Positions 1-64,000 of a stretch of 64,000 nt of DNA are shown piece after piece (the first letter of the stretch is position 1; the number at the start of each line of letters is the position of its first letter). The notes below the pieces were generated by a model. That model had not been told where the DNA came from. It ran no database searches and saw nothing but the letters and a program-made list of their open reading frames with translations. Source of the DNA: an uncultured Clostridia bacterium (GTDB lineage: Bacteria; Bacillota; Clostridia; Christensenellales; UBA1242); assembly GCA_944341445.1 (NCBI GenBank), contig CALVLZ010000004.1, positions 1 to 64,000 on the forward strand. Reading direction: 5' to 3'. The translations under genes and the position numbers were made by a program.

Positions 1-1
1 A

Positions 2-883
2 ACTCCAACAAGACAAGCTCCAACTTTTAGTGAATTGGGTGTTAAAACAGAAGAATTTGAAATTTTGTTGGAATTAAAAACAATTGCGGATGTTGGCTTG
101 GTTGGTTTTCCTAATGTTGGAAAAAGCACATTGTTAGCAAGTGTTTCTAACGCAAAACCAAAAATTGCAAACTATCATTTTACAACTCTTGCACCAAATA
201 TTGGCGTTGTTAACGCATATAATAACACATCTTTTGTTATGGCAGATATCCCAGGCTTAATTGAAGGCGCTAGTGAAGGAGCAGGCTTAGGTTTGCACTT
301 TTTAAGACATATTGAAAGAACAAGACTATTAATTCATGTGATAGATATTTCTGAAAGTGAAGGCAGAAATGCTTTTGAAGATTATGAAATAATTAACAAT
401 GAATTAAAAAAATATGGCGAAAGTGTTTCTAATATTCCACAAATTATTGCATTAAATAAGATTGATTTATGTGAAAACGCAAAAGAAAAAGTTGAAAAAT
501 TTAAAAAGAAAATAAAAAATAAATATCCTGTTTATGAAATAAGTGCAGCAGCATACATTGGTTTGGATGATTTAATGAAAGCTGTTGTTGAAAAACTTAA
601 AACTTTGCCAGCAAAAGAAAAAATGCAAGTTGAAGAATATGGAATTGATAAACGACCAGATTTAACATTTGAAGTTATTAAAGTTAAACCTAACTATTAT
701 GAAGTTGTTGGAACTTTGGTTGATGAAATTGCACGTGGAGTTATTGTTTCAGACTATGCATCTTTTGCTTATTTCCAAAAAAGAATTAAAGATGAAGGTA
801 TCGTTGATGAATTATTAAACAAAGGTGTTAAAGAAGGCGATACTGTTAAATTTAGTGATATTGAATTTGAATATGTTGAATAA
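2..883 (+). CDS. obg: GTPase Obg (5' end outside window)
   Basis: Obg-family GTPase that associates with the 50S subunit and couples ribosome maturation to GTP and ppGpp levels. The reading frame is open from base 2, and the first residues (TPTRQAP) match the end of the glycine-rich Obg domain, so the gene starts upstream of the window; the TTG at 35 is not the real start. Visible G motifs are GFPNVGKST (G1), DIPG (G3), NKID (G4) and a SAA-type G5, followed by a C-terminal OCT domain of about 80 residues. yhbY follows after 11 bases, a usual partner in Firmicutes. Identification is secure. Confidence 0.97.
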   Translation, partial: TPTRQAPTFSELGVKTEEFEILLELKTIADVGLVGFPNVGKSTLLASVSNAKPKIANYHFTTLAPNIGVVNAYNNTSFVMADIPGLIEGASEGAGLGLHFLRHIERTRLLIHVIDISESEGRNAFEDYEIINNELKKYGESVSNIPQIIALNKIDLCENAKEKVEKFKKKIKNKYPVYEISAAAYIGLDDLMKAVVEKLKTLPAKEKMQVEEYGIDKRPDLTFEVIKVKPNYYEVVGTLVDEIARGVIVSDYASFAYFQKRIKDEGIVDELLNKGVKEGDTVKFSDIEFEYVE

Positions 884-894
884 AGAGGTTTATA

Positions 895-1185
895 ATGATT
901 AGCACAAAAGAAAGAGCAATTTTAAGAGGGTTTTCAAACAATTTAAAAGATGACGTTATTATAGGTAAAGACGGTATAACAGATAATGTTATTAAACAAA
1001 TTGAAGAATGTTTGTTTGCTCATGAAATTGTTAAAATAAAAGTTTTAAAAAATGCAGATTTAACATCAAGAGAATCATGTGATATAATTTGTGAAAAAAC
1101 AAATGCTGAACCTGTTTCTTGTGTTGGTAATAAAATTGTTATCTATAAAAAAACAACAAAAAAACAATTTAACCATTATTTATAA
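895..1185 (+). CDS. yhbY: YhbY-type CRM-domain RNA-binding protein
   Basis: Small CRS1/YhbY (CRM) RNA-binding protein of 96 residues, the usual size for the family, which binds pre-50S particles during ribosome assembly. The N-terminal half carries the family pattern around GKDGITDNVIKQIEE, and the chain continues through the KIKVLKNA strand. It is preceded by an AGAGG ribosome site and sits directly behind obg, with which it probably shares a transcript and a role in large-subunit maturation. The gene ends before a bidirectional terminator. Confidence 0.92.
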   Translation: MISTKERAILRGFSNNLKDDVIIGKDGITDNVIKQIEECLFAHEIVKIKVLKNADLTSRESCDIICEKTNAEPVSCVGNKIVIYKKTTKKQFNHYL

Positions 1186-1221
1186 TTATGCATTTGAATA
1201 ATTAAATATAAATAGAATTAG

Positions 1222-1257
1222 AAAAGAAAAAAGAGGCAAATATATGTCTCTTTTTCT
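1222..1257. terminator. Bidirectional intrinsic terminator between yhbY and a convergent gene
   Basis: A run of A, then AAGAGGCA, a short AT loop, TGTCTCTT and a T-run form a hairpin with one G-T wobble. It lies between the convergent stops at 1185 and 1257 and can serve both strands. Confidence 0.75.
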
Positions 1258-2069
1258 TATTTTTTAAATATATAAGGGCAAAAAGTTTTTGCTGAATTTG
1301 TGTTTGTGTTAAAAAAACATAGCATTGATAGTGAAAATAAAATTGTGCAAAATATTAAGTAATATGATGTGAACGGAATAAAAAAACTATAAAATAACAA
1401 CAATAAACCACTAAAAAAATATTTTTTTGCGTTTCTTTTATCTAAAATTATTTTTATTAAAGTTTTAAAATTGTTTTTTTGTGTTGTGTTATAGGTTATT
1501 GTGTTTGAAAATTCATAATTTTTTAAATCAGGATTGTTTAAAAAAAGGTCTTGCAAAGTGTAAACATAAATTTTTTTATTGTTGATTTGACTTATATTTT
1601 TTATGGTTTCACATTGCATATTTATGCAAAATATTGTTATTGTTTCTGCTTTTAAATTTTTTAAAGAATTAATAATTTTAAAAAATGTTTCATCTGTAAA
1701 ATTTGCAGTTTTAAAATCACAAGTTAAAATGTGTTTTTCATCAATTAATAAATAGTTTTTTGTTGTTTTAATTAAATGATTGTTAAAGCAACTTTGAATT
1801 AATTTTAAGTTTTCTTGATGAGTGTTTAAAATGCAGTTGTTTTTAAATTTTTCAAATAAACTTTGGTTTAATTTGTTTGTGTTTAGTTTAGTTTGTTTTA
1901 ATTTTAAAAAGTGTTCAATAATTATAAAAAAAATTATGCTTATAACACTGCTTATAATTAATGATTGCGTGAAATTAAAAGCGTAATAATTAAGCCAAAT
2001 AAAATTTAAGCAAACAATTGTTAAATATTTAAAGATGTTGTTTGAATATTTTGCAAATTTTGTTTCCAT
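1257..2069 (-). CDS. Membrane protein of unknown function with an internal soluble domain
   Basis: 270-residue protein that I cannot assign to a named family. Two hydrophobic segments near the N-terminus (about residues 13-55) and two near the C-terminus (about 212-255) flank a soluble domain of about 150 residues that is probably cytoplasmic. In that domain the order LLIDEKHILTCDFKTANF, a helix, TITIFCINMQ, and a final KIYVYTLQDLFLN resembles the core of Mrr-type restriction-endonuclease folds, but the usual catalytic D-(E/Q)xK pattern is not evident. The fold suggestion is a guess. The gene stands alone on the minus strand, divergent from the PAP2-TsaE ORF. It is rich in Asn and Lys like its neighbours. 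Confidence 0.7.
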   Translation of the reverse strand: METKFAKYSNNIFKYLTIVCLNFIWLNYYAFNFTQSLIISSVISIIFFIIIEHFLKLKQTKLNTNKLNQSLFEKFKNNCILNTHQENLKLIQSCFNNHLIKTTKNYLLIDEKHILTCDFKTANFTDETFFKIINSLKNLKAETITIFCINMQCETIKNISQINNKKIYVYTLQDLFLNNPDLKNYEFSNTITYNTTQKNNFKTLIKIILDKRNAKKYFFSGLLLLFYSFFIPFTSYYLIFCTILFSLSMLCFFNTNTNSAKTFCPYIFKK

Positions 2070-2207
2070 AAAAACTCCTAATTAATTATTTACTTTTAAT
2101 ATTTTAAAATACAATTTTTTTCATTGTTAATTGTGTAAAATTATTATTTTGCACAATACTTTACATAATTCAATTATTTTTGCTATAATTTTTAAAGGTA
2201 TAATTAA

Positions 2208-3581
2208 ATGGGAATCGAAATTGTTAAATTAGTGCAAAAATTATCTTGCAATTTTTGCGATTATTTATTTTATGCTTTAACAAGTTTTGGTGAAGAAATA
2301 TTTTTCTTTGCTGTTTTTTTGATTTTGTGGTGGTGTGTTAGTAAAAACTCTGCAGTTAAATTAATGTTTGTTTATTTTGTTAGTGTTGGAATTAATTCAC
2401 TAGTTAAGTTTTTAGTTAACAGACCAAGGCCATATATAACTTCAAGTGAAGTTATAAACAAATTGCCTGCAAACGGTTCTAGTTTTCCAAGCGGTCACAG
2501 TCAAAGTTTTGCTTGCGTTTCTGGTTTTGTTTATTTTAATAATTTAAGTAAAAGTGATATCAAAAACAAAAAGTTTTATTTGTTAGGTTTTATTTTATTT
2601 GGTTTGTTTGGCGTTGGTTTAAGTAGGTTATACCTTGGTCAACATTATTTATCAGATGTTTTGGTTGGCTTGTTATTTGGCTACATTATTTCATATTTAA
2701 TGTGTAAAGTATTAGATAAAGTTAAATTAAAGCAATTTAAAAATAATAAAATTATAATTGCTTCTGTTATTATTGTTTTAACAATTTGTTGTGATTTAAT
2801 TATTGGTTTAACAGAAATTTTAAATGCACACGAAAAACTTGTTGTATTTCAATTTTCTGGTTTTATTATTTCAATTGTTGTTTCTTATTTTTTAATAGAT
2901 AAAATTAAAGCTAACAATTTTGAAAGTTTAAAAATTAAAAGCATAAAATCAATATTAGGTTTAATTTTTGTTGCAATATTTTATTTATTACTAAACTTGT
3001 TTTTTAAAAATAATATTGTTTTGGAATTAATTAAATTTTTATTTTTAGGATTGTTTGCATTATTATTGTTGCCATTTGTTTTTAATGTTATAATAAGTAA
3101 AGTAAAAATAAAAGGTAACGAAAATATGTTAAAAGCAGAAAAAAATGAGTATGTTTGCAACAATTTAAAACAAACAAAAAAGTTTGCTAAAAAATTTGCT
3201 AAATCAGTTAAAGGCGGAACAATAATTTTGCTTACAGGTGATTTAGGTGCAGGGAAAACAACTTTTACTAAATTTTTATTAAGTGCACTAAAAGTTAAAG
3301 ATAATATTCAAAGCCCAACATTCACAATATTAAGAGAGTATGAAACTAAAAAACTAAAATTTTATCATTTTGATATGTACAGAATTGAAGATTCAAGTGA
3401 AGCATATGGCTTTGGTTTTGAAGAGTATGTTAATAATATTAAAAGCGATAGTGTGGTTTTAATTGAATGGTGGGAAAATGTTAAGGAAATTTTGCCAAAT
3501 AATTGTTTAAAAATTGAAATTTTAAAGATGGGCGAAACTTCTAGAAAATTTATAATAACAAAAGATTTTAAAGTGAATTAA
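2208..3581 (+). CDS. tsaE: PAP2 phosphatase fused in frame to TsaE (tRNA t6A ATPase)
   Basis: One uninterrupted 457-codon frame holds two unrelated proteins. Residues 1 to about 300 are a multi-pass type-2 phosphatidic-acid phosphatase with the full signature: K67-x6-RP, PSGH (94-97) and SR-x5-H-x3-D (139-150). Residues 307-457 are TsaE, the ATPase partner of TsaB/TsaD in N6-threonylcarbamoyladenosine synthesis, with Walker A GDLGAGKTT (about 344-352), SPTF and FDMYRIED. ATG at 3126 is in frame, is preceded by AAAGG at 3111-3115, and would give a 151-residue TsaE of normal size. So either a membrane-tethered fusion, a separate TsaE from an internal start, or both are made. tsaB follows 9 bases downstream. 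Confidence 0.9.
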   Translation: MGIEIVKLVQKLSCNFCDYLFYALTSFGEEIFFFAVFLILWWCVSKNSAVKLMFVYFVSVGINSLVKFLVNRPRPYITSSEVINKLPANGSSFPSGHSQSFACVSGFVYFNNLSKSDIKNKKFYLLGFILFGLFGVGLSRLYLGQHYLSDVLVGLLFGYIISYLMCKVLDKVKLKQFKNNKIIIASVIIVLTICCDLIIGLTEILNAHEKLVVFQFSGFIISIVVSYFLIDKIKANNFESLKIKSIKSILGLIFVAIFYLLLNLFFKNNIVLELIKFLFLGLFALLLLPFVFNVIISKVKIKGNENMLKAEKNEYVCNNLKQTKKFAKKFAKSVKGGTIILLTGDLGAGKTTFTKFLLSALKVKDNIQSPTFTILREYETKKLKFYHFDMYRIEDSSEAYGFGFEEYVNNIKSDSVVLIEWWENVKEILPNNCLKIEILKMGETSRKFIITKDFKVN

Positions 3582-3590
3582 GAGGAAAAT

Positions 3591-4235
3591 ATGAAATTTT
3601 TATTAATTGATACTACAAAAAAAGAAGCTTTAATATGTGTTGGCAACAACAAAACAATTGAAAAAATAGTTTTGGATGAATCAAAAAAACATAGTGAATT
3701 TTTGCTATCTGAAATAGAAAATGCGTTATTAAAGTTGAATATAAAATTATCCGACTTAGATTGTATGGGTGTTGTTGTTGGACCGGGTTCTTTTACAGGA
3801 ATTAGAATTGGTGTTGCAACAATTAAAGCATTTGCAACAGTTTTTAATAATTGCAAATTGGTTTCTTTTAATGCTTTTGAAGCACTATCTAAAACAATAA
3901 AAAATGGAACAATATTGTTAGATTGCACAAAAAATAGTTATTATGCGTGTGAAGTAAAAAACAATAAAATTTTAAGTTATAACATTTTGAATAATGCAGA
4001 AATTGAAAACTTAAAAGCTGATGTTTATAAAATAAAAGAAGAACCTTTGTTAAACGAAAATTCATATAAAAATATTAAACTATTAGATAATTATTGCGAA
4101 AGCATTTTAGAACACTTTGTAAGTTGTTATAATTCAAAACAATTTTCAGATTTAGCAAAAATTGAACCTTTTTATGTTCAACCTTCGCAAGCAGAAATTG
4201 AACTTAAGAAAAAGGAAGAAAATAATGCAAATTAG
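3591..4235 (+). CDS. tsaB: tRNA threonylcarbamoyladenosine biosynthesis protein TsaB
   Basis: TsaB (YeaZ) is the non-catalytic ASKHA-fold partner that stabilises TsaD in the t6A37 tRNA modification complex. The 214-residue product starts MKFLLIDTT and has the conserved GPGSFTG at 64-70, followed by IRIGVATIKA. An AGAGGAAA ribosome site precedes the ATG. The TsaE domain lies upstream and rimI overlaps downstream by 11 bases, the standard tsaE-tsaB-rimI order. tsaD is not in the window. Confidence 0.95.
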   Translation: MKFLLIDTTKKEALICVGNNKTIEKIVLDESKKHSEFLLSEIENALLKLNIKLSDLDCMGVVVGPGSFTGIRIGVATIKAFATVFNNCKLVSFNAFEALSKTIKNGTILLDCTKNSYYACEVKNNKILSYNILNNAEIENLKADVYKIKEEPLLNENSYKNIKLLDNYCESILEHFVSCYNSKQFSDLAKIEPFYVQPSQAEIELKKKEENNAN

Positions 4236-4662
4236 ATATGCAAACACTAGCGATATTGAACAAATATTTGCGTTAGAAAAAGAAATTTTCAATTTAGAAA
4301 GTTACGATATTAAATTTTTAAACAGTTGCGTTCAAAACAAAAATTCTTATATTCTTGCTGTTTTTTGTGAAAACAATAAAATTTTAGGATATGCAATTTT
4401 AAGTTACATTTTTGAAAATGCAGATTTATTAAAAATTGCAGTTGATAAAAATTATAGAAAACAACACATTGCAACAGATTTATTTAATTTTGTTAAGAGT
4501 GAATTAAAAAAATTGAACGTAGAAAACATTTTTTTAGAAGTTGATGAAAATAATGTTTCAGCAATTAACTTTTATGAAAAAATTGGATTTATTAAGTTTT
4601 CCGAAAGAAAAAATTATTATAAAAATGGTAACACAGCATTGCTATATAATTTAAGTATTTAG
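4225..4662 (+). CDS. rimI: Ribosomal protein S18-alanine N-acetyltransferase-like GNAT
   Basis: GNAT acetyltransferase of 145 residues that by family and position would acetylate the N-terminus of ribosomal protein S18. GNAT features seen are IRYANTSDIEQIFALEKEIF at the start, the acetyl-CoA-binding stretch IAVDKNYRKQHIATDL (R/Q-x-x-G/A type), and VDENNVSAINFYEKIGF near the end. The open frame extends upstream to 4162, but AAGGAAG at 4211 fits the ATG at 4225, which gives the usual N-terminus. The gene overlaps the end of tsaB, indicating translational coupling. Confidence 0.9.
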   Translation: MQIRYANTSDIEQIFALEKEIFNLESYDIKFLNSCVQNKNSYILAVFCENNKILGYAILSYIFENADLLKIAVDKNYRKQHIATDLFNFVKSELKKLNVENIFLEVDENNVSAINFYEKIGFIKFSERKNYYKNGNTALLYNLSI

Positions 4663-4668
4663 GGGAAT

Positions 4669-5379
4669 ATGTTAGAAAAAGTAGATTATACAATTAGTGG
4701 TGATGGCAAACAAGTTGTTTTGTTTTTGCACGGTTGGGGCGGAAGCAAAAAAAACTTTGAATATGTTTGCGATTGTCTAAAAAATGATTTTAAAGTTATT
4801 AATCTTAGTTTTGTTGATTTTGGAGAAAGTGAAGCGGCTTTTAAACCATTAGATGTTTACGAGCATGCTTTTATTATATTTAAGCTATTAAAAGAATTAA
4901 ATATTAATTCTGTTAGCATTGTTGGGCATTCTTTTGGTGGTAGAATAGCAATAATACTATCAAGTTTGTTTAATATCAATATTGAAAAAATAGTGCTAGT
5001 GGATGCTGCAGGTTTAAAACCAAGGTTTAATTTAAAAACGTATTTAAAAATTAAGATATACAAGTTTTTAAAACGAATTAATAAAACAAAAAAACTAAAT
5101 ATGGGTTCAGATGATTATAAAAATTTGAATGACAATATGAAAATTTCTTTTGTTAAAATTGTTAATGAACATTTAGATTATTTATGTGAATATATTAAAC
5201 AACCAACATTAATTGTTTGGGGAACTAAAGATAAAACAACACCAATTTATATGGCTAAAAGATTAAATAAAACCATAGAAAATAGCGGTGTTGTTTTTTT
5301 TAAGAATAAATCACATTTTTGTTATTTAGAAGATGCTAAAAAATTTGTGATTGTTTTAAATAGTTTTTTAAATAGTTAA
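4669..5379 (+). CDS. Alpha/beta-fold hydrolase
   Basis: Cytoplasmic alpha/beta hydrolase of 236 residues, without a signal peptide. It shows the oxyanion-hole HGWGGS (21-26), the nucleophile elbow GHSFGG with Ser about 88, an acid in VWGTKDKT, and a C-terminal KSHF His, so the Ser-Asp-His triad looks intact. The substrate cannot be told from sequence. It follows rimI by 6 bases and precedes the MurF-like and ddl genes, so it belongs to the same operon. A housekeeping esterase or acyl-hydrolase role is plausible but not shown. Confidence 0.88.
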   Translation: MLEKVDYTISGDGKQVVLFLHGWGGSKKNFEYVCDCLKNDFKVINLSFVDFGESEAAFKPLDVYEHAFIIFKLLKELNINSVSIVGHSFGGRIAIILSSLFNINIEKIVLVDAAGLKPRFNLKTYLKIKIYKFLKRINKTKKLNMGSDDYKNLNDNMKISFVKIVNEHLDYLCEYIKQPTLIVWGTKDKTTPIYMAKRLNKTIENSGVVFFKNKSHFCYLEDAKKFVIVLNSFLNS

Positions 5380-5395
5380 TTTAAGTGGGTTTTAT

Positions 5396-7015
5396 ATGAA
5401 TGAATTTGTTTTAGTTTTAATTATTTATTCTTTGTTTAGTGGCATTTTTTTAACATATATTTCAAAAATATTATTTTTTCAAATTCAAAATTCTTATTAT
5501 AGAATAAGTTCCATTTTAAATATTAAGTTTTTAACAACTAATAAAAACATTTTAATTAAGCTGTTTGTTTGTTTAATATTGTGTTTTTCTTTTATGATGC
5601 TAATTAATTTTTACATATTTTCAAATTTTAAAAACGTTTATTATTATTTGTATGTTTTTTTAGTGTATTTTTTAATGGCTGTTATGTTTGTTATTTTAAC
5701 TAAACAACAATATAAAAATATAAAACTAAAATATACAAAAAAAATGATTAGACTGGTGCTGTTTAGCTTTTTATTAAATTTTATTTTTTGTTATTTAATT
5801 TTAAAATATTTTTACTTAAACACTTTAATTATAAAACTTGCTGTTGTTAGTTTTTGTGCTATTTTTTGTTATTTAACAATTATTATTTCAGTTTTCTTAA
5901 ATATACCAATTGATTTACTAACATATAAATATTATTTAATAAAAGCACGGAGAAAATTAAAGAATTGTTATAATTTAAAAGTTATTGGAATAACAGGTAG
6001 TTACGGAAAAACTGGCACAAAAAATATTCTTGCAACAATATTATCTGAAAAATATTCTGTTTGTTTTTCACCGCATAATTACAACACAAATTGGGGAGTT
6101 TTAAGAACTATTAATGAAAATTTAAAGCCAATTAATGATGTTTTGATTTTAGAAATGGGTGCAGATAAAAAAGATGATATTAAAAAAATTTGCTCAATTA
6201 TTAAACCAAACGTTGGAATATTAACAGGGGTTGGAAATTGCCATTTAAAAACGTTTAAAACTAAAAGAAATTTAATACAAACTAAATATCAAATTGTTGA
6301 AAATTCAACTGATTTTGCCGTTTTTAATGGTGAATGCAACATATCAAAAAAACTATATTTTCAAACAAAGCTAAAAAAGTTTATTGTTGGTTTTGTTCCG
6401 TTAAAAAATAAAATAAAAAATTGTGTTACTGCTGAAAATGTTAAAATAAACAACAACGCACTAAGTTTTGATATTTGTGGTTTATTTAATAAAAATTTTA
6501 ATGTTAACGTTAAACTTTTAGGAAAACATAACATATTAAATATTTTGCAGGCTTGCGTTGTTGCAAAAGAAATGGGATTAACAAAAGAAGAAATTAAAAG
6601 TGCACTGTTAAAAATTAAACCAACAAAAAATAGGTTGGAATTAATAAAAGTAAATGATAATTTAAGCATTATTAATGATTCTTACAATGCAAACATAATT
6701 GGTGCTAAAAATGCGTTAGAAACTTTAAAAAATTTTAAAGAGTATAAAATTTGTGTAACTCCGGGATTTGTGGAGTTGGGCGATTTGCAATATAAAGAAA
6801 ATTATGAGTTTGCAAAATGTATTTCAAGGGTTGCAGATTTAGTTATTGTTGTGAAAAATGAAAATAAAGAATCTTTAATTGAAGGGCTTAAAGAAAACAA
6901 AAATGTTAAAGTTGTTTGTGTTTCGTCTTTTCAAAGTGTAATGAATTACATAAACAAAATTAAAAAGAATAAAATTGTGTTAATTGAAAATGATTTGCCA
7001 GAAATTTATAAATGA
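5396..7015 (+). CDS. Membrane-fused Mur ligase related to MurF
   Basis: 539-residue Mur ligase family protein. MurF joins D-Ala-D-Ala to UDP-MurNAc-tripeptide. Residues 1 to about 175 are not the normal MurF UDP-sugar-binding domain but about five hydrophobic segments. The ATPase domain follows, with P-loop GITGSYGKTGT (about 198-208), HNYNTNWGV, LEMGADK, and the C-terminal ligase domain (KPTKNRLELI, NDSYNAN, TPGFVELG). The P-loop reads GKTGT rather than the common GKTTT. Its place directly before ddl, which makes D-Ala-D-Ala, supports a cell-wall role. It may be the sole MurF, held at the membrane, or a paralogue acting on a lipid-linked substrate. Confidence 0.88.
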   Translation: MNEFVLVLIIYSLFSGIFLTYISKILFFQIQNSYYRISSILNIKFLTTNKNILIKLFVCLILCFSFMMLINFYIFSNFKNVYYYLYVFLVYFLMAVMFVILTKQQYKNIKLKYTKKMIRLVLFSFLLNFIFCYLILKYFYLNTLIIKLAVVSFCAIFCYLTIIISVFLNIPIDLLTYKYYLIKARRKLKNCYNLKVIGITGSYGKTGTKNILATILSEKYSVCFSPHNYNTNWGVLRTINENLKPINDVLILEMGADKKDDIKKICSIIKPNVGILTGVGNCHLKTFKTKRNLIQTKYQIVENSTDFAVFNGECNISKKLYFQTKLKKFIVGFVPLKNKIKNCVTAENVKINNNALSFDICGLFNKNFNVNVKLLGKHNILNILQACVVAKEMGLTKEEIKSALLKIKPTKNRLELIKVNDNLSIINDSYNANIIGAKNALETLKNFKEYKICVTPGFVELGDLQYKENYEFAKCISRVADLVIVVKNENKESLIEGLKENKNVKVVCVSSFQSVMNYINKIKKNKIVLIENDLPEIYK

Positions 7016-7023
7016 GGTGTTGA

Positions 7024-8175
7024 ATGTTGAATGTTTTAGTTTTATTTGGTGGTGTTAGTTGCGAACATGATGTTTCAATTATAACCGGAATGCAATGCGT
7101 GAATAATTTAGACAAGAAAAAATATAACATAATTCCTGTTTATGTTAATAAAAATGGCGATTTAGTTTATAGTAAAAAGCTTAAAAATGTTGAAAGTTTT
7201 ACAAAACTAATAAAAAATTATAGTAATGTTGCGTTAATTCCTAATTCTAAATATTTATATAAGAAAACTATTTTAGGATATAGAAAATTTAAAAAAATTG
7301 ACGTTGCTATTCCTTGTTTTCATGGAATAAATGGTGAAGATGGAACATATGCGGCATTATTAAACGTTTGCGGAATACCTCAAGCTTCAGCTAATTTATT
7401 ATCTAGTGCAATTGCAATGGATAAATGTTGTTTTAAAACTTATTTAAAAGGTTTAGGTGTTAAAACTATAAATGGGGTTAGTGTAACATCAACAGAATTT
7501 TTTAAAAACTTTAATAAAACAATAAACAAAGTTAAAGAAAATTTAAGTTATCCTGTTATAGTTAAGCCTAGCAGGTTGGGAAGTAGTATTGGAATTTTTG
7601 TTTGCAACAATGATGATGAGCTTATTAATGGAATAACAGAAGCATTAATTTATGATAATAAAGTATTAATTGAAAATTATGTTCAAAATATTAAAGAAGT
7701 TAATTGCGCAATATTGGGCGATGAAAAAAGCTATACAATTTCTGAACTTGAAGAACCATTAAAAACAGATGAAATTTTAAGTTTTAAAAATAAATATTTA
7801 AATAAAAATTCTAACAAAAATTCAATGGAATCTATATCTAGAAAAATGCCACCAGATATTCCTAAAAACTTGTATGAAGAAATTAAAAAGATTAGTGAAA
7901 AAGTTTTTTTAGATTTAAAATTAAAGGGCGTTGTTAGATTTGATTTTATTGTTAGTGATAATGAAGTTTATTTAAACGAATTAAACACAATTCCAGGTTC
8001 TCTTGCATTTTATTTGTTTAAACCTAAAAATATATCATTTTCTAAAGAATTAGATATTTTAATTAGCTGTGCAATAAAAGAGTTTGAAAACAATAAAAAA
8101 TTAATAACAACTTTTAGCACTAATATTTTAGATAATGTGGAGTTGCCAAACAAGTTGGGCGGTGGGAAATTATAA
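7024..8175 (+). CDS. ddl: D-alanine--D-alanine ligase
   Basis: ATP-grasp enzyme that makes the D-Ala-D-Ala dipeptide for peptidoglycan. The 383-residue product begins with the family pattern VLFGGVSCEHDVSIITG, contains CFHGINGEDGT, KPSRLGSSIGI in the ATP-binding region, and ELNTIPGSLAFYLF with metal-binding residues near the end. It follows the MurF-like gene by 8 bases. Its stop overlaps the stop of the convergent HTH gene by 6 bases. Confidence 0.95.
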   Translation: MLNVLVLFGGVSCEHDVSIITGMQCVNNLDKKKYNIIPVYVNKNGDLVYSKKLKNVESFTKLIKNYSNVALIPNSKYLYKKTILGYRKFKKIDVAIPCFHGINGEDGTYAALLNVCGIPQASANLLSSAIAMDKCCFKTYLKGLGVKTINGVSVTSTEFFKNFNKTINKVKENLSYPVIVKPSRLGSSIGIFVCNNDDELINGITEALIYDNKVLIENYVQNIKEVNCAILGDEKSYTISELEEPLKTDEILSFKNKYLNKNSNKNSMESISRKMPPDIPKNLYEEIKKISEKVFLDLKLKGVVRFDFIVSDNEVYLNELNTIPGSLAFYLFKPKNISFSKELDILISCAIKEFENNKKLITTFSTNILDNVELPNKLGGGKL

Positions 8176-8481
8176 ATTTAAAAGTTTTGTTTGCAAACTT
8201 TTTCTAATATTTTCGTTTGGTATTTGATGAGTTAAATTAAGCATTGCAATTTTCTCTGGAACAGTGAAGTATAAATGAGTTAAACTTGTTTTGTTTAAGA
8301 TTTTAATACCTCCGTTTTTTCCAGATTTTGTTGTTATTGGCACGCCTGCAGAATCTAAAATTGTTAAATATCTATAAATTGATTTTGTGCTTACTTCATA
8401 TTTATTTGCTAAAAATTGTGCAGTTACATAATCTTTATTTAAAAGTGTTAATAAAACACCAAAAATAACATCAATATTCAT
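8170..8481 (-). CDS. Short HTH regulator, truncated YafY/DeoR-like family
   Basis: 103-residue DNA-binding protein. Residues about 1-55 are a winged HTH of the HTH_11 type found at the N-terminus of YafY-family regulators (TAQFLANKYEVSTKSIYRYLTIL, then GVPITTKSGKNGGIKIL). The WYL ligand-binding domain usual in full-length relatives (about 300 residues) is absent; the chain ends after a short helical tail. The frame is clean, so this is a stable short form rather than a visible frameshift. The start with GGAG about ten bases upstream was chosen over an earlier ATG. The promoter carries a LexA-like box, so SOS control is possible. Confidence 0.8.
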   Translation of the reverse strand: MNIDVIFGVLLTLLNKDYVTAQFLANKYEVSTKSIYRYLTILDSAGVPITTKSGKNGGIKILNKTSLTHLYFTVPEKIAMLNLTHQIPNENIRKSLQTKLLNL

Positions 8482-8510
8482 AACACCATTTCTCCGATAA
8501 AATTTCTATT

Positions 8511-8550
8511 ATTTTATCATAAAACAAGTGCTATGTCAAACATATGTTCG
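8511..8550 (-). promoter_or_regulatory. Promoter with overlapping LexA-like (SOS) box for the HTH gene
   Basis: On the minus strand TTGACA (8534-8539), a 17-base spacer and TAAAAT (8511-8516) form a strong sigma-A promoter. CGAACATATGTTTG (8537-8550) overlaps the -35. It matches the Gram-positive LexA consensus CGAAC-RNRY-GTTCG at every defined position but one. LexA binding is inferred. Confidence 0.75.
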
Positions 8551-8554
8551 ATAA

Positions 8555-8581
8555 AAAGTAGAAGCATTAAACTTCTACTTT
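8555..8581 (-). terminator. Intrinsic terminator of the Asn-rich surface protein gene
   Basis: AAAGTAGAAG and CTTCTACTTT form a perfect 10-base stem with a 7-base loop, followed on the minus strand by a T-rich run. It overlaps the stop codon of the gene ending at 8575. Confidence 0.75.
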
Positions 8582-9864
8582 AATTTTGCAACATAAAAAT
8601 CTGTTTCTCCAAAGTTGTATTCAATTAGTTCATCAGTGTAAACAATATTACCAATAACGTAATAATTGTTATTTAAATAAACTAAATTATTTAAGTTATT
8701 ATTTAAACTTGCAGGCACTTTGAAAATAATATTGTTGTTTGGGGTAAAAGAATTTATAATGCTAAAGTTATAATTCATATTAGAATAGTAAACTAAAATA
8801 AAATTGCTGTTTTCATTTTTAATAAATTTTACGTTGTTTAAATTGTTAACTACTTCATAACTATATAAAAAATCTCCGTGCTTACAAAATTCTGTTATGT
8901 AACTTTTTAAATTGGAGTTGTATATAACATTAATAGAATTAACATTAATTATAATTTGTATTTCTGTGGCATCATTTTTTAAATTGTAGCAATTTAAAAT
9001 TTCTAGGCTAGGGCTTAGTGTAACAAATTGAATATATTTTAAATTGGTGTTTAATATTAAATATATATTATCAGCATAATTAAAATTAAGCATAGTTGCA
9101 TCTTCAAATTTTATTTCTTGTTTTAAATTGTTTGCATTGCAAATAGTAACATTTTCATTGTTGTTAATAATTAAATAAGGTTCGTTGTTTATTTGAATGA
9201 TGTTATGATTAATCATATTTGAATTATTTATTTGATTAATAAGTTCAAAATCTTTTAAATCAAGGCTGATTTTATATATATTAATCAAATTGTTGTTTAC
9301 GCTTGAAACGTAAATATAATTATTTATTAATATAATTTCTGAAGCCAAATTTTCATCTAATGTTAAAAATTTTTCAAATTGAAAATTGTTGCAATTAAAT
9401 TGCATAATTATACATTTTGTATTTGTGTTAATTAATGCAAAAATATTGTTTGAGTAGTTGAAACATTTAACAATATTAAATTGCTCATTAAAGTTTTTTA
9501 TTGCAATTTTTTCTGTTTTGCAATTTTCGTTAACTTGCATAACAAAAAGTGATTTTGTGCTGTTGTTATTGTTTTCAAAATATTCACTGTTTGAAAGTGT
9601 TTCGCCAACTAATAATATGTTGTTATTATAAGTTGTTGAAAATTTAACATTGTCGTTGTTTTTTCCACCAAAATTATTAAATATTGAAACATTTTCTAAG
9701 TTGGAAGTTTTTGCGTTTTCATAAACAAATTTTGTGTTTGAATTGTTGTTTTCATTAGAAGAATTTGAAATATTTGAAGTGCTAACATTAAAAACAAAAA
9801 ACAAACTAATTGAAATTGATAATAACAATATCACTGTTACATAAATAAAATAATTCTTTTTCAT
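8575..9864 (-). CDS. Secreted or membrane-anchored Asn-rich protein, propeller-like, unknown function
   Basis: 429-residue protein with a short basic start and a hydrophobic segment (about 6-27), acting as a signal peptide or N-terminal anchor. The rest has no further membrane segment. It is rich in Asn and consists of recurring short beta strands (patterns such as NNYYVIGNIVY, NNNIIFKVP, NNEPYLIINNN), suggesting a beta-propeller on the outer side of the membrane. No lipobox or enzymatic motif was seen. It stands alone between the HTH gene and murG, has its own terminator, and resembles the larger protein at 17554-20220 in style. Function unknown. Confidence 0.75.
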   Translation of the reverse strand: MKKNYFIYVTVILLLSISISLFFVFNVSTSNISNSSNENNNSNTKFVYENAKTSNLENVSIFNNFGGKNNDNVKFSTTYNNNILLVGETLSNSEYFENNNNSTKSLFVMQVNENCKTEKIAIKNFNEQFNIVKCFNYSNNIFALINTNTKCIIMQFNCNNFQFEKFLTLDENLASEIILINNYIYVSSVNNNLINIYKISLDLKDFELINQINNSNMINHNIIQINNEPYLIINNNENVTICNANNLKQEIKFEDATMLNFNYADNIYLILNTNLKYIQFVTLSPSLEILNCYNLKNDATEIQIIINVNSINVIYNSNLKSYITEFCKHGDFLYSYEVVNNLNNVKFIKNENSNFILVYYSNMNYNFSIINSFTPNNNIIFKVPASLNNNLNNLVYLNNNYYVIGNIVYTDELIEYNFGETDFYVAKLK

Positions 9865-9964
9865 ATATTGCTCCTTTTTTTAAATTTTATCAAATTTAAT
9901 TTGGAAAATTTTAAATTCGCAAAAATAGAACAAATAAAACAAATTGATGGTTTATTTTATAAAA

Positions 9965-9997
9965 AAATAAAAAATGTGCTACCATTTGGCACATTTT
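9965..9997 (-). terminator. Intrinsic terminator of murG
   Basis: AAAATGTGC and GCACATTTT pair around a 9-base loop, with A/T runs on both sides. The hairpin overlaps the murG stop codon. Confidence 0.75.
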
Positions 9998-11043
9998 TTT
10001 ATTATTTTTATTATTTTTTTATTTCCATCGCTTAATCTTGAATTTTTCATATTGTTTATGTATTTAATTCTGTTATCGTATAGTCCGTTAATACTATTTA
10101 AAAGATTTTCATCCGTTATATTTTCTTGCTTTAAAACGCTTGCAAAACCTTGGTTTGAAAATGATTCTGCATTTAAAATTTGGTCACCTCGGCTTTCGCT
10201 TTTAGGCAAGGGTATTAACAACATTGGTTTAGATATTGCAAGCAATTCAAAAATTGCATTACTTCCAGCTCTGCAAATTGATAAATCGCACCAATCAAAA
10301 TAATCTTCAATATTATCAACAAATTCTAATTGAACATAATTCTGAGTTTTATTGTATTTAGGGTTTAAGTTGTTTTTTCCAACAATATGAATAATGTTAA
10401 ATTTTTGTGTTAATGTTTTTAAAACATTCCATATTGCATTATTAATTGCAACAGAACCTAAGCTTCCTCCAAACACTAAAATATTACCTTTGTTTAAATC
10501 TAAAACAGATTTATATTTGTTTGTAATTTTATTTTTATTGCCATTTAAAATGGTTTTTCTAATAGGTGAGCCTGTGTAAAAACATTTGCTATTGTTTGGC
10601 ATTGCCTCTTTAAAACTAAAGCACATTGCATTGCAATACTTTAAAATTATTTTATTTGCTAATCCAATTGAAATATCACTTTCGTGTGCAACTAGCGGTA
10701 TATTTAATTTTTTGCACGCAATTGCAACAGGAACCGAAACAAAGCCACCTTTTGAAAAAACAACATCTGGTTTAATTTTTTTTAATATTTCTTTGCTTTG
10801 TTTAATTCCTTTTAAAAGTTTAAACGGAATTAACAAGTTTTTTAATGTTATTTTTCTAATTAATTTAGCACACTCAATTTCGTAATATTCTAAATCGGTT
10901 TGATTTTTTATAATGCTTTTTTCAATTCCGTTTTTGCTTCCTATATAGTAGCAAGTGCAATCATTTTTTATTTCGTTTATTATTGCTAAATTTGGTGTAA
11001 CGTGGCCAGCGCTTCCGCCTCCTGTGAAAACTATTTTTTTCAT
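9979..11043 (-). CDS. murG: UDP-GlcNAc:lipid I N-acetylglucosaminyltransferase MurG
   Basis: Family GT28 enzyme that converts lipid I to lipid II on the inner face of the membrane. The 354-residue product has the N-terminal GGGSAGHVTPNLAI loop, SKGGFVSVPVAIACK, HESDISIGLANKI, the GGSLGSVAINNAI nucleotide loop, and the C-terminal donor site around SICRAGSNAIFELLAISKPMLLIPLPKS. Length and motifs are normal. It is transcribed alone on the minus strand with its own terminator, away from the other cell-wall genes at 5.4-8.2 kb. Confidence 0.95.
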   Translation of the reverse strand: MKKIVFTGGGSAGHVTPNLAIINEIKNDCTCYYIGSKNGIEKSIIKNQTDLEYYEIECAKLIRKITLKNLLIPFKLLKGIKQSKEILKKIKPDVVFSKGGFVSVPVAIACKKLNIPLVAHESDISIGLANKIILKYCNAMCFSFKEAMPNNSKCFYTGSPIRKTILNGNKNKITNKYKSVLDLNKGNILVFGGSLGSVAINNAIWNVLKTLTQKFNIIHIVGKNNLNPKYNKTQNYVQLEFVDNIEDYFDWCDLSICRAGSNAIFELLAISKPMLLIPLPKSESRGDQILNAESFSNQGFASVLKQENITDENLLNSINGLYDNRIKYINNMKNSRLSDGNKKIIKIIKKCAKW

Positions 11044-11358
11044 AAAACATCCTTTATTTAAATTTGTTATTATTATATGTTATATGAACTAAATTTATTA
11101 TTAATTAAAACATTTTAACTTTTAAATTTGTGTGAATAAATATGCAATATTATAACTAAATATTAACAAAAATAATTATTTGCGTTATATAAAACAACAT
11201 TTTATGATAAATGATAAAATTGCTTTAAGATTAAATAAAAGCTGTATTTTAAATTAAAATATGTTTATATTAATTGAAATAGTGTTCGGTTTAATCGTTT
11301 TATTTTTTTAAAAGTTTATGTTATAATAGTTCGAATTGTAGATATTTTGGAGGTTGTT
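11044..11358 (+). promoter_or_regulatory. Divergent murG-parE intergenic region with parE promoter
   Basis: About 315 bases without a gene. Near its right end an extended -10 element TGTTATAAT (11319-11327) follows a weak TTTATT-type -35 at 11299. GGAGG at 11349-11353 is the parE ribosome site. The remainder is AT-rich with no convincing hairpin or small ORF. Confidence 0.6.
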
Positions 11359-13347
11359 TTGGCTAACAATAGTTATAATAGTAAGGATATTTTAGTTTTA
11401 GAAGGTTTGGATGCTGTTAGACTAAGACCTGGTATGTATATTGGAACAACAGGAAGCAAAGGTATGCATCACTTGCTTTGGGAAATAGTTGATAACTCAA
11501 TTGATGAAATCAGTAACGGTTATGGTAATAAAATTGAAATTATTATGCACAAAGATAATTCAATTACTGTTTGCGATAACGGAAGAGGAATACCGGTTGA
11601 TAAGCACCCTAAGTTGCATGTTAGTGGTGTTGAAGTTGTTTTCACACAATTGCACGCAGGTGGAAAATTTAATAATGAAAATTATGCTTATTCTGGTGGT
11701 TTGCACGGAGTTGGTGCAAGTGTTGCAAATGCACTTAGTGAATGGTTGGAAGTAACAGTTTATAAGGAAGGTTTTGAATATAACATTAAATTTGCTTCCA
11801 TTGAAAAAACAAAAGGCAAAGTTTCTGGCGGTGTTCCACAAACTGACTTAATTAAAGTTGGAAAAACAAAACTAACAGGAACAAAAGTTACATTCTTACC
11901 AGATAAAAGAATTTTCTTTGATGAAAAATTTGATTTTGAAATTATTTCAAAAAGAGCAAAAGAACTTGCTTTTCTTAACAAAAATATAATCATCGAATTA
12001 AAAGATGAAAACCAATTAGATGAAAATGGAAATGTTAAGAGTGTTGTGTTTAATTATAAGAATGGGCTAAAAGATTTTATTACTTATTTAAATGAAGGCC
12101 AAACAACACTATATAAAGAACCAATTTATATTGAAGGAAGTAGTGATGTTGTTCAATTAACACTTGCTATTCAACACACAACAGGTTATTCTGAAACAAT
12201 TTGTTCTTATGTTAACAACATTCCAACAAGCGAAGGTGGAACGCATGAAACAGGTTTAAAAAGTGCGTTAACAAGGGCCTTTAATGATATTGCAAGGAAT
12301 AATGCACTGTTAAAAGAAAAAGATGCTAATTTGCTTGGTGAAGATTTTAGAGAAGGTATTGTTGTAATTCTTGCAATAAAAATGAAAAATGTTCAATTTG
12401 AAGGACAAACTAAAACAAAACTTGGTAATCCAGAAGCAAAACAAGAAGTTGAAAACATTGTTTACAATGCTTTAATGGATTATTCATTAACAAAGCAAAG
12501 TAAATCTGTTATAACTGAAATTGTTAACAAAGGTAAAAATGCAGCAAAAGCAAGGCTTGCAGCAAAACACGCAAAAGAGTTAACAAGGAAAAAAAATAGC
12601 GTAGATTCTTATAATCTTGTTGGAAAGTTAAGTTCTTGCACAGGTAAAAATCCTAAACTAAACGAATTGTTTATTGTTGAGGGTGATAGTGCGGGCGGAA
12701 CTGCTAAACAGGGGCGTGATAGAAGCTTCCAAGCAATATTGCCTTTAAAAGGAAAACCTTTAAATGTTGAAAAGAAACGCTTAAATCAAGTTTTAGAGAA
12801 TGAAGAAATTAAAACAATAATTTCCGCTATTGGTGCTGGAATTGGAAACGATTTTAATATTCAAAATATTAAATACGATAAAGTTATTATTCTTGCCGAT
12901 GCCGACCAAGATGGTGCGCACATAAGAGCAATTTTGTTAACCTTCTTTTATAGATATATGCGTAGTTTAATAACAGAAGGACATGTTTATATTGGCATTG
13001 CACCATTGTATAGAATTTACAAACGTAACTTTGAAAAATATGTGTATGATGAAGCGGATTTAAATAAAGTTATAAAAGAATGTGGAGTGGGATATCAAGT
13101 TCAAAGATATAAAGGTTTAGGTGAAATGAATAACGACCAACTTTGGGAAACAACTTTGGATCCATCAAATCGTGTGTTAGTTCAAGTTAGCATTGAAGAT
13201 GCTGCAGAAGCTGAAATAATGGTAACAACTTTAATGGGAGATAATATTGAAGCAAGAAAAGCTTATATTACAGAAAACGCTAACTTTAACAAAGTTGACA
13301 CAATGCTAGACAAAATAGGAGCATCAAATGAAAGAAGAAAGAAGTAG
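11359..13347 (+). CDS. parE: DNA topoisomerase IV subunit B (ParE-type)
   Basis: ATPase subunit of a type IIA topoisomerase. The GHKL domain shows VDNSIDE, DNGRGIPV, and GGLHGVGASVANALS. The TOPRIM domain shows FIVEGDSAGGTAKQGRD and DADQDGAHIRAI. Wording such as VGKLSSCTGKNP and KPLNVEKKRL fits the clostridial topoisomerase IV-like B subunit better than GyrB; many pipelines would call it gyrB. The frame opens with a TTG at 11347 that lies inside the ribosome site, so the TTG at 11359, five bases after GGAGG, is the likely start (662 residues). It overlaps parC by 20 bases. Confidence 0.9.
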   Translation: MANNSYNSKDILVLEGLDAVRLRPGMYIGTTGSKGMHHLLWEIVDNSIDEISNGYGNKIEIIMHKDNSITVCDNGRGIPVDKHPKLHVSGVEVVFTQLHAGGKFNNENYAYSGGLHGVGASVANALSEWLEVTVYKEGFEYNIKFASIEKTKGKVSGGVPQTDLIKVGKTKLTGTKVTFLPDKRIFFDEKFDFEIISKRAKELAFLNKNIIIELKDENQLDENGNVKSVVFNYKNGLKDFITYLNEGQTTLYKEPIYIEGSSDVVQLTLAIQHTTGYSETICSYVNNIPTSEGGTHETGLKSALTRAFNDIARNNALLKEKDANLLGEDFREGIVVILAIKMKNVQFEGQTKTKLGNPEAKQEVENIVYNALMDYSLTKQSKSVITEIVNKGKNAAKARLAAKHAKELTRKKNSVDSYNLVGKLSSCTGKNPKLNELFIVEGDSAGGTAKQGRDRSFQAILPLKGKPLNVEKKRLNQVLENEEIKTIISAIGAGIGNDFNIQNIKYDKVIILADADQDGAHIRAILLTFFYRYMRSLITEGHVYIGIAPLYRIYKRNFEKYVYDEADLNKVIKECGVGYQVQRYKGLGEMNNDQLWETTLDPSNRVLVQVSIEDAAEAEIMVTTLMGDNIEARKAYITENANFNKVDTMLDKIGASNERRKK

Positions 13348-15805
13348 AAAAAAAACTAAGCAAGAAGAAGTTGAAGAATTAATTCGTCAAAATGCAAATA
13401 AAGTTATTGTTAAATCAGTTGAAAAAGTTTTGCACGAAAGTATGCTTCCATATAGTGAGTTTGTTATTCTTGATAGAGCACTTCCAAGAGTTGAAGATGG
13501 TTTAAAACCCGTTCAAAGAAGAGTTTTATATTCTATGTATGAATCTGGAAACACTCCAGATAAACCTTTAAGAAAAAGTGCAAACATAGTTGGTGCTTGT
13601 ATGGGTGCATATCACCCTCACGGTGATTCTAGTATTTACGACACTTTAGTTAGAATGGCACAACCATTTAATATGGGTGAAATATTAATTGAAGGTCACG
13701 GAAACTTTGGTTCTGTTGATGGAGACTCTGCCGCAGCTATGCGTTATACAGAAAGTAGGTTATCTCCAATTGCTTTGGAAATGTTAAGAGATATTGAAAA
13801 AGACACAGTAACTTGGAGTTTAAACTATGATGATAGCAGACAAGAACCAGAAATGTTGCCGGGCAGATTTCCTAACTTGCTTGTTAATGGTGCAACAGGA
13901 ATTGCAGTTGGTCTTGCAACAAACATACCAACACACAATTTAAAAGAAAGTTGCAATGCCGTTATTGCATATATTGATAATCCAAATATTGATATTGATA
14001 GTTTAATGAAAATAATTCCTGGTCCTGATTTTCCAACAGGTGGATACATTCTAAAAACAAGTGAATGTAAACAAGTGTTTGAAACAGGTAAAGGCAAAAT
14101 TATAATGCGTGCAAAACTTAATGTTGAAATTTCTGATGACGGCAAGAAAAATATTGTTATCACTGAACTTCCATATCAAGTTAATAAAGCGGTTTTATTG
14201 CAACGTATTGCAAAATTAAGCGAAGATGATTCAAACGGACCTTTAAGTTATATTTACACTGTTGTTGATGAATCTGATAGAAGCGGTATGCGTGCAGTTA
14301 TTAAACTTAAAAAAGATGCAAATGTTAACGCAATTCTTGCAAGCTTATATAAAAACACAGATTTGCAAAAAACATTTAATGCAAACATTGTTGCAATTGC
14401 GGATGGCAAACCAAAAGTTTTAAGTTTAAAAGATATTTTGGAATACTATGTTAAATTCCAAGAAAAAGTTATTTATAATAGAACAAAGTTTGATTTAGAC
14501 ACTTGCACAAGAAGAGCACATATTTTAGAAGGTTTGTTAATTGCAATTAATAATATTGATGAAGTTATTAAAATAATTAAAAAATCTAAATCAACAGCAG
14601 AAGCAAAAAGTTCACTTATTGAAAGATTTAATTTAAGTGAAATTCAAGCACAAGCAATTCTAGATATGAGGCTTGCAAAATTAACAAGTTTGGAAGTTGA
14701 AAAAATAATTGCAGAACTTGAAGAATTAAGAAAATTAATAGGTGAGTATCAATCTATTTTATCTTCTAACAAAAAGGTTAAACAAGTTATTAAAAAAGAG
14801 TTAACCGAAATCAGAAATAAATATGGATCTGAAAGAAAATGCGAGTTTATTGATGAAGAACTAGAATCAACAGAACAATTGGTTCAAGCAACTTTTGATA
14901 ATGCTCAAATCAACTTAGTTTATAGTGCTGGTGGAACACTTAAGGCAATTCCTCAAAAAAGTTATAATTTAAGCACAAAAGAATTAAGCGTTAATCCTTC
15001 TGTTTTTGAAGTGCCGGTTATTTCTTTTGAAACAAACCAAAGTGCAACAGAACTTGTGTTCACAAATTTAGGTTATTGCCATAGGTTGCAACTTTCTAAA
15101 TTAGAGTTAGCAAAATTTAAAGATAAAGGCACAATTCCAAGTGTATACATTAAAAATTTTGAAAAAGATGAAATTATAATAAAAATGTTAGAAATTGATG
15201 AAACTATTAACGCAACTTTAATTTTCACAACAAAACAAGGTATGTTAAAAGTAACAAACACAAGCGAATTTATTTCTAACAAACAAACAATTCAAGCAAT
15301 AAAACTAAGAGAATATGATGAAGTTGTTAACGTTGAATATAATAATGAAAATTACAACATTGCAATGTTCACAAAGAATGGTATGGCGTTAATCACAACA
15401 AAAGATGATATAACACCAACTGCAAGAGTTGGCTTAGGTGTTAAAGGTATTGCTTTAAATGATGGTGATTATGTTATTGCATCATATTTAGTAAAACCTG
15501 GCGATGCTTATGCAATTATTCAAAACAATGGTTTTGCAAAAGTTATAAAACAAAATGAGTTAAGTATACTTGCAAGAAACAGAAAAGGAACAAGATATTT
15601 AGCTAATAAAAATGGCTTGCAAGCAACATTAGTAACAATTTTAGATAGACTAACTAATTATGTTGTTGTGGATAGCAACGATAAATTTGTTTATGTTGAA
15701 TGCAAAAAACTTGCCTTAGATAATAGAAACGGCTTAGGCAAAAGCGTGTTACCAAGCAAAAAAGAAAATGCAATTAAAAATGCATATCCATATTGCATTA
15801 ATTAG
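13328..15805 (+). CDS. parC: DNA topoisomerase IV subunit A (ParC-type)
   Basis: Breakage-reunion subunit partnering the preceding ParE. The 825-residue product has FVILDRALPRVEDGLKPVQRR, the quinolone-resistance region with YHPHGDSSIYD, and the catalytic Tyr in AAAMRYTESR. The C-terminal half has six propeller-like blades (TARVGLGVKGI, ARNRKGTRYLANK) but no canonical QRRGGKG GyrA box, which agrees with ParC. The start lies within the end of parE, so translation is coupled. A strong terminator follows the stop codon. Confidence 0.9.
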   Translation: MKEERSRKKTKQEEVEELIRQNANKVIVKSVEKVLHESMLPYSEFVILDRALPRVEDGLKPVQRRVLYSMYESGNTPDKPLRKSANIVGACMGAYHPHGDSSIYDTLVRMAQPFNMGEILIEGHGNFGSVDGDSAAAMRYTESRLSPIALEMLRDIEKDTVTWSLNYDDSRQEPEMLPGRFPNLLVNGATGIAVGLATNIPTHNLKESCNAVIAYIDNPNIDIDSLMKIIPGPDFPTGGYILKTSECKQVFETGKGKIIMRAKLNVEISDDGKKNIVITELPYQVNKAVLLQRIAKLSEDDSNGPLSYIYTVVDESDRSGMRAVIKLKKDANVNAILASLYKNTDLQKTFNANIVAIADGKPKVLSLKDILEYYVKFQEKVIYNRTKFDLDTCTRRAHILEGLLIAINNIDEVIKIIKKSKSTAEAKSSLIERFNLSEIQAQAILDMRLAKLTSLEVEKIIAELEELRKLIGEYQSILSSNKKVKQVIKKELTEIRNKYGSERKCEFIDEELESTEQLVQATFDNAQINLVYSAGGTLKAIPQKSYNLSTKELSVNPSVFEVPVISFETNQSATELVFTNLGYCHRLQLSKLELAKFKDKGTIPSVYIKNFEKDEIIIKMLEIDETINATLIFTTKQGMLKVTNTSEFISNKQTIQAIKLREYDEVVNVEYNNENYNIAMFTKNGMALITTKDDITPTARVGLGVKGIALNDGDYVIASYLVKPGDAYAIIQNNGFAKVIKQNELSILARNRKGTRYLANKNGLQATLVTILDRLTNYVVVDSNDKFVYVECKKLALDNRNGLGKSVLPSKKENAIKNAYPYCIN

Positions 15806-15812
15806 AAATATA

Positions 15813-15846
15813 AAAAAAACGGCATAAATGTGTGCCGTTTTTTTTA
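15813..15846 (+). terminator. Intrinsic terminator of parEC
   Basis: AAAACGGCA and TGCCGTTTT pair around an 8-base loop and are followed by a run of T. It starts within ten bases of the parC stop. Confidence 0.88.
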
Positions 15847-16043
15847 TCATAATTTTAAAAAAAACTTAGTATAATTTAATGTATTTGTTTGTTATTTGTA
15901 ATACAAAAAAATGTATAATATTATCATTTTTTCTAATTACTAATATTTTATATAATTCGACAAATATGTATAAAACAAGCCATTTTTTAATAACTGTTAT
16001 GCTTTTAAATTTGGCCAATAAATTATATTATTAGGAGTGTAAT

Positions 16044-16808
16044 ATGAAGTTTTTAGTTGTTAAAAGTAAAACTATTAAAATTGCATTATTACTTATATGT
16101 GTTGCCATACTTTTATCTATTAGTTATAACGGCGCAACATCTGCAAGTGTGTTTTTTGGAACAGCTCCAAGAAAAGTTCCTATTTATTCTGTTGACACAA
16201 CAAATAAACAAGTTGCAATAACATTTGATACTGCGTGGGGAGCAGATAAAACAGAAGGTGTTTTGAAAACATTAAAAGAATTTAATGTTAATGCAACATT
16301 TTTTATGGTTGGCTTTTGGGTTGAAAAATATCCAGAATTGGTTAAACAAATTAATGAACAAGGAATTGAAATTGGAACACACAGCAACACTCATCCAGAT
16401 TTTGTAAAACTTTCAAAAGAAGATATGCGTTTAGAATTAGATTCTTCAATTGAAAAAATTGAAAAAATAACAAATAAAAAGGTTGAATTATTTAGAGCTC
16501 CATACGGAAGTTATAATAATACAATGTTGAATTTGTGCGATGAATTGAATTTAAAAACAATTCAATGGGATGTTGATACGCTTGATTGGAAAGGACTATC
16601 TGCAATGGAAATAACAAACAGGGTTATTAACAATGTTAAAAATGGTTCAATAATTTTGTGCCACAACAATTCGGACCACATATTAGACGCATTGCCTTTA
16701 ATATTAGATAGACTTAATAAAATGGGCTATAAAGTAACAAGCGTTGGCGATTTAATTTATAAAGATAATTACCAAATAGATAATTTAGGAATACAACACA
16801 AAAAATAA
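16044..16808 (+). CDS. Polysaccharide deacetylase, PdaB-like
   Basis: NodB-fold deacetylase of 254 residues with an N-terminal membrane segment (about 12-30), so it probably acts outside the membrane. Metal and catalytic motifs are TFDTAWGADKT, the HSNTHP metal-binding histidines, and FRAPYGSYNN. The TFDxxWG form of motif 1 and the overall wording are typical of PdaB, a sporulation-linked deacetylase of spore cortex peptidoglycan; a general cell-wall deacetylase is the alternative. With the SigK-like factor at 38.4 kb it hints at sporulation. GGAG precedes the ATG. Confidence 0.88.
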   Translation: MKFLVVKSKTIKIALLLICVAILLSISYNGATSASVFFGTAPRKVPIYSVDTTNKQVAITFDTAWGADKTEGVLKTLKEFNVNATFFMVGFWVEKYPELVKQINEQGIEIGTHSNTHPDFVKLSKEDMRLELDSSIEKIEKITNKKVELFRAPYGSYNNTMLNLCDELNLKTIQWDVDTLDWKGLSAMEITNRVINNVKNGSIILCHNNSDHILDALPLILDRLNKMGYKVTSVGDLIYKDNYQIDNLGIQHKK

Positions 16809-16847
16809 ATGTTCTAAAAAAATACAATATGGTTAATGGAGGAAAAC

Positions 16848-17525
16848 ATGAATTTTGAACATATGAACAATAATAAAGTAACTTTTTGCGGGGAAATAGT
16901 TGAATCTCCAAAATTTAGTCACGAACTTTATGGTGAAGGTTTTTACGAAGGATTAATTAAAATTAAAAGATTAAGTGAAACTTACGATTTAATTCCAATT
17001 ACAATTAGCGAAAGATTAATGAATAAACACAATTTTGAAGTTGGAAGTGTTATTGCAGGAGTTGGTCAATTTAGAAGTTATAATAAAATTGAAAATGAAA
17101 AAAGCAGATTAATGTTAACAATTTTTATAAGGGAATTGGTTGAAACAAGTTTGGTACAAAATCCTAACGAAATTATTTTAACAGGTCATATTTGCAAGGA
17201 ACCAATTTTTAGAACAACACCTTTCAAAAGAGAAATTTGTGATGTTTTACTTGCTGTTAACCGTAATTATAATAAAAGCGATTATTTGCCTTGTATTTGC
17301 TGGGGAAGAAATGCAAGATATTGCAAAGATTTGCAAATAGGAGATAAAATAACAATTCACGGAAGAATTCAAAGCCGTGAATATCAAAAGAGAATTGATG
17401 AAAATATTGTTGAAACAAAAACTGCATATGAAATTTCAATTAATAGAATTATTAACGAAAATAACAATTCAGAAAATATTTTTAATGCAGAAAAAATTGA
17501 GTTAAAAAAGGATATGTGGGCTTAA
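16848..17525 (+). CDS. SSB-like protein with two OB folds
   Basis: 225-residue protein with two tandem single-stranded-DNA-binding-type OB folds. The first is about residues 10-105 (KVTFCGEIVESPKFSHE to IFIRELVET). The second is about 110-205 (NEIILTGHICKEPIFRTTP, ICDVLLAVNRNYNKSDYLPC and the WGRNARYCKDLQIGDKI turn). Ordinary SSB has one OB fold and an acidic tail ending in DDIPF; this protein lacks that tail. It is probably an accessory ssDNA- or nucleic-acid-binding protein found in Clostridia. GGAGG at 16838-16842 supports ATG 16848 over the ATG at 16836 that overlaps it. Confidence 0.82.
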   Translation: MNFEHMNNNKVTFCGEIVESPKFSHELYGEGFYEGLIKIKRLSETYDLIPITISERLMNKHNFEVGSVIAGVGQFRSYNKIENEKSRLMLTIFIRELVETSLVQNPNEIILTGHICKEPIFRTTPFKREICDVLLAVNRNYNKSDYLPCICWGRNARYCKDLQIGDKITIHGRIQSREYQKRIDENIVETKTAYEISINRIINENNNSENIFNAEKIELKKDMWA

Positions 17526-17555
17526 AAAAAATGAAGTGTAAACTTCATTTTTTTT
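17525..17555. terminator. Bidirectional terminator between convergent genes
   Basis: AAAATGAAGT and ACTTCATTTT form a perfect 10-base stem with a GTAA loop flanked by A and T runs. It sits between the convergent stops at 17525 and 17554. Confidence 0.88.
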
Positions 17556-20220
17556 AATTTTCAATATTGTTTTTCTTTTTTAATATTAAGTAGAATGCAA
17601 CAATAATGCAGGTTATTAAAACAATTGCACTAATGATTAAAATTGAAACAATTAATAAGTTAGAGTTGTTGTTCATTTTTATATACTTTGTTTCAATATA
17701 GCCTTCTTTTAAATTGAAGTCTTTATCATAATAAGAAATTAATGTAAATTCTTCATTTTTATCGTAATTTTTAACGATTATTTTATAATCATCTGGCAAT
17801 TTATCAATTTCATATTTATCTGCCAAATTTGAGTTATAAATGCTAACTTCTTTCAAAGCGCCAGCAGTGAAAATGTGAGCATTAGATTGAATTGTGTTTG
17901 TAATTGGCACTTCACTTTGCGCTAAGCAATCGCTTTTATTAACATAACCAATTTTATCATCGTCATATTTTATTGCAAAAAATTCTGATTTTTCCATGCT
18001 ATCAATATTTTCACATATAACATAAATTGTTTCATTAATTGGAATTCTATTATTTAATATAAATGTTTTATTGTTTTGCTTTAGTAAAGTTGGGTATTTA
18101 TAAACTTTAACATTAATGTTTATTGCAATATATTCAATTGGTTCTCGAGTTTCATAATTTTTAATGTTTAAATTATCAGTTTTAACGTAACAATCAACTA
18201 AAGAATTGTTTTCATTAATTAAAACATATGAATAACCATTATATAAACTATTTAAAACAATCACAACATCTTCAACATTCAATTCGTAACTTTTTCCTGT
18301 GTTATAAGGGAATTGGTATGCATAACCAAATTGTTTTATTTTTGCAGTTTGTTCAATATTTGTTTTTGCATTTAAACTATATATATCTTCTGGGTGAGTG
18401 TATGAGTTCATACCATCATAAAAATCATTGTTTTTAACAATAATTAATTTGCTATCAACCTCATCAAAAGCAACAAATTTATCTTCTGATTTTATTATTG
18501 AAAAATGTGTTATTTTGTTGCTATTTTTAAAAGTGTATTTTAAAGCATTTTCTGTTTCATAGTTGTTTGAGTTTTGTAATTTAACAATCTCGTTATTATC
18601 TGTTAATAAATAAACGTTATTAAAATAATCATAAGAAATTTCTAAAACATTTGAAGCTAAATTAATCTCTTTAACTGTGTCTTGTTTTGTATCAACAAAT
18701 AATAGTGTGTTATCAATTAATAAAACTAAATTTTCATTGTTTAAAAGAGCAACGTCTTTAACGTTAGAAATATTGTAAGAATTTAATGAGTGTAATAAAA
18801 TTTTGTTAAATGTTAAAGTGCTATTATTCCATTTTGTTATAGCAGGAGATGTTTCGTTTGTATCTATTGCATAAACATCATCGTTATAACTAATTGCAAA
18901 TAATATATTTTTGCTGAATGTTGTTTTGTTGCTGCCATCTGTGAAATATTGATTAGAAATTCTTATTAAATCACCATTATTATTAAAAACTGAAATTCCT
19001 AAATCACTTGAAATAAATATATTTTTGTTGCTATTTATTCCAATTGAATTTGATGTTGTTGTTAAAAATTTAATGTTTTGTTCGTTGTTTATTTGAGAAA
19101 TTTCTTCATTTTTAACAATTTGCAATCTTTTGTTTCCTAAATCAGAAATATAAATTTCATTTTCTGTTTGAGCGTGAATTTTTGAAACATTGTAAAATCT
19201 GCCTAAATCATAACCAGATGAGGCAAACAATGTTTCTTTTTTTGTTGATTTATCAAAGAAGTAATCATCAGGTCCTTCTTTATATTCAAATTTTTGTATA
19301 CATTTTGAATTTGAATCTAAAACATATATTTCATTGTTGTAAATTTCAAAATCTGTGAATTGTGTAACTGTTCCTGTTTCAAATGTTGGAGTAGTGTGTG
19401 CATAGTTTTTGTTGTTACAAATAACTGTTAAAGCATTTTCAATTTCATCTTGAATGCTATAAGCTCTAAAATAAGAATCTTTGCTTGAAACAAACATTAT
19501 GTTTTTATTATTAATAACATTGGTTGTCATTTTTGTGATTAGTGGCGCATCAATATCTATAACTTTATAGTTGTATCTATTGTTAATCTCAATTCTAGTT
19601 AGGGTGTTTTGAGATGAAGTGTATTGTAAAACATAAAGATAATTTTTATCAATTGTTATTTTTTTACTTTTACCTGGTTCATCTATAATTTCGCAATTTT
19701 CCAAATTTATTTCGTTAGTGTCTTTAATAGATAAATTATTATCAGATAAAACTAATGTTGTTATTTGAACTTTGTTATCATTTTCATATGCTAACATAAG
19801 TTCATCGCCATAATCTTTTATTTCATAAATTTTTGCAATAAATTCATTTTGTAAATTAACTTTTGTTAAATCTGAATTATAAATTTTTATGTAGTTATCT
19901 TCAAGCAAGAATAGGTGATTTTTAGTTGCTGTTAAACTTGAAGGATTTGTTAATGAAATAACTCTTTCTTCCTTTGTTTCATTAAAAGTGTATAATCCAT
20001 CAGTTTTTAAATAATATATTTTATCGTTTAAAACTGCAAAATCAGAAACTCCTTCCAAATTTAAATAAGCGTTATTGTTTAAACTTATTGTTTTTTCATA
20101 ATTTTTAGGTTGTTCATTATTTATTGCTTGCACCTTAAAACAAGAAAAATATGCTAAAAGGAATGTAGCACAAATTGATAATATAAAACCATATAATACC
20201 AAACTAATTTTATTTTTCAT
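17554..20220 (-). CDS. Large surface protein: signal peptide, propeller-like repeats, SH3-like modules, C-terminal anchor
   Basis: 888-residue exported protein of unknown function. A signal peptide lies at about 1-32. Residues about 45-620 are repeats of short beta strands with NHL/propeller character (for example YNNEIYVLDSNSKCIQKF, NEIYISDLGNKRLQI). Residues about 640-845 hold SH3-like modules (YSYVLINENNSLVDCYVKT, FFAIKYDDDKIGYVNKSDC, YIETKYIKM). One membrane segment (about 855-880) and a short Lys-rich tail end the protein. So it is a type I membrane protein with a long extracellular part. It has its own promoter and shares its anchor/SH3 plan with the 261-residue protein at 21092. A cell-surface sensing or wall-binding role is only a guess. 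Confidence 0.78.
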   Translation of the reverse strand: MKNKISLVLYGFILSICATFLLAYFSCFKVQAINNEQPKNYEKTISLNNNAYLNLEGVSDFAVLNDKIYYLKTDGLYTFNETKEERVISLTNPSSLTATKNHLFLLEDNYIKIYNSDLTKVNLQNEFIAKIYEIKDYGDELMLAYENDNKVQITTLVLSDNNLSIKDTNEINLENCEIIDEPGKSKKITIDKNYLYVLQYTSSQNTLTRIEINNRYNYKVIDIDAPLITKMTTNVINNKNIMFVSSKDSYFRAYSIQDEIENALTVICNNKNYAHTTPTFETGTVTQFTDFEIYNNEIYVLDSNSKCIQKFEYKEGPDDYFFDKSTKKETLFASSGYDLGRFYNVSKIHAQTENEIYISDLGNKRLQIVKNEEISQINNEQNIKFLTTTSNSIGINSNKNIFISSDLGISVFNNNGDLIRISNQYFTDGSNKTTFSKNILFAISYNDDVYAIDTNETSPAITKWNNSTLTFNKILLHSLNSYNISNVKDVALLNNENLVLLIDNTLLFVDTKQDTVKEINLASNVLEISYDYFNNVYLLTDNNEIVKLQNSNNYETENALKYTFKNSNKITHFSIIKSEDKFVAFDEVDSKLIIVKNNDFYDGMNSYTHPEDIYSLNAKTNIEQTAKIKQFGYAYQFPYNTGKSYELNVEDVVIVLNSLYNGYSYVLINENNSLVDCYVKTDNLNIKNYETREPIEYIAININVKVYKYPTLLKQNNKTFILNNRIPINETIYVICENIDSMEKSEFFAIKYDDDKIGYVNKSDCLAQSEVPITNTIQSNAHIFTAGALKEVSIYNSNLADKYEIDKLPDDYKIIVKNYDKNEEFTLISYYDKDFNLKEGYIETKYIKMNNNSNLLIVSILIISAIVLITCIIVAFYLILKKKNNIEN

Positions 20221-20253
20221 TTCTCAAATTTATCCTAAAGTTTATTTTAATAA

Positions 20254-20282
20254 ATTATATCAAAATAATTTTTGTATAACAA
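20254..20282 (-). promoter_or_regulatory. Promoter of the 888-residue surface protein gene
   Basis: On the minus strand TTGTTA (20277-20282), a 17-base spacer and TATAAT (20254-20259) lie about 35-60 bases before the start at 20220. Confidence 0.65.
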
Positions 20283-20350
20283 ATTTAAATCAATAATTAA
20301 CTGAAATTTTTAATTTTATAATTTTGGAAATTTATGGCATATAATTTGAT

Positions 20351-20387
20351 TTATAGACAAACTGTTGTACAGAAATGTAGTCTATAA
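20351..20387. repeat. Dyad symmetry upstream of the virion-cassette regulator
   Basis: TTATAGAC (20351-20358) and GTCTATAA (20380-20387) are exact inverted 8-mers separated by 21 bases. The right arm contains the -10-like TATAAT next to the LexA-like box. It could be an operator or a recombination or hairpin remnant. Confidence 0.5.
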
Positions 20388-20402
20388 TCAAACAAACGTT
20401 CG
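20383..20402 (+). promoter_or_regulatory. LexA-like (SOS) box abutting a -10 element
   Basis: TATAAT (20383-20388) is directly followed by CAAACAAACGTTCG (20389-20402), which fits the Gram-positive LexA consensus CGAAC-RNRY-GTTCG with one mismatch. A repressor there would cover the start point. A good -35 is not obvious. The same one-base deviation occurs in the box at 8537-8550. Confidence 0.7.
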
Positions 20403-20431
20403 ATAAAATATTTAAAATTATATCATTTTCG

Positions 20432-20466
20432 ACATTTTTTTACAAAAATATACATTTTTTACAAAA
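20432..20466. repeat. Direct repeats before the regulator promoter
   Basis: ACA-T7-ACAAAA (20432-20447) and ACA-T6-ACAAAA (20452-20466) are spaced 20 bases start to start, about two helical turns, and end 15 bases before the -35 of the downstream promoter. This is the geometry of an activator or repressor pair. Confidence 0.5.
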
Positions 20467-20481
20467 TTGTGTCATAATGTT

Positions 20482-20510
20482 TTGATTTTTGAAAAATGCT
20501 ACTTTATAAT
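20482..20510 (+). promoter_or_regulatory. Promoter of the cassette regulator gene
   Basis: TTGATT (20482-20487), a 17-base spacer and TATAAT (20505-20510), 41 bases before the regulator start at 20552. Confidence 0.65.
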
Positions 20511-20551
20511 GTGTAAAAGTTTGTGCGAAAATGATATGGGAAGGAGAAAGA

Positions 20552-21097
20552 ATGGAAATGAAAAATTGGGCAAAAACATTTTTAGGAGCGTATAGATGTT
20601 TGGAAACGATTTCAAACGCAATTGATGATTTAGTTAAAAAAGAAAGTATTAATTCTGGATTTTATAATTCATCAACAAACACTTTAGAGCAATTTAACAA
20701 AATATCAAAATTAACAGAAAGAAAAATAAAAATTATTAATATTAAAGTTTTGGTTGAATATGCGCTTGCTAATTTAAAAAATTCAGAAACAAGGCTTTTA
20801 ACTTTGTTTTATATAGATGAAGTAAAATCAAAAGATATTGCTTTAAAATTGGGGATTAGTAATAGAACTTTTTTTAGGAAAAAGAATGAGGCACTTTCAC
20901 ATTTTTCAACAAAATTAATTGAAAAGGGTTATAACTTAAACAGAATATTGGAATTAGTTGATGGTGAAAATTGGTTGCAAGTTGCATATAAACAAAATTT
21001 GCAAAAAGATTCAGATGATTTATTTAATTTGCAAAGATTAAAATTAATTAACTATGCAATAAAAGAAATTAAAAAAAATAAATTTGCGTATTTATAA
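20552..21097 (+). CDS. Sigma-region-4-like HTH regulator of the virion cassette
   Basis: 181-residue DNA-binding protein. Residues about 80-130 form a sigma-70 region 4-type helix-turn-helix (SETRLLTLFYIDEVKSKDIALKLGIS then RTFFRKKNEALSHF), as in phage late-gene activators of the ArpU/RinA kind; regions 1-3 of a full sigma factor are missing. The open frame begins at 20531, but AAGGAG at 20541-20546 fits the ATG at 20552. Two promoter elements and a LexA-like box lie upstream. It is the only regulator inside the cassette and is therefore the inferred switch for the capsid operon that starts at 22001. It overlaps the stop of the convergent 261-residue gene by 6 bases. Confidence 0.78.
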   Translation: MEMKNWAKTFLGAYRCLETISNAIDDLVKKESINSGFYNSSTNTLEQFNKISKLTERKIKIINIKVLVEYALANLKNSETRLLTLFYIDEVKSKDIALKLGISNRTFFRKKNEALSHFSTKLIEKGYNLNRILELVDGENWLQVAYKQNLQKDSDDLFNLQRLKLINYAIKEIKKNKFAYL

Positions 21098-21877
21098 ATT
21101 TTCATCGTAAAAATTGTTAGAATCAACAATTTGAATGTTTTCTTTTGGGTTAACTTTAACTTTTTTAAAATTATTATTAGGTTTATACATTAAATATAAA
21201 ATAATAACAGCAGGTATTAAAGTTAAAAAAATAATTAATAAGCAGTTAAAATTGCTTAACGGATTAAAAGTTTTTGTGAAAGTGTTATATAAATTTGTTA
21301 CTTTTTCAGTGTTTGGATAAATTGCGTTTAAGTTTGTTGTGTATTTTGAATATATATAACCAATAGTATCGTTATATTTAGCTAAATACCAAACATTACC
21401 ACCAAAATCAACAACTTCTTCGCCAAAAATTTTTCCTAAATATGTTAACGATTTTGTGCCTTTGTTTATTGTGATAATAATATTTGTGTTTATAACTTCT
21501 GGTGATGATCTTAAATAACAATTATTTAAATCATAAACATCAAATTTTATATTTGTTGGAAATGGAACCATTGGTGTTTCATTAACAAGTTCAACATCGG
21601 AACAAGAAACATAGCCAACTAAATCTAAATAATTAACCTTATAACAAATCTCGTTTGTTTTACTTAAAATTTCAACGAAGTATGTTTTTTCAAGTAAACA
21701 AATAACATTATTATTTCCATTAGATAATTCTGCACTTTTATATAGATAAGTGTTAGAATTTTTTATTTGCGCATAAATTTTGTCGCTTGCATTAACTTTA
21801 TCAAAATTAAAATTAACTAAAAGCACATTAAAAATTAAAACAAACAAAAATGCAGTTGTGTAAAAAATTTTTTTCAT
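21092..21877 (-). CDS. Membrane-anchored SH3-like surface protein inside the cassette
   Basis: 261-residue exported protein. It has a signal peptide (about 1-30), two SH3-like modules (about 33-105, with VNYLDLVGYVSCSDVEL, and about 110-185, with YLRSSPEV and WYLAKYNDTIGYIYSKYT), a membrane segment (about 203-225) and a polar cytoplasmic tail. The C-terminal plan matches the 888-residue protein at 17554-20220, so the two may be paralogues in part. It is on the opposite strand to the phage genes, between the regulator and the terminase. Either it is a host gene caught in the locus or a surface component that works with the particles. No catalytic motif seen. Confidence 0.75.
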   Translation of the reverse strand: MKKIFYTTAFLFVLIFNVLLVNFNFDKVNASDKIYAQIKNSNTYLYKSAELSNGNNNVICLLEKTYFVEILSKTNEICYKVNYLDLVGYVSCSDVELVNETPMVPFPTNIKFDVYDLNNCYLRSSPEVINTNIIITINKGTKSLTYLGKIFGEEVVDFGGNVWYLAKYNDTIGYIYSKYTTNLNAIYPNTEKVTNLYNTFTKTFNPLSNFNCLLIIFLTLIPAVIILYLMYKPNNNFKKVKVNPKENIQIVDSNNFYDENL

Positions 21878-22000
21878 AAAAAACTCTCTTAAACTTTTCT
21901 TTAATTATAATATTATATTTTGTTTAATTGTATTAAAAATTTTGCCTAATTTTTTATAGTTTTATACATATTTTAATAACTTTGTTAAAAGGAAAATTAA

Positions 22001-23449
22001 ATGAAAAAAAATAATAAAAAAAATATTTTAATGCGTTTGAACAATGTTTGTAGTGAATTGGTAAATAGAAAAAAGAACGATTTTTTAAGTTATTATAACA
22101 CCGGCAAAGTTGTTCACTTAAAACAATTAGAGTTTCATAAATGCACTGCAAAAAACAGATGGGTTTTTGGTGGAAACAGAAGTGGTAAAACAGAGTGTGG
22201 CGCAGTTGAAACTGTGTGGTTGGCACGAGGAATACATCCGTATAAACAAAATAAGAAAAATGTTAGTTGTTGGGTTGTTAGTTTGTCAACACAAGTTCAA
22301 AGGGATGTTGCTCAAAGTAAAGTTCTGCATTATTTAAAAAAAGAGTGGATAGAAGAAATTGTTATGTTGCAAGGCAAAAAGGGCTCTCCAGAACTTGGTA
22401 TTATTGATTATATAACAATTAAAAATGTATTTGGTGGCACAAGCAGAATTGGTTTTAAAAGTTGTGACCAAGGAAGAGAAAAATTTCAGGGCACGAGCTT
22501 AGATTTTGTTTGGTTTGATGAAGAACCACCATATGATATTTATTTAGAATGCAAAATGAGAGTTATTGATAAGTGCGGCGAAATTTTTGGAACAATGACT
22601 CCGCTAAAAGGTTTAACGTGGGTTTACAACGAAATATACCTTAACAAATTTAAGGATAAAAATGTTTGGCATATTCATATGAATTGGTACGATAACCCAT
22701 ATTTAAATAAAACTGAAATAGAAGATTTAGAACATTCATTATCAAAGGAGGAGCTTGATGCAAGATGTTATGGTTTATTTTCTGCTAATGGTGGTGTTGT
22801 TTATACTGAATTTGATGAAAATGTGAATGTTATAAAACCTTTTAATGTTCCATTAGAGTGGTATGACAAAATTAGCGTTGACCCAGGATTGAATAATCCA
22901 TTATCAGCACATTGGTATGCTTGTGATTATGATGGAAACGTTTACGTTATTGCAGAACATTTTGAAGCACATAAAGATATTGAATATCACGCAAACAAAA
23001 TTATTTCAATTTGCAAACGTTTAAATTGGCCAAGTGGTTTTGGTGGTAAATATGAAATTTTAATAGATAGTGCTGCCAATCAAAAAACTTTAGCAAGCAC
23101 AAAAAGTGTTACAGAATTATTTTATGATTATGGTATTTATGCTAACCCCAATGTAAATAAAAACTTGTTTGCAGGTATTAATAGAGTGAAAAGTTATTTA
23201 AAAAATGCAAAAGGTGTTACTAAATTATTTATATTTAACACGTGCGTAAATTTGATTGAGGAAATTAAAACATATTATTGGGGAGAAAACGATGTGCCTG
23301 TTAAAAAAGATGATCATGCACTAGATGAATTAAGATACTATATAATGTCTAAACCTGAATTTGCCAAAGTGGAAGAAGTTAAAACAATTATTCAAAAAGA
23401 TAAAGAAAAAAGAATAAGGAAATTAAAATATAGTAAAAAATATATTTAA
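22001..23449 (+). CDS. Phage terminase large subunit
   Basis: DNA-packaging motor of 482 residues. The N-terminal ATPase has Walker A GGNRSGKT (57-64), Walker B-like LDFVWFDEEPP and the coupling motif FGTMTPLKG. The C-terminal RNase H-like nuclease shows the metal-binding acids in ISVDPGLNN, ILIDSAAN and DDHALDELRYY. All key residues are present, so the enzyme looks active. This is the first gene of the rightward structural operon, 123 bases after the divergent surface-protein start; AAAAGG precedes the ATG. No clear small terminase with an HTH is next to it. Confidence 0.93.
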   Translation: MKKNNKKNILMRLNNVCSELVNRKKNDFLSYYNTGKVVHLKQLEFHKCTAKNRWVFGGNRSGKTECGAVETVWLARGIHPYKQNKKNVSCWVVSLSTQVQRDVAQSKVLHYLKKEWIEEIVMLQGKKGSPELGIIDYITIKNVFGGTSRIGFKSCDQGREKFQGTSLDFVWFDEEPPYDIYLECKMRVIDKCGEIFGTMTPLKGLTWVYNEIYLNKFKDKNVWHIHMNWYDNPYLNKTEIEDLEHSLSKEELDARCYGLFSANGGVVYTEFDENVNVIKPFNVPLEWYDKISVDPGLNNPLSAHWYACDYDGNVYVIAEHFEAHKDIEYHANKIISICKRLNWPSGFGGKYEILIDSAANQKTLASTKSVTELFYDYGIYANPNVNKNLFAGINRVKSYLKNAKGVTKLFIFNTCVNLIEEIKTYYWGENDVPVKKDDHALDELRYYIMSKPEFAKVEEVKTIIQKDKEKRIRKLKYSKKYI

Positions 23450-23463
23450 GTTTTTGTCACATA

Positions 23464-23506
23464 TTGTTGAATTATTGTTTTTATATATAATATTATTGTC
23501 ACAAAG
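23464..23506 (+). promoter_or_regulatory. Candidate internal promoter with ATTGTCAYAAAG motif
   Basis: TTGTTG (23464-23469), 16 bases, TATAAT (23486-23491), then ATTGTCACAAAG (23495-23506), in the gap after the terminase. A near-identical motif occurs at 27948-27959 after the capsid gene. Confidence 0.45.
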
Positions 23507-23516
23507 GTGATATAAA

Positions 23517-23843
23517 ATGGTAAATAAAAACATATTAAAAACCAAAAAGGTTAAAATTGAAAATACCGAAGCGGATGAAAAAAACTTAATAAATGTTTTA
23601 ATGAAAAAGGCTGTTGGATATTCCGTAACAGAAACACAAGAGGAATATAGCGTGGTTGATAATAATCTAGAATTAACAAAAAGAAAAGTTAGCACAAAAT
23701 ATTATCCGCCAGATTTTTCAGCAATTTCTATGTTATTAGAAAAGTTAAATTTAGAAGAAACTTGCATTGATAATATGAGTACGGAAGAATTGGAAACCGA
23801 AAAAAACAGACTGTTAAATTTGTTAAAAAAATACGAGGAGTAA
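23517..23843 (+). CDS. Small terminase-associated phage protein
   Basis: 108-residue protein between the terminase and portal genes. The core (MKKAVGYSVTETQEEYSVV, then LTKRKVSTKYYPPDFSAISMLLEKL) resembles short proteins and terminase-small-subunit C-termini from clostridial phages, in which a lysine-rich KRKVxxK-xPPD stretch precedes a helix. A DNA-binding HTH, expected for a full small terminase, is not evident. It may be the packaging-specificity partner or a reduced version of it. The end is acidic and helical (LETEKNRLLNLLKKYEE). GGTGA precedes the ATG. Confidence 0.65.
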   Translation: MVNKNILKTKKVKIENTEADEKNLINVLMKKAVGYSVTETQEEYSVVDNNLELTKRKVSTKYYPPDFSAISMLLEKLNLEETCIDNMSTEELETEKNRLLNLLKKYEE

Positions 23844-23846
23844 TTT

Positions 23847-24014
23847 ATGAGAGTTATAAAAAAACAAAAAAATATGGTATGTAATAATCCAAATTGTAAA
23901 AATAAAGTTGAAATTGAAATTAATATTGGTGAAAACCAATATGAAGATAATTTATTTATTTGCAAAGATTGTGCGAAACAATTAGTTAAAGAAATTAATA
24001 AAAATTTAAAATAA
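23847..24014 (+). CDS. 55-residue zinc-ribbon-like peptide
   Basis: Short frame with ATG at 23847, three bases after the preceding stop and six after GAGGAG, ending TAA at 24014. It has two cysteine pairs (C-NNPN-C and C-KD-C) separated by about 21 residues, which fits one zinc-binding ribbon, in a Lys/Glu-rich chain. It is coupled between the terminase-associated gene and the portal gene. Function unknown; nucleic-acid binding during packaging is a guess. Confidence 0.7.
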   Translation: MRVIKKQKNMVCNNPNCKNKVEIEINIGENQYEDNLFICKDCAKQLVKEINKNLK

Positions 24015-24028
24015 AAAAGTAGGTGCAT

Positions 24029-25951
24029 ATGAAAAATAACAAAACAATATTAAAGTTCAAGTTAAATAAAAATAATAAAGATAACTTAGATGAAGAGTTA
24101 GTTAATAGTGTTATTGAAGATTTTAAAGAAAGACAACAAAAAAGAAAAAGTTTTGAAACAAGTTGGAAACTTAATTTAAATTTTGTTGTTGGGAATCAAT
24201 ATTGTGGAATTAATGGAAATAATGATGTTGTAAATTATGACAAACAATTCTATTGGCAGGAAAAAGAAGTTTATAACCATATTGCTCCACTAATTGAATT
24301 AAGATTAAGTAAATTATCACGTGTTAGACCAACAATGGCTGTAGTTCCTTTTTCAGATGATGAAAATGATGTTGAATGTGCAAAAATTAGTAAAAATATT
24401 TTAAAGGCAACTAGTTACAAATTGAACTTAAGCAAAATTATCTCACAAGCAACTGAGTGGAGTGAAATTTGCGGAACATCTTTTTATAAAATTTTTTGGA
24501 ATTCTAAAGCAGGAAGTGTTGTTGGAAAAACTGAAGATGGTGAAAATATTTATGAAGGAGATATTGATATTTCCGTTGTTAATCCTTTTGAAATTTTTCC
24601 AGATAGTAATAGTTACGAAAATGTTCAAGATTGTGAAAGTATAATACACGCAAAATGTTATTCTGTTAGCGATATTAAAAGCATTTGGGGAGTTGATGTT
24701 GAAGGCGAAGAGTTAGATATATTTACTTTTGAAAACACAAATTCTGTTGGTGGTTTGGGCTATTCAACAACTGCAAAAACTGCAAGTAGTCAAGTTAAAA
24801 AAGATACTGCAATAGTTTTAGAAAAATATGTTAAACCAACGTGTGAATTTCCAAACGGAAGGCTGATAATTGTTGCTGGAAATAAACTTGTGTTTAATGG
24901 TGAATTGCCATTTAATAATTTAGAAAATGAACAAAGGGGCTATCCTTTTATTAAGCAATGTAGCATTTTTGTTCCAAGTTGTTTTTGGGGAAACAGTGTT
25001 GTTGAAAGGTGTATTCCAATTCAAAGAGCATATAACGCAGTTAAAAACCGAAAACATGAATTCTTAAACAGATTATCAATGGGTGTTTTAGCCGTTGAAG
25101 ATGGTTCAGTTGACACTGAAAATTTAGAAGAAGAAGGTTTATCTCCTGGCAAAGTGTTAATATACAGACAAGGTAGTAATATTCCAAAAGAAATTTCTAG
25201 TGGCAGTGTTCCTATGGATTTTACTTATGAAGAAGAAAGATTATTAAATGAATTTATAACAACAACCGGTGTTAACGATTTGCTTAACAACACAACAAGT
25301 AATTCTAACATTAGTGGTGTTGCATTACAATTATTAATTGAACAAGATGAAGCAAGATTGTTAAGTTCAGCCGAAGAAATTAGAGAAAGTGTTAAAGAAC
25401 TTTCTAAACATATTTTAAGATTGTTTAAACAATTTGCAATTGCTTCACACGCATCAAAACTAATTGGAGAAAATGGAAGTGTTGAAATGTTTTATTGGTC
25501 CAATGCGGATATAACAAGTGATGAAGTTATATTTGAAACTGAAAATGAACTTAATGAAAGTTTGGCTCAGAAAAGAAGTATGATTTTTGAAATTTTAAAT
25601 TCTGGATTGTTGCACGATGAAAATGGGAAATTAAGCAACTCAATGCGCTACAAAGTTTTAGAACAATTAGGCTTTGGCGTTTGGGATAATTCGCAAGATT
25701 TAAAAGCTTTGCAAAATAAAAAAGCAATAAAAGAAAACTTTAAATTATTAGAGAAAAAATCAATAGATATTCCTAATGAAATTGATGATCATGACGTGCA
25801 TATTCAAGCACACACTTGTTTTATGTTGGGTGAAGAATTTGAAAAGGCAAAAGTTAAAAATTCAATTATAGAACAAATTATGATTAATCATATTAAAGAA
25901 CATAAAAATTTAAAACTAATTGCTACTGCTGAAAATCAAGTTGAAGTATAA
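24029..25951 (+). CDS. Phage portal protein, P22-like
   Basis: 640-residue portal, forming the dodecameric DNA gateway at the capsid vertex. The order KTSWKLNLNFVVGNQY-like start, EVYNHIAPLIELRLSKLSRVRP, TEWSEICGTSFYKIFWN, DISVVNPFEIFPD, and RAYNAVKNRKHEFLNRL is typical of P22-type portals of Firmicutes podovirus-like cassettes. The C-terminal third is helical and charged. The start at 24029 was preferred over GTG 24023, which lies in the AGGTG ribosome site. Length is within the P22-like range (650-730). Confidence 0.88.
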   Translation: MKNNKTILKFKLNKNNKDNLDEELVNSVIEDFKERQQKRKSFETSWKLNLNFVVGNQYCGINGNNDVVNYDKQFYWQEKEVYNHIAPLIELRLSKLSRVRPTMAVVPFSDDENDVECAKISKNILKATSYKLNLSKIISQATEWSEICGTSFYKIFWNSKAGSVVGKTEDGENIYEGDIDISVVNPFEIFPDSNSYENVQDCESIIHAKCYSVSDIKSIWGVDVEGEELDIFTFENTNSVGGLGYSTTAKTASSQVKKDTAIVLEKYVKPTCEFPNGRLIIVAGNKLVFNGELPFNNLENEQRGYPFIKQCSIFVPSCFWGNSVVERCIPIQRAYNAVKNRKHEFLNRLSMGVLAVEDGSVDTENLEEEGLSPGKVLIYRQGSNIPKEISSGSVPMDFTYEEERLLNEFITTTGVNDLLNNTTSNSNISGVALQLLIEQDEARLLSSAEEIRESVKELSKHILRLFKQFAIASHASKLIGENGSVEMFYWSNADITSDEVIFETENELNESLAQKRSMIFEILNSGLLHDENGKLSNSMRYKVLEQLGFGVWDNSQDLKALQNKKAIKENFKLLEKKSIDIPNEIDDHDVHIQAHTCFMLGEEFEKAKVKNSIIEQIMINHIKEHKNLKLIATAENQVEV

Positions 25952-25973
25952 AAGTTGGGGGAAATGTTAATTT

Positions 25974-26729
25974 ATGCAAGAAAACAATATTATTGGAGAA
26001 CAACCTAAAATTGATTCTAGCCAAGTTGCGGAGGCAAATAATATAGATTTAGCGGGTGAAAAAGAACAATCAGGCTCTCCATTTGGTAAATTTAAAAATG
26101 CAGAATCGTTATTTGAGGCTTATAATAATTTGCAAAGTGAATTTACTAGAAAATGCCAAAAAGTTAAAGAATTAGAATTAAAATTGAACGATAATTTATC
26201 TGTTAACAGTGATTTAACTGAAAATATAAGTGAAAATATAGTTAAAAATATTAAAAATAACAATGAAAATAGTGTTGATGAAAATTTGTACAAAAATAAC
26301 ACTGAGAATCAGGAAACAGATAAACCGCAATATTTAAATTCAGATTGGCAAACTAATGTGGCAGAATTTATAAAAAACAATCCAGATGCAAAACAATTTG
26401 CAAAAGAAATTTCAGATGTTTTAATAAATAATAAGGAAATAGCAAATTTAAAAAATGCTTTAGATATTTCTTATGCAATGGTTTTAAGCAAAAAGTACAA
26501 GCCGGCAGAAGTGCTTTTAAATGATGAAGATTTTATAAATTCACAAATTCTATCTAATGAAAATTTAAAGAATAAAATAATTAGTAATTACATAAAACAA
26601 GTCTCACAACAAAAAGTTCCACCTATTATTTCAAAAACTAGTGGTTCTTACTTTGGATTACAAAAAAATATTCCTAAAAGTTTAGAAGACGCTAAAAAAC
26701 AGGCGGAACAATTATTTACTAAACTATGA
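25974..26729 (+). CDS. Phage scaffolding protein
   Basis: 251-residue acidic, helical protein directly before the capsid gene, the classic scaffold position. The pattern FGKFKNAESLFEAYNNLQSEFTRKCQKVKELELKL near residues 40-75 is common in scaffold proteins of clostridial phage cassettes. A disordered Asn/Glu-rich centre and a helical, basic-ended C-terminus (ISKTSGSYFGLQKNIPKSLEDA) follow, which would bind the coat protein. The GGGGGA ribosome site is about 12 bases from the ATG, wider than usual. Confidence 0.82.
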   Translation: MQENNIIGEQPKIDSSQVAEANNIDLAGEKEQSGSPFGKFKNAESLFEAYNNLQSEFTRKCQKVKELELKLNDNLSVNSDLTENISENIVKNIKNNNENSVDENLYKNNTENQETDKPQYLNSDWQTNVAEFIKNNPDAKQFAKEISDVLINNKEIANLKNALDISYAMVLSKKYKPAEVLLNDEDFINSQILSNENLKNKIISNYIKQVSQQKVPPIISKTSGSYFGLQKNIPKSLEDAKKQAEQLFTKL

Positions 26730-26739
26730 GGTATAAAAA

Positions 26740-27918
26740 ATGGTTACTTTAAAAACAGCAGAAAATGCATTAAAAGATGTATATTTGGGTGTTGTTGCAA
26801 ACCAATTGAATGATAACGCAAACCCACTTTTATCAAAAATTAAACAATCAACATCTGATGTTTGGGGTAAAGAAATTAGAAAGATGGCTCCATATGGATT
26901 AAATGGTGGTGTTGGTGCTGGTTCAGAAAATGGTGCTTTACCAAAGTCTGGAGAAAATAATTATGTTCAATTTGTAACAACATTAAAAAACTTATTTGGA
27001 ACAATTGAAATTACAGATAAAGCAATAAGAGCAAGTGAACACAATTCTGGTGCGTTTGTTAACTTACTAAATGCAGAAATGGAAGGATTAATTAAGGCAA
27101 GTTCTTTTAACTTGGGTCGTATGTTATATGGCGATGGAACTGGTTTATTGTGTTCTATTTCTGAATGCAATGTTGGTCAAAAATATTTCACTGTTGATTC
27201 AACAAGAAACTTAATGGAAGGCATGATTGTTGATATGGTCGAAGTGGATGGCATAACAAAAGATGAAGAATTTTTAGGTAGAAGAATTACAGCTATTGAT
27301 AGAACAACAAAAACTGTTTATGTTGATAGGGCTTATAATTCAGAATTATTGCCAGATGATAAACTATGTATTCAAAATAGTAATTTAAAAGAAATAACAG
27401 GTCTTGGAGCTATATTTGGAGATTCAATTAGTTTATATGGTGTTAATAGGGCTCAAAATCCTTGGTTAAAACCATATTCTAAAACTTCTATTGGAGAAAT
27501 TAATGATATTGTTATTCAAGAAGCGATTGATTCTTTAGAAGAAGTTTGCGGAAGCAATATTGACTTTATAACTTGTTCAAGTGCAGTTAAAAGAATGTAT
27601 CAAAAATATCTTGGAGAGTATAGAAGAAATGTTGACGTTCTTGAGTTAAAAGGTGGCTATAAAGCAATATCATACAACGGAATACCATTAATTTCAGATA
27701 GATTTGTTGAAGAAGATACTATGTATTTATTAAATACTAAAGATTTCACAATTCATCAATTATGTGATTGGCAATGGCTTGAAGGTGATGATGGAAGAGT
27801 TATTAAACAAACTCAAGGTTATCCAACTTACACAGCAACTCTTGTAAAATATTGCGATTTAATTTGCGACAGACCAAACGGACAAGCAAAACTTTCTGGA
27901 ATAACACAAGGTGCTTAA
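26740..27918 (+). CDS. Phage major capsid protein
   Basis: 392-residue capsid protein, inferred HK97 fold, found right after the scaffold. The start (LKTAENALKDVYLGVVANQLN), VWGKEIRKMAPYGLNGGVGAG, SSFNLGRMLYGDGTG and the late ISDRFVEEDTMYLLNTKDFTIHQLCDWQWLEGD region match coat proteins of clostridial podovirus-like prophages. No protease gene is present, in keeping with a scaffold-dependent P22-like system. A strong terminator 56 bases downstream suggests that most transcripts end here, giving the excess of coat protein that assembly needs. Confidence 0.88.
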   Translation: MVTLKTAENALKDVYLGVVANQLNDNANPLLSKIKQSTSDVWGKEIRKMAPYGLNGGVGAGSENGALPKSGENNYVQFVTTLKNLFGTIEITDKAIRASEHNSGAFVNLLNAEMEGLIKASSFNLGRMLYGDGTGLLCSISECNVGQKYFTVDSTRNLMEGMIVDMVEVDGITKDEEFLGRRITAIDRTTKTVYVDRAYNSELLPDDKLCIQNSNLKEITGLGAIFGDSISLYGVNRAQNPWLKPYSKTSIGEINDIVIQEAIDSLEEVCGSNIDFITCSSAVKRMYQKYLGEYRRNVDVLELKGGYKAISYNGIPLISDRFVEEDTMYLLNTKDFTIHQLCDWQWLEGDDGRVIKQTQGYPTYTATLVKYCDLICDRPNGQAKLSGITQGA

Positions 27919-27947
27919 TGTTATTTATTTACAACAAATAATGATAT

Positions 27948-27970
27948 ATTGTCATAAAGTATAATATAAA
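27948..27970 (+). promoter_or_regulatory. Second ATTGTCAYAAAG motif with TATAAT
   Basis: ATTGTCATAAAG (27948-27959) followed by TATAAT (27960-27965), in the gap after the capsid gene. It differs from the motif at 23495-23506 by one base of twelve. It may be a binding site for the cassette regulator. Confidence 0.4.
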
Positions 27971-27974
27971 TATC

Positions 27975-28010
27975 AATTGCGAGCACTTTTGTGTTCGCAA
28001 TTTTATTTTT
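27975..28010 (+). terminator. Strong intrinsic terminator after the capsid gene
   Basis: AATTGCGAGCAC and GTGTTCGCAATT form a 12-base stem with one G-T wobble and a TTTT loop, followed by TTATTTTT. It lies between the capsid gene and the tail genes on the same strand. Confidence 0.85.
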
Positions 28011-28028
28011 AAAAGGTGGCAATTATAA

Positions 28029-28391
28029 ATGAAAATAATTAAAAAAGATGTTTTTAATATTGCAAAAAGATTACGAAATATAAATAAAAACTATGTGATT
28101 GTTTTTAATGAAAAATTAAAGAAATATGAAATAAGATTTAAAAACAGTTTTGATAATTTTGTTTTACATATTCCCAATAATGAGTTAAACAAATTGGTTA
28201 TTGATTATGTTTTTAAAACAAGCAACATTGATGAAGTTATAAATGAAATTGAAAAAAATAATAATGATATGGAAAATTCATTTAATGCAAAAATTAAAGA
28301 TGAATCAACTTATAAGTTAAAAGAAATACATAAATATGCAAACAGTGGTTCAAAAGAATTTATTGGTGGATTTAAAACAAATTGGATATAA
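28029..28391 (+). CDS. Small phage protein downstream of capsid gene
   Basis: 120-residue protein of a type often found just after capsid genes in clostridial phages. The first half (DVFNIAKRLRNINKNYVIVFNEKLKKYEIRFK) has an alpha-beta pattern recalling small proteins with the consensus RLxxIDxNYFIVxN. The second half is a charged helix with an SGSKEFIGGFKTNWI end. Function unknown; a minor head or assembly protein is the simplest guess. It begins 18 bases after the terminator tail with AAGGTGG as ribosome site. Confidence 0.6.
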   Translation: MKIIKKDVFNIAKRLRNINKNYVIVFNEKLKKYEIRFKNSFDNFVLHIPNNELNKLVIDYVFKTSNIDEVINEIEKNNNDMENSFNAKIKDESTYKLKEIHKYANSGSKEFIGGFKTNWI

Positions 28392-28400
28392 GGAGGTAGA

Positions 28401-28979
28401 ATGGAAGTTATTTCAATTATAAAATTAGTTGCAACTTATTTACAATTGGATGATTTATTAAATGATGTATTATTAGGTGGTTCAAACGAAACAAATGAAG
28501 AAAATCAAAAAGAAATAAACTTATTAGTTTCTTGTGTTAACCTTTGTAATAATATTGTTGCAACAGACTATATACCATTAACTAGAACTTCGGTTATTAA
28601 TAATAGTAACGGAATAATACCTATTGATTCTGTTGACAATGGTAACAAAACAATTTATGAAATATTAAATGTTAAAAACAAATTTGATGAATCACAGGTT
28701 TTTAAAATTGTTGGAAATGATATTAAAACTGTTAAAGGATTTATTCAAATAAATTATTCTTATTTTCCAGATAGTGTTGAATTAGATTCTATAATTAGTT
28801 GTTACTTAACAAAACTAACAGATAGAATATTTGCTTATGGTGTTGCTTGTGAATATTGTTTTATTAAAGGAATGTATGATGATGCTAGTATGTGGGATGC
28901 AAGATTTAAAGATTCAATGAAAACAATATGCAGACCAAAGAAAAATATAACTATTCCTGCAAGGAGTTGGAATAAATGA
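28401..28979 (+). CDS. Probable head-tail connector (gp4-like adaptor)
   Basis: 192-residue, mostly helical protein in the place of the P22 gp4-type tail accessory factor, before the tail hub. It carries a helical N-terminus (IIKLVATYLQLDDLLNDVL), a short beta region, and helices ending in YDDASMWDARFKDSMKTICR. Sequence identity to a named connector is not recognisable by eye, so the call rests on position, size and predicted fold. AGGAGG precedes the ATG; the stop overlaps the next start (ATGA). Confidence 0.62.
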   Translation: MEVISIIKLVATYLQLDDLLNDVLLGGSNETNEENQKEINLLVSCVNLCNNIVATDYIPLTRTSVINNSNGIIPIDSVDNGNKTIYEILNVKNKFDESQVFKIVGNDIKTVKGFIQINYSYFPDSVELDSIISCYLTKLTDRIFAYGVACEYCFIKGMYDDASMWDARFKDSMKTICRPKKNITIPARSWNK

Positions 28980-30478
28980 TTTTAAACAATAACCTAATAA
29001 AAACAAAATCTATTAATTACAACAAGGTTAGTTATGCAACTTTTGAATATGGATTAAACACTGATTATGACGAAAACTTAACACCAATTAAATATTCACG
29101 AAACACATATAATTTTAATTTTAGTTCTGGCTCTTTAAAAACAGGATTGGGAATTGAACCACTTAAAATTTATATAAATCCAAGATTAAACGATGAAGAG
29201 CGTGAATTTAGAATGCCAGACTCTGATGTTTTAGGAATTTGGATGTTGAAAGATAAATTTGGAAATATTGAAAATTTTTATAATATATTAGCAATTTATT
29301 GTTCTGATAAATATGTAAAATATGCAATTATGTATGCTAATACTGTTGGCTTTGCTGAAACAGGTTTAAAATGTCAAACTTTACCAAATGTTAGTAATTA
29401 TTTTTTAAATGGAAAAAATGTTTTAATTTTTACTTCGTCAGAAGATCCTATGTATATTTTTGCTGCAGATTTTAACGACATTCAAATTATTTATGATGCT
29501 CCAAACATTACAAATATGTGTGTGCATAGCGAAAGATTATTTGCCACAGTTGAACTTGAAAATGATGTTAGAAATGAAGTTTGGTTTTCTGATGATTTGG
29601 ACCCAACGAATTGGAATGTTAGTTCAACAGAAGCTGGTTTTATTAAAATGGTTGATGAAAGGGGAAGTTTAAACACAGTTATTTCTTTTAATAATTATAT
29701 CTATATTTTTAGAGATTACGGAATTACAAGATTAACCGCATATGGAGAACAATCGGAGTTTAATTTAAGCCATATATATTTAACAAGCTCTAAAATTATA
29801 TCTAAAACAGTTACGGTTTGTGGCGATAGAATTATGTTTGCCACTAAAGATGAAATATTTGCATTTGATGGGTTAAATGTTAGCAGTGTTAATTTAAAAA
29901 TTAAAAATATGCTTAATGTTAATGATAACAGTGTTGGTGCTTTTCATAATGGTAAATATTATCTTGCAACAAAATTGAATTTTAACGATGATGAAAAGAT
30001 TGGTTGTGAAAATGAAGAAAATTTTATTAATAATGCATTATTAGAATATGATATAAAAACGGGTAATATTGAAATTTTAAGAGGAGTTGATATTTGTAAT
30101 TTAAATGCAATTAATGACGAGTTTGTTTCAAAACTTGCAATTTGTATTAAAAGAGATGGGAAGTATGTTTTGGGACAATTAACCCATTCAGGAACTGTTT
30201 TTGGCGAACCAACAACAAAAATGTGGAAGTCTCCGTTAAGTGATTTTGGTTATCCTAATTTAACAAAAATAGTTAAGGAAGTTTATGTTAAAACTAGTGC
30301 AGATTTTGAATTAATAATAGAAACAGAAAAAAGTGTAAAAAGCATACCTGTTAAAGCTAAAAAGGGTGTAACAAAAATAAAAACTTTTGTTAAAGGCGAA
30401 CTAATTGCGTTAAGTTTTAAGTCGGATAAAGCAGAAATTCAAATTTCCGACCCACAGGTGGTGGTTGGTTTATGTTAA
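28976..30478 (+). CDS. Tail hub or nozzle-like virion protein
   Basis: 500-residue beta-rich protein in the place of the P22 gp10/T7 gp12-type tail hub that closes the portal channel. Repeated strand-turn units such as LFATVELENDVRNEVWFSDDLDP, YIYIFRDYGITRLTAYG and DRIMFATKDEIFAFDGL indicate a beta-propeller, as in such nozzle proteins. The assignment is by order and fold. It overlaps the previous gene by 4 bases and the next by 7, showing tight translational coupling. Confidence 0.7.
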   Translation: MILNNNLIKTKSINYNKVSYATFEYGLNTDYDENLTPIKYSRNTYNFNFSSGSLKTGLGIEPLKIYINPRLNDEEREFRMPDSDVLGIWMLKDKFGNIENFYNILAIYCSDKYVKYAIMYANTVGFAETGLKCQTLPNVSNYFLNGKNVLIFTSSEDPMYIFAADFNDIQIIYDAPNITNMCVHSERLFATVELENDVRNEVWFSDDLDPTNWNVSSTEAGFIKMVDERGSLNTVISFNNYIYIFRDYGITRLTAYGEQSEFNLSHIYLTSSKIISKTVTVCGDRIMFATKDEIFAFDGLNVSSVNLKIKNMLNVNDNSVGAFHNGKYYLATKLNFNDDEKIGCENEENFINNALLEYDIKTGNIEILRGVDICNLNAINDEFVSKLAICIKRDGKYVLGQLTHSGTVFGEPTTKMWKSPLSDFGYPNLTKIVKEVYVKTSADFELIIETEKSVKSIPVKAKKGVTKIKTFVKGELIALSFKSDKAEIQISDPQVVVGLC

Positions 30479-31683
30479 ATGAAAACAATAATAAAGTTTT
30501 ATTTAGCAATAATTTAGATATTGAAACAATAAAACTAAAATTATCTAATTCAAATATATCAGAAAAAATGCTATCATTTTCCAATATTAACTTAAAAACA
30601 AATGAAGAATACTGTGTGAATTTTGAAGCAATAAAAAATTCAAGAATAATTGTTTCGTTAAACTTTCTTAAAAGTGAAGAAGCTTTAAATGCTGTTATTT
30701 CAATAAAATTTAACGATATGGAAGTTTGCAATTTAAAAAATCTTGTGCTTGGTGAAAATGCATATGAAGAAAAATTATTTTTAATTTGCAAAGATTTATA
30801 TAACAAAATAAGCGTTGTTTCAAGTGTTGATTGCGAAATGAAACTTGAAATTTTGGGCTTTATTAATTCAATTGAAAATAACAAATTCTTAATTGTTAAA
30901 AATAACGCAGTTCCTTTAGTTTTAACAGTTTTAAATAATGTTTTTTCTAGTTTTCAATCGGATACAATAGATAATTTATTATTAAATTATTCGGTTGGTA
31001 AAAATAACGCAAACTTTACATTTAACAATGCAGTTTCTTATGGGTATATCTTTAACAAAAATAATGATAAGTTTGAATTTAATAATTTTTATTATTTAAC
31101 AAAAAATCAAGCAGGTTACACAGTACATAATAATAACACTAGCTTTTTTATTCATACAGGTTTTGTTTATGATAAAGTTGTTTTATTAAACGTAAACTAT
31201 GAAAATTTTTCATATTTAGCAATTTTCGTTGATGAAAATAATAACGTGAAATATTGTTTTACTAGTGAAACTGCTGGTGTTGATGATGTTTTAAAAGGCG
31301 ATTTAAAATTTAAAAACAATTTTGGAAAAATTATAAATTTTGTTCCAATATTATATGAAACATTTAATGAAAAATATTTATATGTTTCTTTTACTAATCA
31401 AAATAAAGAACTTCATTATTTTAAAATAAATATTGAGGATATTATAGAAAACGAACCAATTAGTACTGCCTATGTAGATAAAGCAGATTATTTCAATATA
31501 ACTTTTTCTAATAGCAATATGATAATTTTTGCAACCAAAAATAACTATGTTAAAAAAATTGTTATAGATAACTTTACTAAAACAAAAACCGAAATTAAAA
31601 CATATTACAATATGCAATATGGAATTTCGTTTTTTGGAGAAGATTTATTGGTGAACAAAAATTCTTTAATAAAGGTAAATTAA
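30472..31683 (+). CDS. Beta-rich virion-associated protein, unknown
   Basis: 403-residue protein between tail hub and coiled-coil genes. It has no signal peptide or membrane segment and consists largely of alternating beta strands with aromatic residues (for example SYGYIFNKNNDKFEFNNFYYLT, YLYVSFTNQNKELHYFKI). By position it could be a tail appendage, host-recognition protein or needle-associated protein, but I recognise no family. It overlaps both neighbours (TAATG at the end), so it belongs to the structural operon. Confidence 0.6.
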   Translation: MLNENNNKVLFSNNLDIETIKLKLSNSNISEKMLSFSNINLKTNEEYCVNFEAIKNSRIIVSLNFLKSEEALNAVISIKFNDMEVCNLKNLVLGENAYEEKLFLICKDLYNKISVVSSVDCEMKLEILGFINSIENNKFLIVKNNAVPLVLTVLNNVFSSFQSDTIDNLLLNYSVGKNNANFTFNNAVSYGYIFNKNNDKFEFNNFYYLTKNQAGYTVHNNNTSFFIHTGFVYDKVVLLNVNYENFSYLAIFVDENNNVKYCFTSETAGVDDVLKGDLKFKNNFGKIINFVPILYETFNEKYLYVSFTNQNKELHYFKINIEDIIENEPISTAYVDKADYFNITFSNSNMIIFATKNNYVKKIVIDNFTKTKTEIKTYYNMQYGISFFGEDLLVNKNSLIKVN

Positions 31684-32699
31684 TGCTTTTAAAAGAATTA
31701 AAAAAATATTTTTATAAAATTAATAGATTATTATATAACAATGGAGGAAATGAAGTGTATCAATTTACAATGCCAAAAGAAGTTACAGCAAGTGTTAAAA
31801 AACTAACTGCAACAAATAAAAATACAAATTCAGTTGAAGATTTTCTTAAAGAAATTGAAAAAGTAAATAATAAATATAAACCATATTCAGATGAAATAAC
31901 AACCCCAGAAAAAGTCGATTTTGAAAAATTAACTTTTGAAAATAAAACGGATGATGAAATAAAACAAGAGTCTGAAAGTAGTCTTGCAAGCTACAAAAAT
32001 CAAAACATTAATAATATAAACGATGAGTATTTAGAAAAAGAAAATACATTAAAAAATAGCATTGAACCTTTAAGAAAAAGTGCTCAGGAAGAAACACAAA
32101 ACTTAAAAGAACTATATAACACAGCAAGAGAAAACACAAACAATGAAGCAATAAAAAGAGGAATTGCTCATTCTTCAATTGTTTTTAATCAAATTAACGC
32201 TTTTAATGAACAAGAACTTGAAGATTATAAAAAAATTGATGAAGAACTAACAAATAAAATAAATGCAATAAATTTTGAATTAAGCGCTTTAGATAGTCAA
32301 AAAGAAGAGGCTTTAAATAATTTTAACATTGAATATGCAACAAAATTAAACGATAAAATAACAGAACTTAAAAATCAACTAAAAGAAGAAGAAAAAGAAG
32401 TTATCAAATATAACAACGAAATTGCGGCAAAAGAACAACAGTTTAATAACGACATTGCTGAATTTATTGAAAACGCAAAAAATGATAATTTCGACAAAGA
32501 AAAATATTTAATGGAATTGCAATCAAAATATGGAGTTAATGTTATTAACAACTTAAAAAGCCAAGATATTGAAAATGTTGCAACAACTTATTTTGCAGGC
32601 TTAACAAAAGATGAAGTTAAAGTTTTGTTAGAAAATGAACAAGTTCAAACTGCCTTAGGTAATTCATTAGTTGAAAGATTAAAGAAAAAATATGAGTAA
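31683..32699 (+). CDS. Long coiled-coil protein (possible ejection protein)
   Basis: 338-residue, highly charged, mostly helical protein with long coiled coils (about residues 95-260, including KIDEELTNKINAINFELSAL and KLNDKITELKNQLKEEEKEV). Placed late in a podovirus-like operon, it could be an internal ejection protein or a scaffold-like tail factor. ATG 31683 overlaps the previous stop; a GTG at 31755 preceded by GGAGG (31743-31747) is an equally good start and would give 314 residues beginning at the YQFTMPKEV segment. No enzymatic motif, in particular no lysozyme domain, is visible. Confidence 0.6.
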   Translation: MLLKELKKYFYKINRLLYNNGGNEVYQFTMPKEVTASVKKLTATNKNTNSVEDFLKEIEKVNNKYKPYSDEITTPEKVDFEKLTFENKTDDEIKQESESSLASYKNQNINNINDEYLEKENTLKNSIEPLRKSAQEETQNLKELYNTARENTNNEAIKRGIAHSSIVFNQINAFNEQELEDYKKIDEELTNKINAINFELSALDSQKEEALNNFNIEYATKLNDKITELKNQLKEEEKEVIKYNNEIAAKEQQFNNDIAEFIENAKNDNFDKEKYLMELQSKYGVNVINNLKSQDIENVATTYFAGLTKDEVKVLLENEQVQTALGNSLVERLKKKYE

Positions 32700-32701
32700 T
32701 T

Positions 32702-32989
32702 ATGTGGAATAAAATTGTAGATTTAGCAATTAATAACGGATTATGGGCAGTTTTGTTTTTAATTTTATTAATTTATGAATTAAGAGATAGCAGAAAAAGG
32801 GAAGTTAAATATCAACAAACAATAGAAAAACTTTCCAGCAATTTTGATATTTTAAAAGATGTTAATGAAAATGTTAAAACAATTAAAGAAAAAGTTGTAA
32901 ATAAATCAACAGAATTAAGTTCATCAAAAATTAAATTGGTTGCTAAAAAATCTAAAAAACAAGATGAAGATTTTAAAAGAGAGGCATAA
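32702..32989 (+). CDS. BhlA/UviB-like holin-type protein
   Basis: 95-residue protein with one N-terminal membrane segment (NGLWAVLFLILLIYELRDS, about 11-29) followed by a charged helix and a lysine-rich tail. This matches BhlA/UviB proteins, which are linked to holins and bacteriocin release. It follows the coiled-coil gene by 2 bases and precedes a second holin-like gene. A membrane anchor for another cassette product is an alternative. Confidence 0.7.
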   Translation: MWNKIVDLAINNGLWAVLFLILLIYELRDSRKREVKYQQTIEKLSSNFDILKDVNENVKTIKEKVVNKSTELSSSKIKLVAKKSKKQDEDFKREA

Positions 32990-32990
32990 T

Positions 32991-33293
32991 ATGTTTAATT
33001 TAAAAAACAAAGTAAAAAATTATGGATTTTGGATGAGTTTAACCGGTGCAGTTATTTTAATGCTTCAAACAATTGGTAATTATTGCGGTTTTAGTATAAA
33101 TTCAGTTGCAATTGAAAGCATAATCACAAGTATTTGTGGTGTTTTAGTTGTGCTTGGAATAATAAGTAATCCAGAAAAAGGTTATGGGTTTAGTGATAAT
33201 GTTAATTCTGATTCAACAGATGATGCTAATGAGAATTTAGAAATAACAGATGAAGAAATAAATTCAAACAATGAAGAAAATAATAAAAAATAA
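32991..33293 (+). CDS. phiLC3-family holin
   Basis: 100-residue protein with the phiLC3-type layout: a basic amphipathic start (FNLKNKVKNYGFWMSL), a first membrane segment (about 15-32), a short outer loop, a second segment (about 42-58), then NPEKGYGFSD and an acidic tail. Such holins form the membrane lesions that release phage lysin. The ATG at 32991 follows an AGAGAGG site; the open frame extends upstream to 32940. No endolysin gene follows or precedes it. A terminator lies 21 bases past the stop and ends the cassette. Confidence 0.82.
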   Translation: MFNLKNKVKNYGFWMSLTGAVILMLQTIGNYCGFSINSVAIESIITSICGVLVVLGIISNPEKGYGFSDNVNSDSTDDANENLEITDEEINSNNEENNKK

Positions 33294-33314
33294 ACTTAAT
33301 AATCTTTGTTTTAT

Positions 33315-33339
33315 GAGGCGAAAATTTCGCCTCTTTTTT
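33315..33339 (+). terminator. Terminator closing the virion cassette
   Basis: GAGGCGAA and TTCGCCTC form a perfect 8-base, GC-rich stem with a 3-base loop, followed by TTTTTT. Confidence 0.9.
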
Positions 33340-33426
33340 AGTAATAAACACAAAATTTAATTTGATAACTAAAACAAATATTGTATAATGAATGCGTATA
33401 ACGTTTAAAAATATATAGGTGGTTAT

Positions 33427-34377
33427 ATGATATACAAAAATTCGTTTAAAATTTTAATTTCAAAATTTAATGTAGTGTGGAAAGTTTTATTGCATTTAAT
33501 AATTGCAGGACTATTAACAACAGGCTTTTGTTTGCTTTCTGCAATGCCAATAATTAATGTATTAAAAGCAGAAAACTTTTCTGATAGTTTTATTGATATT
33601 AAAAACAGCATTTTTCCTGTGTTTGATATTAATGGAATTGTTAACGGAATAACAAACTCAATTGATTTGTTTTTCACAATTATTGCAAATAATTTTAGTC
33701 ATTTATTTATTTTTATAATTTTGTTTTTTATATCTTTGTTTGTTTTAGGCGGATTTTTTGTTGGATTATATAGAGTTGCAACAAGTAATGTTTTGTATAG
33801 ATTTATGACAAGCAACACTAGTGTTGGATATAATGCAAGTTTTGTTAGCACATTAAAAACAAATTTAAAGTTTGAATTAATGGCTGGTGTTACAATTTTA
33901 CCTTTTAATTTAGTTATTGCACTATTAGTTTATTACACATTAAAACTTATAACAGTTGGTGGAATTGTTGCAATCACAACTCCTTTTATATTTATGTTTG
34001 TTATAATAATTTTAAATTCACTTAAATTAACAATATTTAGCGGATGGATTCCTTCAATGCTTGCAAATAATAATAGTGTGATAAGTGGGTTGAAAAATGG
34101 TTTTAAATCAATAAATAGAAATTTTGGAAAAGTGTTTTCAAACGCATTAAGTATGGTTATAACAATTTTAGTTGTTAACTTGTTTGTTGCTGTTTTCACT
34201 TTTGGTGTTGGTTTGTTTGTTTCAATTCCTGCTTCATATTTGGTTATTATGATTTTCAATATGGTTTCTTATTTTGAAAATCAGGGCATTAGTTATTATG
34301 TTGAAAGCAAAAATGTTGTAATTCCAAAAAAGATGGAAGAAACAGAAGATATAAGAAAAATTAAGTATATTGTATAA
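33427..34377 (+). CDS. Multi-pass membrane protein of unknown function
   Basis: 316-residue protein with about six membrane segments: one at about 20-42, a long extracytoplasmic stretch, then about 75-115, 155-175, 180-205 and a pair at 235-275. It resembles generic uncharacterised Firmicutes membrane proteins that share glycine-rich, Phe/Ile-rich helices; no transport or enzyme motif is visible. The gene has its own promoter-like region after the cassette terminator (GTATAAT near 33384) and AGGTGG before the ATG, and is not part of the virion operon. Confidence 0.75.
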   Translation: MIYKNSFKILISKFNVVWKVLLHLIIAGLLTTGFCLLSAMPIINVLKAENFSDSFIDIKNSIFPVFDINGIVNGITNSIDLFFTIIANNFSHLFIFIILFFISLFVLGGFFVGLYRVATSNVLYRFMTSNTSVGYNASFVSTLKTNLKFELMAGVTILPFNLVIALLVYYTLKLITVGGIVAITTPFIFMFVIIILNSLKLTIFSGWIPSMLANNNSVISGLKNGFKSINRNFGKVFSNALSMVITILVVNLFVAVFTFGVGLFVSIPASYLVIMIFNMVSYFENQGISYYVESKNVVIPKKMEETEDIRKIKYIV

Positions 34378-34643
34378 AAACTATTTTAATTTTATTAATA
34401 TTGTGATATAATTCATTATTATAAAATTTATTTGTTAATTTTTAAGTAAATAATTATATAAATTTAATTATTGCAAACTATTAAGTTTGTTTAAATAAAA
34501 CATAAAACTAAATATAAAAAACAAAAGCAAATTTAAGTTAATTCAATATTAACTTTAGTTTTATTTTGCATATTTTTGTTATGTTTTTTTGTTGCTTAAA
34601 TTTAGCAATAATAATGTTAATTAAAATATAAAGGAGAAAAAAA
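34378..34643 (+). promoter_or_regulatory. Leader region upstream of RNase J gene
   Basis: About 266 AT-rich bases. It holds two weak hairpins, CAAACT-ATTA-AGTTTG (34473-34488) and AAGTTAAT-TCAAT-ATTAACTT (34535-34555), the latter followed by a T-rich run. They may be terminators of upstream transcripts or attenuate rnj. No ORF or known RNA was recognised. Confidence 0.4.
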
Positions 34644-36317
34644 ATGAATAAACCACAACAAAGACAAAATTTTAAAATATCATTTATTGGTGGTGTGGGT
34701 GAAATTGGTAAAAATATGATGGCCTTAGAATATGGCAATGATATTGTTATTATTGATGCTGGCTTAACTTTTCCAACAGATGATATGCCAGGTGTTGATA
34801 TTGTTATTCCAGATATCACATATATTTTACAAAACAAAGATAAAATAAGAGGAATAGTTTTAACCCACGGACACGAAGACCATATTGGAGCACTTCCTTA
34901 TTTATTAAGCGAAATTCACGTTCCTGTTTATGGTAGCAGACTAACTTTAGCGTTAGTTGAAAACAAATTAAAAGAACATAAAAAAGTTAAAATGAAAGGC
35001 ATTTCAGTAAAGCCAAGATCTATTATAAAATTGGGTTGCTTTACAATTGAATTTTTAAAAGTTTCCCACTCAATTCAAGGTGCGTTTGCTTTAGCAATAA
35101 CAACACCTGTTGGTGTTTATATGCACACAGGCGATTTTAAATTTGATTTAACACCAATTGATAATGATGGAATTGACTTAATAAGACTTTCAGAAATCGC
35201 TAAAAAAGGCGTGTTGCTATTAACTGCAGATAGTACAAATGCAGAATGCAAAGGCTTTTCTATGAGTGAAAAGAAGGTTGGCGAAACATTAAATAACATA
35301 TTTGTTCAAAACAAAACAAAACGTATTATTGTTGCAACTTTTGCAAGTAATATCCATAGATTACAACAAATTTTAGACGTTGCTGAAAAGAACGGAAGAA
35401 AAGTTGTTTTCACAGGAAGAAGTATGTTGAATGTTGCAGAAACAGCTAGCAAAATTGGCGAGTTAAAATTAAACAAAAATAATATTGTTGATGTGACTTA
35501 TGTAGATAAATATGCGGATAATGAATTGTGCATTATAACAACAGGAACTCAAGGTGAACCTAATAGTGCATTAACAAGAATGGCAACAGGTAAATTCCCT
35601 AAAATTGAAATAAGTGAAAATGATTTAGTTGTTTTCTCATCTTCTTCAATTCCAGGAAATGAAAAATCAATAAATAATTTAATTAATGATTTATATAAAT
35701 GCGGAGCAGATATAATTTATGAATCACTTGCAGCAGTTCATGCTTCAGGTCACGCTTCACAAGAAGAATTAAAAATTCTTCACTATTTAATAAAACCAAA
35801 ATTCTTTATGCCTTGCCATGGTGAATATAGACAACAAAGAGCTCATAAACTTTTAGCACAAGAATTGGGTATGGAAGCAAGAAACATTTTAATTCCAGAA
35901 AATGGCGACCAAATAGCTGTTGGTAAAAACTTTATTAAAAAGATTGGAACAATACCATTTGGAACAAGATTGATAGATGGTTTTGGTATGAGCGACGTTG
36001 GTTCTATTGTTTTAAGAGATAGAGTTCAATTAAGCGAAGAAGGTTTGTGTGTTGTTGTTATATCTGTATCAAAAGAAACAGGTGTTTTAACTTCAAAACC
36101 AGATATTATTTCAAGAGGTTTTATTTATTCAAAAGGCAATGAAAATTTCTTAGAAGAAGCTAAAGATGTTGTTATTAATGCAATAACATCTGCAGACTTT
36201 AAAACTCAAGATTGGATAACAATTAAAAACCAAATTAAAAAAGTTTTAACTGCACATTTTTACAGAAAGTTTAAAAGCAAACCTTTAGTTCTTCCAATTA
36301 TTCTTGAAACTAAGTAA
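34644..36317 (+). CDS. rnj: Ribonuclease J
   Basis: Metallo-beta-lactamase/beta-CASP ribonuclease with 5'-3' exo- and endonuclease action in mRNA decay and RNA maturation. The 557-residue product shows GGVGEIGKNM, the metal-binding HGHEDHIGA, HTGDFKFD, the beta-CASP region with TGTQGEPNSAL, and late ASGHASQEEL and CHGEYRQ. Length is normal. AAGGAG precedes the ATG. The O-methyltransferase gene follows 8 bases after the stop. Confidence 0.95.
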   Translation: MNKPQQRQNFKISFIGGVGEIGKNMMALEYGNDIVIIDAGLTFPTDDMPGVDIVIPDITYILQNKDKIRGIVLTHGHEDHIGALPYLLSEIHVPVYGSRLTLALVENKLKEHKKVKMKGISVKPRSIIKLGCFTIEFLKVSHSIQGAFALAITTPVGVYMHTGDFKFDLTPIDNDGIDLIRLSEIAKKGVLLLTADSTNAECKGFSMSEKKVGETLNNIFVQNKTKRIIVATFASNIHRLQQILDVAEKNGRKVVFTGRSMLNVAETASKIGELKLNKNNIVDVTYVDKYADNELCIITTGTQGEPNSALTRMATGKFPKIEISENDLVVFSSSSIPGNEKSINNLINDLYKCGADIIYESLAAVHASGHASQEELKILHYLIKPKFFMPCHGEYRQQRAHKLLAQELGMEARNILIPENGDQIAVGKNFIKKIGTIPFGTRLIDGFGMSDVGSIVLRDRVQLSEEGLCVVVISVSKETGVLTSKPDIISRGFIYSKGNENFLEEAKDVVINAITSADFKTQDWITIKNQIKKVLTAHFYRKFKSKPLVLPIILETK

Positions 36318-36325
36318 GGTATAAA

Positions 36326-37039
36326 ATGGATTATATTAAAACTAACGAAGATATTTTAAAAGAAACAGAAGAACTTAACTTTATTCGAAATAATGTGTTA
36401 AGTTCTTCTAGTATTAATTTTGATGATGTTGATGTAAGCGAAATTGCTTCTTTAAAACATATTTGTAATTTTGCAAGAAATAACAACATTCCTGTTATTT
36501 TAGATGATTCTGCAAAACTTTTAATAAAAACTGTTGCAGAACTTAAACCAATTGAAATATTGGAAATTGGTACAGCAATTGGTTATTCTGGCACAATTAT
36601 GCTAGATATTGTCAAAAACTCTAAATTAACAACAATTGAAAAAAATAAGGAAAGTTATTTAAAAGCAGTTGAAAATTTTAAAAATAATAGCTTAATAAGT
36701 CGAGTTAATTGCATATTAGGTGATGCCAAAGTTGAAATAGAAAAGTTAAAACAACAAAATAAAAAATATGATTTTATTTTTCTTGATGGCCCAAAGGGAC
36801 AATATATAAATTATTTTAAAACATTAAACGAAATGTTAAATGTTAATGGAGTAATTCTTGCAGATAATGTTTTATTCAAAGGAATGGTTTTAAAAGATTT
36901 ATTTGTTCCTCATAGAAAAAGAACCATTGTTGTTAATTTAAGAAAATATATTTACAATTTATTAAAAAATGATGATTATAAAAATACTTTAATTGATATT
37001 GGCGATGGTGTTTTAATTAGTAAAAAAATAAAGGAGTAG
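36326..37039 (+). CDS. trmR: tRNA 5-hydroxyuridine O-methyltransferase TrmR-like
   Basis: Class I SAM-dependent O-methyltransferase of 237 residues with the SAM loop ILEIGTAIGYSGTIML, FIFLDGPKGQY and LADNVLFKG. The family includes Bacillus TrmR (YrrM), which methylates 5-hydroxyuridine at the tRNA wobble position. The next gene is a U32-family TrhP-like protein, 3 bases on, which makes the hydroxyuridine in B. subtilis. That pairing is the main reason for preferring TrmR over a generic O-methyltransferase. Confidence 0.82.
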   Translation: MDYIKTNEDILKETEELNFIRNNVLSSSSINFDDVDVSEIASLKHICNFARNNNIPVILDDSAKLLIKTVAELKPIEILEIGTAIGYSGTIMLDIVKNSKLTTIEKNKESYLKAVENFKNNSLISRVNCILGDAKVEIEKLKQQNKKYDFIFLDGPKGQYINYFKTLNEMLNVNGVILADNVLFKGMVLKDLFVPHRKRTIVVNLRKYIYNLLKNDDYKNTLIDIGDGVLISKKIKE

Positions 37040-37042
37040 ATT

Positions 37043-38269
37043 ATGTTAGAATTGTTAGCCCCAGCAGGTAATATGGAAAAATTAAAAACTGCATTTTTGT
37101 ATGGTGCAGATGCTTGTTATTTTGCTGGTAAAAAATACGGTTTACGTGCTTTTAGTGGTAATTTTGAAGATGATGAATTAAAACAATCAATTGAATTTGC
37201 TCATTCATTAAACAAAAAAGCATATATAACAGTTAATATAATTGCTCATAACAAAGATTTTAACGGAATGAAAGAATATTTGCAGTATTTGGAAAAAATT
37301 AATGCAGATGCAATTATTGTTGCCGATGTTGGAATTATAACCATTGCTAAACAATATGCACCAAAATTAAAAATTCACGTTAGCACACAAGCAAACATAA
37401 CAAACAAATATTCTGCTAAATTTTTTGCAGATTTGGGCGTTGATAGATTAATACTTGCAAGAGAACTTAGTGTTAACGAAATTAAGGAAATTAGAGATTT
37501 TATTCCTAAAGATATTGAAATAGAAGTGTTTGTTCACGGAGCAATGTGTATTTCATATTCTGGAAGATGCTTGTTATCAAATTATTTCACAGGCAGAGAT
37601 AGTAATTGCGGAGCATGTGTTCAAGCCTGCCGTTGGGAATATGTTATTTCTGAAAAATCTAGAAAAAATGAATTTTATGAAATTCAAGAAGATGAACGTG
37701 GCACATACATATTAAACAGCAAAGACTTGTGCATGATTGAATATTTAGATAAATTAAAAGAAATTGGTGTTACAAGTTTTAAAATTGAAGGAAGAATGAA
37801 AAGCCCATATTATGTTGCAACTGTTGTTAATGCATATAGACGTGCAATTGATATATTGGAAAATAGTTCTAAAGAATATAAGTGCCCACAAGAACTTGTT
37901 GAAGAATTAAATAAAGCAAGCCACAGACGCTACACAACAGGCTTTTATTTTGGTTCAGATGATAAAGAATACACAAAAAGCAGTATGCCTGTTCAAAGTT
38001 GTGAATTTATTGCAATTGTTTTAGAAGATTCTAATAATGGTTATGCTTTAGTTGAAATGAGAAATCGTTTTGAAGTGGGTGATAATTTGGAAATTTTATC
38101 ACCAAAAGAAAACTTTAATAAATCAATTGAAATTTCAGAAATTTTAGATGAAGATAATAATAAAATAAAAATAGCAAATTTAGTGCAACAAAAACTTAAA
38201 ATAAAAACAGATTTAAAGCTATATAAAGGCGATATTTTAAGAAGAAAGTTAAATAATGAAAATGAATAA
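37043..38269 (+). CDS. trhP: U32-family tRNA hydroxylation protein TrhP-like
   Basis: 408-residue peptidase-U32 family protein. TrhP acts with prephenate-dependent chemistry to form 5-hydroxyuridine at tRNA wobble U34. It starts ELLAPAGNMEKLKTAFLYGAD and has the family signature EVFVHGAMCISYSGRC followed by LSNYFTGRDSNCGACVQACRWEY, whose cysteines are expected to bind an iron-sulfur cluster. With TrmR it forms a two-gene pathway to 5-methoxyuridine. A terminator overlaps the stop codon. Confidence 0.85.
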   Translation: MLELLAPAGNMEKLKTAFLYGADACYFAGKKYGLRAFSGNFEDDELKQSIEFAHSLNKKAYITVNIIAHNKDFNGMKEYLQYLEKINADAIIVADVGIITIAKQYAPKLKIHVSTQANITNKYSAKFFADLGVDRLILARELSVNEIKEIRDFIPKDIEIEVFVHGAMCISYSGRCLLSNYFTGRDSNCGACVQACRWEYVISEKSRKNEFYEIQEDERGTYILNSKDLCMIEYLDKLKEIGVTSFKIEGRMKSPYYVATVVNAYRRAIDILENSSKEYKCPQELVEELNKASHRRYTTGFYFGSDDKEYTKSSMPVQSCEFIAIVLEDSNNGYALVEMRNRFEVGDNLEILSPKENFNKSIEISEILDEDNNKIKIANLVQQKLKIKTDLKLYKGDILRRKLNNENE

Positions 38270-38298
38270 CAACCAGAAAATTGGTTGTTATTTTTTAT
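38265..38298 (+). terminator. Terminator after trhP
   Basis: AATAACAACCA and TGGTTGTTATT form a perfect 11-base stem with a 6-base loop, followed by TTTT. The left arm includes the stop codon. Confidence 0.85.
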
Positions 38299-38412
38299 GT
38301 ACAAGCAAAAATCAAATCGTATTGCATATAAATATTATATCGATATTTTTCGACAATATTTTTATTTAGGAGGTCAATTTTAAAAAATAATATTATTGTT
38401 AAAAGGTGAGAT

Positions 38413-39117
38413 ATGATATTAGAACCATATATAGCATTTATGCAAAAGATAATGTTATTTTCGTCGTACATAAAAAACAATTCATCTTTTCCAAAACCAT
38501 TAACTGTTAATGAAGAAAATGAGTATTTAAAACTTGTTGAAAAGGGTGATGAAAAAGCAAAAGAAATTTTAATTAATCATAATTTAAGATTAGTTGCGCA
38601 TATTGTTAAAAAATATAATTCCGCTGGAGAAGCTGATGATTTAATTTCTGTTGGAAGTTTGGGCTTAATTAAGGCAATTAATACTTATAATGTTAATGCG
38701 GGAACTCAATTTTCAACATATGCTGCTCGTTGTATTGAAAACGAAATATTAATGCTAATAAGAGTTTCAAAAAAACATAAAAACACAATCAGCATAGAAG
38801 AAACGTTGGGTTGTGATGAGGAAGATAATAGCATATCACTGCTTGATATTATGTATAATGACGAAACAGATAACGTTGAAAAACAAGTTGATAACACAAT
38901 TGTTAGCAAAAAATTAGATTGTGTTTTAAAAAAATATTTAACAGAACGTGAGTATGAAATATTATCTATGAGATATGGTTTAAACGGCACACCAGCATTA
39001 ACACAAAGAGAAGTTGCTAAAAAATTAAAAATAAGCAGAAGTTATATTTCAAGGCTTGAAAAAAAGGCGATTGAAACAATGAGAAGCAAATTAAACAAAA
39101 AAGATTTTTTAAATTAA
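38413..39117 (+). CDS. sigK: Sporulation-type sigma factor, SigK-like
   Basis: 234-residue sigma-70 family factor. Region 2 reads NLRLVAHIVKKYNSAGEADDLISVGSLGLIKAINT, close to SigK/SigE, and continues FSTYAARCIENEILM; region 4 is LTQREVAKKLKISRSYISRLEKKA. The start (a hydrophobic stretch before NNSSFPKPLTVNEENEYL) resembles the processed pro-region of SigK. SigK directs late mother-cell genes during sporulation. No skin-type interruption is seen. In this lineage the role might have changed. AAGGTGAG precedes the ATG. Confidence 0.82.
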   Translation: MILEPYIAFMQKIMLFSSYIKNNSSFPKPLTVNEENEYLKLVEKGDEKAKEILINHNLRLVAHIVKKYNSAGEADDLISVGSLGLIKAINTYNVNAGTQFSTYAARCIENEILMLIRVSKKHKNTISIEETLGCDEEDNSISLLDIMYNDETDNVEKQVDNTIVSKKLDCVLKKYLTEREYEILSMRYGLNGTPALTQREVAKKLKISRSYISRLEKKAIETMRSKLNKKDFLN

Positions 39118-39125
39118 TTTTGCAA

Positions 39126-39154
39126 TTGATTATTTTGTTCCATTGTGATATAAT
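39126..39154 (+). promoter_or_regulatory. Promoter of rnpB
   Basis: TTGATT (39126-39131), a 17-base spacer and TATAAT (39149-39154) with an upstream TG (extended -10), about eight bases before the RNA. Confidence 0.8.
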
Positions 39155-39162
39155 CATTATTG

Positions 39163-39491
39163 TTAGATAGACATTTGGTCGCATGGGAATAACCTATGAG
39201 GAAAGTCCGGGCACCACAGAGCAGGATGCTTGCTAACGGCAAGTGAAGGCGACTTTAAGGAAAGTGCAACAGAAAATTACCGCTTAGAAATAAGTAAGGT
39301 TGAAAAGGCGAGGTAAGAGCTCACCACACTGCTGGTGACAGCGGTGGTTGTGTAAACCCCATTCGGTGCAAGACAAGAGAAACATTTAAAAGTTGCTCGC
39401 TTCGTTTCTCGATACGTCGCTTGAACGTATTGGCAACAATACGTCTAGATAGATGACCAATTAATACAGAACCCGGCTTACGGCTATCTAA
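39163..39491 (+). ncRNA. rnpB: RNase P RNA, A type
   Basis: Catalytic RNA of RNase P, which matures tRNA 5' ends. It shows the conserved GAGGAAAGTCCGGGC (39198-39212) and the 3' partner AGAACCCGGCTTACGG (39468-39483), plus the ATAGATGACC region. The ends TTAGATAG (39163-39170) and CTATCTAA (39484-39491) pair as helix P1. The GGTAAGAGCTCACC element is of the A (ancestral) type, not the Bacillus B type, and supports a Clostridia-like host. Confidence 0.95.
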
Positions 39492-39495
39492 ATTT

Positions 39496-39523
39496 AGCAT
39501 TAGTTAATACTAGTGCTTTTTTT
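39496..39523 (+). terminator. Terminator of rnpB
   Basis: AGCATTAG and CTAGTGCT pair with one G-T wobble around TTAATA and lead into a T-run. Confidence 0.82.
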
Positions 39524-39581
39524 GTTTTATATTGCTAATTTTGTTAATAATTAATTAAAATAAATTATTAAAGAGTTAGTT

Positions 39582-41396
39582 ATGGATTATATTTTATATT
39601 TTATATATTTTGTGTTTTTTTTAGTTATTATTTTAAACTTAAAATTTAAAAATAATAAGAATAAGGAAATTAAAAATAACTTAAAAACAGAATCAGCAAT
39701 GGAATTTTCCATAAATAAAAAAAATGTTAAATTTTTAAAACAGAAAAAATTGGTTAAAAAAAACATCAAAATTAGAAAAAATAAATTATATTTTAGCAAC
39801 AAAATAAATTTAAAATATTTATATTCTTTTTCAGAAAACTGCTTTTTGCATTGCGATAAAAGCAACACTTTTTATGGAAACTTTGGTTTTAATGCTATTG
39901 AATTTATTTTTAATTACAATAAAAAAAACTATGTTTTAAAACCATTAGTTATAAAAAACAATTACTTAATATTTGCAAAACTTTTTAAAACTTTTAATAT
40001 ATGCGTTAAGTTGTTTTTATTTAAAGATAATTTATATTTAAAAATTTTTAGCAATGTTAAAACTGATAATTGTAAATTAATAATAAATTTAAAAACTTCT
40101 AGTTTATCTCATTTTGAAATTAACAACACAAGCAAATGTTTTAAAATTGATAGTGTTAATTATTATTTAAAAAATTCAAACAAGGTTATTGTTAATGTTA
40201 AAAATAACAACGTTAAATTAATTTTAACAAATTTAAAAACAGAAAATTATGTGTTTTTAACAAAGAATAAATTAGAAAAATTAAGTTTTGATACTTTTAA
40301 CAATTTTTGTGATAACACAAAAAATATTCTATTAAAAATTAGCACAACACCAAAATTATTGTTGTTTTTGTTAAATTTTGCTATAAATAACAATAAAAAA
40401 TTAACTAAACCAAAAGAAATTAGCAATAGTTTTAACAATATTGATTTTTTCAAAAATTTTTCAAATAATTTTTGCGTTCTTTTTTCTAAAAACGAAAATA
40501 TCAATAATTATATAAACACGGCTAACAATATTTTAAAACGAATTAATGTTAATTTTATTTTCTATAATGGTTACGGCAATATAATTAAAGAAAGCGATAT
40601 AAATTTTTTTAAAAACAATTTATCAATAAATAGTTATAAAACTATTAAACCCAATTGCAACAAATTATTTTTAAATAACTTAATAAAATATAAAGTTTGC
40701 TATTTGGGCAGTTTAATTGAAGTTAATAATTTTGAATTAGCATATAATAGCATAAACTTAGCAAAAATTTTTAATGATTACAAATTTGTTGTTAATGGAA
40801 AATATAAAAATCTTATTTATAAATTAAATTTAAAAAGTGGTGAATACTTATATTTTTTTAGTAAGGATAACAAAAACTATATTAAAAAAAGTGTTTTAAC
40901 TCCTTCTAAATTTGTTATTTTTTTAGAAAATTTTGTTGTTGATATTAATAAAACAAACAAAAATATTTTAAACAACTTGTTTAATTTAAAAGTTAAAACA
41001 GAATTTCAAATTTCAGATAATTTAATAAATTACGGAATAAAATCTAATTTATTAAACGAGTATTACAACAATTATAAATTTTTAAGTTTGTATGAAGAAA
41101 TATTTAACGCAAACATATTAGAGTTAACAAATTTTCCAATTATGTTTGTTATTAAAAAATTGTTAAAAGAAAAGCAGTTTTTAAAATTATATAAATATTT
41201 GTTGCTAAACGTTGTTGGCATAGAAAATTTTAATAATTGCATTAAAATTAATAAATACGCTTTAAACCAAACACCTGTTGAAATAAACTTAAATAACAAA
41301 ACAATAAATAAATATTATGTTGATGGAACTCTATGTTTGTCTTACAACAACATTGTTTATAGAAACATCTATTCTTTAATAATTGATGATAATTAA
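39582..41396 (+). CDS. Large orphan protein with N-terminal membrane anchor
   Basis: 604-residue protein I do not recognise. It begins with a membrane segment (about 3-22) and a very basic stretch, then alternating beta strands and helices (NKLYFSNKINLKYLYSFSEN, NYYLKNSNKVIVNVK) and a helical second half, ending with beta strands (YYVDGTLCLSYNNIVYRNIYSLI). It is extremely rich in Asn, Lys, Phe and Ile, more than its neighbours. The beta-sandwich-then-helical order and the final strand pattern loosely recall carbohydrate-active (GH94-like) proteins, but no catalytic motif was found. It lies between rnpB and rarA. Confidence 0.68.
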   Translation: MDYILYFIYFVFFLVIILNLKFKNNKNKEIKNNLKTESAMEFSINKKNVKFLKQKKLVKKNIKIRKNKLYFSNKINLKYLYSFSENCFLHCDKSNTFYGNFGFNAIEFIFNYNKKNYVLKPLVIKNNYLIFAKLFKTFNICVKLFLFKDNLYLKIFSNVKTDNCKLIINLKTSSLSHFEINNTSKCFKIDSVNYYLKNSNKVIVNVKNNNVKLILTNLKTENYVFLTKNKLEKLSFDTFNNFCDNTKNILLKISTTPKLLLFLLNFAINNNKKLTKPKEISNSFNNIDFFKNFSNNFCVLFSKNENINNYINTANNILKRINVNFIFYNGYGNIIKESDINFFKNNLSINSYKTIKPNCNKLFLNNLIKYKVCYLGSLIEVNNFELAYNSINLAKIFNDYKFVVNGKYKNLIYKLNLKSGEYLYFFSKDNKNYIKKSVLTPSKFVIFLENFVVDINKTNKNILNNLFNLKVKTEFQISDNLINYGIKSNLLNEYYNNYKFLSLYEEIFNANILELTNFPIMFVIKKLLKEKQFLKLYKYLLLNVVGIENFNNCIKINKYALNQTPVEINLNNKTINKYYVDGTLCLSYNNIVYRNIYSLIIDDN

Positions 41397-41451
41397 TTAT
41401 TGTTGTTTTTGTAATTTTGTGCTATACTTAACTTTAAGTTAAGGTGAAATT

Positions 41452-42732
41452 ATGGATTTATTTAGTGAAAACGAACATAAACTTGCTCCGCTTGCTGTTA
41501 GAATGAGACCTAACACATTAAAAGACTTTATTGGGCAAGAACACATTATTTATAAAGATAGCTTTTTATATAGAGCAATAATATCTTCGACATTAGGCTC
41601 TTGCATTTTTTGGGGACCTCCTGGAACAGGCAAAACTACTATTGCAAACATTATCTCCAAAACAGGTGGCGGATTTTTTAAAAAATTAAACGCTGTTTCA
41701 AGTGGAGTTTCAGAAGCAAAAGAAATTATTGAAGAAGCAAAAACAAACCTAAAATTATATGGTAAAAAAACATATTTGTTGCTTGATGAATGCCACAGAT
41801 GGAACAAAGCACAATCAGATTGTGTTTTGCAGGCAGTTGAAGAGGGAAGCATAATTTTTATTGGTAGCACAACAGAAAACCCATATATTAATATGACACG
41901 TGCAATAATAAGCAGGTGCCAAGTGTTTGAATTTAAACCTTTAAGCCAAAAAGATATTGAAAAAGCCTTGAAAAGAGCAATTGAAGATAAAATTAATGGC
42001 TTTGGAAATTTGAATATTAACATAGATAAAGATGCTTTAAAATTTTTAGCATTTTCTTGCGGTGGAGATTTAAGACAAGCGTATAATTCCTTAGAACTTG
42101 CGGTTAAAACAACTCAGTTAAACAAACAAGGTGAAATTGTTATAACAAAAGATGTTGCTGTTAATTGTGTTAATAACAAAGCAATTGGAATTGATGAAAA
42201 CACTTTTTATGATATTTTAAGTGCATTTTGTAAAAGTTTAAGGGGTAGTGATGCAGATGCAGCATTATTATACGCTCAAAAGTTATTGTTAAATGGTTGC
42301 GACCCTAAAATTATTGCAAGAAGGTTAATTGCTCACGCAAGTGAGGATGTTGGTATGGCAGATAGCAATGCATTATTAATTGCAAACGCTGCTATGAATG
42401 CAGTTGTTAATTTAGGAATGCCAGAGTGTAACTTAAATTTGTGCCACGCAATAATTTATATTTGTGAAGCAGAAAAAAGCAATTCAGTTTATTTAGCAAT
42501 GGCAAAAGCTATGGAAGATGCAAAAAATAACAACATTGTTGTTCCAAATCATTTAAAAAATCATCCAACAGGTTATAATGACGGAACAGGTAGTTACAAG
42601 TATCCGCACGATTTTGGAGGATATGTTAAACAGCAATATATGCCGTCAGTTTTAAAAAATAAAATTTATTACATCCCAAAACAAAATGGAAAAGAAAAAG
42701 GACTAATTAGAAAAAAGGAAAGAAACCAATAA
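41452..42732 (+). CDS. rarA: Replication-associated recombination protein RarA (MgsA)
   Basis: AAA+ ATPase of 426 residues related to clamp-loader subunits, acting at stalled replication forks. It has LAVRMRPNTLKDFIGQEHII, Walker A GPPGTGKTT (55-63), the Walker B-type LLLDECHR, sensor STTENPY and the C-terminal tetramerisation region (DVGMADSNALLIAN, then HLKNHPTGYNDGTGSYKYPHDF). It is monocistronic, with a terminator after the stop shared with the convergent methyltransferase. Confidence 0.94.
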   Translation: MDLFSENEHKLAPLAVRMRPNTLKDFIGQEHIIYKDSFLYRAIISSTLGSCIFWGPPGTGKTTIANIISKTGGGFFKKLNAVSSGVSEAKEIIEEAKTNLKLYGKKTYLLLDECHRWNKAQSDCVLQAVEEGSIIFIGSTTENPYINMTRAIISRCQVFEFKPLSQKDIEKALKRAIEDKINGFGNLNINIDKDALKFLAFSCGGDLRQAYNSLELAVKTTQLNKQGEIVITKDVAVNCVNNKAIGIDENTFYDILSAFCKSLRGSDADAALLYAQKLLLNGCDPKIIARRLIAHASEDVGMADSNALLIANAAMNAVVNLGMPECNLNLCHAIIYICEAEKSNSVYLAMAKAMEDAKNNNIVVPNHLKNHPTGYNDGTGSYKYPHDFGGYVKQQYMPSVLKNKIYYIPKQNGKEKGLIRKKERNQ

Positions 42733-42765
42733 AAAAAAGTGAGAAATAAATCTCATTTTTTATTT
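42731..42765. terminator. Bidirectional terminator between rarA and the RNA methyltransferase gene
   Basis: AAAAATGAGA-type hairpin: AGTGAGA, AATAAA, TCTCATT, flanked by A and T runs. It shares a nearly identical core with the hairpin at 43624. Confidence 0.8.
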
Positions 42766-43566
42766 ATTTTCTCTTTGTCTTGAAACTTCATACAAACAGG
42801 CGGTTGTTGCGCAGGCAATATTTAAAGAATCAACATTTTCTTTCATTTTTATTTTCACTAATTCATCAGCAACATTCAAATAAAAGTTACATAAACCACT
42901 TGTTTCATTTCCAATTAAAATCATTGTTGGACAAGTAAAATCGCAATCTTGAATTGTTTTGTTTGCGTTTAAAGATGTTCCAAAAACTTTAAAGTTGGCG
43001 TAAGTTTGTTTTAATGATTTTATAATTTCTTCATATTTTAAATTTGAATCAATAAAAGTTATAGGCATTTTGAAAAATGAACCCATTGATGCAGAAATAA
43101 CGTTGTGGTCAAAAATATCAACCGCATGAAAAAAATAAAAAATTTGGTCAACATTTAAAGCATCACAACTTCTAATTATTGTTCCTAAATTTCCTTTATT
43201 GGATGGTCTATCAATTAAAACGTAAACAGGGCATTGTGTTTTTATTATTTTATCATGTTTTTTTATTTTTATAATTTTAAGTAATTCGCTAGTTTCTTCT
43301 TTATCACTAAGTTTTTTCATTAATTTACTATCTATATTGTAATTTTTGTTTGCTTTATTTATAACTGATTTTGCCCAACTAGATAAAACACTTTCATTTG
43401 AGTATATAAAAGCATCAATTTCCCAAAAGTTTTTAATTGCTTCTTTTATGTTTTGAACACCTTCAACAAAGAAAAGTCCTAATTGACATCGTTTATTTCT
43501 ATTTTCTTTTAGCGCTAGCAACTGTTGATATGTTGCGTTTTCTTTTCCTATAAATATTTTTTCCAT
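42760..43566 (-). CDS. SpoU/TrmH-family RNA 2'-O-methyltransferase
   Basis: 268-residue SPOUT methyltransferase. An N-terminal substrate-binding domain (KENRNKRCQLGLFFVEGVQNIKEAI) precedes the knotted SAM domain with PSNKGNLGTIIRSCDA, MILIGNETSGL and VDSLNIACATTACLYEVSRQR, the three family motifs. The target rRNA or tRNA base cannot be told. It is a single gene on the minus strand with its own start region near 43570. Confidence 0.9.
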   Translation of the reverse strand: MEKIFIGKENATYQQLLALKENRNKRCQLGLFFVEGVQNIKEAIKNFWEIDAFIYSNESVLSSWAKSVINKANKNYNIDSKLMKKLSDKEETSELLKIIKIKKHDKIIKTQCPVYVLIDRPSNKGNLGTIIRSCDALNVDQIFYFFHAVDIFDHNVISASMGSFFKMPITFIDSNLKYEEIIKSLKQTYANFKVFGTSLNANKTIQDCDFTCPTMILIGNETSGLCNFYLNVADELVKIKMKENVDSLNIACATTACLYEVSRQRENK

Positions 43567-43623
43567 ACAATAATACTACCATAAAATTATTAAATATAAA
43601 ATTGTTTTAATTTGGTTGATTAA

Positions 43624-43655
43624 AAAAGTGAGAAATAAATCTCACTTTTATTTTT
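43624..43655 (-). terminator. Terminator of the GDPD-like gene
   Basis: AAAAGTGAGA and TCTCACTTTT form a perfect 10-base stem around AATAAA, just beyond the minus-strand stop at 43657. Confidence 0.82.
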
Positions 43656-43656
43656 T

Positions 43657-44379
43657 TTAAATTTCTGGTTCAAACCCACTGAAAATAACATTATCGCAAT
43701 GTGGTAAAACTGAAATATAACTTTCGTTATCTTTAACATTATATGCAATAATCAACTTATCTTCATGTTTTTTAATATAGCGGTTAGGTAAGTCTTTAGA
43801 TTCATAACAAATAAACATTGGGTCGCAAAACTTAACGTATTTTAATTTTTTTAATTTGCTTGCTTTAAAAGAACCAATTTTTTTATCTTTATAAAATCTG
43901 CTTTTTAAACCACGAAGAACGGTTGGAGCATTTTCCTTAAACCAATTAACAGCATATGGGTTAGAACTCATAATTGCATATTCGCCTTTATAGTTTGAAA
44001 GCATTTTATAAATTGCACTTTCCATTTTTCCGTTTGCGCAAATGTTAGCAATATTAATAATAACAGGAACTTTGCCATTTATTGTTTTTAATGCTTTTTC
44101 TAAAGTTAAAATTTCAAAATTATCAGTTTTAGCTAGTTTTAAAATTTCATCTAAACTATAGTTCCAAACATATCCGCTTTTGTTTGTTAAACGTGCTAGT
44201 GTTTTTTCTGCAAAACAAATTATATTATCATCGTTCAAACTTTGAACAGTTAAACAAATTGCAAAATTGTTTTTTATTGCTTCTTTTAAAGAATCTGTTG
44301 TGTTTTCTAATATATCATTAACGGCATACCCATTTTTGCAAATTTGAGCATCTGCCAACCAAGTTTCAAAAATATCCAT
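43657..44379 (-). CDS. Degenerate glycerophosphodiester phosphodiesterase-like protein
   Basis: 240-residue protein with the outline of a GDPD TIM barrel but without its catalytic residues. Family members read WL-x-IAHRG early, then PEN, ELDV and HD. Here the same positions read WLADAQICKNG (the His-Arg pair lost), LENT, CLTV (acid pair lost) and FAEKT (HD lost). The downstream order LEKALKTINGKVPVIINI and SSNPYAVNWFKENAP still follows the fold. It is probably a non-catalytic relative with a binding or regulatory role. The start at 44379 follows GAGGAT; the ATG at 44391 overlaps that site. Confidence 0.78.
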   Translation of the reverse strand: MDIFETWLADAQICKNGYAVNDILENTTDSLKEAIKNNFAICLTVQSLNDDNIICFAEKTLARLTNKSGYVWNYSLDEILKLAKTDNFEILTLEKALKTINGKVPVIINIANICANGKMESAIYKMLSNYKGEYAIMSSNPYAVNWFKENAPTVLRGLKSRFYKDKKIGSFKASKLKKLKYVKFCDPMFICYESKDLPNRYIKKHEDKLIIAYNVKDNESYISVLPHCDNVIFSGFEPEI

Positions 44380-44654
44380 AATTATCCTCATTTATTTTTT
44401 AATTGAAAACAATTTTTAAAAATTTTAAGAAAATTTAATCTTTGATAAATAATAACAAATAAAAATTTTTTTTTCCACTATATTTTATAAATTTTAAAAT
44501 TTTAACCAATTTTGCTGGTTTTTAACACAAATTTGTTAATTTTTTTATGATTTTTATATAATTATAATATTTATTTAGTTGAAAAATTAGTTGTTTTATT
44601 TGATAAAAATTTATAAATTTAATATACTTTTTGTAGTTTATTTTAGGAGAAATT

Positions 44655-46451
44655 ATGTCTAGACAAGATCATATTAGAAATTTTTGCATTGTTGCTCATA
44701 TAGACCACGGCAAAAGCACATTAGCTGATAGACTTATTGAGATAACACACACAGTTGATAAAAGAAATTTAAGCAATCAAATGCTTGATAGTATGGACAT
44801 TGAACGTGAACGTGGAATTACAATTAAGTTAACACCAACAACTATGCATTACACTTATAATAATGAAGAATACACCTTAAACTTAATTGATACCCCTGGA
44901 CACGTGGACTTTACATATGAAGTTTCGCGTTCTTTGGCTGCGTGCGAAGGCGCAATTTTAATTGTTGATGCAACACAAGGGGTGGAAGCTCAAACCTTAG
45001 CAAATGTTTACTTGGCACTTGAAAACAACTTGGAAATTTTGCCTGTTATTAATAAAATTGACTTGCCAAGTGCAAACGTTGAAAACACTAGATTAGAGAT
45101 TGAAGATGTTATTGGAATTCCTGCAGATAATGCTCCAGCTGTTAGTGCAAAAGAAGGAACAAATGTTGAAGAAATTTTAAAACAAATTGTTTTGCAAATT
45201 CCTGCACCAAAAGGTGATGAAGATGCTCCATTAAAAGCTTTAATTTTTGATAGTTACTACGACAATTTTAAAGGTGCTGTTTGCATGGTTAGAATTGTTG
45301 ATGGCAAAGTTAAGGTTGGAGATAAAATAAAGTTTTTTCAAAACAACAACACATACGACGTAACAGAAGTTGGCATTTTTTGTCCAAAATGCGTTGAAAA
45401 ACAAATTTTGCAAGTAGGAGATGTTGGTTATATTTGCGCAAGCATTAAAAACGTTAGCGAAACAAAAGTTGGCGACACAATAACACTAGTTAACAACCCA
45501 GCAAAAGAGGCTCTACCTGGTTATAAAGAAGTTAAACCTGTTGTTTATAGTGGTATTTTTTGCGTTGATGGCTCAAAATATAACGACTTAAAAGAGGCTT
45601 TAGAAAAATTAAAACTAAACGATGCATCTTTGGAATATGTTACAGAAGTTTCGCAAGCTTTAGGTTTTGGCTTTAGATGTGGCTTTTTAGGATTATTACA
45701 TATGGAAATAATTCAAGAAAGATTAGAACGTGAATTTGACTTAGATATAATAACAACAGCACCAACAGTTGGTTATATTATTCATAAAACAAATGGGGAA
45801 GTTATTGAAGTTAGTAACCCAATGGAATTGCCAAACCCACAAGAAATTGACTATATGGAAGAACCAATGGTTAGAGCAAACATTTTCACACCACCTGAAT
45901 ATGTTGGAAATTTAATGAAATTGGCACAAGAAAAACGTGGAGAACACAAAGATTTGCAATATATTGATAAAACACGTTGCCAACTTGTTTATGACATTCC
46001 ACTAAACGAAATAATTTACGACTTTTTTGATAAATTAAAAAGTTGTTCTCGTGGATATGCAAGTTTAGATTACGAAATTATTGGCTATGTTCCTAGCAAA
46101 CTTGTTAAACTAGATATTTTATTAAATGGTGAAATTTGTGACGCTTTATCTATTATAGTTCACAAAGATAAAGCATATCAAATGGGCAGAAGCATTGCAG
46201 AAAAGTTAAAAGATGTTATTCCTCGTCAACTTTTTGAAATTCCAATTCAAGCAGCAGTTGGCGGAAAGGTTATTGCTCGTGAAACAGTTAAAGCCATGAG
46301 AAAAGATGTTTTAGCAAAATGCTATGGCGGAGATATTTCTAGAAAAAGAAAACTTTTAGAAAAACAAAAGAAAGGAAAAAAGAGAATGAGACAAATTGGC
46401 TCTGTTGAAATTCCTAGTGATGCGTTTATCTCAATTCTTAAAATAGATTAA
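44655..46451 (+). CDS. lepA: Elongation factor 4 (LepA)
   Basis: Ribosome-associated GTPase that remodels stalled or misaligned 70S complexes. The 598-residue product has [14 protein letters not shown] (G1), the RERGITIK switch, DTPGHVDF (G3), NKIDLPSA (G4), an EF-G-like domain II and the LepA-specific C-terminal domain ([19 protein letters not shown]). GGAGA precedes the ATG. hemW starts 1 base after the stop, a common lepA-hemW pairing in Firmicutes. Confidence 0.97.
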
Positions 46452-46452
46452 T

Positions 46453-47592
46453 ATGAAAAAAGAACTTGGATTATATGTTCATATTCCTTTTTGTAAGTCT
46501 AAATGTGCATATTGTAACTTTAATTCATACGCCAATAAATTTAGTTTAATGAATGATTATTTAGTGTGTTTGTTAAACGAAATAAAGCATTATTCAAAAG
46601 ATTACAAAAATAATTATATAACAACTATTTATATTGGTGGCGGAACTCCAAGCACTCTAACTTCTGGTGCAGTTAACACAATTATATCAACCATAAAACA
46701 AAATTATAATGTAACAAAAAATTGTGAAATAAGCATTGAAGCAAACCCTAATTCAATAACATATGATAATGCTTTAGAATGGAATAGATGTGGAGTTAAC
46801 AGAGTTTCTGTTGGATTGCAAACAACAAAACCAAACTTATTAAAATTGCTTAATAGAACACACACAAAACAAGATTATATTAATGCAATAAACACTTTAA
46901 AAAGTGTTGGATTCACAAACATAAACACAGATTTAATGATTTGCTTGCCAACACAAAAACAATCACAAATAAAAAGTGCAATAAACTTAGTAAATAAGTT
47001 AGGTTGCACCCATATTAGCACATATTCTTTAATTTTAGAAGAAGGAACCCCTCTTTACGAAAAGGTTAAAAACAACCAAATAAAGCCATTAAAAGAAAGT
47101 AAAAGTGTTAGTATGTATAAATACACTATCAAATATTTAAGGAAATGTGGCTTTAAACAATACGAAGTTTCAAACTTTGCAAAAAACGGTATGTGTTGCA
47201 AACATAACGTAAATTGCTGGAATATGGTGCCTTACTTAGGTTTTGGAGCAGGGGCACATTCTTTTAACGGCAAACAAAGATATTCAAATGTGTGCGGAAT
47301 TGAAGATTATATAAGCAAAATCAACAAAGATTATGTTGCAGTGGAAACAAGTGAAATCTGCACAAATAAATCGCTTTTTGAAGAATATGTTATGCTTGGT
47401 TTAAGAAAAACAAACGGAATAAATCTAAGTTACATATTAAAAAATTATAATATAGATTTATTAAACACTAAAAACAAGGAAATTAATTTTTATATTAAAA
47501 ATAACTACTTAATATTAGAAAATAATAAACTATATGCAACAATTGATGGTTTTTTAATATTAAATAAAATCATACTTGATTTAGTGTGCTAA
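46453..47592 (+). CDS. hemW: Radical SAM heme chaperone HemW
   Basis: 379-residue HemN-family radical SAM protein. The cluster motif is PFCKSKCAYCNF; the residue after the third cysteine position is Asn-Phe rather than Cys, which marks HemW (heme chaperone) instead of coproporphyrinogen dehydrogenase HemN. Also present are YIGGGTPSTL, SIEANPN and SVGLQTT. The C-terminal domain is the HemN_C type. A perfect terminator follows. Confidence 0.93.
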   Translation: MKKELGLYVHIPFCKSKCAYCNFNSYANKFSLMNDYLVCLLNEIKHYSKDYKNNYITTIYIGGGTPSTLTSGAVNTIISTIKQNYNVTKNCEISIEANPNSITYDNALEWNRCGVNRVSVGLQTTKPNLLKLLNRTHTKQDYINAINTLKSVGFTNINTDLMICLPTQKQSQIKSAINLVNKLGCTHISTYSLILEEGTPLYEKVKNNQIKPLKESKSVSMYKYTIKYLRKCGFKQYEVSNFAKNGMCCKHNVNCWNMVPYLGFGAGAHSFNGKQRYSNVCGIEDYISKINKDYVAVETSEICTNKSLFEEYVMLGLRKTNGINLSYILKNYNIDLLNTKNKEINFYIKNNYLILENNKLYATIDGFLILNKIILDLVC

Positions 47593-47615
47593 GTGCTAAA
47601 AATTAGCACTTTTTT
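47591..47615 (+). terminator. Terminator of lepA-hemW
   Basis: AAGTGCTAA and TTAGCACTT form a perfect 9-base stem with an AAA loop, then TTTT. The arms equal CIRCE half-sites in reverse order. Confidence 0.85.
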
Positions 47616-47653
47616 ATTTTTAAAAAATTTTTAATAAATCTTGTCATAATTCG

Positions 47654-47683
47654 TTGACATTTTGGATACAATAGGAATAGAAT
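47654..47683 (+). promoter_or_regulatory. Heat-shock operon promoter
   Basis: TTGACA (47654-47659), an 18-base spacer and TAGAAT (47678-47683), immediately before the CIRCE operator. Confidence 0.85.
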
Positions 47684-47686
47684 ATA

Positions 47687-47713
47687 TTAGCACTTGAGAA
47701 GTGAGAGTGCTAA
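47687..47713 (+). promoter_or_regulatory. CIRCE operator (HrcA binding site)
   Basis: TTAGCACTT, nine bases, GAGTGCTAA. This matches the CIRCE consensus TTAGCACTC-N9-GAGTGCTAA except for one base. It lies just after the -10 element, so HrcA would block initiation of its own operon until heat shock. Confidence 0.95.
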
Positions 47714-47749
47714 CAAAACAAATAAACGATTGCTAATGAGGTGGTAGAT

Positions 47750-48820
47750 TTGAAGCATAACGACTATGAATTAAGTGATCGAAAGAAAGAACTTTTATTA
47801 AATGCGGTTGAAAATTATATTGAAAACGCACTTCCAATAACAAGTGAAAAAGTTCATAAAAATTTATTTTCTAATTTAAGCAGTGCAACATTAAGAAATG
47901 AGTTAAGCGCGCTTGAAGAAATGGGTTTTTTAAAACAATTGCACACAAGTAGCGGAAGAATTCCAACAACAAAGGCATATAGGTTTTTTGTTAATAACAC
48001 AATTTTAAACAAAAAAATCAATCCAAAAGTTATAGATGAAATTAAAGATAAATTTATTAATAGGTCTGCATTTTTGTTGGATATGTTAAATGAAGTTGCA
48101 AACAGCATTAATGAAATAACAAAATTGCCAACATTTGTTCATATGAGTGGTTATAACGAGTTAATTATTAAAGGAATTAACATTATTCCATTAATAACAA
48201 GGCAAGCACTTATATTAATTCAAACAAATGCTGGAATTATTAACAACACAATAAATTTAAAAAATATGTTTTCAGAAGAAAATTGCAAAGATGCTAGCAA
48301 GTTCTTAACAAATAACTTCTACAATAAAAGTTTTAACGAAATTATAAATAATTTTAATTATTACAACACATTATTCAAAAAGCAAATTTCATTTTATCAA
48401 GAATTATTTATAACTCTAACAGATATGCTAAAAACATATGCCGAAACTAAAACAAGTTTTGTTAAAAATTCCAACACAACAAAGCTATTAGAAAGCCCTG
48501 AATATAGCAACATTGATAATGCAAAAAAATTTTTAAACTTAATTGAAAATGAAGAAGAAATTAAAACTATAATTGAAAATATTGATGAAAACAATAGTTC
48601 TAACATAACATTTTCAATTGGTGATGAAAATAAATCTGAAAACTTTAATGATTACAGCATTATTAAAGCAAACTATTCAATGGGAAATGGTGTTGTTGCA
48701 AGCATTGGAATTGTTGGTCCAGAAAGAATGGATTATGCAAAAATTGCAAGTGCTTTAAAATATATAATTGATGAAATGCAAAATTCCACCACTCCAGATT
48801 TTGATAAGGGGGATGGTTGA
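47750..48820 (+). CDS. hrcA: Heat-inducible transcription repressor HrcA
   Basis: 356-residue repressor of class I heat-shock genes. The N-terminal winged HTH (ELSDRKKELLLNAVENYIENALPITSEKV, LSSATLRNELSALEEMGFLKQLHTSSGRIPTTKAYR) and the C-terminal GAF-like domain with YSMGNGVVASIGIVGPERMDYAK are complete. The start is TTG 47750, five bases after GAGGTGG; GTG 47741 lies inside that site. It is autoregulated through the CIRCE element and leads the grpE-dnaK-dnaJ operon. Confidence 0.95.
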   Translation: MKHNDYELSDRKKELLLNAVENYIENALPITSEKVHKNLFSNLSSATLRNELSALEEMGFLKQLHTSSGRIPTTKAYRFFVNNTILNKKINPKVIDEIKDKFINRSAFLLDMLNEVANSINEITKLPTFVHMSGYNELIIKGINIIPLITRQALILIQTNAGIINNTINLKNMFSEENCKDASKFLTNNFYNKSFNEIINNFNYYNTLFKKQISFYQELFITLTDMLKTYAETKTSFVKNSNTTKLLESPEYSNIDNAKKFLNLIENEEEIKTIIENIDENNSSNITFSIGDENKSENFNDYSIIKANYSMGNGVVASIGIVGPERMDYAKIASALKYIIDEMQNSTTPDFDKGDG

Positions 48821-48853
48821 ACTTAAAAAATAACACTTTTTAAGGAGATTAAA

Positions 48854-51302
<2,449 letters not shown>

Positions 51303-51313
51303 CAGGTGATATA

Positions 51314-52459
51314 ATGGCAAGTAAAAATTATTATGAAATTTTAGGTGTTGATAAAAATGCTTCTCAAGATGAGATTAAAAGCGCATATAGAAAACTTGCT
51401 AAAAAATATCATCCAGATTTAAACAAAGATAATCCAGAAGCTGCTGAAAAGTTTAAAGAAATTAACGATGCATACTCTGTGTTATCAGATGCAACTAAAA
51501 AAAGCAACTATGATAATTATGGTGACCCAAACGGAAGTCAATTCTTTGGTGGCAACGGAAGTTCTGGTGGCTTTTCTGGTGGCGGATTTAACTTTGGTGG
51601 TTTTGATGATTTATTTAATATCTTTGGAAATTTTGGAGGAGGCGGTGGAGCTTCTTCCAATCAAACCCAAGGAGAAGATATTAGCATTAAAATTAACATA
51701 AGTTTTGTTGAAAGTTATTTTGGTGCAACAAAAGAAGTTGTTTATCCAATGGTTTCAACTTGCGAACATTGTAAAGGAACAGGTGCAAAAAACGGAACAG
51801 AATACACAACTTGTTCTGAGTGCGGTGGCTCTGGTTATGCTAGATACACAGAAAACACAATGTTTGGCAGAATTGTTCAAACAGGTCCTTGCAGAACTTG
51901 TGGTGGCAAAGGTAAAATTATAAAACAAAAATGTGAACACTGCAATGGTAGCGGACTTGATAGAATTAACAAAAAAGTTTCTGTTAATATTCCAGCAGGA
52001 ATTGCAGATGGTCAAATTATTAAAATGAGAGGTTTAGGCAACGCAGGTTACAACGGTGGCCCAAACGGAGATTTGAATGTTTATGTAACAGTAATACCAC
52101 ATAAACTATTAGTTAGAGATAACTACGACTTAAAACTTAAATTATATGTTCCATTTTATATGTTGCTTTCTGGCGGTGAAATTGAAGTGCCATTAGCAAA
52201 AGGAACAACAACATTAAAAATTCCACCATTAACACAAAGCGGAACTGTGTTTAAATTAAAAGGAAAAGGTTTTAAACACTTAAACAGTTCAACTTACGGC
52301 AATTTGGATGTTACTATTGTTGCAGAAAGCCCAAAATCATTGTCTAAAGAAAACAAAGATTTAATTGAACAATTAAAAAATAACTTAAATGTTAACGATT
52401 TTGTTAAATTTAAAGAATATAGCAAAGACCTTTCAAACATAATCGTAAAAGGAGAATAA
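51314..52459 (+). CDS. dnaJ: Chaperone DnaJ
   Basis: Class A J-domain co-chaperone of 381 residues. The J domain ([21 protein letters not shown] with HPD at about 34-36), a Gly/Phe-rich linker, four zinc repeats ([32 protein letters not shown]) and two substrate-binding domains are all present. It stimulates DnaK ATPase. It ends the heat-shock operon, followed by a terminator. Confidence 0.97.
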
Positions 52460-52488
52460 GATAGATTTAGTCTATCTTTTCTTTTTAT
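52458..52488 (+). terminator. Terminator after dnaJ
   Basis: AAGATAGA and TCTATCTT form a perfect 8-base stem with a TTTAG loop followed by a T-rich run; the left arm starts at the stop codon. Confidence 0.82.
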
Positions 52489-52541
52489 TTTAAATTCTTT
52501 TACTAAAATTAATAATTTTGTTATAATAAAATGAGGTTATT

Positions 52542-53264
52542 ATGGAATTAAAAAGATTTTTTTCTAATTCAAAAATAGAAAATAATGGTTTTGTTGTTTT
52601 AGAAAATGAAGAGCATAATCATTTAAAAAATGTTTTGCGATTTAAAATTAAAGATAAAGTTATTGTTGTTTGTAATGATAACTTTGATTATGTGTGTGAA
52701 ATTGAAGAAATTAATAAAAACAATTCTGTTTTAAAAGTTATTGAAAAACAAGAAAACAAGCATAATCCTAAAATTAATGTTTCCGTTTTTCAAGCACTTG
52801 TTAAAAATGATAATATGAATTTAATTGTTCAAAAATTAACAGAACTAGGGGTAACAAAACTTATTCCGTTTGAAAGCACTTTTTCAACTTCTAAAATTAA
52901 GGAAGCAAAAACAGATAAGTGGCAAAAAATTAGTAATCAAAGTTTAAAGCAATGCAAAAGAAGTTTATGTATGCAGGTTGAAAATCCTGTTAAATTTTCT
53001 AATATTTTGCCAATGTTAAAAAATTACGATTGCATAATTTTTGCAAACGAATGTGAAAAAACAACATCAATAAAAAACATAAATGAAAAAGCAAATAACA
53101 TTGCATTAATAGTTGGAAGTGAAGGTGGGTTTTCAGAAGAAGAAATAAAACAACTTTTAAATTATGATGCAATATCTGTTACACTAGGAAACAGAATACT
53201 ACGTGCAGAAACTGCAAGCATTGCGTTAACTAGTGTTACAATGTATAAATTTGGAGAATGGTAA
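52542..53264 (+). CDS. rsmE: 16S rRNA m3U1498 methyltransferase RsmE
   Basis: SPOUT-class methyltransferase of 240 residues. An N-terminal PUA-like domain (HNHLKNVLRFKIKDKVIVVC) precedes the knotted domain with KLTELGVTKLIPFES, IVGSEGGFSEEE and LGNRILRAETASIA, the family motifs. It is typically found downstream of dnaJ in Firmicutes; prmA, often between them, is missing here. Its stop overlaps the mtaB start by one base. Confidence 0.93.
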   Translation: MELKRFFSNSKIENNGFVVLENEEHNHLKNVLRFKIKDKVIVVCNDNFDYVCEIEEINKNNSVLKVIEKQENKHNPKINVSVFQALVKNDNMNLIVQKLTELGVTKLIPFESTFSTSKIKEAKTDKWQKISNQSLKQCKRSLCMQVENPVKFSNILPMLKNYDCIIFANECEKTTSIKNINEKANNIALIVGSEGGFSEEEIKQLLNYDAISVTLGNRILRAETASIALTSVTMYKFGEW

Positions 53265-54541
53265 TGGCAAAAGAAAGCAAAGTGTGTTTAATCAATTTAG
53301 GTTGCAAAGTTAATAAGTATGAACTAGATTGTATGGGCACAATATTAAAAAACAATGGTTACAAAATAATAACAGAGCATAAAAAAGCAGATTATTACAT
53401 TGTTAACACTTGCGCTGTAACAAACGAATCTGAGAAAAAAAGCAGGCAATATATTGCCAAATTAAATGCACTAAACCCAAATGCAAAAATAATTGTTTGT
53501 GGCTGTGCAAGCGAGCATGATGTTAATCAATTTAAAGATAAACCAAACGTTATTTCTGTTATTGGTAACTTTGGAAAACAAAATGTTTTAGAATTAATGA
53601 AAGGTGGAATATACAAAAAAGAAAAACAAACTTTGGAATATGAACCTTTGTGTAACCCATTAAAAACAAAAACTCGTGCATATTTAAAAGTTCAAGATGG
53701 TTGCAATAATTTTTGTTCATATTGTTTAATTCCATATATTAGAGGCAGAAGCAGAAGTAGAAATTTGTTAGAGTGTGTTAACGAAGCATATAAACTTGCA
53801 AAAACTTCTCACGAAATTGTTGTAACAGGTATTGATTTATCTAGTTATAGCATAAACAACAAACCAGCTCTTGGCGATTTGATGGTTGCGCTTTCGGATG
53901 TTAACAAATATAATTGCAGGTTAAGATTGGGCAGTTTGGAAGTTATGGTTATAACAGAAGAATTTTTGAAAAAATTGAAAAGTTTACCTAACTTTGCACC
54001 TCAATTTCATTTAAGTATGCAAAGCGGTTGCAATGAAATTTTAAAACAAATGAATAGGCATTACACAGTTATAGAGTTTTTAAATAAAGTTAAATTAATT
54101 AGAAAATATTTTAAAAACGCAAATATAACAACAGATGTTATTGTTGGTTTTGCCGAAGAAACAGATAAGCAGTTTAAAACCACTTGCAAAACTTGCAAAA
54201 AGGCTAAATTTGGGGCAATTCACATTTTCCCATACAGTAAAAGAGATGGCACAGTTGCAGCAAAATTTAATAATGTTTCAAATGCCGTAAAAAAAGAACG
54301 TGTTAAAAAGTTAGAAGAAATAGCTAACAAATTAAAAGCAAAATATATTAAACATACAATTAAAAATTTAAAGCAAGATTATGTTGTTGTTGAAGAAAAA
54401 AATGATGAATACTACGAAGGTTTTACAAGTAATTACGTTAAAACATACATAAAAACAGACAAAAACATATTAGGAACTAATACTTTAATAAAATTTATAA
54501 AGCCGTTTAAAGATGGCATTTTGGGAGAAATTTATGAATAA
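53264..54541 (+). CDS. mtaB: tRNA t6A37 methylthiotransferase MtaB
   Basis: Radical SAM enzyme that turns t6A37 into ms2t6A37 in tRNA. The N-terminal UPF0004 domain has cysteines in LINLGCKVNKYE, NTCAVTNESE and CGCASEH; the radical SAM motif is CNNFCSYCLIPYIRG; a TRAM-like C-terminus ends the 425-residue protein. GGAG at 53253 fits ATG 53264, seven bases away; the ATG at 53258 is too close. Its substrate is the product of the Tsa pathway encoded in part at 2.2-4.2 kb. Confidence 0.94.
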   Translation: MAKESKVCLINLGCKVNKYELDCMGTILKNNGYKIITEHKKADYYIVNTCAVTNESEKKSRQYIAKLNALNPNAKIIVCGCASEHDVNQFKDKPNVISVIGNFGKQNVLELMKGGIYKKEKQTLEYEPLCNPLKTKTRAYLKVQDGCNNFCSYCLIPYIRGRSRSRNLLECVNEAYKLAKTSHEIVVTGIDLSSYSINNKPALGDLMVALSDVNKYNCRLRLGSLEVMVITEEFLKKLKSLPNFAPQFHLSMQSGCNEILKQMNRHYTVIEFLNKVKLIRKYFKNANITTDVIVGFAEETDKQFKTTCKTCKKAKFGAIHIFPYSKRDGTVAAKFNNVSNAVKKERVKKLEEIANKLKAKYIKHTIKNLKQDYVVVEEKNDEYYEGFTSNYVKTYIKTDKNILGTNTLIKFIKPFKDGILGEIYE

Positions 54542-54950
54542 TGATTGTATTTTTTGCAAAATTGCAAAGGGAGAAATTCCAAGTTATAAAGTTTATGAAG
54601 ATGAAAACACTTTTGTGTTTTTAGATATTGCTAACGATTTTTATGGCCATACTTTGGTTATACCAAAAAAGCACGTTAAAAGCATTGTTGAAGCTGATGA
54701 AAAAACAATGTTAAACGTTTTTAAAACTGTTCAACTAATATCTAACCATTATATTAAAAATTGTGGTTTTAGTGGTGTTAATATTGTTAATAATTGTGGT
54801 GAGAGTGCAGGTCAAACAGTTATGCATTTTCACATTCACATTTTTCCAAGAAAAGAAAACGATTTAGGGGAAGTTGGCTGGAAACAAGAAAACATTTCTG
54901 AACTAAAACTAGATGATTTAATAAAACAATTAAAATACACTAAAATGTAA
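54534..54950 (+). CDS. HIT-family nucleotide-binding protein
   Basis: 138-residue histidine-triad hydrolase of the Hint type, which acts on nucleotide-phosphoramidates and related compounds. It starts CIFCKIAKGEIPSYKVYED, has DIANDFYGHTLVIPKKH, and the HIT motif HFHIHIFPR near the end. The start at 54534 lies inside the mtaB end with GGGAGA as ribosome site; the longer frame from 54513 would add non-family residues. Position after mtaB is usual. Confidence 0.92.
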   Translation: MNNDCIFCKIAKGEIPSYKVYEDENTFVFLDIANDFYGHTLVIPKKHVKSIVEADEKTMLNVFKTVQLISNHYIKNCGFSGVNIVNNCGESAGQTVMHFHIHIFPRKENDLGEVGWKQENISELKLDDLIKQLKYTKM

Positions 54951-54979
54951 CTAAAAAATACAAAATTTTGTAATATTGC

Positions 54980-55007
54980 TTGACTTTTTTGAATAAAATT
55001 ATATAAT
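54980..55007 (+). promoter_or_regulatory. Promoter of rpsU
   Basis: TTGACT (54980-54985), a 16-base spacer and TATAAT (55002-55007), forty bases before the likely start of rpsU. Confidence 0.78.
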
Positions 55008-55046
55008 AAACTATGATAATTTTAATATAAGTGGGTGAAAAAAAGA

Positions 55047-55229
55047 ATGTCAACAGTTAGAGTTGGTGAAAACGAAAACGTTGAAAGCGCTATCAAACGT
55101 TTCAAACGTAAATGCCAAAAAGATGGTATTATTGGCGACTTACGTAAACACGAACAATACGAAAAACCAAGTGTTAAACGTAAGAAAAAACAAAAAGCTG
55201 CCATCAAACGTAGCAAAAAACAAAAGTAA
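55047..55229 (+). CDS. rpsU: 30S ribosomal protein S21
   Basis: 60-residue S21, bound near the anti-Shine-Dalgarno end of 16S r[22 protein letters not shown] and [23 protein letters not shown] are the family signature, with a very basic tail. ATG 55047 is preferred; GTG 55035 would add four residues (MKKR) and cannot be excluded because the upstream AGTGGGTGA site is weak. It has its own promoter and terminator. Confidence 0.93.
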
Positions 55230-55234
55230 TAAAT

Positions 55235-55265
55235 AAGTAACCATTTTTGGTTACTTTTTATTTTA
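55235..55265 (+). terminator. Terminator of rpsU
   Basis: AAGTAACC and GGTTACTT pair around ATTTTT and lead into a T-rich run. Confidence 0.85.
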
Positions 55266-55376
55266 TAATTATGCTTTTTTCGACAAATAAAGCCAAATTT
55301 AGATAATTGCAATGTTTTTCAAACCATAAAAATTTTGTTAAAATTTAATTAGTAAATGGAAAATAAAGGGGAAATT

Positions 55377-55763
55377 ATGGGAAAATTAACTAATTTAAAA
55401 AGTTTGGCAAATTTGGCAAAACAAAGATTAAGAAATAAAGATTATTCTGCAACACAAATTTCAAATTCAATTAACCACGGAAGCAATAGCTATTTTTTAA
55501 AAAACATTGCAACCTTAAAAAAATTATCTGCTAACACTGAGTTTATAACAATTAGCAACACAGAAGATGTTGAATTTGTTAAAAAGGTTATAGATTTAAT
55601 TCAAAATAACATTGATTTAAACCCAATTTCAAAATTAAAAGATGCAAATGTTTACGATAATTTATCTGATATTGAAAAACAAGCATACATATTAAAACTT
55701 TCTGAAAGATACAACAATGTTAAAAGCAACATTGATAATTTAAAAAATGTTTCAAATTTATAA
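55377..55763 (+). CDS. Hypothetical protein, helical, unknown function
   Basis: 128-residue soluble, helical protein with no recognised domain. It begins GKLTNLKSLANLAKQRLRNKDYSATQISN, contains a short beta-like TEFITISNTEDVEFVKKV stretch and ends with an acidic-basic helix (LKLSERYNNVKSNIDNLKNV). AAAGGGG precedes ATG 55377; an ATG at 55356 has no ribosome site. It stands alone between rpsU and pcrA with its own terminator. Confidence 0.72.
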   Translation: MGKLTNLKSLANLAKQRLRNKDYSATQISNSINHGSNSYFLKNIATLKKLSANTEFITISNTEDVEFVKKVIDLIQNNIDLNPISKLKDANVYDNLSDIEKQAYILKLSERYNNVKSNIDNLKNVSNL

Positions 55764-55787
55764 GATATCTAAAGATATCTTTTTTTA
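55762..55787 (+). terminator. Terminator before pcrA
   Basis: AGATAT, CTAAAG, ATATCT and a run of seven T follow the stop at 55763; the AGATATCT unit is repeated. Confidence 0.75.
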
Positions 55788-55859
55788 TTTTGCTGTTGTG
55801 TTTGATAAAATAATAATTATTTGATAAAATATACTAGATTTATTTATTGGAGGCCTGCT

Positions 55860-60132
<4,273 letters not shown>

Positions 60133-60230
60133 TAATATTAAATTAATAAAACAAATTTTAAAAAACACTTTAAAATTTAAAATTAGTTTGTTATAATATA
60201 TGATAGAATTGAATTGTATAGGAGATAATT

Positions 60231-60410
60231 ATGTTATTAGAACCACCTATTGACGCTCTTATTAAAAAAGTTGGAAGCCCATATAAACTTGCTGTTCTAG
60301 CTGGTAAAAGAGCAAAATATTTAAGCACAGTGCTAACAACAGAAGAATTGGAGAAAAAACATCCAGTAACTCGTGCAGTAGAAGAAATTAACACTGGTGT
60401 TATTGTTTAA
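60231..60410 (+). CDS. rpoZ: RNA polymerase omega subunit
   Basis: 59-residue omega subunit (MLLEPPIDALIKKVGSPYKL, then VLAGKRAKYL and a late KKHPVTRAVEEINTG). The PPI start, the GKRA motif and the VxxAxEEI end are typical; the protein is a little shorter than many homologues. AGGAGA lies five to eleven bases before the ATG. In Firmicutes it commonly precedes priA, as here. A strong hairpin between them shows that priA needs readthrough or its own promoter. Confidence 0.93.
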   Translation: MLLEPPIDALIKKVGSPYKLAVLAGKRAKYLSTVLTTEELEKKHPVTRAVEEINTGVIV

Positions 60411-60421
60411 AGGTTTAATAC

Positions 60422-60458
60422 AAAATTCTATTGCAATCGCAATAGAATTTTTGTTTTA
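60422..60458 (+). terminator. Strong terminator between rpoZ and priA
   Basis: AAAATTCTATTGC and GCAATAGAATTTT form a perfect 13-base stem with an AATC loop followed by a T-rich run. Confidence 0.88.
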
Positions 60459-60472
60459 ATAAAAGGATTTTT

Positions 60473-62677
60473 ATGTTTGCAGAAGTAATAGTTGATGTTG
60501 TTAATAAAGAGGTAGATAAAATTTTTGATTACATAGTGCCACAAAATTTAAACGTGATTGCTGGCACTATGGTTTTATTGCCTTTTGGCAACAGAACTGT
60601 TGAAGGTTTTGTTTTAAGTTTAAAAGAAAGTTCGCTAGTTCCAAAAGAAAAACAAAAAAGCATAATAAGTGTTATTTCTGAAAAACAATTAATAACAACT
60701 GAAATGTTGCAACTAGCAAAATATATGAAAAATGTTTACCATTTAAAAATGGTGGATATTTTAAGATTAATGCTACCAAGCCAAATACGCCTTGGAAAGG
60801 TTAAAGATTTAACAATAAAAAACATAAAAATTAATAACGATTTTAATTTTGTAAATAACTATCTTAATACCTTAAAAGCAAACGCAAAAAAACAAAAAGA
60901 AATTATTGAATTTTTTATTAATAACGATAAAATTTCAATTAAAAAATCTGATTTAGCAGAATCTTTTTCAAAAAGTGCAATTGAAACACTAATAAAAGAA
61001 AATGTTTTAATTCAAGAAAATGTTAAACAAAACCGTGAACCTTTAAAAAATATTGAATCAAACTATAAATCAGTTGTGTTAAATGAATATCAACAAAATG
61101 CAGTTAACAAAATTTTAGAAAAACCTAAAACATATCTTTTGCACGGTGTAACAGGCAGTGGTAAAACAGAAGTTTATATGAATGTTATAAATAACGTTTT
61201 AAAACAAAACAAAAACGTTATAATGCTTGTTCCTGAAATTGGTTTAACACCGCAAGTTATGAGGCAATTTAAAGCAAGGTTTGGCAATTTAGTTGCGTTA
61301 ATTCACAGCGGATTAAGTGATGGCGAAAAGTTTGATGAATGGTTCAAAATTTTAAACAAAGAATCAAGAATTGTTGTTGGAGCAAGAAGTGCAATTTTTT
61401 CACCTATTGAAAATTTAGGTGCAATTATAATTGATGAAGAACACGATAATTCATATATATCCGATAGTAATCCAAGATATTCAACTCATGAAGTTGCTGA
61501 ATTTAGAAAAAATTATAATATTTGCCCATTAATATTAGGCAGTGCAACACCAAACATAGATTCTTATTTTAAAGCAAAAAACAACGAATATGAACTGTTG
61601 GAACTTCCTAAAAGGGCAAACAACAAGGAATTGCCAAAAATTCAAATTGTTGATATGTGCAAAGAGTTTAGGGGCGGAAACACAACTCCTTTTTCAGAAG
61701 ATTTAATGGAGAAATTAAATCAAACAATTGCAAACAATAATCAATGCATATTGTTTATAAACAGGCGTGGCTTTTCAAGTTTTGTTATGTGCCAAAATTG
61801 TGGTTACATTCCAAAATGCACAAGTTGTGATGTTAGCTTATCTGTTCATAAAGATGAACATCAATTAAAATGTCACTATTGCGGAAAAAAATTTAAACTT
61901 TTAACAAAATGCCCAATGTGTGGCAGTGAACACTTAAAATATGGCGGAGTAGGAACACAACAAGTTGTTAATTTATTAAAAGAAAAATTTCCTAATGTTT
62001 CAATTTTCAGAATGGATAATGACACAACAAAAACCAAAGATTCTCACGCAAAAATATTATCTGATTTTGAAAAAAGCAAGCCTGCCATTTTAGTTGGAAC
62101 ACAAATGATTGCAAAAGGGCACGATTTTCCTTATGTAACACTTGTTGGAATTTTGGATGCAGATTTAAGTTTGTTTATGAATGACTATAGGTCAACAGAA
62201 AAAACCTTTCAATTAATAACACAAGTGGCTGGCCGAGCAGGCAGAAGCGATAAAACAGGTGAAGTTGTTTTGCAAACATATTTTCCTAAGCATTATGTTT
62301 ATAATTTGGTTGCAAACTATGATTACATAAGATTTTATGAAAAAGAAATTAATTTAAGGCAAACAACTTTATTCCCACCATTTTCAAAAATAGTAAGGCT
62401 TTTAATAACAAGCGAAAAAGAAGACGATGCAAAAAATGCAACACATAATTTGTTTTTAAACTTAAAAGAATTAAGAATGCATTTTAAAGAAGATGTTTAT
62501 TTTTTAGAAGCAATGAAAAGCCCAATTGGCAGAATAAAAAATAAATACAGATTTCAAATTGTTTTAAGATTTGCAAATAATAATGATATAATAAACGAAA
62601 TATTCAATTTGGTTGATAGAAATCAATCAAAATCTGTTACAATTTTTGTGGAAACCAATCCACTAAGTTTAAGTTAG
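60473..62677 (+). CDS. priA: Primosomal helicase PriA
   Basis: 734-residue 3'-5' helicase that restarts stalled replication forks. The N-terminal DNA-binding domain (DKIFDYIVPQNL) is followed by helicase motifs GVTGSGKTEVYM (I), IIDEEHDNSY (DEEH box) and GSATPNIDSY, zinc-binding cysteine pairs (CQNCGY, CTSCD, CHYCG, CPMCG), then GTQMIAKGHDFP and QVAGRAGRSDKTGEV. Length is normal. def follows 8 bases downstream. Confidence 0.95.
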   Translation: MFAEVIVDVVNKEVDKIFDYIVPQNLNVIAGTMVLLPFGNRTVEGFVLSLKESSLVPKEKQKSIISVISEKQLITTEMLQLAKYMKNVYHLKMVDILRLMLPSQIRLGKVKDLTIKNIKINNDFNFVNNYLNTLKANAKKQKEIIEFFINNDKISIKKSDLAESFSKSAIETLIKENVLIQENVKQNREPLKNIESNYKSVVLNEYQQNAVNKILEKPKTYLLHGVTGSGKTEVYMNVINNVLKQNKNVIMLVPEIGLTPQVMRQFKARFGNLVALIHSGLSDGEKFDEWFKILNKESRIVVGARSAIFSPIENLGAIIIDEEHDNSYISDSNPRYSTHEVAEFRKNYNICPLILGSATPNIDSYFKAKNNEYELLELPKRANNKELPKIQIVDMCKEFRGGNTTPFSEDLMEKLNQTIANNNQCILFINRRGFSSFVMCQNCGYIPKCTSCDVSLSVHKDEHQLKCHYCGKKFKLLTKCPMCGSEHLKYGGVGTQQVVNLLKEKFPNVSIFRMDNDTTKTKDSHAKILSDFEKSKPAILVGTQMIAKGHDFPYVTLVGILDADLSLFMNDYRSTEKTFQLITQVAGRAGRSDKTGEVVLQTYFPKHYVYNLVANYDYIRFYEKEINLRQTTLFPPFSKIVRLLITSEKEDDAKNATHNLFLNLKELRMHFKEDVYFLEAMKSPIGRIKNKYRFQIVLRFANNNDIINEIFNLVDRNQSKSVTIFVETNPLSLS

Positions 62678-62685
62678 GAGGAAAT

Positions 62686-63147
62686 ATGGCTATAAGAAAT
62701 ATAGTTTACGAAGGCAGTGAAATTTTAACCAAAGAATGTAAAAAAGTTAGAGCTTTTGATGAAAAGCTTTGGGAACTTTTAGATGATATGAAAGAAACAA
62801 TGGTTAAATATGATGGCGTTGGTTTGGCAGGCCCTCAAGTTGGAGTTATTAAACAAGTTGCAGTTATTCTAGTTAACAATATGTATCTTGAATTAATAAA
62901 CCCAGAAATACTTGAAACAGCAGGCCATCAATACGAAATTGAAGGTTGTTTAAGTGTTAAAAATTTCAACGGCGTTGTTGAAAGACCAGCAGAAATAACC
63001 GTTAAAGCAAGCGATAGATATGGCAATGATTTTATTATAACAGGCGTTGGCTTGCTTGCTCGTGCTTTAAGCCACGAAATTGACCATTTGCACGGAGTTT
63101 TATTTACAAGTAAAGTAATTTCAAAAAACGGCAGAAATAAAAAATAA
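62686..63147 (+). CDS. def: Peptide deformylase
   Basis: Metalloenzyme of 153 residues that removes the formyl group from nascent proteins. The three motifs are present: GVGLAGPQVG, EGCLSV (Cys ligand) and HEIDHLHG (two His ligands and catalytic Glu). AGGAGG precedes the ATG. It sits between priA and fmt, the usual Firmicutes order; Fmt adds the formyl group that Def removes. Confidence 0.97.
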   Translation: MAIRNIVYEGSEILTKECKKVRAFDEKLWELLDDMKETMVKYDGVGLAGPQVGVIKQVAVILVNNMYLELINPEILETAGHQYEIEGCLSVKNFNGVVERPAEITVKASDRYGNDFIITGVGLLARALSHEIDHLHGVLFTSKVISKNGRNKK

Positions 63148-63157
63148 AGGAAAATTT

Positions 63158-64000
63158 ATGAAAATTGTTTTTTTAGGAACACCAGAATTTGCAACAAAGC
63201 CATTAATGGAAATAATCAACAAAGGTTTTAATGTTGTTGCATGTGTTAGTCAACCAGATAAACCTGTTGGTAGAAAACAAATATTAGAACCAACAGATGT
63301 AAAAAAAGTTGCATTAAAATATAACATTCCTTGTTATCAATACAATTCAATAAGTAAAGAAGGCGTTGAAGATTTAAAAAAACTTGATGCTGATGTTTTT
63401 ATAACTTGTGCTTTTGGACAAATGCTTTCAAAAGAAGTTTTAGATATTCCAAAACTTGGTGTTTTTAATATTCACGGAAGTATCCTTCCAAAATATCGTG
63501 GTGCATCTCCAATTCAGTGGACAATTATTAACGGAGAACAAGAAACAGGTATAACCATTTTAAAAAGTGATGTTGGAATGGATGATGGCGATATTTTGTT
63601 AACAGAAAAAACTTCTGTTCTACAAGATGAAACAAGCGAAGAATTGTTTGAAAGATTAGGAGAGTTATCAAAAACCGCAATAATAAAAGCACTAAATTTG
63701 TTAAACAGTGGTAACTTTGTTTTGGAAAAGCAAAATCATAATAATGCAACTTTCACTCATAAATTAACAAAAGATATGAGTAAGGTTGATTTTAATAATA
63801 ATTCAAGCGATGTTGCAAACTATATTAACGGAATTAATATGTGGCCTGTTGCTAAAATTAAAATTGAAAATAACAATTTAAAAGTTTATAAAGCACATAA
63901 TTTAAGTGATGACGAAATTAAAAAACTAAACTTAAATTCAAATTTCAACGTTGGAGAAGTGGCTTTATCAAGCAACAAACATGGGTTAATTGTTAAATGC
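63158..64000 (+). CDS. fmt: Methionyl-tRNA formyltransferase (3' end outside window)
   Basis: Formylates initiator Met-tRNA using 10-formyl-tetrahydrofolate. The first 281 codons are in the window. KIVFLGTPEFATKPL, the QPDKPVGRKQ loop, and NIHGSILPKYRGASPIQW with the catalytic Asn-His and Asp in the SDVGMDDGDIL segment are visible; the C-terminal OB domain has begun (VGEVALSSNKHGLIVKC). The frame is open to the last base. AAAGGAA precedes ATG 63158, ten bases after the def stop. Confidence 0.96.
   Translation, partial: MKIVFLGTPEFATKPLMEIINKGFNVVACVSQPDKPVGRKQILEPTDVKKVALKYNIPCYQYNSISKEGVEDLKKLDADVFITCAFGQMLSKEVLDIPKLGVFNIHGSILPKYRGASPIQWTIINGEQETGITILKSDVGMDDGDILLTEKTSVLQDETSEELFERLGELSKTAIIKALNLLNSGNFVLEKQNHNNATFTHKLTKDMSKVDFNNNSSDVANYINGINMWPVAKIKIENNNLKVYKAHNLSDDEIKKLNLNSNFNVGEVALSSNKHGLIVKC

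Follow-up and report, generated by a model that had tools for sequence, protein, structure and literature searches.

A conserved, probable LexA operator at the promoter of a sigma-like regulator preceding a phage-derived packaging cassette in Clostridia

Organization of the regulator and cassette locus

The window analyzed here, a 64,000-nucleotide stretch of DNA from an uncultured Clostridia bacterium, is part of contig C4 of a 1.03-Mb genome in 13 contigs; several close relatives come from animal gut samples. The gene at 20552–21097 (+) encodes a 181-residue DUF1492 protein with a sigma-70 region-4-like helix-turn-helix, a presumed activator of the particle genes (hereinafter designated the regulator). 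Translation probably begins at the ATG at 20552, behind a good ribosome-binding site, and not at 20531. The protein meets the gathering cut-off of DUF1492 (PF07374; 29.7 bits versus 21.5, E 7.4e-7) and does not meet the curated cut-off of ArpU (TIGR01637; 24.8 bits versus 43.1). Its AlphaFold model (pLDDT 83) shows the sigma-like fold through a local match to sigma region 4 (probability 1.00, rmsd 1.3), and also matches phage DUF1492/sigma-like proteins over a wider extent. A full-length fold match was rejected: among solved structures, the sigma region-4 part alone matches. The regulator is likely to be a phage-type sigma-like activator of the capsid and packaging genes, the activation itself being inferred. 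No shared element that the regulator might bind was seen in the sequences upstream of the terminase operon.

To the right of the regulator lie a conserved gene of unknown function (21092–21877, −), the large terminase subunit (TerL; 22001–23449, +), a probable small terminase subunit (TerS; 23517–23843, +; phrog_309, E 1.3e-5), a P22-like portal protein (24023–25951, +) and the major capsid protein (26740–27918, +; phrog_14242, E 2.5e-57). The cassette ends at 31683–34377 (+) with a DUF7934 protein, a BhlA-type holin (32702–32989) and a cassette-end gene (33427–34377), followed by the host RNase J. Most relatives have a homologue of the minus-strand gene at this position and in this orientation; it is present between regulator and terminase in nearly all of them, even though it runs against the cassette. 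The gene at 30472–31683 (+) is the only one in the cassette without a detectable homologue in 80 relative regions, and its product could conceivably be a fast-evolving specificity protein. On the other side of the regulator, a propeller-type gene (17554–20220, −) flanks the cassette in many relatives; this gene and the one at 8575–9864 (−) encode large propeller-like proteins, the first with a weak NHL match and the second with no Pfam family.

The synteny of the cassette is shown: tens of genomes keep its gene order, frequently with ssb and RNase J on either side. TerL identity among the relatives is 55–76%, and the TerL tree leaves all 18 multi-genome genera intact (17 changes, the minimum). 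Third codon positions diverge 2.5–5 times more than first positions, indicating purifying selection. The correlation between RecA and TerL distances (Mantel r 0.29) is too weak to serve as proof of vertical descent, and the genus-level test and synteny were used instead.

Several relatives depart from the common arrangement. In genus g34 (G058, G079) and in G089, regulator and capsid gene are tens to hundreds of kb apart (~40 kb in g34), and in genus g36 (G035, G060, G080) the regulator, minus-strand gene, terminase and last gene are the only ones recognized before RNase J. In one relative the major capsid gene is duplicated in tandem (G001:C2:8035-10367). An IMG/VR ‘virus’ contig (L200, IMGVR_UViG_3300032167_004817) has ssb, the propeller gene, regulator, terminase and capsid lined up as in the window, and is probably a segment of bacterial chromosome misfiled as a virus.

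A layered promoter region upstream of the regulator

The regulator is preceded by two putative promoters. The distal one (P1) has a –10 hexamer TATAAT (20383–20388, +) and, in the window’s genome, no good –35 element. Directly abutting this hexamer is the 14-bp sequence CAAACAAACGTTCG (20389–20402, +), which differs from the consensus CGAAC-RNRY-GTTCG at one position. A second such sequence, CAAACATATGTTCG (8537–8550, −), overlaps the –35 element (TTGACA) of a small HTH_11 gene (8170–8481), and both boxes carry A for G at the second base. The sequence-only reading had claimed a LexA-like box beside a TATAAT with one mismatch to the Gram-positive consensus, and the same deviation at 8537–8550; both claims held.

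Just upstream of P1 lies a degenerate copy, recognized by eye, of a TGACA-N5-8-TGTCA palindrome (AGACAAACTGTTGTAC; 20355–20370, +). This palindrome is found in 18 of 43 boxed promoters at that position versus 3 of 736 background windows, and is likely the site of an unidentified second factor, an inference made from sequence alone.

The proximal promoter (P2; TTGATT, 17 nt, TATAAT; 20482–20510, +) has no LexA box, and its position is kept in relatives as judged by eye. Upstream of it stand two identical TTTTTTACAAAA elements (20436–20447 and 20455–20466, +), 19 nt apart; the corresponding TTTTGTAAAA/TTTTACAAAA motif occurs in 36 of 79 regulator promoters versus 4 of 314 upstream regions of other genes. 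A Spo0A-box-like sequence, TGTCGAAAA (20426–20434, −), lies nearby. A Spo0A gene is present in the window’s genome, and TGTCGAA occurs in 17/79 regulator promoters versus 3/314 other upstream regions; this enrichment test is crude, and Spo0A control of P2 is no more than a possible hypothesis.

The two-promoter plan is common to relatives by eye, in keeping with the earlier claim of layered promoter control. No terminator was found between P1 and the regulator start codon. An inverted repeat of 12 bp without mismatches (20420–20431/20526–20537) flanks P2 and forms the predicted hairpin of the P1 leader, which folds better than shuffled sequences (energy z –2.7). No counterpart of this hairpin was recognized in relatives by eye, and no function is read into it.

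The box matches the operator of the genome’s own SOS genes

With two mismatches allowed, the loose consensus of the sequence-only reading has 5 matches in the window (both strands of near-palindromes counted) versus 1.6 ± 1.6, a number reached in 6 of 100 shuffles. As sole evidence it was rejected, being near chance level in the window, and a weight matrix from lexA promoters was used instead. This matrix, CRAACAWWTGTTYG, was derived from 27 lexA promoters of the window’s genome and its relatives and holds ~21 bits over 18 columns; its 14-column core was used for scoring, and no regulator promoter was among its input. The sites at 20389–20402 and 8537 score 19.0 and 21.1 bits, respectively, and are exactly the two sites in the window that reach 17 bits, where a Markov simulation expects 0.15. 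The motif is essentially the clostridial operator GAAC-N4-GTTT, already known (PMC4234289), an apparent departure from the Bacillus box. The deviation that the sequence-only reading had suggested to be lineage-specific is for the most part this ordinary clostridial form.

The window’s genome encodes both lexA (TIGR00498; 216 bits versus a cut-off of 111) and, 12 kb from it, recA. Their promoters hold AGAACAAATGTTTG and AAAACATATGTTTG, and a domain search returned a single LexA DNA-binding-domain match in this genome. A genome scan with a degenerate pattern followed by matrix scoring, which could miss rare boxes outside the pattern, found eight boxes of at least 16 bits. Every one lies at the 5′ end of a gene: lexA, recA, recN, ruvC, uvrB, the HTH_11 gene, a zeta-toxin-like ATPase gene and the cassette regulator. 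The remaining sites fall inside genes and score at most 15.1 bits. The regulator site accordingly matches the operator at the same genome’s lexA, recA and other repair genes, and the sharing of this motif is shown. The sequence-only reading had staked its claim on a lexA gene in the genome and on boxes before other SOS genes, both of which were found.

Two further genes carry such boxes. At the locus 8170–8550 (−), the gene for an HTH_11-only protein of 103 residues lies beneath the highest-scoring LexA box of the genome; box and domain together suggest a small DNA-binding protein under SOS control, whose role is unknown. At the gene assigned by eye to a zeta-toxin-like ATPase, a 17.6-bit box spans the start codon (L204:1576-1589; G000:C4:129976).

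Conservation of the box at the promoters of regulator homologues

Of 148 genomes of the family and order, 98 carry a homologue of the regulator, with rarely more than a single match in any of them. A box of at least 10 bits is present in 46 of the 79 usable upstream regions versus 4.2% of dinucleotide shuffles, and one of at least 12 bits in 40 of them versus 1.6%. The 1.25 Mb of sequence around regulators holds 45 boxes of at least 14 bits; 37 are within 330 bp upstream of the regulator, with two further boxes at –337 and –342. Nine other cassette or flanking genes, including the terminase, portal, capsid, minus-strand gene and RNase J, have 0–1 upstream boxes of at least 12 bits each. A –10-like hexamer abuts the box on its upstream, regulator-transcribing side in 31 of 45 cases and on the other side in 3 of 45 (background 10.7%). 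Such a position against the –10 element is the usual one for an operator.

Conservation and placement of the box are shown, and phylogenetic footprinting removes the doubt that the single site had left. We hold with high confidence that the box at 20389–20402 is a genuine LexA operator at which LexA blocks the distal promoter of the regulator until DNA damage relieves the block; LexA binding and induction are inferred, in the absence of binding or expression data. About one third of lexA-positive genomes lack a recognizable box (e.g., the three genomes of genus g14), indicating that the link between LexA and the regulator is not universal.

Absence of lexA and absence of the box

A box of at least 8 bits is present in 44 of 62 lexA-positive genomes versus 4 of 17 without detectable lexA (Fisher p 0.0006, uncorrected for descent). 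The four exceptions that keep the box are G029, which also lacks recA, and G044, G083 and G084, which are 77–89% complete and have lexA-positive congeners. We ascribe these four to incomplete assemblies, albeit on a judgement reached after the data were seen. In ten other family members without lexA the box is absent in all ten, and the TTTTACAAAA elements are kept in 5 of 10 versus 31 of 69 other genomes. Among the lineages with split or reduced cassettes, lexA was not found in the searched genomes of g34 and g36.

On the TerL tree there are 5–6 well-supported independent lexA/box pairs, almost never in the wrong direction, and a sign test is not significant. Strict co-loss statistics on the tree were accordingly set aside: the direction is right, but independent pairs are too few for significance. 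Lineages that have apparently lost lexA lack the box for the most part, an association resting on few independent events.

Alternative explanations

The alternative that survives best, although we consider it unlikely, sees in the cassette an ordinary or decaying prophage, not domesticated, that uses host LexA. Every recognizable cassette gene is of phage type, RecA and TerL distances agree only weakly, and a LexA-controlled phage is known, namely GIL01 of B. thuringiensis (PMC6182141). Other LexA-controlled temperate phages also exist. Against this reading, nearly every carrier genome has one match, and ssb and RNase J are the neighbours in many of them; the TerL tree is genus-faithful at the minimum number of changes, and the genes are under purifying selection. 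No integrase or replication gene was found among the scanned genes of 20552–34377. No phage record reaches 60% TerL identity (the best rows listed have 27–30%), despite the 55–76% identity among relatives, and the capsid gene of g34 is far removed from the regulator.

It is very unlikely that the operator is real but serves the divergent propeller-type gene rather than the regulator. The start of that gene is 169 bp left of the box, and it adjoins the regulator in a number of relatives. However, the –10-like hexamer is strongly biased towards the regulator-facing side (31/45 versus 3/45), and boxes persist where the propeller neighbour was not found (e.g., G075, G042, G066 and G025).

We give equally little credence to a different LexA/cI-like repressor, encoded elsewhere, as the protein that binds the box. 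Several relatives do carry a second S24 protein resembling LexA, but the box has the motif found at lexA, recA, recN, ruvC and uvrB, and the domain search returned one LexA DNA-binding-domain match alone in the window’s genome. Lastly, a chance match in an AT-rich genome, to which the near-chance count of the loose pattern in the window and the simulated 3.75 sites of at least 16 bits per genome lend some support, is all but excluded because of the footprint across 79 homologues and the control regions; only a systematic artefact could revive it.

A proposed SOS-controlled circuit for a GTA-type element

Our preferred reading remains that of a LexA operator acting on the regulator of a domesticated cassette. 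GTAs are defined by tailed-phage-derived proteins, residence in the host genome, often at several loci, mostly vertical inheritance, and packaging and delivery of random host DNA (PMC9662315). The first feature is met by the terminase, portal and capsid, and full host-genome residence by the ssb and RNase J neighbours in many relatives together with the split loci in g34. For vertical inheritance, genus-level fidelity is perfect, but the RecA–TerL Mantel r is merely 0.29. The cassette is likely a podovirus-like element of GTA type that has long resided in its hosts and passes mainly by vertical descent; particle production and host-DNA packaging are inferred, and we have no particle data.

In the circuit that we propose, LexA bound at 20389–20402 would cover the start region of P1 and block it. 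DNA damage would then give rise to RecA filaments and LexA self-cleavage, as in established LexA biology, and P1 would open. The sigma-region-4-like regulator (20552–21097) would be made and would switch on the genes for terminase, portal, capsid and holin that lie to the right, while P2, with conserved sites of its own and no LexA box, would provide a separate input. The host SOS repressor would stand in for a phage repressor in the wiring of the cassette. The sequence-only reading had claimed as much, and this is supported by the absence of any cI/Xre-type repressor among the scanned genes of 20552–34377. Its claim that the box ties the particle regulator to DNA damage is likewise supported, by the family-wide conservation and the –10 placement, with induction and particles still inferred.

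We infer that DNA damage likely triggers particle production in a family of small-genome gut Clostridia. A bolder reading, towards which we lean only slightly, is that the dedicated activator of a GTA carries a LexA operator and so links the GTA directly to the host SOS regulon, and that most genera of the family have retained this wiring, which disappears where lexA does. If so, gut conditions that damage DNA, some antibiotics among them, would trigger host-DNA packaging family-wide. What switches GTAs on is an open question outside a few alphaproteobacteria, and GTAs of Gram-positive bacteria are a very recent discovery. LexA acting on the activator itself would be a simple and testable trigger that predicts damage-released packaged host DNA in a widespread gut family, and the joint loss of lexA and box provides a natural experiment on regulatory domestication.

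Comparison with known systems

Among Gram-positive elements, PBSX of B. subtilis is damage-inducible and GTA-like (PMC12946183), and resembles the present cassette in being Gram-positive and GTA-like, with damage induction inferred here. PBSX is controlled by its own Xre-type repressor and is made as myovirus-like particles; by contrast, the present cassette is podovirus-like and would answer to host LexA. FpGTA of Faecalibacterium is a chromosomal podovirus-like terminase, portal and capsid operon of ~10 kb without replication genes, for which particles have been observed (PMC12946183). The likeness is that of a podovirus-like packaging and capsid cassette in gut Clostridia and does not imply kinship; LexA control is not described in the sections of PMC12946183 that bear on it.

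The phage late activators of DUF1492, ArpU and RinA type share with the regulator the sigma region 4 fold class and a position just before the terminase genes. The present regulator differs from the ArpU/RinA type in falling below the ArpU cut-off and in its inferred control by host LexA instead of a phage repressor cascade.

In the alphaproteobacterial GTAs of R. capsulatus, D. shibae and C. crescentus, the SOS response or LexA is likewise linked to GTA production. A LexA site is predicted at the GTA cluster of D. shibae (PMC6473078); in R. capsulatus, the effect of LexA is indirect, by way of cckA, and RcGTA production is inefficient without LexA (PMC6363796; PMC6473078); and Caulobacter RogA is LexA-like without the cleavage residues (PMC9632790). 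The bearing sections of PMC6473078, PMC6363796 and PMC9632790 contain no family-wide LexA operator on a dedicated activator.

Mechanistically, the nearest case is SigN (ZpdN) of the B. subtilis plasmid pBS32, a sigma-type regulator with a LexA-repressed SigA promoter, from which DNA damage lifts the repression, and further promoters (PMC6751061). Both are sigma-type genes with additional promoters on a phage-like element, LexA repression being inferred for ours. SigN, however, is plasmid-borne and has been shown in one species, and it acts on plasmid genes and causes cell death, seemingly without driving the structural genes of the prophage (PMC6751061), whereas the present cassette is chromosomal and family-wide and its regulator adjoins the packaging genes. 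What is probably new here, with LexA binding inferred, is that host LexA would act straight at the activator of a cassette that is family-wide in Clostridia and probably GTA-like.
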